From Stropharia rugosoannulata (lineage: Eukaryota; Basidiomycota; Agaricomycetes; Agaricales; Strophariaceae), in the NCBI GenBank assembly GCA_028532985.1, contig JANCIK010000003.1:2676001-2740000 (forward strand): a DNA stretch of 64,000 bases, in the 5' to 3' direction. The notes under the pieces were generated by a model. It saw nothing but the letters and a program-made list of their open reading frames with translations. It did not search any database and was not told the DNA's origin. The translations under genes were made by a program, and so were the position numbers. Below are positions 1-64,000 of this stretch, in pieces (position 1 is the first letter of the stretch; each line of letters starts with the position of its first letter).

Positions 1-12
1 TAATCCTTACAG

Positions 13-1471
13 GGATCGTCCTTCGCAACTGGGGTGGAAGTTCAAGATAAGCGTAAGAGGGTCAATATAATCAGCACAGGCAGTAAATCGGTCGACGGGA
101 TTTTAGGAGGTGACCCGTGATTCTATGATATGCTTGCATGAAGACCAACTTAAGCTTTTTTAACAGGTGGTTTAATGTCTCAATCCATATCTGAAGGTGT
201 GGGGAAACGCGTCGTCATACTCATTGTACTGAGCAGGATGCGCAGTATATGGCGAATTTAGAACCGGCAAAACCCAACTGGCCCATACCATGAGCGTTGT
301 GGCTCAGTTACCTCCAGACATGGGGGGAGCGGCTGGGAAGGTAAGCGGTCAAACAAATATCTGAATCATTCTCAACGAAGCTTTCCAGGTAGCATATATT
401 GACACTGAAGGCTAGCAATTATTTGCTACTATTCGGCCGAACTTTGACGACTGAATACAATGTTTTATAGGAACATTTCGTCCAGATCGAATCCGCTCCA
501 TCGCTGACAGATTCGGTGTCGATGGAAACATGGCGTTGGAAAACATTCTTTATGGTGATAAAGTCCCTCGTTTTTTATATTATACAAGCCGATACTGACA
601 AACGTCTAGCCCGGGCATTCAACAGCGAACATCAGGTAGTTGAGAAACATCAGAGTATACTTGTGTGACAGCGTCTTATTTTGCATAGATGGAACTCATC
701 AACGAATGTTCGATGCGGTTTGCTGAAGACAAAGACTTCCGTCTCTTGGTATAGCGTAATCAGGAATAAGATTACACCGGTACTGAGTGATCATACGAAT
801 AGATCATAGACAGTATCATGGCTCTCTTCCGCGTCGATTATTCCGGCAGAGGAGAGTTGAGTGAACGTCAACAAAAAGTCAATACCAATGTTTCCTCTTT
901 GTGTAAAAATCTCACTTTCTTTCCATAGCTTGCTCAGGTATGCGATCCTGTTGATCAATGTTGCACGGTCTCCACCATGATGTAGATGCTTTCGAAATTA
1001 ACGAAACTCTCCGAAGAGTACAATGTTTGCATTTTACATCTCTACTCTTAACTTTACAAGCTAACGTGTGATCACCGAGTCCCAGATCGCAATTCTACTC
1101 ACGAATCAAGTGCAATGTATGTCACCCTCACATACCTTCGTTAGTAGCAAGATATTCTTACACACATGGTAGCTGACCCTGGAGCTACGATGACTTTCGT
1201 TGCTGGGGGCGCCTTAAAACCGATTGGAGGTCACATTCTGTCCCATGCGTCTGCCACCAGATTGTTTCTCCGCAAAGGTATGTACGTCCAACTCGCATAA
1301 TCGCGTGGGTGGGGTGGGTATGGTCTATAAATATCGTCAAGATGCTGATATGTCACTTGCTCTTACAAAGGTCGGGCGGAGGAACGGGTTGCAAAACTTG
1401 TGGACTCTCCGGATCGTCCGGAAAGCGAAGCATCGTACAAACTAGACGAGGGTGGATGGGCCGATGTTTGA
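13..1471 (+). CDS. DMC1: Meiotic recombinase DMC1, 3' part (5' end outside window)
   Basis: RecA/Rad51-family strand-exchange ATPase that forms filaments on single-stranded DNA in meiotic recombination. The window opens in an intron whose AG lies at 11-12. Exons then encode the ISTGSKSVD segment, the Walker A region GEFRTGKTQ (about 246-340), [19 protein letters not shown], the Walker B stretch [18 protein letters not shown] (about 800-860), the TNQV loop, and [18 protein letters not shown] near 1200-1280. The stop is at 1469-1471. The [21 protein letters not shown] stretch and the DPGATMTF loop fit Dmc1 better than Rad51. At least eight exons are visible. The intron after the DTE codons starts with GC, not GT (411-470). 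The reading frame stays open throughout. The N-terminal helix-hairpin-helix part lies off the left edge. The C-terminus (EGGWADV) departs from the usual family ending. Confidence 0.93.
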
Positions 1472-1908
1472 AAATTGAAAGATGCCTCTTCTTACTGTAC
1501 ATCAAACTAGCACGCATCGAGATCGTGTACGACGTCCTTATGTGCGTGTTGCTAATGTTTCGACTCGTCATATCTTGTTACACTGATGCCTGTAGCAGCT
1601 TACATGCTCCCGTTATGCTATTCCGTAGTCCAAGCTTTAGATTGCACGTTCGTTCGTCCCTGCCCCTGTTTATTGCTAGTACTGGACAGAGGTTATGGAG
1701 AGTGTGCACACATATCCACAAGGTTCCTCATCAAAAGTATATCTAACCGAGTTCTGACGCATGGAAACGTTGACAATGCACGCGGTGGCAATATCTTTTT
1801 ATGGATTCTGGATTCGCCCTCCGGCTTAAAAGCGCGATAAAGGCCTGTAAGCTGGCCAATCCGTCGAGCTATAGTTCCTCTCAGTACATCCGACCTTGTT
1901 TCTACGGA
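1472..1908. other. Intergenic spacer, DMC1 to RNase T2
   Basis: Both neighbours are on the + strand. This stretch should hold the DMC1 3' end and the RNase promoter. I see no convincing gene or repeat. Short open frames here do not resemble any family I know. Confidence 0.6.
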
Positions 1909-3140
1909 ATGTCTAAAGTCACAAAATTCGCGCTTTTGACTGGGATTGCTAAAATCGTTGAAGCCGGTTTCCCACTCCCAGGCCAGGTCTCCATACCAAA
2001 CACGTTCCCTAGCATCTCTGCTTGTGTATTCGAGCCTGCATTTTTCTCATGCGAGAACACAACGACAATTACCAATACATGCTGCTCCCCTACTCCGGGT
2101 GGGCTGGTGCTCCAAACTCAATTTTGGGATACGTATACCGGACTGGAGAAACGCGGGCAAAAGTTACCTAAAAATAGCTGGACGATTCACGGTTTATGGC
2201 CTGACAATTGTGATGGGTACGAATGCTGCTCATGACTTTGCCATAGTATGCGTTTACTTATATAGCACACGACTCCTGGATGCAGGTCCTTTGATCAGTA
2301 CTGTGACTTGTCGCGTCAATTCGATCCTGATCCTTCACCTGCGGTCCTTCCCAATGGTACGCCTGTGCCGCCGTATAAAGGACCGGGAGTGGACACGTTC
2401 ATCAAGGCTTTCGGAAGAGATGATTTGCTCGAGTACAGTAAGTTTGCTCAAGTATATACCTGCGATTATCTCATCTAAATTTGGAATCATAATCAACTTC
2501 ACAGTGAATAACTACTGGGTCAGTCAAGGTTCCCCCAATGCCGATTTCTGGGGACACGAGGTGAGGACACAGCGTATTTCAAAAGAGTCTCTTTCTGACT
2601 GTGAAATCACAGTTTTCGAAGCATGCCACTTGTACGTCGACATTCAATATTGCCTGTTATGGACCCAAGTATCGCAAGCATCAGGATGTGGTCGATTTCT
2701 TTGATGCAGTTGTCCGAGCATTCCACCAGTACCCGACCTTTAACATGCTTGCCGCGTAAGTTTTTAGGAACAGCTTGAGAATTTAAAGTACTGAAGCGGT
2801 TTGCAGAGCTGGTATCGTACCTTCAAATACTACAACATATACGTTAAACCAGCTTCAAGGCGCGATCAAGTCGCAAACGGGGAGTATACCATACTTTGGT
2901 TGCTCAAACAATGGCACCATTCTGTCGGAGGTCTGGTACTTCAGCCACGTCTACGGAACGGCAAGTATCTCAGTTTTGCTACTACCATCATTTACATGAT
3001 TTGATAGTCTAACGCGTCGATAATAGGAGCAATTTGGTACATTCAAGACCGTTGATTCAACAACCACCTCTACGTGCTCTCAGGCTGGGCCCATTAGATA
3101 CTTAGAACGTACTCCTTCCTCAGAGCGCGAAGTTCGATAG
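1909..3140 (+). CDS. Secreted RNase T2 family ribonuclease
   Basis: Endoribonuclease that cleaves single-stranded RNA through a 2',3'-cyclic phosphate; fungal members are usually secreted. The ATG at 1909 opens a hydrophobic leader (MSKVTKFALLTGIAKIV) that could be a signal peptide; an in-frame ATG at 1801 is less likely. Active-site block I reads WTIHGLWPD (about 2185-2210). Block II is split by an intron: FWGHE (about 2550) joins FSKHATC (about 2612-2635). Both catalytic histidines are present, and Ala replaces the usual Gly after the second. Further exons encode NTTTYTLNQLQ and the conserved GCSNNGTILSEVW-type segment, ending with a stop at 3138-3140. Numerous cysteines fit a disulphide-rich extracellular enzyme. 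No carbohydrate-binding tail was seen. The introns begin near 2216, 2441, 2561, 2756 and 2962. Confidence 0.92.
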
Positions 3141-3154
3141 AGCGGCTATTCCAA

Positions 3155-3239
3155 ACGCGTCTGCGGCGCGTCGTAGTACTAACGCCAATTACGCTTTAAT
3201 TATAGTCGTCTCATGTAGCACGTGATAGACGCGACGCGT
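3155..3239 (+). promoter_or_regulatory. Two ACGCGT (MCB-like) sites upstream of the sirtuin
   Basis: Perfect ACGCGT hexamers lie at 3155-3160 and 3234-3239, about 100-180 bp before the ATG at 3336. A third is at 3012-3017 inside the last RNase intron. In yeasts this is the MluI cell-cycle box bound by MBF. A link to cell-cycle control of the sirtuin gene is inference. Confidence 0.4.
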
Positions 3240-3335
3240 CTAAAATAAATATTCCAAAACAAATGACCCTGCATTCATTTGGTTGACTTTTGTATTGAAG
3301 CGAGACATTCCCTTTCCCTTCCACTCCCCGTCAAG

Positions 3336-5079
3336 ATGACCGTCACACTCAACCTTGACGATGCTCACACAGACCAACATACGCGTCGCACACTCTCCGA
3401 CATATCTCTGTTCATTGCTAAACGCAAGAGAATAGTAGTTGTAACTGGCGCTGGTATCTCATGCTCTTGTGGTATTCCAGTAAGTACGCCGTGGATACGT
3501 GTTCAATTAAAGAGTAACGCGCCATAGGATTTCCGCTCGTCAGACGGCTTATATGCTATGGTTAAAGAACAATATCCGGACGTGGTTCTAAAAGGTCGCG
3601 ACCTTTTCGACGCTGCTCTTTTTCGAGACTCGACATCGACCGCTGTTTTCTATACCTTTATCGCTCAGTTAAAGCGCTCCATTGACGCCGCAGAGCCTGC
3701 CCCCACTCACCATTTTATCAAAACATTGGACGTGAAAAAGAAACTCTTGCGTTCCTACACGCAGAATATTGATGGCCTTGAAGCGCGTGTTGGGCTTCTA
3801 GGATCATCCTGTCACGAAGCAAAATCGAACGGGAAAGGAAAGTCAAAAATACGCATAAGAGATATAAAAAATGTACAGCTACATGGTGATATTCATCGGG
3901 TCCGCTGTATGGCCTGTTCTGCAGACTATCCTTGTAACGAAGAGTATCTGCAGTTTTTTCAACAGGGTAAAGCACCTGAATGTCCTGAATGTTCTCTGCG
4001 CTGTATGTCCTTTTGTTTATAGTTTTCAGGGCTGCTCTAAACCATGTCTAGCAAAAGCGCGGGTTGCGCGTTCTGCTCGGGCGATTCGCGTTGGGTCTTT
4101 GCGTCCAGGCATCGTCCTCTATGATGAAAGCCACCCTCTTGGTGACGATATTGGAACCATACACACATCTGACTTGAGCAAGAAGCCAGATATGCTCATT
4201 ATCATGGGCACTTCATTGAAAGTCCACGGGCTTAAAAAACTGGTTAAAGACTTTGCGAGGACAATTCATTCTGCTCCATCCACTTCTTCTACACCTTCAA
4301 GCTCCAAGAAACCCTTTAAAGTTGTCTTTGTCAATAAAACACCCCCTGGATCGGAATGGGCGGACATTATTGATTATCACATTGCTGGCGAAACTGATGC
4401 CTGGACTACGAAGGTCATTGACGACTGGAAGAAGATGCGCCCCGCTGACTGGGAAATACAACAAACGCTTGTTGCTGGCGTTGGCGAGAACTCGATGTCT
4501 GTTGGACTGCAGACGGTAAAATCTCGCGTTGGTGCTACCTCGAAGAACAAACCTCGTGGAAGGGAAAACCTGCCCCCATCCACTGCCGACATGTCTTTAA
4601 CCGATAATCCATTTGTGGCGAGTACGCCGTCTGTTCCACTTTCGCCGAGTAAACGGCGACAAAAATCCTCTCATTATGATGACATAAACTCAAGTCCTTC
4701 TAAACGACACTCCATCCACAAGGGCACGTATTTTGTTCCCGAAGAAGAGCGTAAATTACTTTTCACGAACGCGACCAACCTACCCTCTGATCCTGTGACC
4801 GACGGCGCGGACATCTCGAAAATGAGCATTGCATGCGGATCGCCCGTGCGCATTCAAAAAGATATGGGCGAACCCATGGATATTACTCGAGGAGACACAT
4901 CTATGGCAGCTATCGAACTCACCCCAACGAAACCGTCTCAAAAGCGCTCGACGAAAGCTAATAAATCGTTAACACCGGTGACTAAATCACAAGTGTCCCG
5001 ACCCCGGGTCGCACCAACTATGAGGGTTGTGATGGAGAAGAAATCAACCAGAAGGAGGCAATTATCTGCAGCAAGCTGA
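3336..5079 (+). CDS. NAD-dependent histone deacetylase, HST3/HST4-type sirtuin
   Basis: Class I sirtuin of the HST3/HST4 branch, which in yeasts removes acetyl from histone H3 Lys56 after replication. The ATG at 3336 gives MTVTLNLDD. Exon 1 encodes the NAD-binding GAGISCSCGIP and ends at 3479; the frame continues at 3528 with DFRSSDGL. Then follow FYTFIAQLKRSI, the catalytic QNIDGLE and LHGD segments, and two zinc CxxC pairs (CMAC and CPEC). A second intron (4003-4051) uses the AG of CTAG and restores the frame to KARVARS. Then come LRPGIVLYDE, MGTSLKVHGLK and FVNKT, all typical of the HST3/4 branch. The C-terminal 200 or so residues are a basic, Ser/Thr/Pro-rich tail with SPSKR-type sites, possible CDK targets. 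The stop is at 5077-5079. The promoter carries ACGCGT boxes. Confidence 0.93.
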
Positions 5080-5533
5080 TTTCCTTTTTTCTATTTAGAT
5101 ACCGATTGAGCATGCGCTTCAACATTGTAACTTGTATACCATGAACATATTATATTATTTATTGACGTCTCACAAGCAAGACTGCTTCTTTGCCGTAATT
5201 TGGAGACTTGCGTCTCACGTTCAAGAATGAAGATCCAAGAGGACAGTAACAACGACGTGACTTTTGCATCAGCCTGCATGAAAATAAAACAGCAAGGTTG
5301 GCAGTGGTTGGCAATGCAGATTGTCTCGCGATGCTACATGATGGTATAAATTAATAATGGTATGTAAGTTTAAAATATGCATGTACTGAGCGAAGTGGAC
5401 AGAAGAATGTCATTGGATGCTACAAATAACACGAGATAGCAAAATGTAAACAAGTTCCAGCCGCCCATGGCCTCAAGTCGAGTCAAGTACCGAGGGTGTA
5501 CAAGAGCGAGAGAAACGTGGAAATAAGAGGCAT
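5080..5533. other. Convergent intergenic spacer
   Basis: AT-rich 3' region shared by the + strand sirtuin and the - strand membrane-protein gene. No gene, repeat or inverted structure was noticed. Confidence 0.6.
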
Positions 5534-7255
5534 TTACAAGGGTAGAGAAGGTCCTCGTGATCGTCGGGGCGAGGAGTAGCTAAGAGAAAGTGAGCCTGTC
5601 AAACTGCGCACGTGTCCCCGTATCCTTTTCCCGACAGAATCCACATTTGAATTGGGAAAAGCGGAGTCTCCGACAAGCGTCGGACCACCAATGTCGGCAC
5701 CTTGTGAGGCCCTACGTTCCTCCTCCAGTTTATTTTGAGATGCTGTCCAGGCTACATCGGCACGGTCTAGGAACTCGAAGACAAAATTTCGTTCAGGTTG
5801 TTTGAGAGCGGCAACTTGGTCTTTGGCGCCCTCCGGTTCAGGCACTTTCGAAGGCAAGCATTTCTGCTTCATCGACTCAACAATGCGTGCCTTCCACACG
5901 TTCCATGCGGGTGTAGAGTTCGGCACTAGCTCATTCAGTATGCTATCGGGATCTGGCGGCTGGAGGTAGAAAGTTGCGAATGCCGCAGCCGTAGACCATT
6001 TATCGACAGTGAACTTCTCGATCTTGGGATTTTTGAGGATTTTGAGCAGCACATCCGTTTGTAGAGTTTCTCGGTCCACGGAAGCAAGATAGGCATTAAA
6101 TGCCCATGAAACGATGAATGTGGATAAGAACATGATCTGTCCGACAAGCTGCCCTTGCGGTACAAGGAAGAGCTGCAGGAGGAATTGGGCTGTCAAAATG
6201 ACGGAACTCCATCCTATATCCTTGTATTTGGGTGAACTTTTGTAACGCAGGTTATACCGACCACGGAGGAGGTTGCTGACGCTTTGCTCACTGCCCTTGA
6301 GAATGATTATGTGGCGGCTATTGACCAGCACGCCATCTCCTTCTGGGGAGTTAGGTGATGGTCTCGGACAATCTAATTCAAGGCTGCCAGAACCGAGTAC
6401 ATAGCAGCTGACGCCGTTCGATATAGCGCCCAGGAAAATCATGGAGAACGAGTACCAATCGCCAAAGAGCGCAGCCATGACACCACCGACTACGGTGAAT
6501 AACGTCGCAATGAATCCAAGCGGGTCGAAAGGCAAGAAATATTCCTCCGGAATGATAGGGAAGCATTTCCATTGGTCGAAATCGTTGAGATGGACAATCG
6601 TAATGGAGATCTGCGCGCGCTGCCTTTTCTCTAGCTCCTCATCGGTCTCCTTCACCCTCGTCACTTGCACCTCTACATCATCTTTCTTTTCATCCGGCTC
6701 GGGAGAGTTACTAGCGCTGCGATCCTGCTCCAACGGTGACCGACGCTCGAATTTTATCTTCTCTGTATGGCGAGTGAGCAGGTAAGATAAATGACCTGTC
6801 GTAGCGAGGCGCGTTCCAGAGAAGACGCCCATATAGCGTGGCCCCTTGCCATTGGAATCGAGCTCGAGCATCTCTGAGGGCTCAACGGCAGGACCTGGGA
6901 ATACGCCATTCCAAAGACGAGAGTCGGCAAGGGTGCCATATTTCTTGGCGACGAAGTAACTTCCTGGAGAGTTGTACCATCCCATCCAGCGACGGCCTCG
7001 CATGAGATGCACACTGGACATGGCTGCGAACGATTCCTCTCCTCCGAAAAAACCGGCGATTCCGGAGACATCCAGACTGAAGCTTGACTTCTCTAACGGT
7101 GGGGAGAGCACTGCAGAGGGCATTGTGGGCGAAGAAATTTGTGGAGCGTGCACGAATGAGGAGGGGAAGCTTGCTGCAAGAAACAAGAAGTCAATTGACC
7201 GCAAGGCAAGAGCAGCAGTTGCCCACCTTCGAGTTAGGTTCTTGTCATACCCCAA
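5534..7255 (-). CDS. Integral membrane protein of unknown function
   Basis: One uninterrupted 573-codon frame, unusual among its intron-rich neighbours. I do not recognise the family. The N-terminus has a hydrophobic stretch (about residues 13-36) that may be a signal anchor; a later ATG at MPSAVL (residue 45) is possible. Strong membrane segments lie near residues 247-290 (FIATLFTVVGGVMAALFGDW, then FSMIFLGAISNGVSCYVLG) and 350-390 (SSVILTAQFLLQLFLV, then IMFLSTFIVSWAFNAYLA). A charged acidic/basic linker (about 165-215) precedes the first pair. The C-terminal 70 residues are Ser/Arg-rich and probably disordered. A soluble part (NDFDQWKCFPIIPEEYF) just before the first membrane pair may be a conserved core. 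Probably a basidiomycete-specific protein. Confidence 0.75.
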   Translation of the reverse strand: MGYDKNLTRRWATAALALRSIDFLFLAASFPSSFVHAPQISSPTMPSAVLSPPLEKSSFSLDVSGIAGFFGGEESFAAMSSVHLMRGRRWMGWYNSPGSYFVAKKYGTLADSRLWNGVFPGPAVEPSEMLELDSNGKGPRYMGVFSGTRLATTGHLSYLLTRHTEKIKFERRSPLEQDRSASNSPEPDEKKDDVEVQVTRVKETDEELEKRQRAQISITIVHLNDFDQWKCFPIIPEEYFLPFDPLGFIATLFTVVGGVMAALFGDWYSFSMIFLGAISNGVSCYVLGSGSLELDCPRPSPNSPEGDGVLVNSRHIIILKGSEQSVSNLLRGRYNLRYKSSPKYKDIGWSSVILTAQFLLQLFLVPQGQLVGQIMFLSTFIVSWAFNAYLASVDRETLQTDVLLKILKNPKIEKFTVDKWSTAAAFATFYLQPPDPDSILNELVPNSTPAWNVWKARIVESMKQKCLPSKVPEPEGAKDQVAALKQPERNFVFEFLDRADVAWTASQNKLEEERRASQGADIGGPTLVGDSAFPNSNVDSVGKRIRGHVRSLTGSLSLSYSSPRRSRGPSLPL

Positions 7256-9351
7256 GGATGATCTGAAGATAGGATGTGGATAGGTAGTGCGGAAGGGTTG
7301 CGTCTAGTCGTAGTTGAGGTCGTCTGCAAGTTCGTGAAAGGGATGGATAGGTGTATCGGCAGGAAATGTGGCATTCTATTTATCTCCAAGACTGCCGCAA
7401 AGGGTTCTGAGCGGTGACCCCGGGAGGAAACCGTCTTAAAGGGGAAGAGCAGTAGCCGACGACATCTGATGCATGGATCAACTTGTGCTTTCGTCTAAAG
7501 GGCTATCGTTGTTCCAACACAGCTGTTATCATTTCGCCAGCATTCGAATTCGATGACACGGCCGCAAAGCCTGTGCGATGTCTTGTTGAGTACTCCACGG
7601 TTGAGAACTTTGCATTTGCAGTGCACAGACACGCATTGCGTCGCTGCCGCGTGGGCACCTGGTGGCGGTGGTGGTGTAATTGTACATAGCCATCACTGGT
7701 AACCTGCGGAATTCTTTCTTGGTTTGTTTTTGATCCTAACTTGACTCTTACGGTCAACCATACTCAACGCTTGCAAGCCGCTAGACAAGAAATCATCTAC
7801 AATCAGTCCCCGGATTCTGTCGATTTTCGTCCACTGGCCCCTGAAACACTATTTCAACGAGCACTTACTATCCATGGGGCATGGCTCCAGCTGGGATCAG
7901 CATATTGATCACTGCAGCTTAAGCGCCCGCCGCATTGCGGAAGCTCACCTGAGCTTCAACACCACTTGCTTTCAATAAAATCTCTAGACCGGCACTCTTG
8001 TTCCTGCTATACAGCGCATATGTGTTGAAATCGCTAAGGCTGCCGGGGCAGATTCAAGCTATTCTAGGCTCAGTCTCTCAGCCCAATACATACCTTATAT
8101 TTTTAAAGACGTGCACATGGCTGAGCGTTTTCACTTGATGTTCTTTGTGTGAGATTCCAACGTCGTTCTCGATTCACCGAGTAAACAAATAAGTGAGTGT
8201 ACTCTCTAGTGGCACAACGCCAACTTGCTGAGGGGGAAAAAAACAGAAATGCATAATAAGAAACTGAAAAGGCACTGAGCTAAAGCTCAAAGGCGGTATG
8301 CTACAGAATTCCTTGACGTACAACATAACAACCGTCGATCAACCCTTCGGGAAAGCGCAATGAATCAGACCACGTACTTTACTTGGACGTTTCTCCGCTT
8401 GCACAACAGAATCTTGTGTGCTTTTCAAATCTGTGGAGCGGGATACCTATGGACTGACATTAGTCTGATTAAGGTTCGACACGAAAATATGGTGGTTTTA
8501 TTTTGCACCCTCAAAACCTTGATGCCATCTTTTTACACACCTTTACTCATCAATTCATCGGCGCTGGTCCGCTGTCATACATGGTGGAACCTTTCGTCGG
8601 ACCATCCTCGCCGTTGAATCTAGATTGAATGTCCAGCTCAATGGCTTGGGACGTGAAAATGAAGCTCCGTACGTCCGCTATCCAGGTTGTAGCATGTTCG
8701 GTGATGCTTTTGACATTGGCACATCCTATTGTGCGAAAAACATTGTCGCTGAGGCGGCTACTACGGCATATGCGGTGCCCAGGCACCCGGTTTCCGCAGG
8801 TCAGGGCCCAAACTGCGCTCCAGTATGGCCTTCTCCGCTCCCGCTTCCGACCAAGTAACATACTATCGGCGCATCAGCAATGAAGGCCTTTCGCATGTCA
8901 GATCTGAGCCTTTTCTATCAGTAATTGGCGCAAAAATTGTACATAAGGTCTATGTTTAATGTGCTAGACAGCGCCCACTGCGAAATTCGAATAGACGCTG
9001 TTTGTGGCTCTTTTGTATTTCATACAGTACACGCGGCCCCCGGTACTATATTATCAGACTTCTATGCTAGTTAAGCAGCCTTAAGCTCTACGAGAAGCAT
9101 TTAACCAACATATGTATGTTCCTTCATTTCAGTGGGTGCCTGGATATGCCAAAGCCGCATTACATGCCTGCCTCTTCCTGTCTGTGTCTATCCAGCCACG
9201 GCTACCTGTAAAGTCATGGCTGCGGTTGTAGAAAATCAAGATTTAAACTGTCATTTGTGGAACTCATCAGCGCTCTGGTGGAATTTTGTAAATAGAACAT
9301 GTAGGTCAAATGTAGGTCAAAAAATCATTTGTGACTTGAACAACAAACTCT
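7256..9351. other. Gene-poor 2.1-kb region with possible degraded fragments
   Basis: No frame forms a believable gene. A 49-codon + strand stretch at about 7553-7702 reads like one leucine-rich repeat (LCDVLLSTPRLRTLHLQC), as in mushroom F-box/LRR proteins, but stops after a glycine run and has no continuation. Another + strand piece at 7778-7908 (PLAPETLFQRALTIHGAW) is open but unrecognised. Either could be decayed coding sequence. The part from about 8870 to 9350 is AT-rich with nothing visible. Confidence 0.35.
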
Positions 9352-10452
9352 TCAACCTATTTCCCCATTGTAGAGCTTTTCCAGTGTCTCCCAATTTTCT
9401 TTTATCCCATATGCCTCGGGAAGTCCATTCCAAAAGGACTGCCGCTCGCGATGATGCGCTGCGGAGCACATGCCAGTGCATGCAGGGCACATGTCCTCGA
9501 GATGGTACGCCACCCAGTCTTCCTTATCCTCCCATATAGCGAGTGGGTCGTTCCCTGGGTAGCTCGCATAAATATTTGCCATGCACTCTCGGCGGATTTC
9601 AAGACACACCGGTGGGTTTGTGCACCCGTCTGCAGGCGGAAGGAAGAGGAAGGCGAGAAGCTCGCGCGTCGCCTCGAGGTGCACGAACGCGCCCCGGATT
9701 ATTGCATTCTGCACCTCCTCTATGTTGTCTGTGTCCCCATCGGAGCGCCCTGCGTAGCCCGTCCTGAGCCGCGAGAAGTGGTCCATAATAACGTCGAGGT
9801 GCGACGAACAGCAATTGTAAAATGCGATCGGGAGGAGCCAGGGCGCGTGCGCCTGCTGGGCGGTGCGCAGGACCGCAAAGGCGCTCGCAAACGTAGACTC
9901 CCCAGGTCCCGCTTCTTCAGCTCCCCCTAGGTCCCCGGCAGCGCATGACTGGCGGTGTGCTCTAATCGTCGCGCACTCGGCACGCTGGTCCCATCCGGCG
10001 AGCGTGAGCGGATACGCTGTGTTGAGGTGTGCGAGCGCACGCCGGCGCAGTGCGGGCACGTGGTACGCCGTGCTCATACGCAGAATGCCGAGGACGACAT
10101 CCATGGCGACGTGCGCAGGCGGAGGCTCGAAAAAGCTGGTAGTGAAGCTGTGTAAATGTAAAGCGTCATGATGTCATGCAGTCAGTACGCACCCCAGTTC
10201 AACCACACCGTACATTGCCATGAAGAAATAGTGAGCATCTTGTGGAGAGTCCGGAAGGCAGATGAGGACGCGCCCGCTGATATCAACGTCGCGCGATACA
10301 CCATAGACTGTGTCGTAATTTCTGTCTTCCAAGAGGTGTTTAAAAACCTGGGATCGAGCGGAGAGGAACCCGTTGTGTAGGCAGAAGAGCTTGTCGCCGA
10401 CCTGCAACACAACATTGCCATCATTGAACCAGAGCTGGTCAACTTGAGGCAT
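9352..10452 (-). CDS. BTB/POZ-domain protein
   Basis: Two exons, 10452-10193 and 10147-9352, joined by a 45-bp intron (10148-10192) into 352 codons including stop. The first exon encodes the start of a BTB fold: FNDGNVVLQVGDKLFCLHNGFLSARSQVF, the usual pattern in which the substrate-adaptor or dimerisation domain opens with D-G-x-[VI]-x-[LF]. The second continues the BTB helices (VLGILRMSTAYHVPALRRRALAHL) and then an alpha-helical C-terminal part with many Cys/His residues (CPACTGMCSAAHH). This is a large paralogous class in mushrooms. Some BTB proteins bind Cullin-3, but nothing here shows a partner. GC content is higher in exon 2 than in the flanks. Confidence 0.85.
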
Positions 10453-11053
10453 AGTTTGTAGTAGGAAGAAAGTTCTACAATGCAGCGTCTGGTCTGCCTC
10501 TGACTGGAAATGGCAAATTCGGGCACCAATTGGACCTCATCTGTCACAGAGTAAATTAGGCAAATAAACCTCAGTTTTAAGTAAAGACCGATTATTACTC
10601 GACAAACAAGCTCCAAGCGCGACTTCTCGCCTGCCTTGGAAATGCCGCCTTCCAACCATATCGGGCAACAAAGTGACCAAAATGGGACGTACGCATCACT
10701 GCGAAGCCCATACCTAACTTCTGTACGTGTATATCAGCGATTCATACATGTTTTTTCTCATAGGTCTGTACTTTCTTAGCAGGTTTATCCTACTAGTATG
10801 ACCACACTCTAATTCTCAAAAATATTTAATGGATCCGCTAGTTTCAATTAATACACAAGATATACATATGGAAATAACAACGCGCACACGTAGGCGTAGG
10901 TATGTAAGTAAGGATCTAAATTAAAGAAATCCAATGTTAAACGCCATGTACAATAACACAAGCGATATCAGTTATGTGCGTGTATAATATTATAGGTATG
11001 TCTAGTAAGTGGAGAAACACATTTATATCAACAAGCTCTAGGAGAGTAGCCTA
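10453..11053. other. Intergenic spacer, BTB gene to lipase 3' end
   Basis: AT-rich sequence containing the BTB promoter side and the lipase 3' end. No gene or repeat was noticed. Confidence 0.55.
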
Positions 11054-12913
11054 TCAGCGCTTCTCCTCGTGCCCATTTACGGATGCGCCGCTAGTCGCTG
11101 TCCCAGAGGAAGGAGTGTGTGTCTTCTCCTTAGTTGGCGTCGGCGCTGGTGAGAATCCAGCACCCGCATCGAAGACTACAGATTGGGTACGTGTCCACGG
11201 TTCACTGGCCTCGCGTACCGCTTGTCCCTTCCTCTCAGGCGTACTCCCTCCAGACCCCGGGACACGAATGGGCTCACTTTCAGGTACATGAGCGTCACGC
11301 ACCACCGCGCCGGCGTGCCCCATGCTCTGTATCATCCTCTCCCGCTCGCCCTCGTGCGCGCGTTCTATAGATGCAGATATAGGCGACAAAGACAGCGACG
11401 CATCCGAGACCGAAACGTCACGTCTACCACCTGCGTCTGCATCGCCCGCCGTTCCCGCACCTTCGACCTCGCGCGCGAGCATGTCGACAATACCGAGGTA
11501 AAATGTCGCCGGCCGGAATTTAATTTCCTTGCCAGTTATTTCTGCCCACTTGTAGCGGGCGGTGTTCACCCAGCCGACGAGATCAAGGTGATTGACTTGG
11601 GAGAGTGTTCCGAGATACGTACCCTAAAAAAACGATTGATAGGTGAAGATATCATTATATAGGCAGAGACGCACCCATTTTGAAGACTCGACGGATACCA
11701 GGCCGTCGTTCGGGCCCTCTTTCTCCAGAATGACGGAGTGCGGCCACCTGGAAACCTTAAGTGGGTAAGAATAGAACGGGGGAAAAAATCAGTACACACT
11801 TCCACGTATCGATGAGACCCGGTTCGTAGGTCGCGCCCCAGCTAAAGTAGCGCACACCGGGTACGTCAGGCGTCTCTTCGTTGAACTTGCGCATACTATC
11901 GACAGTAAGGCATTCGAAAGCGGCACCGTCGCCGCCACCGTTTGGGAGGAGATCAAGGAGGGAGAGAACGGAGGGCATGCGGGTGCGGCCCACTGTAGTG
12001 AGAAAATGGTCTGCAAAGGAGGAGCCGCGGTGCGGGGTTGCGATTGTGGTAATGGAGAGCACGCGAAATTTGCGGTGGGTGAGGTGGGTGGTGAGGTAGC
12101 GGCAGTCAAGCCCGCCCTGGGGACAGAGATGTGGTTAGATTAAAGAAAGGAATGGATATATGGCACGACGCACCATGCTGTGGCCTATGCATATATTAGT
12201 AGACTAGAAGAGACAGACGAAAGGAGACACATACCGATAAGATGAACACTGCGGCCGGGGTAGACCTCTGATATGCGCGCCTCGAGGACCTTTGCGCGGT
12301 CGACAGGACTGCTGGTGGCGGGGACGCGGGTGATGAGGACCTCTGTACCATTTTCCTCGAGGACTTCCTTGATGCCGCGCCAGTGGACGACCTCGAAGGG
12401 TGCAATGGCGGGGCCGATGGTGACCGAGTCGAAACCGAGCAGGCCATGGCAGAAGACGACAGGGTTCTTTGGGGAGCTGTACTTTTTCGCAGCATCTGCG
12501 GCCGAGGGCTCGTCGACGAGAGCGTCCTTGGAGGCGTCCGACTGGGACCACCACTTGGAGATGGAGGAGGTGAGGGTGCTCGCCGCGGGGACGGAGAGGT
12601 CGAGGGCGGGGATGGAGGGCGGGGGGAGGGTAGACAACGACCGCGACGACAGACGGCGTAGGGAGTCAATGGACGACCTGGGCGGGGGTGGGATGGGGCG
12701 AGGCGAATCGGGCGGGGGGGAGAGGGATGATGTGGGGAGGGTGGAGCGGGTGAGGTTGTCGAAGAAGGGGGGCGGGTGGGTGAGTGTATGCGCTGGGCGG
12801 AACGCGGGCGGGAGGCGAGCGGGCTGTGGCTGCTGGGGGAGGGCGTTGTTGATGGCGTCCTGGAGAGCGGCCTGGTTGATCCAGCGCAGCGCGGGGTTTT
12901 TCGCGGTTGGCAT
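11054..12913 (-). CDS. Triacylglycerol lipase-like alpha/beta hydrolase (Tgl2-type)
   Basis: Serine hydrolase resembling yeast mitochondrial Tgl2 and other fungal triacylglycerol lipases. Five exons by my reading: 12913-12235, a microexon 12184-12174, 12116-11800, 11747-11675 and 11623-11054, totalling 550 codons including stop. The family opening NPVVFCHGLLGFD gives the oxyanion loop. The nucleophile elbow GHSMGG is built from the end of exon 1, the whole 11-bp microexon and the start of exon 3. NDGLVS supplies a likely catalytic Asp and VNHLDLVGW the His. The first 120 residues are Pro/Ser-rich; whether they target mitochondria is not clear. An upstream in-frame ATG at 12946 is possible; one at 12994 would overlap the divergent LYR gene. 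The C-terminal 150 residues are low complexity. Confidence 0.88.
12174..12184 (-). other. 11-bp microexon encoding the lipase catalytic-serine motif
   Basis: The exon GCCACAGCATG is bounded by an AG acceptor (12185-12186 on the opposite strand) and a GT donor (12173-12172). With one base from exon 1 and the GG start of exon 3 it reads Gly-His-Ser-Met-Gly. Without it the nucleophile elbow is lost and the frame shifts. Confidence 0.8.
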
Positions 12914-12959
12914 TGTTGGGGAGTGACCATGGCCGTCCAGCGACATCGTGCAGAAGGCT

Positions 12960-12969
12960 GTGACGTCAC
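12960..12969. promoter_or_regulatory. GTGACGTCAC palindrome in a bidirectional promoter
   Basis: A perfect 10-bp palindrome with the TGACGTCA core of CREB/ATF-type bZIP sites. It lies 17 bp upstream of the LYR gene ATG (12987) and 13-46 bp upstream of the divergent lipase start candidates. It may serve both genes. Binding is inference. Confidence 0.5.
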
Positions 12970-12986
12970 GCTGTTGCTTTTTGACC

Positions 12987-14096
12987 ATGGCCACCGCGCT
13001 CTACCGCGACTACCTGCGCGCCGTCCGCCGGCTGCCCACCGCCTACCTCCAGGCCTTCTTCCAGGTCCGTGCGCGCCAGGACCTCGACAACGTCGTAGCC
13101 ACCCCCGAGCCCGGCCTGCGCGCCCGCAAGCACCGCGACATCGTCCGCCGTGTCCGCCGCCTCCACCGTGCCACGTCCGGCGACCCCAAGGACTTTGGCC
13201 GCATCCTCGCCCTCGCCTACGGCCGCACCGGCAAGCTGCGCTGGGAGCTACTCGACCCCATCCTCGACGACCCCGCCGTGCCCTTGCCGAAGCCCCTCAT
13301 CCCAGGCCTCGCCCGCACCGCGCCGCCCATCTACGCCCCCGAGCTCCGCCGCCTCCTTCTCACCCCCACCCCGCGCACCAAGCCGCTCACGGCGCCTGAA
13401 CTCGACACTCCGCGCACACTCCCAGCGCGCGCCGACCCCGCCTCCGACGACGCCGTCCTCCTCGGCCCGCTCTCCAAACGGCGCGAGGCAAACATCCGCC
13501 GCCGCGCCTACCTTGCCGCCCTCCAGCGCGTCGCGCCCCCGCTCGACCTCGCCATCTCCACGAAACCCACTGACCACACGCCCTCTTCCCACCCCGTCCC
13601 CGCCGACAAAGCCGCCCTGGCTGCCCTGCGCACCCCCACGTCCGTCTATCCGCGCCCGCTCGGTCTCCAGGGACTCGGTGTTACCTCAGATATCGAGACG
13701 CTCATTGGCTCCCTCGCTCCTGCAACGCCCCTTCCGCGTCGTGCACGCCGCGACCCAGATCAATCACAAAGTACCTCCCCCGATACACCATCCGCCTGGG
13801 CACCCCCTTCAATCGACACGCGACATCCCCAACGCTGGGTCCGCCGCCGCTTCCGCGCCCTCCTCTCATCCACCCCTCAGCTCACATACGACCCCGCGAC
13901 GGGCAAGTACGACGCCCACATCTCCCCGCTCGCCATCTCCATGGCACACCGTCTCACCCACTACAACCCCCCAGCGGACTCCGTCTCCCTCGCATGGCTC
14001 ACGTCGGGCGAGGATCCAGCCATTGGCAAGGGAAAGGGCAAGAAAAAGACCAAATACGAAAAAGCGCACGGCAGCACGCCCAACGAAGATAAATAG
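12987..14096 (+). CDS. LYR-motif protein (Complex1_LYR-like, Cup1-like)
   Basis: Single exon of 370 codons including stop, very GC-rich (marked third-position G/C). The N-terminus MATALYRDYLRAVRRLP carries the LYR tripeptide followed by an Arg/Lys-rich helix, the signature of LYRM proteins that dock on mitochondrial acyl-carrier protein and assist Fe-S or respiratory assembly. It is far longer than single-domain LYRM proteins (about 100 residues) and resembles fungal Cup1-like LYR proteins. An RRRFRALL motif and a Lys-rich C-terminus follow a Pro-rich middle. I chose the ATG at 12987 because LYR then begins at residue 5; an upstream in-frame ATG at 12948 would run into the lipase start. The exact assembly role cannot be told from sequence. 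Confidence 0.75.
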   Translation: MATALYRDYLRAVRRLPTAYLQAFFQVRARQDLDNVVATPEPGLRARKHRDIVRRVRRLHRATSGDPKDFGRILALAYGRTGKLRWELLDPILDDPAVPLPKPLIPGLARTAPPIYAPELRRLLLTPTPRTKPLTAPELDTPRTLPARADPASDDAVLLGPLSKRREANIRRRAYLAALQRVAPPLDLAISTKPTDHTPSSHPVPADKAALAALRTPTSVYPRPLGLQGLGVTSDIETLIGSLAPATPLPRRARRDPDQSQSTSPDTPSAWAPPSIDTRHPQRWVRRRFRALLSSTPQLTYDPATGKYDAHISPLAISMAHRLTHYNPPADSVSLAWLTSGEDPAIGKGKGKKKTKYEKAHGSTPNEDK

Positions 14097-14223
14097 CAGC
14101 CTAAATACAAGCACAGCGTGTGTAATATGGCGGGTATGGGGGTATCCTACAAACATATCCAGCACCGTGTAGTCGAAAGCGAAAAAAAAGATAGGGGACG
14201 AAAAAAAAAATAACAACATTGTC

Positions 14224-17200
14224 TCAACTACGTCCCCCCATCATCTCCATCTCCATCCCATGCAACTCAATCACATACGTCCCAAATGCCTTGTCCAAAG
14301 CCCGCCCACGCGCCTCCGCATCCGGCAGCGTCCAGTCGACCCCACACATTAGTCCCAGCAGCGCCTCGTACTCCTCCAGCGAGAACTCGGCACCCCCTGT
14401 GCGCACGCCCGCAAGTAGGCCCTGTGGCGTTTGTCCAAATAGCGCGTAGTACCGCTTTGCGCGCGCCAGAGGCGCCGTTCCTGTTCCCGTATCGAACCGC
14501 GGAGAGCTGAGCGCGGTCACGCTTTGCTGCAGCGCGAGGATGTTGCGCATCATTTTCTTCATCCCGAACGCGTTTGGCGAGCGCAGCTTCCGTGCGTTGG
14601 CGATGAGCTTGTGTTCCATCAGCTGCCCGAGCCCCGCAAATAGGTATCTGCAGCGTGGTCTTAGTACAATAGTTCACAGTATTTAGATAGATGAAAGCGC
14701 ACCTGCGCTCTTTTCCGGGCAGTGCTCCCTCCATGACCTCGTTCGCTTGCATAAGTTCCCTGTTGAGGTTGACAATGTGTGAATCCGGCTCAAGTGCCTC
14801 GTAGTTCGCATAGTACACGCCCTAAACATCAGCTTAGCAGATGTTTCTCAGAGAAGAGGGGATTACGCACGTCTCGCATCGCAGCGTCCAGGTAATGAAT
14901 TGTCATGCACCGCAGGTCACTCCGTATCGTGTCCAGGATGAGCGTCGACAGTTGCTCGTACGTCTTCAATAGCGCCTGGAACCGACTACTCAGGTATCAA
15001 TATCGATATATTGGGACACAAAAGAGTTTACTCACAGAGCCATTTCACGCGACAGCGGCAGCTGCAGCTCCTCTGTCGACATCGCCGGTAGGATTACGGG
15101 CATATTTGGGAACGCAGGCGTCATCCCCGTCAATGGCTCCAGGTTCGTCGGCGACATCAGCGCAAACTGCGCCTCATCCGCGCGGGGCTTAAGCGCAACT
15201 AGCTCGGCGCAGAACCACGACTTTTTATGTGTGATAGTTAGACTTACTATGTGCGGAAGAAAAGACGACGTAGGGTACGTACGACACTGCGATGTAGCCC
15301 AGCAAGCGCGGCGAGGTTACGCAGCGGCGCGATGAGGTCACCCTTCTCCACCACCTGTTCCTTAAGTAGCTCCATCTCGACATGCGTCTCTTGCTCGAAC
15401 AGCTGTCCTACTTGCTGCTCGTCCTGTCCACGGTCGCTGTCAACCTACGCCTCGACAGTGGAAGGAAAACGCGCGGCTTACCTCGCCATGGTGCAACAAT
15501 ATACGCTGCATCTCACCAAGACACACCTGCACTTCCTGCGTTTGTGCCCATTGAGCGCCGAGTGCCACCCTTCCATCGGTTACGTCCTTCCCTGTCCCTG
15601 CATTCGAGCTGGCGCTGTCCGGGGAGTGGGGCGCATCCACTGTGGAGCCCGACACAACAAGCGCCTGGAAACGGTCGCTGCAGCGCTGGTAAAACTGAAT
15701 TACGACTCCTAGAATCAGTCGCGCGTAGTTCTCGCGATGGAACGGGCTTGTGCCTAACATCGCACACAGCGAATTTATCAATGCCATTAGCTGTGTACTC
15801 GCCTTTGCAAGTGGTTGCTCCGACAGCCGCTTCGAGAGCGGATCGGGTTGGAATGCATCAGGGCCTGTGCGTATTTATTGATTTGTTCAGTAAGTATCAT
15901 GTTGGTGATTCGCCTGCATGCAATACGTACCAGTGACTGCCTCACGGAACAAATCGGACACCTTCTCCTCAAGCTGCGGGAGGTATACAGTAAGCACAAA
16001 TTCGTCCAAAACCGCGCTCGCCGCGTGTGCGCTCTCTGCACCAGATGGGAGAATCTCCGACACGCGGTGTAGGTAGTGTAGCGTCGGCTGGAAGAGCACC
16101 GTGACATGGAACGCGTCTGGCCGAATAAGCAGCCGGTGGTGCTGGTCCGTACCGAGCAGCCGGTCGTCCTGCGCACTGCTGTTGCTGAAAATCGTCAGTG
16201 CGCTCTCGCCCGCGGCAGACGGCGCGAGGCCGGGCATGGTGTCTTTCAGTACGCGCGTCAGTCCGTCCTCATGTACGCGCAAAGCCCGGTTAGTCAGCTT
16301 GAGATCCGTGTCGGCGAAGCGGAACACAACCTGTGGTGCGTGCGCGTCAGGCAATGTGCAAGTGAACGCGGGCGCCTAGCTTACCTTGACTTTATCCCTG
16401 TTGAACTTCCCGTCGCGTAGGACTTCGTTGATAGATGTGATGGGGTTGCGTTTCGCAGCAGAGCCCTGCTGCTCGTCTATTAGATAATCGCGAATGAGCG
16501 TGCTGACCTCCGCCTGGACATGATTCCAGGTTTCAGACAACGCGAATAACATCCCCGGCTTTGCGCCTGATGAATCTTTGAAATCTCTGCGCTAGAAAAG
16601 AGTCAGTACGCTAAATGAGAAGTGATATATATACTAACTGATCCAATCCGGTTCGCAACTTCAGTAACAACCCTGAAGCCCTGTGCGACAGCGTCTAACT
16701 TGGAATATACAGTCCAAAAGAGATCTAGTAGAATCTCATGATCCACCCGCTTAGCTAGTGATTCCAGAGCGTTAAGGCGCAGAGCTGATGACTTGAGGAA
16801 TGGCATCTTTACGGCGGCGGAAGGAATTGAAGACATAGGTACATCGGTGTTGAACACATATGCGCCTTCTGCTCGCCCTAGACCTCCATAAGGAGCAAGC
16901 ATAGATCGTCGTCTACCAAACTCCGCGCGTTCTTCTACTTCCCCTATGGTAGTTTCAACCAAACTGAATGCCTCGATGGGCACCCGTTGTGCGATTGTGT
17001 CCAAGGCTGTCCCCAATTTACCAAGTACAGCAAGGGACTCTAGCAGAGTTTCGATGTATGCGAAAGAGTCAGACTCAGGGTTAGTGTTCGACGACAGATA
17101 CAACGACGATGTGCCATTTGTGAAGTATGTTGTCGATTTGTTATCGTCAGCGTCTATAGGAGGGTCGTTTGGCCGAAGACTCAGATCATTTAGGAAGGAA

Positions 17201-18894
17201 GTTAAGCGGCTTTGCGGCATTGTGGGTGACGTAGGGGAGTTGGGATCATCTTCTTGATTTTGCGGTTGATTAAGTTCGAATTCTACTTTTGGGACTGGGG
17301 GGAATAAGTATAAAGGTACAACGCACGCAAGGGTGACCTACATGTTTTTTGGTTGGGCACGTAAGCAGCCCATCGAGATTCGCACCAGAAAGATTTCAGG
17401 TACAGATGACTCTGTAACTCGTCAACCAGAATCTCCCGCAAAGCCTGAACTAATGTTAGAAAAGTGGCTGTACATGTGCAACTCAATACCAACCGTTTCC
17501 TGGGAGACAAGGTAGCTTCTTAGGTCAGAAACGGCGCCTATTTCAAGCATGTCGGGTTTGTTGATTATCTTCAAACTTCTTACAAGAAGAATCGCTGCTT
17601 GGAGTAACCTCTTTTCTGACATTAATGTTTCCAGCAAGTCTGGAACCGTTTTCAAGTGTTCGCTATACGAACTCAGTGACAATTTGTTTGAGTTCCATAT
17701 TATAAGACGTACATCTGATCCAAAATTTTGATCATTTCTTCTAACATCTGACCGCGATTCCAAAGCTGAACAAGGTCGGCACGTTTGCTCCCCAGAGCTT
17801 CCTTAGCTTCCAAGATAGAAGAACGAGCGGCAGATATTTCGCCTTGGGTAGCACCTAAATGACCCAGCAGAGAAGCGTGAAGGGGCAGAGACGAAGCGAA
17901 GGCTTGATAATGTTCTAAAGTTGCTTCCTGGTTTAGTTCGTGAATGAAGGTAGATCACGATTGACCAAACATACTGTCGACTGATCCCTTGAGAGCCCTT
18001 GAGAGCATTTGTTTTGTGCGACGAAACGAGTCAATACTCTTGCCCAAAGATGATTGATCCAGTAATTGAAGAGCAAGGTCAACATTGTTGAACTACGACA
18101 CCAAGTGAGCACAGCACTAGGTAGAGGTAGGTAGAAAAGAATGTTACACTAGATTCAATCACGAACTCCCAACCATCTTTGACTTGATCTAGTACGGCTA
18201 TAGAAAGGTTTAGCGGTGCATGTAAAAGGAACTGAACACTATACGGACCGTCGATCTCTCCTGGCCTCGTGTCTCTGCGCACCCCTGGCGCCCTATCTCT
18301 TATTCGTTGTTGCCTTACTTTTTCAGCCTCAATCTCAAGTTCCCGTTCGCGCTTGTACTGGTAGTCGTCGTCATCCTGGGTTTGACGCCGCCGGGACCCA
18401 GCCGAGCGAAATGCAGTTAAAGCAGATGTAAGAGAAGTAGGCGTACTCTGGCTACCATCCTCGGAGCCCGGACTTTGTAAGCGGGGGGGCCTTTGTCTCG
18501 AGGATCCGCCGTTTACCGATGTGTTAGTTGTACTGGGCCCATTGCGATACTGTGAACTGACATCGGAGCGCGAAGTGCTTACACTGTCCCTATTATGCTG
18601 ATCTTGTGAGGATGATACTCTTTCAGAACTCGCGTATTCGGGACGGACTCGCAGTTCAGACCTTTGGGGGCGTGATGGACCGACGGGCATTGGGGAGCTG
18701 GTCGAATATGAAGGTGAGTTATTCGGGTAGTTTACCGGGGTTGTCGGTCGTGAGCTCTGTCGGGATATCTGCAGGGGCCTTGTACCACTCAAATCAGACG
18801 TGCCGGGTGCGGAAAGTGGTTGTGTTGAGTATGACGATGAGTTGGAGGTTGAAGGAGCTCGGCGACGCGTAGGAAAGGGAGGCGCTCGGGACAT
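14224..18894 (-). CDS. SEC8: Exocyst complex subunit SEC8 (EXOC4)
   Basis: Core subunit of the exocyst, which tethers secretory vesicles at the plasma membrane; in hyphae it acts at the growing tip. The start at 18894 gives MSRAPPFPTRR and a Ser/Pro-rich leader of about 200 residues. Then comes the conserved opening VLDQVKDGWEFVIES, the Sec8 segments LALQLLDQSSLGKSIDSFRRTK and LLETLMSEKRLLQAAILLVRSL, NKPDMLEIGAVSDLRSYLV, and HLYLKSFWCESRWA around 17420-17763. Helical rods continue through 16.3-17.2 kb (LNDLSLRPNDPP, FADTDLKLTNRALRV) and 14.8-15.9 kb. The last exon ends NILALQQSVTAL...GGRS with a stop at 14224-14226. About ten or more short introns are present. No frame breaks were noticed. 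It converges with the LYR gene at 125 bp. Confidence 0.92.
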
Positions 18895-19635
18895 TACCGC
18901 TCGGATTCGAGTAGATGAGCGGTAAACTGCGGGACTAGATTATGACCCAGCTATGCCATATGCACAAACCGCACGTGGATCTGATCCGAACAACTTGTCT
19001 TTCACCGTCACCGGTCACCAGTCGTCTGACAACTCTATGGCCCCCGAGCCCCTAGTTTCGAATATTTTTTCTAAATGCCGGCACCAGTGCTTTGTATCGT
19101 AAAGCTCTCTCCTAATATAAGTAAACCACGTAAGCCAAAGCGGTCGGCTTGCGGCTACTTAGGCACTGCACAAACTGTTCAGAGTACTCGTCGCCGGATG
19201 CTTTCATTTGACAACAACTTGCTGGATACTTCTTGCTCTGTCTATCCATCATGGACTCGCTATCTCTCACATCACTTGTCGCCTTGGAATTTGTGCCTAA
19301 CCAACCCAGCCAAATTATGAACAAGAATCAGCTTTGCACTTGCTTTGAACGCCTGTGAAATCGAATCCGTACAACAAAATTCAATTAAACTTGTTCATGC
19401 CCTTCACAGTCGCGGTTGCTCTACTTACCGGATGCTGCTTAACAATCACATGATACTTGTTACCAACTTGTTACAGTTAATAGTCAGTGGCTTGAAGACG
19501 CTCGTATAAACGCTTTTTGGTGTTTGTGCCACTTTGTGGAAATTCTTTGCGTATATTTTCCGGGATTCTCTCCCTCAATCACCTTTGAGAATCTCCTCAC
19601 CCTGTTCAAGTAAGAGCGATTTTCGAAATAATACA
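18895..19635. other. Divergent spacer between SEC8 and the PRM10-like gene
   Basis: Promoter-containing DNA between divergent genes. The short open frames here look random, and no repeat was noticed. Confidence 0.5.
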
Positions 19636-19871
19636 ATGGATCGCTCTCGTTCTTATTCAGTAGGCAAGTCGATTGCTCTGAAGTCATCTGCTGGTCCATG
19701 ACTTCTGAATTTCAGGCCCCCTTGATGTTCCTGCCGACCATGATTCCCGCCCAAAGCCTGGGTCGCCTCAATCTGCCTATGAACCAAACCATAAAGCAAC
19801 CAGAAGTTTGAGTAATTTCTCCCTTCGATCACTTGTTCAAAGACCACGCAAAGAGTCCATAATCACGAAGA

Positions 19872-21750
19872 ATGTGGAAGGTTGGTCAAAAGGATATGCT
19901 TGTTGAAGAGGCTAATGCTTTTCACCGTGGCAATTCAGAAATTTCGACAAGAAATAAGTTCATCCTAAAGCTTGCGAAGGCGCTTCTTACATTTGGCGCA
20001 CCCTCTCACCGTATCGAATCTCAACTTCTTGCTGCAGCCAAGATATTGGAGGCCCGAGCGGGTTTGTTTACTTCAAACCGTTCTCGGAACAAGCTGTTCA
20101 TTACAATGACTCTTAGAGATCGTCCACCTTCCCAATATCGTCATCGTGTCTATATGGAACGACGATTTGAACGCCATGAAAACCTATTTTATTCGCGCGA
20201 GAGGTCGTATCGCATTGACCCCTCTGCATAAAGTCCATCAAGTTTATCGTGATGTTTTACACGACAAGATTGGTGCTGAGGCTGGCACGAATGCTCTTCG
20301 ACAAATATTAAGGTCGCCTACCATATATTCGCTCAAGTTACGTTGCTTCTTTGCATTTATATGCGCTTCAATTCTGTGTGGTTTATCATTCGGAGGTTCA
20401 ATCATGGATATGTGGATCAGTGGGACTTGCGCATGTGTTCTGCAATATCTTGGCCTCAATGCAGCTAACAAAAGCTCTATGTATGCAAACGTTTATGAGT
20501 GAGTCCGTTGTTTTGACTCAGTATTGAGATGATGCATATAACGATCCTGAAAATAGGATTTCTGTATCGATCATAGTAGCCTTTATTGCTAGAGCGCTGA
20601 GCAACCTTCCTGATGACATGTTTTGTTATTCTGCTATATCATCAGCAGGCGTCGTTGTCATTCTTCCTGGGTTTACCGTTCGTACGTCGGGTCCTATAGT
20701 TCATCCGTTCTTCACACCATCTGAAGGATGGCTCACAGTCACTAGCGCTCTGGAACTCATGTCAAAGAATATTTTTTGCGGCTCTGTGAGGATTGTATAT
20801 GCTATCATTTACACCCTTTTCCTTGTAAGAACATATTGTATATCTCTTCCGAGATATTGCTAATTTAACCCAGGGTTTCGGCTTGACAATTGGCTCGGAT
20901 TTTTATCTGGTTCTGGACAAACAAGCACGTCATGTCTTCTTCCGTAGTACTACGGGAAATATGTTGAACTACACGCATGGCCGATTTGTAATGCTCAACG
21001 GATCGGATCCTATGGTTCCGATATCAGGAGTAATAGGGCTAGGTCGAATTGTGAGCCATGCAACGAACATAGATACCGTTAAAGGTATGTATTGTACATG
21101 GTGCCGTCGGGTCGCGTAACTTGACACAAGTTTTTAGGGTGCGTGCGGTCCGAACACTGGTCATGGTGGAGGCAGCCTCTACCTTGGTGGTCACTGTTTT
21201 TCCTGGTTCCCATATACTCGATATGTTCTTCTCTGGCCAATCTTCAGTACTGGAGGAGCCTTCAACTTCCTATCATGGTGTTATTTTCTTGCTGTGCATA
21301 TGCGGCCAATCGTACAGCAAGTCTTGTATTGCCTGGCAGGACTGATATAGTATCAGCAGTTGGTGCGTTTGTGATTGGTTCACTGGGCAACATGTATTCG
21401 CGCGCCGTAAGGGGGACTGCTTTTACAGCGATGGTCACAGGCGTTTTATTTCTTGTACCGGTAAGTCAAACACCACCTTTAATCACAGCTCTTGACATAA
21501 ATAAATTAGTCTGGTATCGCGCAAGGCGGTGGGCTCACACAAACATACCACAATTCTGCTCAGCAATACTCAAGCGGTTTCTCTCTTGCACTGCGGATGA
21601 TCACTGTCGCTGCCGGAGTCACCATAGGATTGTTTGTCAGTCAATTCATCGGTGAGTAGTACATTCGGCTAGTAAGGAACCCTTTGTAATCAACCTTACT
21701 TAGTCTACTTATTCGGCACGCGCAAAAATGTGGCACACTTCGCTTTTTGA
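19872..21750 (+). CDS. PRM10/ThrE-like multi-pass membrane protein (threonine/serine exporter family)
   Basis: Fungal member of the ThrE/DUF1212 family that includes yeast pheromone-regulated Prm10. It starts with the family motif RNKFILKLAKALLTFGAPSHRIESQL (about 19950-20030), followed by PNIVIVSI, GRIALTPLHKVHQVYRDV, and membrane helices around 20330-20500 (FFAFICASILCGLSFGGS), 20560-20880 (IVAFIARALSNL; FCYSAISSAGVVVILPGF; ALELMSKNIFCGSVRIVYA), then GFGLTIGSDFY, and a C-terminal block of helices to a stop at 21748-21750. About six introns restore the frame, for example 'GCGG' joined to 'AGATCGTC' near 20060-20130. The ATG at 19872 is the first in frame. A proline-rich frame just upstream (about 19716-19893) looks like the true N-terminus but is offset by one base (see findings). 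Confidence 0.85.
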
Positions 21751-22156
21751 ATCGCTGCGCCAAAGAATATGCAACAAAAAAATCGTTTTGACTTTGGTTT
21801 GGCTTATTTTTTTTTGTCATTGTCTACATATTGTCCGGTGTACTTTCAGTATCCTATCCCCAGTGTTGTCTCCCGGCCCAGTCTCCGTTCTCTACTTACT
21901 CATAGTACTTAGTTTGTACTTAGTAGGCTACCTTTCCGATACCTTTTGTGTACTGAAAGAACTTCCAAAATTCTACCGACATACATACTACTGTCCGATA
22001 ACGTTTTTCTTTCGTACATTTTCGTTGACAACCCATGGGTGCCAAATGGCTGCACCACGGTGGTGGTACTCATGTTGACCTATGTTTGCTAAGAGCTTTA
22101 ACGCCGTCAAGCTTGGACAGTATTGAATGCTTACTATGCCACTGCTCAAATGTTCG
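21751..22156. other. Spacer, PRM10-like gene to dsRBD gene
   Basis: About 400 bp between two + strand genes, T-rich after the PRM10 stop. No extra gene was seen. Confidence 0.5.
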
Positions 22157-23227
22157 ATGAACACCGCTCCTCTTCCTCCTGCCTATCCTGGCACGCAAGT
22201 TTTTCACCCCAGTCTCAAGCGCTCTCGCTCAAGGAAATTCGACCCATTCCGGCTTCCTTCCCTACCCCGAATAAATGGCGACGTGGCTTTACAGGTTTTC
22301 ACCCATATTTCTTTAAGGCGCCCCGGCGCCTCCCCTGATAGCTATTGCGACAACGAATTAGTGGCTACTGTTGGTCGAAGGGCGTTTGAGCTTGCAATAA
22401 CGGAAATACTATTTCATGAGCGCCCGATGTTGCGTGGAATTGAGATATCAGTGAGTCATTGCAGTAGCTTGCTGAACCCATGGTCATTGGTACCTAAATT
22501 CTGCAGGAAATCCGGGAAGAGTTGCTGTCAAGCCCTATGGTTGCTGACTGGGTGACTGCTTATAAATTGACCTCCAAATTACGATGTCATCCGGATCTAC
22601 ATAAATCCCTCTCTCTGCCGCAGGTGGGTTCGCTGAGATGCTGTTTGGAGAATACGCTGAGAAAATGAAATAAAGGAAATGGCCAACCTATTTCATGCAT
22701 ACCTCGGTGGTGTGTATTTAACTTTTAAGCAGCACGGTGTGAACGAGTGGATCCGTCGGCTCCTTGAGCCAGAGCTTGAATTCGTACTCACCAGGAGCCC
22801 TCCTTCTAAACGAGTGAAGGATGAAGAGATAACACCCATAGCCACGAACGTTGTTACTCCCTTTAAATCGCAGCTCTCTTCCCGGATTATAAAGCCGATG
22901 CCACAACATCAGGCGATCCCTGCTCTCCCGAACCCATTGGCGCCCGCCCAGCCCGAGTTACCATTCCTTCCGTTGTTTAATCAAGCTGCGATGCAGCGTC
23001 GTGTGACTGTAGAATACGTCGCGGAGTTTAGCGGGCCATCGCACGCCGGGCGATGGTCAGTGAAATGCATAGGTAAGTCGATGTTTTACCGATATTGATG
23101 TGTCAGGACCACGGCTGAGAACCCGGCAGTGAACGGAATCTGCAAGGGAGAAGGGACTGGTTCAAGCAAACAAGTTGCAAAGGAAGAGGCTGCTAGGAAA
23201 GCATATTATTCGATGGGGTGGACATGA
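22157..23227 (+). CDS. RNase III-like domain plus double-stranded RNA-binding motif protein
   Basis: Five exons by my reading. The N-terminus (MNTAPLPPAYPG) leads to an RNase III-like helical region: VALQVFTHISLRR, then DNELVATVGRRAFELAITEILF, EIREELLSSPMVADWV and EMANLFHAYLGGVYL. The pattern follows the RNase III signature, but the usual E-x-L-x-x-x-G-D reads E-L-V-A-T-V-G-R, so the catalytic Asp is not there. A Pro-rich linker precedes the C-terminal dsRBD: VEYVAEFSGPSHAGRWSVKC, intron, then VNGICKGEGTGSSKQVAKEE and a final alpha helix ARKAYYSMGWT, with a stop at 23225-23227. This resembles non-catalytic RNase III proteins such as mitochondrial ribosomal bL44-type proteins. A binding role is likelier than cleavage. 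No targeting signal is evident. Confidence 0.75.
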
Positions 23228-23322
23228 TTTGGACATGATTAGTAGTATGCATAAGTGTACTTACAAGATAGCAAAGAGTTTTTGTAATGATTTGCTGACT
23301 AAGTCGGTTCTGCGGGCAATAT

Positions 23323-26300
23323 TTGAAAACGAAGTTGGTCTTTGATTCTTACAACTCCCGGCCCCCCATGGCTGCCCCGCTACCCGACTCCTTCTCCAGG
23401 TCTCAGTACTCATCTTCAAACCCAATAGATCTCACCCTCGACGACGATGACGATCAGCCCCAAGACCAGTACAGCTCGCTAAGATACGCTAAGCGCCCTC
23501 GCATGGCCGACCCTCCGCAGAATCATGCTCCTCTGGCCTTCAATATTCCTTCGACATCTGCTTTAGCCAGTGCTATGTCTCCATTTGCATCCAAACAGCC
23601 GGTTCCCAATTCCTTTCACTCTCCTGCGTCGCCATCGTCGCATGTCGCGGACTCACCGTTCAGCCGTTTTTCGACATTTGTATCGCAGCCGGCGCAGTCA
23701 TCTTACCGCCCACCTTTTGCTGGACCCCCGCAGTTCACTACTTATCGCAATCATCCACCAATACCATCGTCCCCACCAAGTAAAAGCCCACCGTATGACG
23801 CACCTACATTTCAACCGCAATCACAAGCACAGCTATCCACAACATATCCCAGCACTTCGCAATCTATCGACCGACAAGTTATTGATTTGACCGGGTCGCC
23901 CTCCCCACCGCCTAGCCAAATGTTGTCACCAAACTCGCGTCCTTCTTTGCCACCTGAGCTGCCCCCCAAAACACCTGTCTGTATTGGTTCACTAACGGTT
24001 ACCGCGCTGGTACTCTATCCAGTACCGTATCTTCTACCGACGAAGCCGGGGGAAACAGAGTGGGCTTATGTACGACTACAGTACGAACATAGAAGCGACA
24101 AACCAACTGCGAAAGAAACTATACATATTAAAACACCGTCTGGAAAGGGACCAAATGGCGAAAACGTTTCTGGAGACATTTTTGGAGTTGTCGAGCAGAA
24201 AGTGGCCGACTTTCTGGGACCCATGCTTGGAAAAGGCTTGATAAGGCTGGACGCCAAAATTAGGAAGGTTTCGGGAAATGTGAGTACTACATGTTTTATT
24301 GCAACTAGCATAAAATCTCATTTTGCTCTTTAGCTTCCTATCCTACCTTTGCAAATGCTTGTCTATACGCCGAAGGGAAATATCACTGTCGTCGGGAACT
24401 ATCTAAGCCAATCCAACCTAATTCTTAACGATCCAGCGCCGCCTCATGAAATGTTCCGGTTGACAAATTATCATTATTTCAACCCACACCATGGTCTGCA
24501 TGATACACTCAACCGTCCGATCATGGCATCTAATTCTTTAAGCGTTGCTCCGCGTGACCACTCAAGGTGGACGACGACTGGGTCAACAGCGAAGAGTGTA
24601 GAGGTTCAACGGAGTCAGGTAGATGAATTATTTAAGACGTTGAAAGATGGGGATGAATTAGCTGAGACGGAACCTGGTGAGTAATTGTAATCGTGACGCT
24701 GTATATCGTATTGATCGTCTTATTCCACTTTAGCCGCGGAAGTTGCTACTAGACTCTACCCACATCAAAAGAAGGCCCTTACCTTTTTATTAGAACGCGA
24801 AGGCGAGACACAAGGCAAAGACGGCTGCTTGTCATTATGGCAGAAGCGTGTCAACCCAATAACGCACAGAACCAGCTGGTTTCATATGGTGACACAGAAA
24901 GAACTTTTCGAACAACCTTACGAAGCGAAAGGAACAATATTAGCAGATGATGTAGGCACCCTCTCACCATTCATATACGCATGCTTGACTCGGTTTGACA
25001 GATGGGTCTTGGAAAAACCATCACTTGTGTTTCTCTAATAGCTTCTACCCTTCCCTCCGCTGCCACCTTCGCGGCAAGTCCTCTCGAGACGGTCGGTCCG
25101 CCCCCACCGAGACAAGATGCCCCAACTGCAGCGCACTTTTCAGGAAGTGTTTGGGGTATGCCTGAAGAGCCCAGTCCGGCGCCTACATCGCATAAAGCCA
25201 AGGCTAAAGCTGAGCGACAGCAAGAAAAGGCCGAAGCAGAATATGCTAGATCTTGCCGCATCAAGGCAAAGAGCCGTGCCACTTTAATCATATGTCCATT
25301 ATCGACAGTGTCGAATTGGGAAGACCAATTTCGCGAGCACTGGAAAGGAGAAGTATTTGTCGTTGGCGGCAGTGGAGGGCCTTGTGGTGTACAACATACG
25401 ACGTCTCAGATAGGCACTTCATCACTCATAACCATGAGTCTAGACGAAAACGTGAAAACAGAAGGAGATAAGCCTAAACGGATCCGGGAAGGAAAACCAT
25501 TACGCGTCTATGTGTATCACGGCAATGCCCGTCGGCCTGACCCTTCTTTCCTTGCTGACTTTGATGCAGTAATTACTACCTATGCCACACTTGCCTCAGA
25601 GTTCTCGAAACAAAGTCGCAGTCTACTTTCGGCTGAAGATGACGAAGATGACAACGAAAGTGACCCAGGCGGTGTAGATATAGATGATAACGGCAATCAG
25701 GTTCTACGACTGCCCAAACCAAAGAAAGGGGCATTGAAAAGGAAAAAGGCGATGCTCTCTACTGCTAATAACCCAGCGGAGATTCCTAGCGCTCTGCAAA
25801 GTATTCATTGGTTCAGGGTGGTTCTTGATGAAGCACAGTGAGCTATATTGATCTGGCTCACGGATTATATCTCATCACACTTTATAGTTGCATCAAGGAA
25901 ACTGGAACAGTAGCAAGCCGCGCCTGCTGTGATTTAAAGGCCGACCGACGGCTGTGCTTGACTGGAACTCCTGTTCAAAACAAGCTTGATGATGTTTTTG
26001 CCCTCATCAAGTTTTTGCGTATTGAACCATTTGATGACAAGAACGTCTGGACGGAATATATAGGTAGCCCCGTCAAGTTTGGACAAGCGTTGGGTATTGC
26101 TCGTCTCCAGACAATCATGAAGTCGATAACGCTTCGTCGTACGAAGGAGACTAAAACTGCTGATGGCAAAAGGATACTCGCCCTTCCTCCACGCCGAGAC
26201 GAATTGCGCTTACTTAAGTTTGACGAACAGGAGCAGGAGATTTATAATCGGTTCTTTGTCGAATCGAAAGCAGAGTTTAACGACCTAACGAAGAAGAATG

Positions 26301-27705
26301 AAGTGATGAAAAACTATGTTGGCATTTTACAAAAGATTCTACGTCTTCGCCAGATATGTGATCATTTCGAACTTGTAGAGGGGAAGGAGCCTGGGCAGGA
26401 ATCCGCAGTGCCATCGTATGACGAAATCGTTTCCGATATTTCCAAGGACGGTTTCAATGCTACACGAGCTGCAGCCATTTTTGCCATCTGGCGAGAATCT
26501 GCCACAGCGCAATGTGTAGAATGTGGTTGCGATCTCTGCATATCAACCGAGCTCAACGCAGATGGCATGGACGAGGGTTCCAATCCTAAGCGTGGTCGTC
26601 GAAACAAAGCTTCGTCTTCCTCCAGAGGTCCAACTCGCGCAAGCAGCCCCAATGTTCCTCGGCCAGTGGTGACGCGGTGTCAGCATCTCTTTTGCATTCA
26701 ATGCTATCGGAATTCGATATGCCCCGGCTGGCCAAACGTTGCACCTGATGTCCTCCGGTCATGCTCTGCCTGCCAAGCGGGTCTGAGCCCAACTGATTCG
26801 ATTGAAGTTAGGCCGGATATGCTCGCGGATGGTTCGCAGAAGAAGAAACCGGCCAAACGCGAGAAACGCCAGAAGGGTGGCCCCTTGGATAACTTTCGCC
26901 ATTCGACGAAAGTTAAAGCTCTCCTTGGTGATCTTGTGCAATTCTCACGAATGAACGAGCACTCCGTCAACTATGATCCTGAAATTCAAATCCTTACGGA
27001 CGGTGGGATGTCAGATGATGGAATTATTAAGACGGTGGTATTGTGAGTGGTTTGTTACCACCTGTGAATGGTGTTCAGATGCTAATTTTATATTCAGCTC
27101 GCAGTGGACTACGATGCTTGACAAGTAAGCCGAGCTGCATGATTCACATATACTGGTATTGACATTTCTACAGGATTGAAGATGCACTAGAATCAGCCGG
27201 AATCCGTTATGACAGGCTGGACGGAACCATGAAGCGTGATGATCGTACGCGTGCAATGGACAACCTCAAACATGACCCAGGTTGTGAAGTTCTATTGGTC
27301 AGTTTGAAAGCTGGCGGAGTCGGTTTAAACCTCACTGCCGCTCAACGAGTATACCTAATGGATCCTTACTGGTGTGTAAACCACGCCATTGTGTATGTCC
27401 ATGGTTTCTCATTATACCCACAGGAATCCGGCTGTGGAAAATCAAGCAGTGGATAGAATCGTAAGCACTTATTTATTTAGAGGCTCGCCAATCATTAATC
27501 GCGGAAATAGCATCGACTTGGTCAAACGCGACCAGTAACAACAGTAAAATTCATCATAGAAAATTCAATTGAAGCCAGGCTATTGGAAGTCCAGAAAAAG
27601 AAGACTGAATTAGCTAAGTTAACTCTTGGACAGCAGAACATCAGCAAGACAGACATAGCATTGAGACGTATGGAAGAACTCAACCAATTATTTAATGGAT
27701 CATGA
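23323..27705 (+). CDS. SNF2-family ATPase with RING finger (Rad5/HLTF-like)
   Basis: DNA translocase and probable E3 ubiquitin ligase of the Rad5/HLTF/Rad16 class, which act in replication-stress tolerance or chromatin work. The N-terminal 200 residues are disordered with two SUMO-interaction-like motifs (IDLTLDDDD and VIDLTGS). A beta-rich region follows at the place of the HIRAN domain in Rad5. The ATPase core starts with LYPHQKKAL, then LADD joined across an intron to MGLGKT (near 24950-25010), LIICPLSTVSNW, DEAH formed across an intron (25838-25888), and LTGTPVQNKLDD. A C3HC4 RING (CVEC...CQHLFCIQC...CSAC) sits between the lobes at 26510-26770. Lobe 2 has DRLDGTM, LLVSLKAGGVGLNL, MDPYWNPAVE and DRIHRLGQTRPV. 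The stop is at 27703-27705. The start may instead be the ATG at 23368. Confidence 0.9.
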
Positions 27706-28209
27706 CCCCCCCCTATCTGCACTTAGATTCTATCAATAATAGTTGTATTGTCTATGCCTTGTATGTTGCAATTAGCTTATAATAAACATCACTACTGTAA
27801 TAGCCTCCTGAACTTATGGTGAAATAAGCCAATGGATTATGTTTGTACAGCTGTGGCTGAGCAATATTCTAGATTCAGAGGCCGACATCCGTCGTGTTTC
27901 GTCCTATGTGACGATGTTCAAACATTATGCCCGAATAAACATCAACACATATCAATTGCTCTTTGAATTTTAGAGGAAAGATTGACAGAACGAATGCGAG
28001 AGAAGTACTCAACAGTAGTAAGAGCAAAGCTCTGATCTATAATATAATAGACATCAATAAATTTCCACGTTCTGATTGGCTGTTCATTTCTACTTATATG
28101 GTTATTTCTCCTCTTTTAGTAACCATCGCCGAACGTTTGTATTTCCTCTCTTTCTGTAGGCTCGCGACCTGCCGTTACCTGCCGATTTAGCACAGTCACG
28201 TTTTGTCAC
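27706..28209. other. AT-rich spacer before a transposon remnant
   Basis: 3' region of the Rad5-like gene. No gene was seen. TCAC at 28206-28209 is one of the two candidate target-site copies bordering the next element. Confidence 0.5.
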
Positions 28210-29669
28210 CTCGGACTTAGAGAAATTACAAGTCTCAATATTCAATACTCTATATCTACCTCACACTCGTCCTCTGCATCATCATCGTCTTCTCCCTCTG
28301 TCGCCTCACTTCCAGACTCATCTTCCTCGATCTCTTCCGTGTATACATTGACAGTATCCATGTCAAAAGCCATGTCATCTTCTGTTAAGCATGGAAGTGT
28401 CGGCACCTTGTTGTTTTCAATGTCCACCAGGTGTTCTACTGCCCTCTCGTTCTCTTCGCCATTTTCCATTTCTAAATCTGAACCAACTTATTCATGTAGG
28501 AAAGGCTCGTCTTGCAAGTTGGACCTTGCTATTTGTGCAGAATCCAAAGTAGTCAGAGGTAGCCCGGATACAGTTTCAGGCTGTGTCGGAGACTTGGTGG
28601 CCATAGCATATTGCTCCGAGTCTTTATCCACAACAGGCATCATTGAACGGCATGTTTGTAAACGTTTGAAGGCTTTGTTGTACTTGTTAAGCCGGTTCTT
28701 TGAGCCTTGTGAAAGTGCGTGAAAACCAATTTCCACAGCATCTTTTGCAGGTCCTTCGCCTTCATCAAGTATACGTCCCTTTTGCAGTTCATAAACACCA
28801 TGCTCTTCTAGGCTGTCCATCAATGTTTGTATGTCCTTAGTAAGGTCTGGTGGTGCATGTCAAGTCCCTTGGTCCGATCCAAGAATAGCATTAAACATTT
28901 CGGCAAATTTTCTCAACACTTCTTTGCACCATGTGCTTTATAGTATGCCTATACAATCACATTTAGATCTTTAAAAATAATGAAAATACAATTTTCTTCC
29001 TTACTTTGATTCAGAAGTTTAGATGTTCTTATACAAGATCGAGCTCTAGAAATGAATTTGGATTACCATTTGGATTGATGAGCCAGTTCTTCAATATTAT
29101 AATCCTAGACACAGGTAAGTACCTCAAAGACTTCATTCGGAAAAAGCAGTAAATGACATACTGCACTTCCTTGCTCCAAACATTTGTCAGATAGTGAATA
29201 AGATGAAGCATCTCGTATGCATATTTTGTGCGTCCGTTGCCACAAAAGCTGAGTGCCCATATCTTGAGAACAAGTACAATCCGGCCTGAGTCACCTCATT
29301 GAATTCACGAGATATAAGCAAGTCGCGAAGGAAGCATATTGCACTTTCGAAAATCATATTGCCTTGATTTAATCCACCAGGCTTTTCTGCACCAAGATTG
29401 ACATTGTCACGCATAGCCTGCAACTCCAAAGCTATGCTTCCAAAACCCTTTTGTATACAAGTTTCATCATTACAATCCAGCCTCAAGTTCTTCTCAGTAG
29501 TTCAATTCAGTCAACAGTTTTATATTTATTTTCTATTGAAAATATCTTTTGTATACACTAAAAAGCCAGATCATGACTGATATTGGGTAATTAGATATTT
29601 TTGGTCAGAGAATGTGGCCACCAAGCCTCTTCTCAACGTGCGGTTTGCTTGAATTTCACTAAGTCCGAG
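28210..29669. mobile_element. Decayed DNA-transposon copy with inverted ends
   Basis: The 18-bp sequence CTCGGACTTAGAGAAATT at 28210-28227 recurs inverted at 29652-29669 with one mismatch. TCAC directly borders both outer ends (28206-28209 and 29670-29673), as a 4-bp target duplication would. Inside is a broken coding region on the - strand. The 1,460-bp length suggests an internally deleted copy. The superfamily cannot be named from this. Confidence 0.55.
28242..29486 (-). pseudogene. Broken transposon-associated ORF (DUF6589-like, C-terminal part)
   Basis: The - strand reads GFGSIALELQAMRDNVNLG and FESAICFLRDLLISREFNE from 29486. Just after TQAG the sense switches frame, then continues RIVLVLKIWALSF and YEMLHLIHYLTNVWSKEV. 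After an in-frame stop near 29030 more family-like sequence follows with further stops and shifts, then DLTKDIQTLMDSLEEHG and LQKGRILDEGEG from about 28850, ending in an acidic tail (EEDESGSEATEGEDDDD). I associate this pattern with the repeated agaricomycete proteins annotated as DUF6589-containing, from memory and with moderate certainty. Several frame breaks make it a pseudogene. The N-terminal half is missing. It lies between two convergent SNF2 genes. Confidence 0.55.
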
Positions 29670-30128
29670 TCACGCTTTGGGGAACCCCATCAAAACATCA
29701 CCGCTGCTCTCCGCTGCTCCCTTTTTTGGACGACTTTGCACTTGTTTGATCTCGGCCACTCGGCATCTTCTGTACACGCCCCGGCCACTTATTTATATCA
29801 GCCAAAAAGGTGTTGTCATATACGTCTTGTATTTGTTTTGTCGTTTATAGCCTGCAAATAGGCTTGAAACTGCCTCGGGGTTACCATGAACGGTAAGCCC
29901 GATGAGTATTTCTCTGCCAAAACGGTGTTCAAATAAACATGACGTATTTGACGACCCGTTTTTGGGCACCGAAAATTGGTTGACGAGCAGAATGATAAGT
30001 AGTATAAATTTGGTACAAATTCGTGACCAATTCCATAGTTAAAAAAAAAGTAGTATAGTGAGCAAAGGTAAAGTAATAGCGAGTAGAATAAATAGGTTGA
30101 ATTCAAAAAGTTATGCACATTAGACACA
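29670..30128. other. Spacer between transposon remnant and CHD gene
   Basis: AT-rich region forming the 3' flank of the remodeller gene. No gene was recognised. Confidence 0.5.
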
Positions 30129-33100
30129 TCATGGTTTGTGTCCATGGACGGACGTCCGGGCTGAAAAATGTTTAGATGATCCTGCTTGAGCTTGTTGCGC
30201 GGTATGATCCGGCTGCTTCGGGCCGGTGGACATCTTGGTGCCAGTCGCGGAGCTTTTAATTTTCTTCGGGACTGAGGGCGGTATTATAGGTTTGGGTAAG
30301 GGATGTAGGGGCTGGCCAGCAATCAAGTTAAGGTGTCCTCTTCGGTACAGAATTTCATCAATGGCTTGCACAGCAGCAAGCTTGAGGTTTGTCAGTTTCT
30401 GTATTAATTGGGTTGACACGCGATACTTACTCTATCTTCCCAAGGTTCATCATCTGCGTGTAAAATAAGCATTTCTCGGTATTCAGCAAGATGTTCAGAT
30501 TTTTGAGCCATAGGACAGTCCCCTGGACCATGACTTTCTCCACAAAGGTCACAATTAGGAGGTGCATCAAACGAAACAATGGAATACAGGTCATTGTCTT
30601 GTTTAAACTTGCCCTTAGGTCGGTTAGCCTTCAGGAGGTCGTCGTCCACGTCGTGAACATTACTGTCACTATCAATATCAGACCCTTCACGGTCTGAACC
30701 GAAGTAGGCTGAATCATCCGATGCAACCGACTTGGACTCGGGTTTGGATTTTGCACCCATAGTTTGACTATGCGCGCCTTCTTCACCAACGTTCATCTTA
30801 GTCTGATCAAACCATAAATATGGACCAGTTCAGCGTTTAGTTTCAGTACTAACCTTTGCGATATCTGCGGCCTTGCGGCGGGCCCCTCTTCCCGATTGGG
30901 CAATCTCTCTGGCCTCTTGCCTTGAGCGCTCCTCATTGATTTTTTCCAGAGTTTGTGCCCATGAATCCTGCTGATCGTCTTCCATTACTTCTTCTAATGT
31001 ATCTTTATCGGCGGCCCAGACCTTCGCGAAAGAAAAAGTGAAACCTCCTCCAGCTTTTGGTGCCTCCACCACAGCTTCTTTTGCAGTTTTTTCTAAGAGC
31101 TTGTCGACATCTTGGTCAGTATCTACGCTCGTAGGTTAACCACAATGCTAATTAGAGGTAAAAACAGACCAACATGTTATATCACGAGAGTCACCATCGG
31201 AATCAAACAAGGCTTGGGCTCCATATGTCAAGATAGACTGCACATTTTCTCCGCCGTTTTCGTCGTCGTCGTCCATTTTCTGAACAATCAGATGGTCAAG
31301 AACCATTTTTTTCTTGCCAATCTGCATGATACGCTCTTAACCATGGTGAATATCATACATGGATTCAAAGAGTGCAGTGATAGGTTTACCTTCGGCGGAA
31401 TCTTTGACGACAAGTTTAAATACCATACAAGTCTTTGTCTGTCCAAAGCGATAGGCTCTTGCAATAGCCTGAGAAGTATAAGTCGCAGCACGTCTAAGGA
31501 AATGATATACACACTTGGAGATCCTGTCGAGAACGTAAGGGAAGTTCATAAATGCAATAACTGAAGAAATTCACCTGGTGCGGGTTGAAATCCGGATCGA
31601 ATATGATAACTGTGTCGGCAGTCTGCAATTATTTAGCAACAGAATAGAAGGAGAAAGTCCCAAAAGCCTACATAAAGATTTATGCCCACTCCCTAATAGT
31701 TTATATATATATCAACATGAATTTAATCCTTTAGAAAACGGGACTTACACCAGCGCGGGTAGTCAACAAGAAAATGAAATAGTCTGAATCAGGTTTATTG
31801 AAATCATCCATTGCTTTCTGCCGAGTGGTGCCTTTCGTGTTCCCATCCTGCATTCATTAATAGCAAATTTATTTCATCCATAAAAAGACCTCACCAGTCT
31901 CAGAAACTTGTATCCTTCTCCTTGTAAGAAGTCTTCAATAACGTTGAGAGCAATGACAAACTATAAGAGATGTTAGACCATGGTCATAGTCAGAAGGATG
32001 ATAAAAATCAAATACTTGACTGAACAGAAGGACCCGGTGTCCCTTCTCTTTTAATTTAGGGAGCAGAGTCTTGAGGAATCGCAGTTTTGCACTGGCATCA
32101 ATCAGTTTTTCATGAGTCTCTTGAAGTGAGAGATTTCGTGGTTCGATATCTTCCGCGTAAAGGTAAGGATGCTGTAAACACCTACATATCAAGACCAATA
32201 AGTTGGCAGCCTTGAAACATGGTGGGATACTTATTTACTTCCGTAACTGCATGAGTACATTATTGATGCGCGTTCTTGATGCTCCACTTTGACCTGGTTG
32301 CGTCAAGCCACTTAGAAGATTGAGGTTATTACCTTATAGGACAAATGTTATCTTCCATGAAAAGTATCAGCGTACATGCACTGCTCACTCAAAATGGATC
32401 GATACACCTCCCGTTGCAGAGGAGCCATTGAAACAGGAACGATGACTTCGTTCTGTTATGTTTAATTAGTAACTGAATATAGATTCTGGCTTTTACATAC
32501 TTTTGGAGGTAGTTCTAGAACTTCACTTTTAATGCGACGTAAGAAGTACGGTCGCAATCTGGCATGTAATTGTTTTATGAGCTCTTCGTCCAATTCTTCA
32601 TGCTGCTTTTCCAATTCTTCAAGATCGTGCCACTGCTCCGGATCGAGGAAGTTCATCAGATTGAACAATTCCCGCATGTTGTTGTTCAACGGTGTCTGTC
32701 AAACATCAAAATAAGGAAAGCGTTGAACGATATAAAAGTGGTACATAGTTACCCCAGTCATTATAATTCTATGCGCTGTGTTTAATTCATTCAGCTTCTT
32801 GAAAAGTAGACTGCTATCGCTCTTCACTATTCAAACATTTAAATAAGCATGTCGAACATATGGCAGTAGTATATTACAACTTACATCTTTGCCCTTCGTC
32901 AACTACTAAAACCTATGGTGGTATTATTTTCAAATTTATTTATCACAAAAAATCATACATACTTCCCAGCGTTGCTGGTTCTTGAATATTGGAGTAAAGT
33001 CTTTGGCACCAGTCAACGTTTCATAGGTTGTAACAAGAACGTGAAATTTAGCGGGTGTATTTCCGGGTGGGGGTGGTCTGTGAAACAACTCGAAGTCCTT

Positions 33101-36100
33101 TATCACGTCACGGGCAGCTTTTTCACCATTGAAGGGAACTACTCGGAGGTGAGGGGCCCAACGTTCAAACTCTCTTACCCAGTTTGTTATTGTAGAATTA
33201 GGCACGACAACAAGGGCGGGCAAAGCATTCCAATTAGCGATTATATTGCCCAGAAAGGTGGCAATTTGCACAGTTTTCCCCTACAATATATCATTGTTTG
33301 TGTTAGTGTTCGCAAAAACCAATAATCTCCCAGGAAACATACCAGGCCCATTTCATCAGCAAGAATACAAGGTTGATGATTCCACCAATTATTACAAAGC
33401 CAATTGAACCCATCAACCTATTTTGCTGAATTAACGAGGGAGCGAAATTATGATGGAGTTGTAGCCTACTTGGAATGGCATAAGCTTCAAGTTGGGCGCT
33501 TGGCCCAAATCCAAGTCTGCGGCATCTTTCAAAATGTATTTCTTTCTATATTCATCTTGGTTCCTGTTGTCAAACACCTTCCAATATGACTTATCCTGTT
33601 TCGGTACGAATACCGTTTGAGAGTCAATGAACCTTTCAAAAGCAGAGACGAAAGCTTCGTATCCATGTTCGCCAGGCCTTGGAGGAGAATCCCAAGTGCC
33701 TTTGTGCCGATTAGTACACAACTAAGGTGTTAAAAGAAAGATAAACTAACTTTCTTCATAACCTAGATCATCCCATTTTATAAAAGCCCACGCAACAAGT
33801 CCGATATCCTTCTTTTTTATCTTATCATGCTTTTGCCAGTCTTTGAAGGTCTCTGTCAGATGTTCCGGTGGCTGCTCTCCTTTCTCGAACGTGGATTTCC
33901 TCTCTTCATCGACTTCCTCTGCGTCATCCTCACTGCTCAGGACTTGGGTATGTTTCCGCGTAGGGCGAGGCTTGGCCTTCTTGGAGGGCGACCGCCAAAG
34001 CAAAACGTCGAGAACGCGACCCACAGTTTTCCATTGCATTGGTATTCTGAGTTCTGCATCTGGCAGAGGATTGAAGGTAGAAGTTCCTTCATTTAACATT
34101 ACAGAAGAAGCCCTGGATTGATCCGTTTTATCTAAGAGTGTTGGATGGTCCCCGCCATCAACCTCCATCTTATTTTCGAGCTTCTCGATAGGTTCCGGAA
34201 GCAACTCAACCTTAGTTCCTCCCGCGAGGAAGTTTTTGAGTTTGGCAGGATTGGTTGATACGAGCCACATGTGAGGGACCCATTGCAAACGACGGTAACT
34301 CCTCGCGATCCATTTGACTAGGTATTCCCGAGGAAGCGGAGACTTGTGGTCGGGTATTATGCCAGGTGCGCGAGAAGGTTCTACTGCGTTCGCAGGGTAT
34401 GGGCGCCAGGCAATGATTTTATCAAGAGGATAACGGAAAGAAGAGCAGTCCGCGCAAAGCCAATTTTTTGTCCCTTGGTAATACTCAGCCACATCGGGCA
34501 GATTGGATTCATTGTCGTTTAAAGCGGGCGGTACGGGCATATGGCGATAATGTGCCAGACGTTTGCAAGTGAAGCAACGGAAAAAGAGTTCTTTTGCAAG
34601 CGAATGTGTTGTATCTTGAACATGATGGCTTGATTTGTCTGTCCCATCTTTCATGATAACATCCTGCGACTGGTCTGCATCGTTATCGGAGGACTTGCTG
34701 CGAAGTGCATCTGGACTTATTACGGTTTCCATGCATCCAATACAGATACCGCCCCGCATACATGCACCTATTGACATTTGGTCATAATTTGCCACGATGA
34801 GCAAGAAGCCGACTTACCGCAAACAAATTCGGTGGTTTGATCAATTGAAACCTCTGTCTTCTTCTTGGGCTGCATAGCAGAGTCTTCGCCATTCGGATGA
34901 GCGGCCTCCCATTTTTCCTTCTCCACCTGCCTTATAGCTTTGAGTACTTCATCCCGCTGAGTCGAGGCCAGGCATTTCCAATGAGCGCTAACGGGGCATC
35001 GAAGGCTGGAAGCGAAATTCCTTAGTACAAGTCCTAAGGATGATGAAATATAAAATACCATTGAACCCATCCACCCATCTTAACGAAATGGTCTTCGTCA
35101 TCCGATTCTTCGAATTCATCATCCGTATTCCGTTTCCGCTTTTTCCCCCTGTTCTTCTTCCTCTTGAAGTCAGCAAGAAGTTTATGGGCTGGAGCTAAAT
35201 GACATTTCTCGCATATAGTTCGGTGACGTCTCAAGACTTCATTGTCGTCATCGTCGGAAAACGGATCCTCTGCAAGGGTGGAAATATCGCGAAGACGTCC
35301 ATACATAGGCAGTACAGATTTGGGACGACGTGCTTTCTTTTTCGCTGCTTTGCTACTCTTCTTCCGGTCTGCATAAGTATCGTCGTCATCAACATAGTCG
35401 TCATCCTCCGAGTCAACGCGTATGGTCGTGCGCTTTTTAGAGCGCGTAGACCTTCGGAGATTTTGGCGGCTGGATTCACTTTCGTGACCACCTTGGTCAT
35501 CACTGTTATCCGAGTCCAAAACAATGACCTGCCGCAATTTTTTTGGGCTATAGGGGAGATCCTTTCGAGTTGTTGCACGAGTAGCTCGTTGAGGTTGTAC
35601 TCTTTGTTTGGGTTCACCGTAATCCTCATCATTGTCACTGTGCCCTTTGCCTCCATCTTCATGATCTTCATCTTCCGATTCTTCATCACTATCCGTCGCG
35701 TCTTCAGTATACGGTTCTTCATCGGCGGATTTGTCTGGGATTTCAAATCCATCAGAAAGGCCATGCGTTGAGCTACGTGAGCTGCTTGTGTCTGTGTATT
35801 TCTTCAAGCGAGAAAGTGGATGTATGTATTGTGCCGACGGATCGAAAGGCTCGAGTGTTCTGGCAAGCTTCTTCGCATCTTTGAAAAATGATTGAGTATA
35901 TAACAAAGCAGGGACTTCGGGATAATAACTTACTGTACTCTTCCACTAGACGGTCATGTCGAATTTGAAAGAAAGGCGCAGAGTACTAGGTAGACAAGGA
36001 GAATAATTGATGTAAGTCGCGTCTTGAAACAAAAAATTAACGCGTACTTACCTTGCGCGCTATGCCTCCCTTGTAACGAGCGAAATAATAAAGGTGGCCA

Positions 36101-36378
36101 CCCTGTTCATATTCACCTATTACTTCATCTACTTGCGTTATAGGGTCATCTTTCAGTGAAGAGTCGTTACTGTGCTTGTACTGCTTCAATTGAGAGGAGG
36201 GCAGTCGCGGTGGCATCACCTCAACCTGAAAATTGCGCGTTGAAGTTGAAGAACTGGGGAGCCGCTGTGATGACTTGGAGATTGTAAAGCTCGAAGACGG
36301 AGTGGGGGGCTTATCGATTTCTTCTATTCCAGAATCAGGATGATGTTGAGCGCACATCGCGCCACGGTTGCGGTACAC
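30129..36378 (-). CDS. CHD3/Mi-2/Mit1-like chromatin remodeller (PHD, chromo-like, SNF2)
   Basis: Large multi-exon gene on the - strand. The N-terminus (ATG at 36378, or [10 protein letters not shown] at 36357) leads to [16 protein letters not shown] long Asp/Ser/Lys-rich disordered part follows (about 35.1-35.9 kb). Zinc-finger pieces come next ([10 protein letters not shown], then [10 protein letters not shown], and a Cys-rich cluster [14 protein letters not shown] to [10 protein letters not shown] to WLCADC), typical of PHD fingers. Chromo-like segments are [17 protein letters not shown] and [13 protein letters not shown]. The ATPase has [39 protein letters not shown], the DEGQ form of motif II ([10 protein letters not shown], about 32890), [22 protein letters not shown], and lobe 2 with [18 protein letters not shown] Cys/His knuckle ([14 protein letters not shown]) lies near the C-terminus. 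The stop is at 30129. In fission yeast Mit1 is the SHREC remodeller for silencing; that role here is inference. Confidence 0.88.
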
Positions 36379-36488
36379 TAGCAGTCACTTCAATCGAAAA
36401 CGCGTTAATTTAAGTTGATAAGCAAGCGCCAAATATGCTGTTAGCTTGCTTAGATAATGATTTATAATTGATGGGCAAGTTCTTGATA

Positions 36489-36524
36489 AGGTAGAGGACA
36501 TCCATATTCCGCCAACGTCACGTG
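36489..36524 (+). repeat. Left terminal inverted repeat of the MITE-like element
   Basis: 36 bp, identical to the reverse complement of 37064-37099. It includes a CACGTG hexamer at its inner end. Confidence 0.85.
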
Positions 36525-37063
36525 AGCTCTGTGACAGTGAGCAAAAAAGGCAACTGGACACTAATTTACCAAAAAGCGCGTTTTTCTCTCCTATGCTTAA
36601 ATCTTGCCAAAATCTGTTCCAACATTTTGTTGAGAAAGTGATTTGACACATTACAGTATCATTTTTGTAACAGTTCAATCAAAAACGATGACGGAATAAG
36701 AAAAATACTAGAGTGTACTTGCTTTCTGACTCCTTGAACAACTAGAAGATACTGTGGGCGCTGTGTTTCACCAGATTCAATCCTGGCTGAGCTTGAGAGA
36801 TGTGTTTGCACAGAACAAGTGAGTTATTGATTATCAATATTGATCTCTGGTCATCTGATACAGCCAAACTTGTAACTCTTATTTCTCGAGCAGGTTTTGA
36901 GCCATTTCTTTCAAACTTGATATTTAGGTAGCTTACATACTTATAAATAAAATGTTGGAGCTAGAATTGTTGTTACTGGTCTCTTTGCGATGCAATATTG
37001 TGTCCATGGTTTCTCCGAGGTACACTTTCCTGTTTTGGAGCTGCTTGTCACGGAGAAGTCACC

Positions 37064-37099
37064 CACGTGACGTTGGCGGAATATGGATGTCCTCTACCT
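37064..37099 (-). repeat. Right terminal inverted repeat of the MITE-like element
   Basis: 36 bp, exact inverted copy of 36489-36524, followed by TA. Confidence 0.85.
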
Positions 37100-37895
37100 T
37101 AAGTGTAGCGTTGATGAACGTTTGATTGAACAAGTGATCATATTTTTTTGATGAACCCTCAAGACTCAAGCTCAAGTCTTGGGGTTCTTGGGGGGTTCGC
37201 TTCTAAGATCACAAATGCACGAGGGCAAAGTTGGGGCAAAGTGACGAGGAAACCTGAGGAAACTACTAGAGTATATATGGTGAATTATGGTGAATTCCCA
37301 ATGAATTCCACCTCGGGGCCGGGGGAACCTTACTTACTTTACTACAGCAAAGTCATTTCAGGTTAATTATATTCACTGGTCCCGGCGAGTGGTCACCAAT
37401 TGTTGGCTGAACATTCCGCTGGATCTCTCTTTGCCCGACTTCTTCCTTCTTTCTTTTTTTCCCTCAAGCCAGCCCAACTAGTAGTAGCCCCCAGGGGCTA
37501 CTAGGCTCTCTTTGAAGGTGGCAATTTATTACCTATAATTGATCACGGTAGGACAACGGTCGCAAAGAGTGCGGGTTTCAACGCATTGGTTAAAACGAGT
37601 TAGTATACCTGCTGGAACATATTGGCTTATGTTAAACCATAGTATTGCAGTAAGTGAGGGCTTCCTGTTTAGAAGGTAGGACAGTTAACAGTTAACCATC
37701 TGACTGTGGGCAATAATAATCTACAGAGCAGTGTCTTCTGAGGGCTTGATTCTAAGAAATGTAGTCTCAACAAATGTGTCAATAATCAGGGCAAACTACC
37801 TTACAATGTTAAATGTGTCTCTACGTGGAATAATGTCGAATCACCACAGGTCGGTCTCGTCTTTCCTGAGTATACACAAGAAGATAAAAGGGAGT
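37100..37895. other. Spacer between MITE and LDAH 3' end
   Basis: No gene was recognised. A short direct repeat of AGTTAAC lies near 37682-37698. The rest is AT-rich with scattered short ORFs. Confidence 0.5.
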
Positions 37896-38786
37896 TCAAG
37901 TAGAAGGCGTTAGTTTTCTTTCTTCCAATGCATTCAGTATTCCGGAAATCCATTTGCAGCATTGCTTCGCGACTAACGCGCTGTCGTCTATTCAGGAGTG
38001 AGGGTTAAATTTGATATTATCCAATAGTGTTGCAGCGTCAACTTACTAATACAGAACGCATGAGGAATGCCCGGTGGGCCGTGCACCACTTGCTCAGACG
38101 TATTATCCGGATCGAAAGCCTGCAGAACCACCTCCCTCTCTTTATCCACCCAGCGATCGACTACCGCGTAGTAGAAGTACAATCTGTCTTTAAATTTGTC
38201 CAGCGTAACAACATCCAATTCACGAATGAACTTCATTTCCTGAGCTGCCATAGTCAACGAGGATTGGATGCTTATTTTCGACGAAATGAAGTCGTGCAAT
38301 ATGCGTAACTGCGCTTCCGGCCAGGAAGGATAGAGAGAGGAGAGAACGGATGGGGGCAACCATCGGGCTAGAATAGATAGAGAAGATAGGACTCTGCGAG
38401 AAACGGGCCAGAATATGGACTGCAAGAGTGCTCGACATTAGTTCTTGTGCCCTAGCCCTTATAAAAAGTTGACCAACTCACAGAGAGAGCCTTGCCATTG
38501 GGAGTACCACCGATATTGCTTATGGTAGGGAACAGCAAGAAGGCTGCTTCAATTCTATCAGCAGGAAACACTTTCAAGACCTTATACCGGATATAAATAA
38601 GGTGTCCAATGCATGTAGCCATGTTTGATCATACTTGAAGCGACAGCCAACTGCCCACACTATGACCAATAACAATAATCCTCGGTTTCTTCGCGTAAAA
38701 TAGGTCTATAGCCGTCAATAGTGCTAGGGAATTCTCGATTTGAACAGTAAGCGCGTCTTCTGCGCCGTATCTAGCACTGCTATTCT
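37896..38786 (-). pseudogene. Lipid-droplet-associated hydrolase (LDAH), 3' part, severed by insertion
   Basis: Carries the catalytic half of an LDAH-family (Pfam Lipase_2-type) alpha/beta hydrolase. Exons: 38786-38635 (TVQIENSLALLTAIDL, then the nucleophile elbow VIGHSVGSWLSLQ), 38580-38482 (FPADRIEAAFLLFPTI), 38419-38047 (DRLYFYYAVVDRWVDKERE, then GPPGIPHAFCI) and 37987-37896 (stop TGA at 37898-37896). All four exons are open. The first one starts in mid-codon exactly at the edge of the 19.3-kb element. The matching 5' part is at 58466-58109. The combined exons total 1,011 bp (337 codons including stop), normal for LDAH. Unless the element is excised or an allele without it exists, no normal product can be made. 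Confidence 0.88.
38784..38786. repeat. Target-site duplication TCT, left copy
   Basis: TCT immediately left of the element, matching TCT at 58109-58111. In the LDAH exon it reads AGA on the coding strand. A 3-bp duplication is usual for CACTA elements. Confidence 0.8.
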
Positions 38787-38813
38787 CACGGCGGACATTC
38801 AACTGTTAAGTTG
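38787..38813 (+). repeat. Left terminal inverted repeat of the giant element
   Basis: 27 bp identical to the reverse complement of 58082-58108. Inverted similarity weakens but continues to about 38900. Confidence 0.88.
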
Positions 38814-39144
38814 CCGACATGCTTGTAGTGTTAAGCCGGCAAATGCATAGCCGTGGTATACCTGTTAACTAATCTGATAACTGATAAGATCCGGTAAGGT
38901 GTCACATGGTGTTACACAGGTCACATTTAGTTCCGCAGTGCCTGGTGGCCAATCCAAGGCCAATCTCACAGTCAAGGAGTACATATACAGACACACATAT
39001 ATGCATGCTACTTTCTGGAGTAAACGAGTAAACGAGAGTTCTAGACTACGCAAGTAAGTATACAAGACATAGCTGTTGGAATCGTTACAACAAGATAAAA
39101 TAGATCACTTCGATGGGTAGGTAGTTTCAACATATCATTGTCCA

Positions 39145-40331
39145 CTACGGGCGAGAAGAGAGCGGAGCCACTGGAGCAGGGGCAATTGGTACAGATATGA
39201 CAGGCGCGGATACTTCCAATGCAGCTGGGGATGAAATGTAAATGACCGTAGATGCGACAACAGTAGATGGAGCTGGTAGGGGCGTGCCTAGCACTGTCAT
39301 CTGCGTTACTTGAATTTCTATGATTGGAATCGCCTGGTCTTCGAATGAGCGGCTTATTACTCCAGCTATAACCGACGCATTGCATGCGATAATCCCTACA
39401 ATAACCTGAAAAGCTTATGTTAACTGATGTTGCTAGTTGGAGTGAGATCACTCACGACTCCGTTGGCAAAGTAAAGGGACTGCAGCACTACGGCTTCGGG
39501 GTCATGGGTCAGATAAAAGGCCCAAAATAAGATATTGATGGTGAGTGTGCAAATACTGGAAGAGAGTCCAGAGAGGACTATGCATTTCCTTGCTACACTG
39601 ATAGAAGCAAGCCTTGTCACCACGGCGACGGCGCGCCCATTCATGAAGATGACTCCAACATCGACTATAATGTCCACTAGTATATGTCAAAAGTCAGTCA
39701 AAAGTCAGTCGTGTTTGTGTGTTTGCTTGAAGTGCGGCTTACTTGCGAGTGCGGGTACGACCAGTCGGTGAGGCAGTTTGCAAAATTGGTGAGAAGACTT
39801 GCACATATATGCAGTTGCGACGCCATATCCAATGCCGACTGTGACGAGACTAATTGCAAATACGGAGAATCGGAGCCGGTTTCTTCGATTCATAAGCCGA
39901 CCACTGGCCATAGCCAGACTCGTCCGTGAAATCCTACATATATCATGAGTGACCAGCAGCAGGAAAAAGGTCGTACATACCATATTACTACGAAGTACAC
40001 CACAATACTTATTCGAAAGAGGTTGGGCTGCAGTGGTGATAGTGTGGCTAAAAAAGAGATTTGAAAAAGATATGTTGGTCGAACTTCCAGATAACTTACC
40101 ACTTGCGTAAAGAATGGCACCCATTAAGAGTCCCCCTAACCCAGCCACGACGGCGAGTCCGTCGTCGAACCATATGAAGTAGTTTATTCTATTCCTGATG
40201 CGCAAGACGGTTAAAAAAAACCCACAAGCGTGGAGCGACAGAAGGACAGCTAGAACTGAATAAACGTTATCAGGTGTGCTGTAATGATTGTATTGGCTGC
40301 TCTCGAACAACATACCAGCAGTAGCAGCCAT
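39145..40331 (-). CDS. 7TM membrane protein, fungal rhodopsin-domain-like (cargo paralog A)
   Basis: The start at 40331 gives MAATA and an early intron, then VLAVLLSLHACGFFLTVLRI and NRINYFIWFDDGLAVVA, a loop plus helix pattern like the R-x-R...W-D-D motif of fungal SAT4/rhodopsin-domain proteins. Further segments are SRTSLAMASGRLMN, FAISLVTVGIGYGVA, CKLPHRLVVPALA, an intron, VDVGVIFMN, SSSICTLTINILFWAFYL, an intron, and VIVGIIACNASVIAGVISR. It ends with an Ala/Pro/Val-rich tail and TAG at 39147-39145. It is homologous over its whole length to the + strand gene at 44413-45571: SxAMxxGR, CxLPR, the D-x-I-x-D-x-G segment and the intron positions after the start, before the D segment and before VI agree. 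Ligand or function is unknown. Confidence 0.72.
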
Positions 40332-43300
40332 TTGAGGTGAAGGGTCTTGTCTTGACAGAAAGAGGGAGCAGAAAGGAGAGCGGAGTGTTGAAAACTTGAT
40401 GGTTGACGCAAACGCAAACAACGCGAAGAGCTGAGGCAGCAAACCCAGCCGGGACAATCAGAAATAAACATTGAAGTATGGTTAGCGAGCAACAGTTCAA
40501 TTGAGCAACAACATACTGCTAAAGGTCGAGCTTCATTCCGAGAACTCCTCATTTCACACTTTCGTCTTGTCGCAAATATCTTGGACGTGAACGTTGGGAT
40601 CATCTTTATAAATAGGTCGTACATAGAACATCCGTTACGGATTCAATGCAAGGTACGGTCACATACCTTGAGCCACTTCGCTCAGCCATTCCCTTAGCTC
40701 ATCTTCAGCAATATGAAGAAAGTACAAAATACGGTACACTTACCTTGAAATTCATGGGAGAAGTTGAAATCCACCAAAAAAAAACGCGACCTACGACAGA
40801 AAGTGAGTACTATTACCTGTAATGCGGAGAATAAAACGGGACGACGTAGGACCTGCGATGCAGAAAGTGGGATTAAGGTATGGATGAGGACGACATACTT
40901 ACCTTGAAATTAGTCGAAGAAACACCAACCGCAACAGGCAGTGCAACCGACAATAAAGGAAGAAACCCTAAGGCCTCAGAGGATGAAGCATGAACGAAGG
41001 GCTATTTATGATGATGTACTTACCTTGAAAGAGGTTCGCAACAGACAGTGCAACGAAGCACGACTAACTCACAACTTGAAACTCGTGCCTACAACTTGCG
41101 ATTCGGGGATGAAATCGATGAACGGGACCTGCACGTACGATTCAAACACCTTTCGTTAGACACGACAAACGTACAACCTGCATTGCGTACCTAAACCTGC
41201 GATGCGAAAATCGACGAACGGTCGCGTTCATCTACTTGCGATACTTTTTAAACTTGAAGCCTGAATACACGATTCAGTACGAGAGTACGAGAAGATCAAT
41301 CGCATAATTTATACCAGCACACAAAGTCTACCAGCACAAAGTAAGCGATCATACCTGTTGTAAGGCGAGTTCATCTTGATTTAGGTTTCTTATGCTTTGG
41401 TCGTCGTACAAGGGTACTGCGACGTTCCAACATCACGAATTAAGTAGTCAATATAGTCAGGGTGAGCCGCCGTTCACATGGATTATTATTGAACTGACCG
41501 CGTCGAAGTAAAAACTGTCGTTGCCGTTGACTTTTCCAGTCAACTAGAAATCGTCTACAAGTTGTCATATCAGAACGTCGGCAAGTGCGCTTTCCTGAAA
41601 TAAATATCGATGCTAAGAGATTCATCCAAGTTACACAACACATAGGCAAAACATACCTTTCAGGCTAAGGTGCAGTCCCACACGATTTTGTTGAGACGAG
41701 CGTCAATTACTGCACTGCTCATGGTGTCTTCTGCTTGCCACTGTCTCTAGTATTCTGCAGATTGATTCCTTGAAAAGAAATATGGCACTCATGGCGATTA
41801 TTTGCGACAAATGGTCACTATTTACGCAAGTGGCTTCGATCAACCATGGCTTTACTTTGTTTCTGGAATAAGGTGAGATGCCGAAAAATTTCGAGTATTC
41901 GCATACACTAACACACACGCACCTCTATACCGCGACGAAGGTCATGATAGCCCCAATGCCGTGGAATCTTACTTGGATGACCGCAGCTTCATTTTTGAAT
42001 ATGGACGGCGATGTGGCATTGCCAACATGCCTGGTAATTGTCTCCACGCTCTAAGTCCCAACTAAAATGTGAACGAGGACGGGAGAACTGGAAATTTCAG
42101 GATCCAAAAGGCAGAGTCAAATATCGCTGTGGCACGTCGTTTCATCGCCATGTGGTGAAACTGGAAGTCGGGACTCGGACGAGCATAAATGTAACATTCC
42201 CATAAGCTTGCCAATTGGTAAAAACATCAGCTAACGTGTTCATACAGGTTTCACTGTGTACACACCTCAAGTTCCTAACTTTACTCTCCTCTCTGATTCC
42301 TCATCTTGTACGGTCATTTTACACGTAACCCAACTGCTGGCTGTACATGATTGTTTGTGCAAGGGAGTCGGAGACGGACAGGGATGAACTCATTGCAGAT
42401 CCTGTTGGAATACACCGGAGACTTGAATACGGTGGTAATGTTGATCTTTAATGTATAATATGAATGAATAATTCAGCTGAATACCCGCATACAGAATAAT
42501 CCGCATACCTGATTTTCAGTAGGATTTTCATCAGCGGCAGCAGCCGTCAGTCGTGAAGCTCTGCTGTCCTGCTCCACTCAGTCAATTACATTTCCAATGG
42601 GTAGCGCGAGTAGAGCTGTACGTCCATATTTTGGGCGAGCCCCTTTACGGTGATTGCAGGCAGGAGGTGGTGGGAGACGGTTGGGATGAAGAGGAGGCAG
42701 AGTGCTGGGGTCACATGATAATACTCCTCTTCGAACATTCAGATTTACCTTGCTGCTATGACCTATGTGCTTTATACAACTTAATCTCTAGCTTAATTCG
42801 ATCTCCTGTATTGCACAAACAAGCCAGGCTGGCTGTTTGTCGATACTATCCTTACTACTCAGGCATGCAGCGGTCAGACAAGCAATGCTCTCCAGGTCAA
42901 CACTCCAGGTGTTTTAGTGTTCACCTAGGATCGCTGGACGACATCTTGGACGACATCTCTCCCAGTCTTTCATCTAGGCCCACCTCTCAATTTCACCTCT
43001 CCCTGATAAAAATGAAGAATTAAAGTCAGGAGTTGAAAGTCAGGAGTTGACAGCACAGTCGGGCTCATGCGGGCTCATGCCAGGCCAGCAGCTGAGTACT
43101 TCAATAAATACCTACAATATCTTTTCGGTCATTTGCCTATCCTTTGCTATATCAAGCAACAATTGCCGCAATTGGAGCTCGCCATGATTATAACCTGAAG
43201 CGCAAATTGAAACGAAGGAGCCACTGTCACAAAACCAAGTCTCTTTTTGGCACGGCGTGCCACAAGGCGTTTCTCTCGAGGGGTATTGTCATCTCGTTCC

Positions 43301-44412
43301 CGGCCATTTGAGGTTTGTACTTAAGGCGCAGGAATCTGGAGGCCATAATGCTCGAACAATGATTGCAGCCACCGATGCTACATAGCCTCGACAATTCCGG
43401 TCCTCATTCAGGCTGCAACGAGCTTTCCTTGATCCTTGGCGATGCCTTGAATTTATTGAAAACAGTCTCGGTCGGCCCCAGCTCTCTTTTTTACTACTTT
43501 TTTTTTTACTACTTCACTTACTCCTAGGCCTTTGTTTACTAGTATCTTTGGCAAATGGATCTTTGGCGATTGTTTACTAAAGCTACCGCATGTGGGCGCA
43601 ACCTACCTTACCTCCGAATGGTAGTGCGGTAACTCTCTCAGGATTAGATATACGAAGTATGTACTACTGCCATATTAGGCTTCCTGGATGTGGCAAATAC
43701 GCTAATAATTGTTCTCCAAGTTTCTAGACAACCGCACTTACGCTGCCAGGGGACTAAAGATGACGAACCGAATTACCGACTAGGGCTCAACCTATCTACG
43801 CGTCTCGCGTCTCTAGCACGACCCTCATACACAAAGTATGTAGGTGGTTTCCTTCCTTTTTTGTACACTGTATATGTCACATTTATTTTCATGTAGATTC
43901 TTACGAGGCCAGAGGACCAAGTAAATCATTACGAGTTTGTGCACGCTGCCCGACCTTCAACCTCGTAAGTCACCTACTTGTAGTCGGCCCGACACATCAC
44001 TTATTCGCGTTCATCCTCATGCAGTCGTGGTTGTCAAGGCCACGTTGGTTGTTTTCAGACAACCTATCCGACAACTGGCCACCTCTTTGTTAGCCACTGC
44101 AGGTTGCATGAACAACTTAAGGCACTGACATCAAATGTTTCATAACCATTTTCGGCTGCGGCCCTTTTCGACGACTCTTCTTTCCCCGCTTAACAGTTCT
44201 TCTTTCCCCGCTTCGATCTTTCGAGGCTGAATATCACAGCTCTTCTCATCTTTCGCCAGTTTAATTCTGGTTGCTTCCGTTCAACTCATTGAGAGGTTGC
44301 GAAGGGGAAGAAATTACTGTCTGTTTCGACTCACTGAGGCGGAAGGTGAAGGCCGGGGCAGTCAGCAAACCAGTCCGCTTTGCTTCTTCTATTTAACTTG
44401 TGCGGTGGTTAA
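40332..44412. other. 4-kb region of the giant element without a recognised gene
   Basis: Contains imperfect tandem-like repeats at 40656-41240, a 157-codon + strand frame at 42553-43023 that resembles nothing I know, poly-T runs near 43490-43520, and short direct repeats (GGGCTCATGC twice near 43060; CTTCTTTCCCCGCTT twice near 44180-44215). A coherent + strand stretch at about 41930-42230 (SYLDDRSFIFEYGRRCGIAN, possible intron, SQISLWHVVSS) may be a remnant or an unrecognised exon. Confidence 0.4.
40656..41240 (+). repeat. Imperfect recurring motif (TACTTACCTTGAAA / CCTGCGATGC)
   Basis: A TACCTTGA core recurs near 40668, 40743, 40906 and 41025, three times as ACTTACCTTGAAA. CCTGCGATGC occurs near 40850 and 41197, with variants ACTTGCGAT near 41093 and 41232. 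Spacing is about 75-165 bp. It could be a degraded satellite or an array of binding sites inside the element. Confidence 0.45.
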
Positions 44413-45571
44413 ATGACTACCTTTCCAAAAGGTAAGATTCTGAGAACTTGTCGCTCTGTTCTAGCTTACTAACAGATGGTTGAGCAACCATCCTCGGACT
44501 TTTAGTCGCGCTATACATATTAGCTTTTTCATTATCTGCGTTCCGTATTGGCTATCGGATTCGCCACCAAGGAAGATGGCATGACGATCATCTTTCTGGG
44601 GTTTCGGCAGTCACAGGCTTTGTTCTATTTACTCTTCTTTTTAATCTACTTAGTGGGTTCCTGTCTGTTTATTTATCTGCTTATCTGTCTCTAACTCTAC
44701 GAGTAGTATCAGGGATGGTTCTCAAACCCATTCATTATAACGTCAATATGAGCATATTTTTATTTGTTCTCTGGTGCGTAGATCCTGCGCTTCTCGCATC
44801 TGATGTCTCACCGGTTTGTGTACCCAGGACTTCGAGATCATGTTTGGCCATGACCACAGGCCGAATCTACATCAAACATACGAAACATGGGGCTTATTAT
44901 AAGCCACCATTCTTGTGGCTTTCTAGCGTAATTTTCGCGTTAGGTGTCATTTTCAGCACCATCTCAATTGCCGTATGCGCTCAAGACCAAACTTGCAGCA
45001 GTCTTAAGGACTGCTTCTGCCGCCTTCCTCGTACATTCTCGGTAATTGCATTTGCCAGTAAGCAGCCCTCTGAACATCACTGTATTTTCATACCCAAGTA
45101 TTTTCCAGGTGACGGAATTGCAGATCTAGGCTTAGTTGGGATCAACGTATACATGCTGACCAATGCTTACAAGTTTTCGGGTTTTGCCACTTTCAGTTGG
45201 AGGACTATTAGTCTTCTAGGCAGCATTTGCACCTTCGCAGGAAGCTCTACACTCTGGGTCTTTTATATCTTAAAGGCACCAGAGAACATATTCCTCTTTC
45301 TTTGTCTGTCAAATCTCACAGTAAGTATATACTAGTACTTATGATAGTGTGGCGAAACTGAAGTCCATACTAGGTCATTATTTCAATGGCTGTATCCAAT
45401 ATACCAATATTTACAGGTGCCGTAGCCCGGCGGGTGTTCCCAGACAACCAACACCCGCCTATGCCGCTGATTCCTCTCAAAGTTGTCATTCCTTCACCCA
45501 GTGCTTCCAGTAAGCCTTCACCCTCTGATGCTATAGCCGCTCCTTTGCCTAGGGTTAATCCCTCTTTTTGA
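44413..45571 (+). CDS. 7TM membrane protein, fungal rhodopsin-domain-like (cargo paralog B)
   Basis: Starts MTTFPK at 44413. An intron with its AG in GTTGAG restores the frame to ATILGLLVALYILAF. Then come FRIGYRIRHQGRWHDDHLSG (the R...W-D-D pattern), VTGFVLFTLLFNLLSGFLS, SCLAMTTGRIYI, LWLSSVIFALGVIFSTISIA, CRLPRTFSVIAFA, an intron, DGIADLGLVGINVY, GSICTFAGSSTLWVFYIL, an intron, and VIISMAVSNIPIFTGAVARRVF. It ends with a Pro/Ser-rich tail and TGA at 45569-45571. It matches paralog A across all helices and at three intron positions, so the two arose by duplication inside or before capture by the element. It converges on the transposase gene. Whether it senses a ligand is unknown. Confidence 0.7.
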
Positions 45572-45753
45572 GCTTTCAATCGTTATAGTTGATGCTTGAT
45601 CCTTCCAATCCTCTCTTTGAAAGTCTGACTATGTTCATATATTTAACTATGTCTATATATTTATATGTGTATATACATTCCATATCACAATTAGTTCATG
45701 GACATTATATCTCAAATATCAAATGTGCATACTCATATACCTAGTCGCGATAC

Positions 45754-48700
45754 CTAGTCGCGATAACGATGAAGACTATTTACTACGACTGTCGCTGGCT
45801 TAAAAATGCCGAAAGTCCCTAGTGGCCTGTCGTAGTACGCAACATGGCCTACAATATCTTCTTCTTCGATAACTTCAAGGCATAGCTGGTCTGGCTTTCT
45901 GGTATAGACCACGCTGGCAAGGTATCCAGGGCACGATAAGTAAGGGCTGCACTTTCTATCATCTCTGGACAAATGTTGATGTTTTGAGACTGCAATAAAA
46001 GTTCTAGGTGTACCATTATTTGTAATGGCAGCCAGTCTCCAAATCGACTCGATGTGGCCGGTATTTTCTCCAGAGATCTTTGAATTGAAGTAAATCGCAC
46101 TATTTCCTGCATGCAGATCAAAGGTGGAATAATTGCGTCCTTTCCATTCAAATCTTTTGACAGGAATGGCAAACCGAGGGAGAACTGGCGCGCAATCGGG
46201 GTGTGGCATATTTTGTGCGTGGCGGATCATGGGAGACTGTGGAGGTCGCACTCTGTTGACATAGATTAAGATTGCTTGGTAAACATCAATGGGTATTTTT
46301 TTGAAACCGGCCCCACTTGGATCCTCTTTATCGCTTGAAGGTACTGGTAAAAGAACGTCATTCATGGCAGCTAATTCTGTCTCTGGCTGGGGATAGGGGC
46401 CACGAAGGACGGCCAGAAGACGCCCGCGACGGCACATTTGCCTGAGCATTGTAAAATCAATTTCCCCTAGTGTCATAATTTGGTTAGCGAAGACAAACTT
46501 TTAGTAGTAGTAAATTCTAAACCTACATAAATGACTATTTGTTTTGATTTTTTGCAGGCGCCCGTTATGGCGCTCACCAGCAAACTCGCTTACTCTAATA
46601 AGCGGTCCCCAGTACTTCATCAACTCTGCATTATGCATGGCATAGTGATGGTTCGGCCTCGTAGCAATGCCAGGAAATAGTACCTGCGATGACTCCCGGT
46701 ATTCCACATAATGATCAAGGTATGTGTTGGGAGAATCAGTTGTGACGACGTATGAACACAAGATATTGGTACACGTAACCAGGCAATAGAAATTCCTTAG
46801 AAGGCTGCTGTAGTCCAACACAGTGACATCCGTTCTCTTCTTTGACGCCCACAGTTCAGGCAAAATGAGTGGTAAAAATACTGTGAAAAGTGTAAACCAC
46901 TGATCGGCTTTCAGCTTCCCATGAGATTTCTCTCCAAGGTTGCCTGGTGGTCGTTCCACCCAACTGGGAATTGTGGCAGAAGAAATGCATGCTCTGACCG
47001 CCTGAAGCTCTTCTAAAGAGAAAACGCAGACCATCTTCACAGTTGAATCATTCTCATTAGAAGAGTCATCATCTGAATCAGAGCCCGGCTGGAAGTCATC
47101 ATCGTCCTCGCTGTCGTCGTCCTCACTATCGCCAGAAAGATCACTAGCTTTAGTTGAAAGAATAAATGAAGCCTCTGACCGCAAGCGGAGCCGTCCAGAA
47201 TGAATGGGATTGTCGTCATGCATGCGGCTTTCGTCGAACAAAGCTTCCAGTTCATTGTGCAGTACATCCTGAAAAACCGGGGCATCGGCGCTACCTAGGG
47301 GTGCATTGTTCACGCCGTCTGGCCCAGCTTCCGGGTCCGCGTCTTGATTTTGGTTAGACACTTTGTTTTTCGAAGAAGGAATGTTTATGCCCAAACCCCA
47401 CCGTACGCGAACATGGTGCTGAAGAATCCCTTCTAACCAGTTATGCATCAAACCGAGCATGGTGTGTTTCACTGGGTCTCCATAGGGTAGGGCGTGAAAG
47501 GACGACCAGCGCACTCCATGATCCTGAAAAATTTCATGCCGTCTTTTCTTGGTTGTTGCAGCTTTCCATTCTTTAGCAATTTCAAGAACTTCCTTCCCAT
47601 TCCGTTTTTCCCATGAGCGGTAGTTCAAATCGTCTATGTTTGATCGCGAGAGTTTGCAGAATGAGCAAAATTGATCGGCCTTGTGTGCTGCATACCCCAT
47701 TGCTTTCTTGATTGCCCCCAGATCGCCGATGCGCGCCAATACTGCAACATGCTTGATGGAGCCCTGGGGATGTCGGTGAGACTTGACCATTTTCCCTTGC
47801 CAGAAAGGCTTGAGAGCCTCAACAATTGGATCAGTAACTGCTGTTATAGTCGTTATTGTAGGTTCATGGGGAGGAGGAATAATTCCGGCAAAGAATGTAT
47901 TTTCGGGTAAATATTGAATGTTCAATGGTAAATTAAGACAGAACAGCATGACTGCACCACAAGAGACGTGCTTCCCTGCTATTTTGTTCATGAAGGGGTT
48001 GTACCAGTCAATGTAATAGCTGAAGGTGAGGTTTCCTGGCGTCGAAGAGAATGTACCATCGGCACCGAGGCTTCTCCAGGCAGGACTGTCAAGGATGGAC
48101 CTCATGTTGTCTGGTGACGGATGGTGCGCATAAGACGCATCTATGATGTCTTCAATTCCTGGTCGCGACAGAAAAAATTCTAACCACGAATCAAAATCCT
48201 GAGTGCAGTAAAGTCGACGAGGCACGCGGCGCGGTCCTCCCCTTGTCGTGCGCACTGTCCAAAGTTTCTCTCCACAGGCCCAGGACCGCGGCGTTTCGCG
48301 GAAGGTGCAAATATCTGGTAGAGATTCGATTTCGTAATGCTTAAAACATTTTGGACAGCACACCGATCTTCTAATCGTGGGTTCAATGGACAGATCGAAT
48401 ACTGCAGTACGGGCGTCTGAGGGTAAACTAGTATTTGCTTCTGAGAACAGGTTCCCTAATTTGATTGCCAGCTGGATGATCATTCCGATTGCTTTCAAAG
48501 TTTGAGTTGTCGAAGCGAGGCTGAGGCCGCATACGACATGCAACCATGCGGCCAATGTGCACACAGCAACAATCAGAGAGCGTCGAAGAGCGCTTAGGCC
48601 TTTGATAACAAGTATTAAGTCTGCGCCGACAGGAAGAAAAAAAGCTACAAGTACGAACTATCTTTGCTATCGGAGCCAGAGGTAGTAGCGTCGCCACCTT

Positions 48701-48997
48701 CAACCTGCTGAAGAAGCGGCGGAGCCTCACGTACGAGAGGCTGCTTTACTTCGAATAAGACCATTGATCGGCGCGAAGACGTGTACTTACCTCTGAAGAC
48801 GAGATAGGTAGCCCGGATGCGTGCCCGGGCACCTGCTCTGGTTCACGTTGCAGGTGACCCTTGTCATGCTTTCGATGATATGCGCGCGTAGACACTGGTA
48901 CAAGTTTTCCTTGCTGATATTGCCCAAAGCTATTCAGAGTTCTGGTTTCCCAACAGCGGGTGCAGGTGCATATGACACGGGGGGGTGTACCGCTCAT
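45754..48997 (-). CDS. Tnp2/CACTA-type transposase
   Basis: Multi-exon transposase gene on the - strand. Exon 1 (from 48997, MSGTPPRVICTCTRC) has a Cys-x-Cys-x2-Cys cluster, then GKLVPVSTRAYHRKHDK, the usual opening of these proteins in mushrooms. The long central exon (48564-46501) has SYYIDWYNPFMNKI, LPLNIQYLPENTFFAGIIP, TDPIVEALKPFW, IGDLGAIKKAMGYA, FCSFCKL, DPVKHTMLGLMHNWLEGIL, an acidic insert, EKSHGKLKADQWFTLFTVFL, NHHYAMHNAELMKYWGPL and EFAGERHNGRLQKIKTN. A last exon adds RQMCRRGRL and a beta-rich C-terminus ending at 45754. These blocks match Tnp2-like transposases as I know them. No stop or shift was noticed, so it may be active. Confidence 0.85.
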
Positions 48998-49185
48998 TAT
49001 TGATAGTTTGATAGTCAGTAGTCAAGACCGGTGGGCGCAGATGTGTAATATATGATTGCCAAGATGGACTGAATTTGACCCCTCCGAACGCTGAGTCGGT
49101 GACTGCCAGAATGACTCAGCTTGACTGTACATACAATTATGAATTTTGATGGATTGGATTGGGTACGATAGAATACATATTGTAT

Positions 49186-50331
49186 TTAAGGTAAGCGCTG
49201 AACAAGCTCCTTCATGTAGTAGTGAACAAACAAGTCGCAGGCTGACTGGAAACTAGGAGTAGCAACCCAAGACTGATTGCTCAGGTCCCCGAGGCCAGTA
49301 AGAGCTGCATTCCTACAGGGCGTGAGCAAGGCTTGCTGCAGGAAAGCAGAAAATATACAAAACGCACATGCTCAAGTACACGCCGGGCTTCGGTCCTTTG
49401 TGGACAACATACCAGACGTTATCTGCAAAAGCTGGGTGATTTACGTTCGGCGCCGAACTTTGAATTTCAGGCATAATCGCACGACGAGCCGCGGCAAGTT
49501 CCTTTGCCTTACTCTTAGCAAGCTGTAGCATTTGGCTGCTAGGACGAGCTACTGACAAAGGCAGAGATCCGTCCCTTTGGTACGCGGCCCATGCTCTATG
49601 AGCAAGGCGATAGAGACTGTAGCCCTTCCAGCTACAGGCCCTATTCGGAAGGCCATTCATAGAGTCCTGGCATACTGTCCTGTGAAGAAGAGTTCAAAAG
49701 CGAGTTCGAAATTGATTTTGTGTTTGAAACACCGCACCAGTTGTAGAATACCCCAGGAGAAAGACCGTTGAAAACAACATAAGCTATAAATCCGTTCGAG
49801 GTCGGCGGTTGAACAGCGTAACGATTTGGGAAGAGGTCGTTCTCGGGAGCTATGAGGTAGGGCTTATCATCTTCAGCGATGTCAGCGCTGCCGTGTGGGA
49901 AGAGTTCTTGCAATGTGAGGCGAGGTTTGTCGTCCGTATCGGCGCAAGTAGCACGAGGGGAACTGGGAGTTGAATTTGCAGATGCCGCGGAAGCTCTGGC
50001 AGCGGCCTGAGGAGACCCGGGCCTTGATGGAGGATTGGAAACATACATACTATCTGGTTTCAAGTGTCAGTCAATGAGCGATTGAATGCTGTTAAGACTT
50101 GCCGTCGGAATCTCCTGCATCCTGGATTTCGGGAATGATATTCTTCTTTTTCTTGCCCGCTTTTACCTTTCCCTCAATATTTGCGTCGTCTCCACCCTGC
50201 TTCGCGTCCTTTTTCTTGCTCTTTCTCTTAGGCTTTTGAAGACCTACAGGGATTATAAATGTCAGCATGCGCAGATGAGCAGTGGCAACCCGCTTGCCTT
50301 CATTAGAACCGGAACCAGATAAATCTTGCAT
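49186..50331 (-). CDS. Viroplasmin/RNase H1 N-domain-like protein (cargo)
   Basis: Exon 1 (50331, MQDLSGSGSNEGKR) has a very basic Lys-rich segment (KPKRKSKKKD). Later exons give a Ser/Ala/Pro-rich linker and two copies of the small viroplasmin fold found at the N-terminus of RNase H1: FIAYVVFNGLSPGVFYNW with continuation SWKGYSLYRLAHRAWAAYQ, and NVWYVVHKGPKPGVY with continuation SFQSACDLFVHYYMKELV, ending at TAA 49188-49186. The pattern Y-V-V-x-x-G-x-x-P-G-V-[FY] is diagnostic of this fold, which binds RNA/DNA hybrids. No RNase H catalytic domain follows. Such proteins are common near mobile elements in basidiomycetes. It lies next to the transposase, on the same strand. Confidence 0.65.
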
Positions 50332-50568
50332 GGCTCTGTAAGCACTTGTCAGGACTGGAGCGCTGTTGAAGGTGGGGGTTTCAGAATTTGAAGGATATGC
50401 TGCATATTCCTACTTATAAACGACGGTATCTGATGATGGGGTCAGGCGGCGCTCGGAGCTGCTCGGAGGCAATGTAATATTTCCAAAGTCGAATCTGTTC
50501 GTGATTTGTGCTATAGCGTCCGGTTCGCTCGAATGGGGACATTGCTTGTTATAATTACCACTGTATAT

Positions 50569-52744
50569 TTACAAGTTCTGTCCACGTTGCAATGTAAAAA
50601 GCCACTGGAGCGAGTACAATGCAAAGAGGGCCTGGCGCACATCCTGGAAATGAGCTTGCCGACTCTCTTGTACTTGCCCGTCAATTTGCCCACCATCTGG
50701 TACCTCTACACCATCTCCTCCTCCTTGGGCTTCGTAGGGCGGCAATTCAAGGGGTCCTGTGGTAACTTCACCCTCAGTACGATCGGATGCGGAATCATCG
50801 CCCAATGTGCGCTGTGCCTGAGACCTTGCAGTGTCCGACGCCAGCACCTCAGTACGTAATATGGCTTCCCGCCTCGCCGACTCAAACTGTTCACCGGATG
50901 TAGCATCATTGCCAGCTTGATCCAAAATGCGATAAGTTTCTCTAAGCAAGGGACTATCTGAGGGACTTGCTGCTTGATGGTGAGGTGAGCGTCTGACAAA
51001 ATCAACCGGTATAGCAGTGGGTGCGTAGTCGAATATTGAAGCGTTGTTTCCGCCAATGGTGACGCAGTCCTAATAGGATTAAGTACAGAGCTAAGAGCTT
51101 GCGTGCGCCGCGGCTACGGTAACATACCTCAAGGTTTAATATGACGATTTGATCATGACAATTCCTAACGAATACAACATGACCTTTGGCACGAATAAGT
51201 CCCACTGCCTTTGTCGTGCGTCAGCCCATGAGATGCAGTTCTTGTTAGAACAAACTTACATAGACGAGTGCTAGTTGTAGTAATCTGTTAAAAAGTTTCT
51301 CGAAGAAAAAATGAAAGCTAACGCACATCTATTAAATGGGCGCAGCATATTAGGCGTCGCAGGAATTATATTCAGCCCACAGTGGGTATTGGGACCGCTT
51401 GCTGAGAAATTGGGTATAATTTCTATAGCCGGTTCTGCTTCGCGCGTTTTGCGAACTAATACTACTGAGTTTCTGTCGTAAAATTGGGCTGCAACAATCT
51501 TCCTGATTGGTGCGACGGCACTATGTACTTTGGTGATGAACGTCTGAGTGGCTAAATCGTAGACATCTACTTCGCCATAAATTGTTACTGAAAGAAAAAT
51601 CTGCCTGTTTGGAGACACGGCTCCAGAGCGACTCCTCAACTAGTAAGATAATGCATTACGGGAATTGAATGATGACTCACAGCATTCTGGCAGGTTCAAA
51701 ATCAATGCATTTCTTTACCTCCCGCGGCGAAGAAGACAGAAATGAGCTACGCCGGAGTAAGTAGTCAGTGTTGCAAGAGGGATTGGTTTCTTACAAAATT
51801 CCAAGTGGATAAGCTATCAAAATTTCATATTTGCCCAAGTACCACATGTCCATCAAATCGTGTCCAGTATGTACGATAAGGCGTTGTGGAATGATATCAT
51901 TTGGGTGAACCACCCCTTTGACATAGTGAGCAGCTCCTTGAAATAGATTAACACGCAATAAGCCTTGTAAGATCTCCTGACTCACTGTCGAAGGGATCCT
52001 TGTAGGAAACGAACTCGTTATTAACGAAAGCAGACAACTCAGTCCCATCGCTATTCAAGCATGACGATGCGAGGCAAACTCTTTCTCCAAAAAACAACTG
52101 ATTTGATAAACTGATTAACCTCATTGAAGTAGATATCTGGGAAGGCGCTATTAAGTTTTCGTCCCGCATATATGAGAAACCATACCTTGTCTTCCTCTTT
52201 CACATGAAGGGACCGAATGTCGCCATTGTGTTTTACCAGTAGAAGTCGATCAGGCAGAAATGGATGCCAACTAATGGCTTCGAAATCTTCACATTCATAG
52301 TCTGCACCTGGACTGATAATATCGCCATTGAAGTGGTGAGAATACAGCCAATTCTGTCGGTAAAGATACCATATCTTAAAGGCGGTGTTACTGCCTGCAT
52401 GAAATCAAATTCTTTAAAAAAAGCTTACTTCTAGATTCCTGTCTGCAGTGCCTAAGGCTAGGAGCCTGCCATCCGGTGAAAGCGATAAAACCGAGACAGT
52501 TCCTTGAAATCGAGGGATGAATGAACGGTGAGATGACTGGAGGCTAGGGTGAAGGTCGGACATGATGACTGACCACTCTCCATTGCGACGCGAAGGCCTG
52601 CAGTACATATATTATTACGGGCATAGATGAGCATGCGCCTTCCTGATACCTCCGAGCTTGCCAAGTAAGTGATTGGCGTCTGCAAGGCGTCTGGATTTTG
52701 ATTTTCTGCTGACTTTCTGCCTTTGTTCTATGTAGTGAGCTCAT
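50569..52744 (-). CDS. WD40/beta-propeller-like protein (cargo; start uncertain)
   Basis: Several short exons on the - strand give repeat-like beta-propeller pieces: FQGTVSVLSLSPDGRLLALG with TADRNLE (52430-52510), DFEAISWHPFLPDRLLLVKH with NGDIRSLHV (52200-52300), RLIVHTGHDLMDMWYLGKYE (51830-51900), and SVTIYGEVDVYDLATQTFIT (51540-51620). Then LNIIPATPNMLRPF, LIRAKGHVVFVRNCHDQIVI and a charged C-terminal tail ending at 50569 follow. The spacing and the D-G-x-L-L-A-x-G pattern fit WD40-like blades, though not every blade is clear. The 5' end is not resolved; ATG 52744 is one candidate. I do not know the family or partner. Function inside a transposon is unknown. Confidence 0.55.
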
Positions 52745-52922
52745 GGTTTGGGCATGCCTGGGTATTCGGACGGCGAGGAGCATGCGAGGCGCGAGACGCC
52801 GACTACATGATAGCGCGGTGTGCAAGGACGGGTCATGTGCTGACATAAGATAAACGCTGCAAGTGTCATTACTCGGCTGCTCCAAGGATCAATCGATCAG
52901 GCTCTGATGCATGATGCCCTAT

Positions 52923-53425
52923 TTACTTGAAAGTCCTGTAAACCCAGTACGCAACACCGAACAACATCAATGCGGCTACTGCTCTTCTCTCAACAAGCTT
53001 GGCTGCTACGATTTCTTCTTTAATCAACTCTGCTTCTCGCTCTTTCTCCATAAGCCTGGTACGCTTAACGTTATATGCTTTTCGCAATTTCAAGTTGTTC
53101 TGTCAATTTGCAGCTTCACAATCAGTAATACGGCCAATTTCACAGTGCTTACCCTCAGCAAAGTGTCCCGCTCGTATCGCAGCTCAACAACGTGTTTTCG
53201 CCCTAGTTCTATCATATCGTTTCTCTCTTCAATTAGTTCGACCAGTCTGTGGTTTGAATCTGCTGCAATCTGGGTTAGCTTTTTAACACATGATTAGTCT
53301 TATCAAACCAGCAATATATATATACAGAAGAAATCTACCTTTGGAGCATCAACGGACCTTCGCTTCGACAACGTCGGAACTAAAACAAAGCTTTCGCTAC
53401 CATCGACCACCTTTCGGCTTTGCAT
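52923..53425 (-). CDS. Small coiled-coil protein with C-terminal membrane anchor (cargo)
   Basis: Three exons. The start at 53425 gives MQSRKVVDGSESFVLV. Exon 2 encodes a heptad-like helix LTQIAADSNHRLVELIEERN and continues HVVELRYERDTLL. Exon 3 adds NNLKLRKAYNVKRTRLMEKE, then AAKLVEKRAVAALMLFGVAY and WVYRTFK, with TAA at 52925-52923. The layout is a charged coiled coil followed by one hydrophobic helix and a very short basic end, so a tail-anchored protein is likely. About 120 residues. I do not recognise the family. Confidence 0.6.
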
Positions 53426-53677
53426 TTCAAGGTGCACAGGCTAGCTTTTAGCGACGAGAACGGGTCAGTCTTTTGTAGGTGCAGCCTGGCGCAGCCAAGA
53501 AGCCGAGCATATATCATACCACATGAACTCCCTTCGTTCTGTAATATTGCGATATATTACTGATGGTTGATCAGACCGACCCAGATACTGCATTGAAACA
53601 AATAGACTACCCCAGTCCTTGCTTTTCTTCCTGGTTTTTGCTCCTTTTGCCCTTCATCCTTCACTAGTGCTGAAGTT

Positions 53678-56014
53678 ATGGCTGAACAACCAGTGCCGCA
53701 ACCAAATAACGAGAATATGCCTATTGTGCTAGATGTAGACAGCGAAATGGATGGGCCTGGCGGATTGGCCGGTTCCGTAGCTGTTCAAGAAGCATCGTTT
53801 CCTGCAACTCCGAATATCGAAGCTTTTTTAGAAAACCTGGTAAGAGTCAGACTCGCCGATTTGGAGGCGCAAACAATCGCCCAGGTGAAAGCGTGGAAAG
53901 AACAAGAAATCGCAATGCGAGCACGCGAGCAGCAATTGCTGGAGGACATCAAGACTCTTAAGGATAGAGTCCAACAGGCTGAAGAGGTAGCTGCCTCTCG
54001 AGTATCTCTAACTACGTGAGCATTATCATCTTCGGGAAAATGGCGTGGCAGTCGACTGATTTTGTATGTCAGACCTGCGGATCGGGATTCTAAGAGTATC
54101 CCAATAATTCCTTCGAAAAGAAGAAAAACGACACAGGGGCCAGTTATTCCGGTACTGAACGACAACAGGAATAGGCGCATCACCCGATCCACTTCGCGCG
54201 GGACTGTGACTGGGACTGCAGCTACCACTCCAGGAAACCCTCCACCGGTTGCTGCGGCTGCGGCGACAGGTGGACGGCGCCCGGTCCTTGCCCCCGCAGC
54301 TCCCACTGGACAACAACTTCAGCCCCCAGCTGTCATCCACAGTCAGCCTCGCTCTACTCGAGTGACTCGGGCTTCATCGCGCTACAATATTGATCGCGCA
54401 GCGGATATGGACAATGGCACCAGTAAAGCTGCAGCATTCGGAGCTTACCCTTTCACATTTTCGCCGGCTAAAGACGCAAAGAAGAAGAAGAAGAAAAAGA
54501 AGAACGTCGTCAAGGCCGCAGCTGAACTTTACCGATATCTTCCTCAAGATATGCCCGATGATATGGGCGGTCTCAATGTAAGTTCCACAGTCTCACTTAT
54601 AGACATGACTGCCTAAATACAACTCTTTTGTAGAAAGCAATGGCACTGCATATCCGCATTCTTTGGGGTCTCACAGATGCCAAAGAGGTTCCAAAGAACC
54701 CACCTGCCAAGGTACTCACGAATTTCCACGACAAATTCAGCAGCGAGGAGGAGCTCTATGCCTGTCAAGCATCTGGTGAAGAATTAATTCCACGCCGCTT
54801 AGTCCAGATTGGTAATGCGATGTCCACTCGAACTGGGCGCATTTCCAGCCAGGCGAGTCTCCTCGAAGAGCACATGCTGCAGTACATCCAAGTCTGCCTT
54901 TCAAGGTTTGGGTTACCTTGCTGGTGCCCTGATCTGCGACTATCAGCGTACTCGCTTTACAATGCTGCTCTGCGGATTGTTGCCCTCGATACCTTCAAAC
55001 AGGCTCTTGTCTCGCATGCATATGCTCATCTTAGTCCCAACACTAAGTACGCCTCCAATACGAGGATTCTTGTGCTCCTGTTTGACCACTTCGTGTTCCA
55101 CTACCTCAAAGGACGGTACCAAAAGAACGACCGTAACCCCGGGGTCATCGCGCAGCAGCTGCAGAAAAGTCCTCAATACATGGCTCGCATACGGGTATGC
55201 CCACTCCCATCATAATTGAAAACTATAGGCTGAATTTCTATATATGTAGCTTGCCTCAGCTCGCCGTAAATTTCTCGAGGAGAATAACTACCCTCAGCGC
55301 TATCGGGACCTCATAAGCACAAAGGCTACATCAGACGATGAACGTGATGCCAGCCAAAAGGTGTGGATTGTAAAGCGCAGGCCTGAGCGCTCAGCTAAAG
55401 CCGAGAAATTCATTCGACTACTTGATGAAAAGCGGCGCGAGGTGGCTCTGCAGAGAGGGCCTCGCTACTGGAAAGAGAGAAAGCGTGTTGTCCCGAATCC
55501 AGACGTCCAACAAGATTCAGAATTCTATGGCCTTCCTGATCACATGCCGGTCGACTACTTCGATCCCGCGTATTTCAACAAACTTCAACCTAAAACTCGA
55601 AATCGAATTGCTGTAGCGCAAGCCTCACTGCTACCTGATGTTGACCAGTCATTTTCGTGGAATGCAGACGAGCGGCTGCTTGATAAAGACTTCACCAGGA
55701 AGTACGGTGCTGCGTTATTTGTGCAGTACGAGATGGTGTCTGATGCTGACATGGTTGCTGATGAAGAGGACGGCGCCGATGAATGGGCGGGTATACCCGA
55801 TGAGGATGCTATGGCCCAGGAAGCTGACGGCGAGGAAGCTGACGGCGAGGACTTAGACATAAACACACTTACTTCCTTCCGAGAGACTCTTTCCAGCCAT
55901 CTTTCTCAACGTGACTACAGTTCGCATGCCTCTTCGCAGATCATCCTATCTAACAGCGGCGCCACTCGCTCGGAATCCACAGAAGGGAGCATGGAGAGCA
56001 TACACCGCCAATAA
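53678..56014 (+). CDS. Charged, possibly DNA-binding ORF of transposon-associated type (cargo)
   Basis: Four exons by my reading, with introns near 54017-54071, 54580-54633 and 55195-55249. The N-terminal part has a coiled coil (VRLADLEAQTIAQVKAWKEQ). Next come basic AT-hook-like and Lys-run segments (RITRSTSRGT, KKKKKKKK), then a helical domain (LLEEHMLQYIQVCLSRFGL, FDHFVFHYLKGRYQK, SARRKFLEENNYPQRYRDL), RPERSAKAEKFIRLLDEKRR, and an acidic C-terminus. TAA is at 56012-56014. I associate this layout with multicopy basidiomycete ORFs of unknown function that accompany transposons, from memory only. A nuclear DNA-binding helper role would fit but is inference. Confidence 0.6.
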
Positions 56015-56324
56015 TGATATTTGCAAGTTCAGATTTCGTAGTTTACTATTTGTATTGTAGTTGCATGCACTAGATACTAGTATACCGCGGAAAAATACAT
56101 CAAATTGTCTTCGACCCGGGAAGAAAAACCACATTGATCATCGATGAACCAGCTCGTCATAGAGCGACACTCACATATAACAGCCAGTCAGTTTTGGCTC
56201 TCTTATCAGCCAATGAAACTGCACAGCCACGCTGGTGCGCAAAACAAAACTTGTTCTGGTACTTTGCTCTTAGTAACGGCAAGTCTCGCCCCTTGGAATC
56301 TCTTAAATCCTCGATACGATCAAG

Positions 56325-57796
56325 ATGGCTCTAAGTGCTAAACAGGATGAAGAGTTGGTCGAAGTGGAAGAAGTGAGCAGTGCCGTCCAAGCTATTTCGG
56401 GCAGCACAGTCCTTCTGCAATCGAGAGTGGTTGCTCGTATTCATGCTTCTGGTCCCCACAGACGCTCTGGAAGGAAAACGGCGACTCGAACTTTACGCAA
56501 TGACCACTATCTTCCCAACGCAGTCACAAGTCCCCGGAATAAGGCGGTATGGAATATCTGGAATATTGTACGGCCAGGGATCTACCACATATTCCACTAT
56601 ATTCTCAAGTTGGGAGAAATATTCGTTCACTGTATTCGCACACCACTCGCCTATGTCATGGTTATGGTCATCCTATGGCAAGGAACAGGCGTACTCATTG
56701 GTCATGCTTCCGATGTTTTCTTGCAAGCCTTGCGACCTACATGCAAGATACTACCCGGAGTAGTATCTAGTCTTCTGCAATGCAATCCACCTTCTTCTCC
56801 TTCTTCTCTGGCAATTGTTTCAGTTTCACAAAGGCGCGCTAAATGGGCTGACTACTCAGCTCTCACCGATATCCAGATTGGTTTATTTGAACAGCTTTTG
56901 AAAGGGTCGGCTGGTGGTCTAAGCTTGTCGCTAGAAATCAAGAAGGCAGAAATGGCAACTTCAGACCTCATAACGCAAGTGAAACTCAGTAATTTGAATT
57001 CGAGGGAAAACCTAGCAATATCTCTGTCAGAATTTGTACAAGACGCCAAAAAGACCGGTAGAAGTTTGCAAAAGTTTGCATCAAAAGTTGGGGGTGCCGT
57101 TGACAAGTGAGTAAAATTACCGAAGTAATTATGTCTGCACAATTCATAAATAAGCGCTGCAGTGTTATGTCGGTCAATGACTATTCTCTGAAGGCGATTA
57201 GGACTGCGCGAGAAGAGGAGTTATCATGGAAATGGATACCTCGTTCTTTAACGCCATCAAAAGAATCCAAAAAGCAGATGGAAATGGTAATAATGCATAC
57301 ATTTGGCGATGCCATGTCAGTCCTCGCCAGCAACATGGAACGGTTGATCGTCGAGGCTGAGATTAGCCTTCATAATCTGGACAATCTCGAAGAGAGCTTG
57401 CGGACGATTCACGCCATTATTGTGCATGAGGATAGCTTTATTTTGTCTGCGAAGACCGACCTCCTCTGGGATCTGTGGACTGTAATGGGCGGAAACAGGA
57501 AAATACTGAAAAACTTCGATAATCACCTTTCTCTTCTACGGGGAATAGCTCACTTTCGCAGGGAGGCACTTCAACATGTCGTTGCTGCTTTGCAGACACT
57601 CGAGGCAATGAGCAACGATATCGAGGATTTGCGAGAACGCATTGCAGCACCAAATCTTATAGGAGAAGCAGTTCCACCTGAAGTACATATAACAAGCATC
57701 CAAAGGAGTTTGGATCGATTGAGCAGAGGTCGAATCAACGCAAAGAAATTAGAAGATGATACGAGCAAACTTGCCATTCAACAGAATTTGTACTAA
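56325..57796 (+). CDS. Membrane and coiled-coil protein of unknown function (cargo)
   Basis: Two exons joined across an intron at about 57109-57161. The protein starts MALSAKQDEELVEVEEVSSA. One or two hydrophobic stretches lie near residues 88-140 (HYILKLGEIFVHCIR; PLAYVMVMVILWQGTGVLIG). The rest is helical and charged with coiled-coil character (SLEIKKAEMATSDLITQVKL; MERLIVEAEISLHNLDNLEE; ALQTLEAMSNDIEDLRERIA). TAA is at 57794-57796, 312 bp from the end of the element. I do not recognise the family. A membrane protein with a long luminal or cytoplasmic helical bundle is all I can say. Confidence 0.65.
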
Positions 57797-58081
57797 TTTT
57801 TTTGAATTCATCTATCAAGTTATAATCCAGGTGAACTTCTTGTCTGACATGTTTAATCTACTCGAGCTACAGGCGTCGTGGCGACTGAACAGTGCGAGGT
57901 TGGTTTGTCGGTTATGAACAGCATGTATCCTCAATATATCACTACTAACTATATCATCTACCGTGACACGACTTTAAGTGACCTGATCTGTGACGTGTTA
58001 CCGTATCTTATCAGTTAACATGTAGTTAACAGCTATCCCCGTGGCAATACCTTTCGTGGCATAACAATACAAACAAGTCAA

Positions 58082-58108
58082 CAACTTAACAGTTGAATGT
58101 CCGCCGTG
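58082..58108 (-). repeat. Right terminal inverted repeat of the giant element
   Basis: 27 bp, exact inverted copy of 38787-38813. Weaker inverted similarity continues inward to about 57990. Confidence 0.88.
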
Positions 58109-58111
58109 TCT
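58109..58111. repeat. Target-site duplication TCT, right copy
   Basis: TCT immediately right of the element, matching 38784-38786. Confidence 0.8.
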
Positions 58112-58466
58112 TGATGCCTGGGTAATGATCCAAGTGCGCCTGAGCAATTATGGCAAGACTTGACGACACTTGACTTGCGTGAATGTCCGATAGGAATGGG
58201 ATATAGAAGTCTACTAGACCGGGGTTACCTTTACGCGCAAGGTATGAATAGTCAATATACCATCGTAAACTATGCCTTGTCTACTCACCGGGAATGAAGA
58301 AAAGAAGAAGTTCTGGCTCCTGTGCATCACGAAGTGGAGGCCACCAGAGAACTTCCGAAGCGCCTAGAGAGCCTGCATGAGTAAACTGTGCTTTCTGAAA
58401 AGATGTGTCCGTAGGGCTCTGGGGAGAGTCGTGCGGTGCAAGAAATGCTGGTAATATACCCGACAT
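58109..58466 (-). pseudogene. Lipid-droplet-associated hydrolase (LDAH), 5' part, severed by insertion
   Basis: Exon 1 (58466-58289) encodes MSGILPAFLAP, VLWWPP and LLLFFIPG. A 60-bp intron follows. Exon 2 starts at 58228 with the family hallmark NPGLVDFYIPFL, which completes the LDAH N-terminal motif [LF]IPGNPGLVDFY, then AIIAQAHLDHYPG. It stops being LDAH exactly at the TCT/CCGTG boundary of the giant element. The interrupted codon is about number 99. The reading phase fits the 38.8-kb half when a single TCT is kept. The gene lies just downstream of the Zn2Cys6 regulator on the same strand. With the element in place this promoter would drive only a short fragment reading into transposon DNA. 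Confidence 0.88.
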
Positions 58467-58830
58467 GAAGTTGAGACCGGACTTAATCAGGCAGGTACTG
58501 AGTATTTCACGAGGTGAACCGGCCCGAGACGTTCCACTGGTAAGTACCAGCCAGAGTGAACGTTTGAACTGTTAACTACTTTACTGCGGTCAAAAGCCAA
58601 AGCATATTAAAATTCACCAGAAAACACAAATAGCAATAGGATATGAGCACATAATACTATATACACGGGATTTAAAGGAAACCTAGGTTACAACCAGTCT
58701 CGACTCTTTCGCAACGATAACAATGATAAAGAGATGTAATCCATCCAACACAAGTGCAAAACCATACCACAAGACCATTACTATTTGCGTAAAGACACGA
58801 GGAAGGTAGCAGTAGCATGCAGCTTGACTA
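58467..58830. other. Spacer: LDAH promoter and regulator 3' end
   Basis: About 360 bp between two - strand genes. It should contain the LDAH promoter. No motif stood out. Confidence 0.5.
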
Positions 58831-59035
58831 TCACCAACTTGCTGTAACGTAGTCGGAAGGCATGATGAAGGCGTCGATCCCGTGCTGACTGAATGTCTGC
58901 CCTCCCAGGCCTCGATCGGACGTCCAGGTGGGCATCTCTCCATTCTGCTGTTCAATTCCTCGCAGAATATGCTCGGCCTCGACGTAGCTATGTTGTGGGA
59001 AGTGCATGTATTGTTGATGTTGATGTTGTTGATGA

Positions 59036-59084
<49 letters not shown>

Positions 59085-62000
59085 GCTGTTGCTGTTGTTG
59101 TTGTTGTTGATGATGTTGCTGTTGTATTTGACTCATTTGCATCTGAGAGGGGTGCAGCTGTGGAACCGGTATAGGATAGTTATTGATTTGAGGGTATATG
59201 GGCGAGAAGTGCTCGGGGACGTGTTGTTGATGAGGCGCGGACATCGCTACATTAGGGTCAACGGGTGGGGTATCGACTGGTATGAGCATAGGTCGGTGAT
59301 GTTCACGAGGTACAGTGGGTGATAATGACGAAGAGTTGTTCTTTCTTCTCCGTGAACGTTTCAACATGATCTCCAATGTCAATGCGTATCGCTTTCCGGG
59401 GACTAAGACATAATATGAATAAATTTGCAAATGGCGGTAATTAATTAATGGCTTACTTGACGCCATGAGCGTGGCAAGATTTTCGACTTGGCCTCGCACT
59501 TCCTCCATGTCGCACTTTTCAGGGCTAGCAATCGATTGGTATCAATATTCAGCACTAACGGAATGAAGTTATATCTTACAAAAGACGCGCCAACCGTAGA
59601 AGAAACGATGCAGCAAATGTGGCAGTAGCGTGCGTGTAATGAACAGCTGCGAAACATTACTTATTGGAAGAATTGCACATATTATTAAAGGTTCTCACCA
59701 TACATCATTCCCTTTCTGTACGATGGGGAATTAACAGTAATATCTAGAATCTGCCTACCTATGCCAATGGAATCGAGAGCAAGTTTTCTCTGCGCATCGG
59801 GCATACCGCGTACATCTTCAGGTGAACTGATATCTCGCAAAGCAGTAGCGTTATGGAACAGTGCAGCATGAAGATGCTGAATTTGCAAACTTTGCCTATA
59901 GAAAGCTACGTGTGTGTAAGTATTAAACCTATCAATCGGGAAAATAGGAACAATTACCGGCATCTTCATATTTCCTTGAGAATGCGGAGTCCCATGAAGA
60001 GTACCAGTTTCCGAAATCGATATCGGCCCTATGAAGCTCAACAAAGTGCTCCGGCCTTACCGGTCCTTCCAGCGGAGTCAGGAGATTATGTACCCTCTCT
60101 CTAATTGCAATGAGTTCCACAGTAGAAACGAGTCGCATATCGTCTTCAATTGCGTAAGGATGGTTTACGAGGAAACGACAGTCTCTAATACTTTCATCGT
60201 TTTTGAGAACAGCAGGGCGACCTGTTCCATACGAGAGCCTAAATAAACCATCTAACTCAGTTACAACAAGATATAATACAAGATAAATCTTACTGGTGTT
60301 CAAATAGGTACAGGCAGAACCATGTCCGAGCTGCGACGACGAGTTCTCGATCTGATGGGTCCTCTTTGGTATTATTATTCATCCGTTTGAGTAACCGCGG
60401 CCATGCCTTGTGCATTGCTGAAAATTACGATTGAGTGTTACGTTAAGGATTCTCACATCAATCCACGCACATAATTCCATGGCCATTCTAACGGCATGAC
60501 CGCCACTGAGCCACCCGTTGTCCGACCAACCTGATACAAGGACTAGAGAAGTGTCAGTCTAACAAACATGGCTATGTGACAAAAGAAACATACTCATAGA
60601 CTGTACTACATCGATGCGTGCAACTGGTGTAAAAAGAGTTTTCGATGATATCGCTTGGACTTCGTCGAGACATTTGCGATGAATATCACTCATTTGATCT
60701 AAATGCAAATTAAGACTTGAATTTAGCAAAAAGAAAATGTTTATATTTACCGCCGCCGTCCCGAACACGAGCTGCAACTAAGCATATTGCGTTTACGGCA
60801 AAGGGTGAATGTTTATGCAAGGAATCAAAAGTGTCGACAGATGAATCGAAGACTGGCCTGTAGAAGGATTGAGATAATTTGACAGTCTTGAGCACCAAAT
60901 ACGAAGACGACGTACAGGAAGGTAGAGCATCCATCATAATATCTGCAAGTCATCAATCAATAGATGAATGAAAGTTATAAATGGATTCTTGTACATTTTG
61001 AACAGCTCACGAGCTTCTGCCTCTGAAATGACCCCTTTTGTGACAACTGAACATGTACAGATAGCATAAGAAAAGCGCAAAGTACAGAATGTGAGTAATT
61101 ACCGTCAGGGTACGCCAATGGCGTTGGGATTCTCTCAATCTTTCGCCGTTTCTTGTTCCGCGATCGTCGCTCGGGAGAAGGAGTCCTTGCTCGACTATGT
61201 GGTTCGCTGCTATCCCCAACGCTTTCCTAATAAACTAGACGGTTAAGGAAGCTTACAAATGATACGACTGAATTTACCTTGGCTGCGCGTTCAGTCGCCA
61301 CGTCTGCTAACGTGCGTAAAACCTCCAGGGGTGCGACTAAACCCGATGAAGGTAGTTCACCGCCATCATCATCGTCGAGGTCTGACGAGTCAGCACTGGT
61401 AACAATGGAAGTGGATGCGTGTCGTTTCGAGCCCTGTTTGGATGATTTTAAGTGTCCCGGGTCTGCTTGCTGATAGCGCATTGACGAAATATTAGTCTGT
61501 TGGGAAAGCGGGGGTGGCATATTGGGCATCGAAGAAGGAACTGGGTTGACATTAGATGGATCATGAATATTGTAGTTTTGGCTGCCTGACGGATAGTTTG
61601 GATATCCTGAAGTTGCCTGCATTTCCTCTAACTGCAGAGGCTGTTGAGCGCTGGATCCAGTTACCGCATTTGGATAAGCATGCGGCATAGATGGCCTATG
61701 TTGTCGGGGTACTGCAGCGTTCGGTACTGGTGTATGGCCCATAGGAAAGGACGCAGCGCTCGCAGGCGAGGCATGTTGGTTGCTGACCGTTGGCGTCGAG
61801 ACAGATGGTGAATTCAGGCTGGGGGAAGGCTCGATGAAGCTTTTAGGGATAGTGTTTATACTGCCATTCGCACGCAGTAAATCCACAAGTTCGGACAGCA
61901 AGGTCGTTTGTCTGCTCTGGACCAGTCGGATTTCTGCAACATGGCTTTCGAGGTTACGCACGCGCCTGGGCAGATATATTTAGCTGGGTTAGAGGCGGCA

Positions 62001-62391
62001 TCGATGAGGACTCACTCCAGGCCGGCCTCTCCAGTGAGAGTGGCCTCCCTCGACGGCTTCTCAAACAGGCATTCAAATCCGTTATTCCGGCAGCGCTTGC
62101 AGGGAGGGCTGTCCGCTCCTTCACAGCGCATCTTCTGCTTTCTGCAGGCATTCTAGGATGATCAAGAAGGAAAGTCAAGCGCTGGAGGAGCAGGTAGCAT
62201 GAAGGCACTCACGCAGGCGCCTTGACGTTGAAAAGAGAAAGATCATATAAATAAGAAAGTGGGAGCGCGGCAGAGAACGTACGAGGTACTCGGTTCAAGG
62301 TCTTCGGGATAGGCTTAATGTCGCGTTTGTCACTCTTGTCGTCGTCCTCCTGCTTCTTGATGGTCGGACTGCTCGCAGAGATGGGTTCCAT
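58831..62391 (-). CDS. Zn2Cys6 (Gal4-type) transcription factor with fungal_trans domain and polyQ
   Basis: Fungal zinc binuclear cluster regulator. The start at 62391 gives MEPISASSPTIKKQ. The cluster ACNACRKQKMRC...CKRCRNNGFEC has all six cysteines; its first Cys codon is in an 8-bp microexon (62213-62220). A short coiled coil follows (LESHVAEIRLVQSRQTTLLS), then a Ser/Pro-rich region and the acidic SSDLDDDDGGE. The fungal_trans middle region begins EAEARELFKIYYDGC and contains FDSSVDTFDSLHKHSPF, SGWSDNGWLSGGHAVRMAME and LYLFEHQLSYGTGRPA. The C-terminus has about 24 consecutive Gln and more Gln/His, a likely activation or aggregation-prone region, ending at 58831. Nuclear DNA-binding activator is the family role; targets are unknown. 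At least ten introns. Confidence 0.9.
59038..59109 (-). repeat. Trinucleotide repeat (TTG)n encoding polyglutamine
   Basis: 72 bp, 24 Gln codons, CAA with two CAG interruptions on the coding strand. Probably length-polymorphic. The antisense frame reads poly-Leu or poly-Val and is a shadow. Confidence 0.9.
62213..62220 (-). other. 8-bp microexon with the first zinc-cluster cysteine
   Basis: The exon GCGCCTGC is bounded by AG (62222-62221, opposite strand) and GT (62212-62211). With one base of the preceding exon it gives Arg-Ala-Cys, and the next exon continues Asn-Ala-Cys-Arg-Lys. The alternative of reading through gives an early stop. Confidence 0.7.
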
Positions 62392-62554
62392 CAGGGATCG
62401 GAAAGAGAACAGAGGGGACAGGAGGAGGGGATGCGGGGAAAGATGGGTGGAAGGCCGGCCTGACTTCCATTTCCAGGACACCTAAATAGGCGCAAGCAAG
62501 AGGGTCCTGCGGCATCATATCTATCTCTGTCCCTCACTCATTCAATACAACACA

Positions 62555-63355
62555 ATGTTTATGTCCACTCTCTCGCGGCTCGTCAGGTGCGCTCCTCGCT
62601 GCCGCTGCCCGTCCCCAACTCACCACTGACCTCCCTCCAGCGCCTGGTTTGCGTTCCTCCTCCCCTGCTTCGCTACATACAAGGCCATCTCCCGCCGCCC
62701 CGTCTCCGAGCCCGACCTCCACAGATGGGCCATGTACTGGGCGGTCATCGGCGTCTTCATGACCTTTGAATACCTCGCAGAGTGGACAATCAGCTGGTGC
62801 GTCCCCGCCACCCCCTGCTGCATGCTACTCCCACTATAACTAAAATAGGCTGCCGTTCTACTGGGAGGTCAAAACACTTTTCCTTCTTTATCTCTCCTTA
62901 CCTCAGACACAGGTGCGTTTCTCTGCCGTGCTTCTTCAGCATGCCCCCTCTCACAGCCCGCCTATGACAAGGGTTCTACATACGTATATAACACGTATCT
63001 CCAGCCGTTTTTCTCACGAAACGAAGCCGACCTAGACGCTGGAATTATTGCCATTCAGCGCAATGTCGTGACCTTTGTTCAGGGAAAGATGGCTGCAATT
63101 TGGGATCTATTTTGGACCCAGGTCGTGGGCGCGCGTGCCCAATCGGACGCCCCAGCACCCGCCACACCCCCTTCCCAACTGGCATGGTTGTTCTCGAACG
63201 ATGCCTGGCGCTCGGCCGTAAATATCCTGAAACCCTCCGGAGTTCCAAAGCCTCCCTCCCGTCAAAGCAGCAACTCTGGTTCAGCCACTTCCCGCACACC
63301 ATCCGTCCACAGCGAGACTCCCCCTGCATTCCCGGTCCCTCAACATTACGAATGA
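62555..63355 (+). CDS. TB2/DP1/HVA22 family protein (REEP/Yop1-like)
   Basis: Membrane-curving protein of the tubular endoplasmic reticulum family. Four exons. The start at 62555 gives MFMSTLSRLVS; then AWFAFLLPCFATYKAISRRP, and the family core WAMYWAVIGVFMTFEYLAEW with TISW (62720-62795), LPFYWEVKTLFLLYLSLPQT, and the signature ending GSTYVYNTYLQPFF (about 62970-63015). Two hydrophobic hairpins fit reticulon-like insertion. The C-terminus is a longer Ser/Pro-rich tail (about 110 residues), unlike the short yeast Yop1. TGA is at 63353-63355. It shares a 163-bp divergent promoter region with the Zn2Cys6 regulator. Confidence 0.88.
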
Positions 63356-63718
63356 GCCGCGTAAGTCGACCATGCGTTACGCTGCGGCAGGGCTGTAGAG
63401 CCGCCTTGGTATCATTATAGGGTATTATTCTACATATGTATTCTCGATTTGAATAAGTATTCTCGCTTTGCCGCCCGCTGATAGATGTTCCCACTTCTAG
63501 TGGCTTTGATTCACAGACTATACAATTTCTTGCCCCGGATGCGTAACCCATGATTGACATCGTGTACCCAGTGTCGGTTAGACGTCGCTTAACCGCCCAA
63601 TTGTGGCATCTGATCTCCCTAAAATGCCGCCTTTGTATTCGTTCAAAAATGTCAAAAATGCAGTGAGATACAGAGTACAGGCCTGAATAAATACAATTCC
63701 ATCCACAAATCATGATGA
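63356..63718. other. Convergent spacer, TB2/DP1 gene to SEC3
   Basis: 3' ends of two convergent genes. A 222-codon frame on the - strand (63045-63713) crosses this and overlaps the TB2/DP1 exon antisense; I read it as a shadow. Confidence 0.5.
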
Positions 63719-64000
63719 CTACGAGCCAAACTTCTGTCTTCTGAACGCCGACTCAATCTCGGTAGTTGTATACTCTAGGTTGACACCGATGTCCCCATAC
63801 AGCTGGGATATCCGGGCAGACCAAGTCTCGGTTAATTTCACAAACTCCTCCTCGCAGGCGTTCCACACCCCAATTAGCACTTTGCCGGCAAGAACCCCAC
63901 TAGCGTCTTCCGCATTTACCTTCTCTGCTTCGGTAAAGTGCTTTTCAACCCGCCGGGCGAGAACGTCAATGTGTTTCCGCATATCCTTGCTCGTAAAGTC
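63719..64000 (-). CDS. SEC3: Exocyst complex subunit SEC3 (EXOC1), C-terminal end only
   Basis: The last exon runs off the right edge of the window. It reads DFTSKDMRKHIDVLARRVEK, then EEEFVKLTETWSARISQLYG, VNLEYTTTEIESAFRRQ and KFGS, with the stop at 63719-63721. The spacing of the [KR]RVEKH motif, the EEF helix and the final Y-G/E-Y-T-T-x-x-[IV]-x-x-x-F helix matches the Sec3 C-terminus. Sec3 helps mark the plasma-membrane site where the exocyst docks. Only about 93 residues are visible, so the identification is probable. Confidence 0.7.
   Translation of the reverse strand, partial: DFTSKDMRKHIDVLARRVEKHFTEAEKVNAEDASGVLAGKVLIGVWNACEEEFVKLTETWSARISQLYGDIGVNLEYTTTEIESAFRRQKFGS

Follow-up and report, generated by a model that had tools for sequence, protein, structure and literature searches.

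A multi-gene transposon, probably of the CACTA/EnSpm group, interrupts an LDAH-type gene in Stropharia rugosoannulata

In the window, by which we mean the whole stretch of 64,000 nucleotides of Stropharia rugosoannulata DNA that was analysed, the two halves of an LDAH-type gene lie far apart on one strand, which raises the question of what separates them and whether the genes found in between are working parts of a mobile element or passengers. A sequence-only reading had proposed a transposon with inverted ends perfect over 27 bp and a TCT at either side, and this was confirmed: the ends are identical at 27 of 27 positions, diverge from position 28 on and are both flanked by TCT. The parts of the gene and the borders of the insert are as follows.

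58289..58466, minus strand: LDAH exon 1, 178 bp (together with the exon 2 part, PF10230 at 32.7 bits against a cut-off of 27)
58109..58228, minus strand: LDAH exon 2, 5' part (interrupted), 120 bp
58109..58111, unstranded: target-site duplication TCT, right copy
58082..58108, minus strand: right terminal inverted repeat, 27 bp
38787..58108, unstranded: whole inserted element, 19,322 bp, with perfect 27-bp terminal inverted repeats (TIRs) and TCT duplication
38787..38813, plus strand: left terminal inverted repeat, CACGGCGGACATTCAACTGTTAAGTTG
38784..38786, unstranded: target-site duplication TCT, left copy
38635..38783, minus strand: LDAH exon 2, 3' part, 149 bp, containing the GHSVG motif
38482..38580, minus strand: LDAH exon 3, 99 bp
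38047..38419, minus strand: LDAH exon 4, 373 bp (ORF 37988-38425 matches PF10230 at 44.2 bits)
37896..37987, minus strand: LDAH exon 5 and stop, 92 bp

Our main reading, to which we give a probability of roughly 0.8, is that a transposon of the CACTA/EnSpm group hit exon 2 of the LDAH gene, and that it represents a low-copy, multi-gene lineage in which the accessory genes work for the element. In the 48.0-Mb assembly the exact 27-mer has two copies, one at each end of the element, and its reversed control pattern gave no match in the same assembly, even at three mismatches. On insertion into exon 2 of this agaric gene, a DNA transposon of the CACTA/EnSpm (CMC) type, moving by cut and paste, would have relied on its own DDE-type transposase for the 3-bp staggered cut. 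Besides the transposase, the element carries about seven further genes, listed here according to our own models, which were built from the DNA sequence and not from RNA.

39145..39911, minus strand: TM1, multi-pass membrane-like protein (three-exon model, four hydrophobic segments), with paralogues in related elements
44715..45571, plus strand: TM2, membrane-like protein (two-exon model, three hydrophobic segments), with relatives at C2 and C14
45754..48997, minus strand: DDE-type transposase, main ORF 46501-48564 (687 aa); the start and the N-terminal exon are uncertain
49189..50331, minus strand: RNase H1 N-terminal / caulimovirus viroplasmin-domain protein (RNase H1-N; PF01693 at 41 bits, cut-off 21; model partly by eye), with relatives at C2 and C14
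50569..52563, minus strand: beta-propeller/WD40-like protein (WD; nine-exon model, 3' end uncertain), with relatives near other transposases
52923..53425, minus strand: small charged protein (weak three-exon model)
53678..56014, plus strand: G7, 722-aa protein, all nine relatives among the matches listed being labelled Pfam PF26792
56325..57796, plus strand: G8, protein whose two-exon model has a single strongly hydrophobic segment, with paralogues near transposases

TM2 resembles a stretch of TM1 weakly (E 8.2e-4), the WD40-type Pfam matches of the beta-propeller-like protein are weak and all lie below cut-off, and a Pfam scan of the small charged protein yielded no match reaching its cut-off. 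The structure predicted for a PF26792-type protein, using a Gymnopilus relative and a nine-row alignment, has a mean pLDDT of 48, and viral contigs scanned for relatives contained none. A GC-rich stretch at 12-14 kb was also noticed by eye.

Five further elements with matching or related ends were found in the same genome, measuring 39,950, 36,455, 28,451, 584 and 576 bp, and they belong to the same family as the window element or to a sister family. In all six elements with both borders read the 3-bp flanks match (TCT in the window element; TTA, TGA, ATA, TTA and TGA in the others), and all six have CAC..GTG termini, which read CACGG in four and CACCG in the pair on C7 (36,455 bp) and C13 (28,451 bp), one C13 end being CACCA. 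The left ends of this pair were located by pattern; its members occupy different sites and have a length difference of 8 kb. Four stretches compared between the two show 98.4-98.7% identity, and parts of these stretches have no match. Elements of this size therefore move, since near-identical copies sit at different sites. Ends were also sought for the clusters at C14, C7:2517 kb and C3:3823 kb and were not found. Among the four large elements bounded by TIRs, matches were found to the transposase, G7 and TM1 in all four, to G8 in three, and to RNase H1-N, TM2 and WD in two. Horizontal arrival was considered and has nothing in its favour: no close foreign relative turned up among the matches listed, the best transposase match reaching 60%.

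Across the genome, the accessory gene set accompanies this transposase lineage. Of the 32 loci outside the window with paralogues of accessory genes, 29 have a transposase relative no more than 40 kb away (about 3% expected) and 25 have a close-clade transposase at such a distance (about 1% expected), the remaining three being farther than that from every transposase found. For this count the loci were grouped manually and the 40-kb limit was set after viewing the tables; loci that share an element are, moreover, not independent observations. The PF26792-type gene has seven loci, and every one of the seven close-clade transposases has one of them no more than 25 kb away. In Candolleomyces efflorescens a PF26792-type gene (g4343) and a transposase (g4344) bear consecutive numbers, and for both the listing gives a 173,275-bp contig. 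The extra genes of the element are not random cargo, because 29 of the 32 outside loci fall within 40 kb of a transposase relative.

The explanation that survives best beside ours is that host or foreign genes were caught by chance between the ends and that the transposase alone matters. Gene order does differ between elements, some of which lack some genes, and the 40-kb element plainly has passengers, namely an LTR element nested in it and an additional transposase of the canonical Plavaka type. Against this stands the recurrence of the same genes beside divergent transposases, with the PF26792-type gene at every one of the seven close-clade loci, and also the excess of silent change in all six genes compared between the window element and the 40-kb element. 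Replacement and silent differences per site were 0.20 and 0.79 for the transposase, 0.23 and 0.78 for the PF26792-type gene, 0.21 and 0.66 for WD, 0.26 and 0.68 for TM1, 0.32 and 0.71 for TM2 (78 codons) and 0.30 and 0.72 for RNase H1-N (114 codons), with silent sites saturated in two of the six genes and near saturation in the others. These counts cover aligned exon stretches only, which favours conserved parts, and leave out exon 1 of G7, two short exons of WD, the N-terminus of the transposase and most of TM2 and RNase H1-N. We regard chance capture as unlikely.

In our preferred reading, the PF26792-type, beta-propeller-like, RNase H1 N-domain and membrane-like proteins would be parts of the life cycle of the element rather than passengers, and they may help the transposase to handle a long element, to escape silencing or to move through the mycelium. 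A bolder version, which we offer tentatively, is that the giant CACTA-type lineage of agarics consists of small multi-gene systems in which a DDE-type transposase might run the life cycle jointly with a working module that has up to about seven protein members (RNase H1 N-domain, beta-propeller-like, PF26792-type and several membrane-like), and in which the membrane proteins might have a role in passage between nuclei or mycelia.

Assignment to a class depends on the transposase and the ends. The ORF of the window transposase matched no Pfam model at E 0.01, and its single weak transposase match is to Plavaka (PF18759; 15.2 bits, below the cut-off of 26.3). In a 17-row alignment of transposases, D186, D281, C300 and C303 are invariant and H640, H644 and E660 nearly so; these columns, to which we ourselves assign a putative catalytic role, give D, D, CxxC, HxxxH and E, and fit the CMC rule of DDE with C(2)C and H(3-4)H given in the pertinent part of PMC12730594. 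Six of the 17 rows match Transposase_21, but six rows had been picked already bearing that label. Clustered subterminal repeats are a feature of CACTA/EnSpm (CMC) elements, and GTCAC/GTGAC is found 2-3 times in each terminal 300 bp, the mean for a stretch of that length being about 0.4 (two elements, with the motif chosen by eye beforehand). Fungal EnSpm elements, as characterised in that part of PMC12730594, have CAC..GTG ends and 3-bp target-site duplications, which fit the window element. The insert is probably a CACTA/EnSpm-type (CMC) DNA transposon, with the group taken in a wide sense.

It might instead be an ordinary member of Plavaka, CMC-type relatives known from similar agaric hosts (PMC12730594, in part), an idea favoured by the weak PF18759 match and by two of the 17 aligned transposases that match PF18759 at E 0.01 (best 8.7e-4). 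However, the ends of the insert are CACGG..CCGTG and not the TGT..ACA or CATCA..TGATG of the two Plavaka lineages covered by the same portion of that paper, and none of the 101 transposase relatives among the matches listed is labelled PF18759, whereas 13 are labelled PF02992 (Transposase_21). A profile comparison with the nested canonical Plavaka ORF was not significant either (probability 0.23%), and is weak in that one side of it was a single sequence. Membership of Plavaka thus appears improbable.

Turning to the interrupted gene, the proposed splitting by a transposon was borne out. With one TCT counted, the exons total 1,011 bp (336 aa and a stop), the sum obtained earlier from exon 2 parts of 117 and 152 bp, where the TCT had been assigned to the other half. 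All four introns keep GT..AG, and the 5' half and one 3' exon ORF each separately exceed the cut-off of Pfam LIDHydrolase (PF10230). This match and the G-H-S-x-G motif uphold the LDAH identity, and only the name Lipase_2, presumably that of a different Pfam family, has to be replaced. Uninterrupted relatives, for which a search had been suggested, do exist: in 31 of 36 database relatives the halves adjoin, aligned in order, and their spacing, counted in residues, deviates from that in the window gene by at most 6 in 29 of the 31, by 12 in P0042 and by 27 in P0037. That the halves come from two haplotypes, or were parted by something else, is hardly credible even with junctions known from the assembly rather than from reads, given the exact junctions of the element ends with both halves, the 3-bp duplication, and the one open frame with intact splice sites that the halves form.

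Read through into the element, the 5' half meets a stop after 106 residues. The 3' half, searched against the whole assembly, matched only its own exons, which supports the absence of an intact copy elsewhere in this assembly, and because of this the gene looks null here. From sequence, it appears to have been knocked out naturally, many agaric relatives having kept theirs intact, and lipid droplets may be affected by the loss. The claim that the insertion was recent is only weakly supported: the 1,005 nt contain no stop, which limits the neutral divergence accumulated after the insertion loosely, to less than about 8%, and a tighter bound of about 2% rests on an assumed indel rate.

Compared with fungal EnSpm, the elements described here are large, at 19-40 kb with about seven accessory genes. 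Typical EnSpm elements have one or two ORFs according to the relevant section of a review (PMC6431247), which also cites enlarged EnSpm elements of 16-20 kb with 4-5 ORFs from the red alga Chondrus crispus, likewise large and with extra ORFs, but from another host kingdom and compared here by size and ORF number. Starships are also large, multi-gene and fungal, and eight have been reported from the basidiomycete Tremella fuciformis (PMC13066641, in part); they are, however, classed by a tyrosine recombinase (PMC12134995, in part), unlike the window element with its DDE-type transposase. Neither a tyrosine-recombinase captain, whose short exons could escape, nor a TET/JBP dioxygenase was found among 17 of the 19 element ORFs of at least 120 aa and seven spliced models. 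HELPO Helitrons of Pleurotus with captured genes, one copy of which also has a PF01693 viroplasmin / RNase H1-N gene according to an excerpt of PMC4289320, are rolling-circle elements and of a different class. No description of this family was noticed in the literature searched, which included parts of PMC12730594, PMC9674265, PMC8290104, PMC5689174, PMC6431247, PMC4289320 and PMC13066641.

The sequence-only reading had not named the type of element and had missed the family with a common gene set, which is of more interest at this locus than the split LDAH gene itself. In this one genome, a gene set that includes membrane-like proteins accompanies a single transposase lineage at seven places, and the distance between intact element ends reaches 40 kb, compared with a usual EnSpm of one or two ORFs (PMC6431247, in part). 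The system lends itself to testing through its borders, its target duplications, a mobile pair of near-identical copies and its miniature derivatives, and if the accessory genes are working parts, it would constitute a giant mobile element of a fungus with a DDE-type enzyme at its core, beside the tyrosine-recombinase Starships.

The insert in the LDAH-type gene occupies positions 38787-58108 (19,322 bp), with ends identical at 27/27 bases and TCT flanking both sides. With one TCT counted, the flanking exons total 1,011 bp and encode 336 residues plus a stop, GT..AG is retained at the introns, and the cut-off for PF10230 (Pfam LIDHydrolase, LDAH) is passed independently by the 5′ half and by an ORF from a 3′ exon. 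The claim of the sequence-only reading that a transposon splits LDAH with intact junctions is therefore borne out. The uninterrupted gene which it proposed seeking in relatives was also found: a protein search with only the 3′ half as query gave 36 proteins, and in 31 of them the 5′ half aligns too, upstream and in order. The closest named ones are from Flammula alnicola (60%) and Pholiota conissans (59%), which makes an agaric near these the probable host. Residue spacing between the halves departs from that of the window gene by at most 6 in 29 of the 31, by 12 in the relative P0042 and by 27 in P0037; the count leaves out a distant Aspergillus protein, whose 5′ match reached only E 0.001, and four proteins that are 148 to 271 residues long.

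With hits accepted up to E 10, a search of the whole assembly with the 3′ half brought up nothing besides its own exons, and translation running out of the 5′ half and on into the element yields 106 residues and terminates ahead of the GHSVG motif; for these reasons this genome most likely has a null LDAH, unless another nucleus holds an intact copy. The event is apparently an ordinary transposon knock-out. As for its age, both halves are free of stops over 1,005 nt, which, taking 3.6% as the stop-creating share of single changes, limits the neutral divergence accumulated after the insertion to about 8% (95% level), or to about 2% on the assumption of one indel per eight substitutions; the earlier description of the insertion as recent is fair, but loose. 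Elsewhere in the window, two SNF2-related ORFs (PF00176) lie in overlapping frames at 25002-27046 (+), possibly a single intron-bearing gene, and 12000-14000 reaches 62-71% GC, two neighbouring kilobases being strongly skewed in opposite directions, by eye resembling a divergent pair of GC-rich coding genes.

The assembly (48.0 Mb, 20 contigs) contains the exact 27-mer end twice, at both ends of the window element; with three mismatches allowed it is found at eight places, the ends of that element and of three more. A sister family, with ends CACCGCGGACATCTAGG..., was reached via two near-identical clusters on contigs C7 and C13.

Related elements in the assembly, with target-site duplications
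C2:2014161-2054110, 39,950 bp, TTA, 40-kb element
C14:39716-40299, 584 bp, TGA, short element (L003 and L006 being the locus handles of both short elements)
C6:2410127-2410702, 576 bp, ATA, short element
C7:2684738-2721192, 36,455 bp, TTA, sister element
C13:902665-931115, 28,451 bp, TGA, sister element, one mismatch in right end

The 3-bp flanks match in all six elements with both borders read. Identity between the two short elements is 95.7%, and they have about 65 bp of each end in common with the window element (76-82%); they are miniature derivatives, and both fold back, about 85% self-complementary along their whole length. The C7 and C13 clusters agree at 98.4% over 4,956 and 3,094 aligned positions and at 98.7% over 1,796 and 717, with parts of the compared stretches unmatched and an 8-kb difference in length between the copies. 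Since these copies sit at different sites and are nearly identical where compared, they show that elements of this size (28-36 kb) move.

The length of the 40-kb element is partly due to nested insertions. One is an LTR retroelement (L051:3084-9279; C2:2018684-2024879) with ORFs for reverse transcriptase, RNase H and integrase, probably inserted recently because its 464-bp repeats are identical; another contains a canonical Plavaka transposase ORF (L052:4983-6899; PF18759 at E 9e-68, plus DUF6830). A further cluster, C14:91528-125515 (L011, L042, L045, L046, L061, L063), covers 34 kb of a 215-kb contig and holds matches to the beta-propeller-like, transposase, TM1, PF26792-type, RNase H1-N and TM2 proteins. 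Element ends were sought for this cluster and those at C7:2517 kb and C3:3823 kb, and were not found.

Genes of the window element (accessory genes are gene models predicted in this analysis)
Transposase ORF, 46501-48564, minus strand
TM1, predicted membrane-like, four hydrophobic segments
TM2, predicted membrane-like, three hydrophobic segments, matching a stretch of TM1 at E 8e-4
RNase H1 N-domain protein, PF01693 at 41 bits
WD, beta-propeller-like, weak matches only
Small charged protein, weak gene model
G7, relatives labelled PF26792 in 9/9 listed
G8, one hydrophobic segment

Seven close-clade transposase loci, the window ORF included, are present in the genome, the other six at 54-67% identity (longest match), with more distant loci at about 28-50%. 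There are at least 101 protein relatives; among the 101 listed, 13 carry the label PF02992 (Transposase_21) and none carries PF18759 (Plavaka). When the window ORF was aligned with 16 of these, six of them already bearing the PF02992 label, invariant or near-invariant columns of the 17 rows included D186, D281, C300, C303, H640, H644 and E660. These fit the CMCT-group rule given in PMC12730594 (D, D, C(2)C, H(3-4)H, E), although which column stands for which motif is our own judgement. At E 0.01, six rows matched Transposase_21 (six having been pre-labelled), two Plavaka and one DUF1258; the window ORF matched none of the three, its Plavaka score (E 0.013) falling under the cut-off. No significant match emerged in a comparison with the canonical Plavaka ORF nested in the 40-kb element, a weak test since that side is a single sequence. 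With its CAC..GTG ends and 3-bp duplications, the window element may with moderate confidence be filed under CACTA/EnSpm in the wide sense.

Searching the genome with each accessory gene except the small charged protein gave, after merging by hand, 32 loci outside the window. Of these, 25 have a close-clade transposase no more than 40 kb away (about 1% expected), and 29 have one of the 20 hand-merged transposase loci of any kind at that distance or less (about 3% expected). The limit was picked after the tables had been seen, and the binomial figures assume mutually independent loci, which these are not; the effect is too large to depend on either point. Three loci fall outside the limit: on C5 a G8 relative, on C4 a weak match to TM1, and on C6 a G8 match that is short and weak and lies 55 kb from a transposase. 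G7 occurs at seven loci, and each close-clade transposase, seven in all, has a different one of them within 25 kb. In another genus, in Candolleomyces efflorescens, the G7 relative MD484_g4343 and the transposase relative MD484_g4344 have consecutive gene numbers, a contig of 173,275 bp being listed for both.

Transposase, G7 and TM1 matches occur in all four large elements with known ends, G8 in three, and WD, RNase H1-N and TM2 in two; gene order varies among elements, so most of the set is retained but not its arrangement. Six genes compared between the window and 40-kb elements differ by 0.20-0.32 replacements and 0.66-0.79 silent changes per site (aligned exon stretches only, silent sites saturated or nearly so, two comparisons of just 78 and 114 codons); replacement differences being well under silent ones, this means that the six are under constraint. 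The transposase of the 40-kb element carries one in-frame stop.

Neither large size nor giant basidiomycete elements are new, since earlier reports record an enlarged EnSpm with 4-5 ORFs in a red alga (PMC6431247), mention elements up to about 42 kb in a TE library of Marasmius oreades (PMC9674265) and report Starships in one basidiomycete (PMC13066641); no description of this accessory gene set was noticed in the literature searched. The agent is less ordinary than the knock-out: a multi-gene lineage of CACTA type, present in low copy number, in which intact ends can be separated by as much as 40 kb. Because its accessory genes recur with the transposase and remain under constraint, they probably serve the element.
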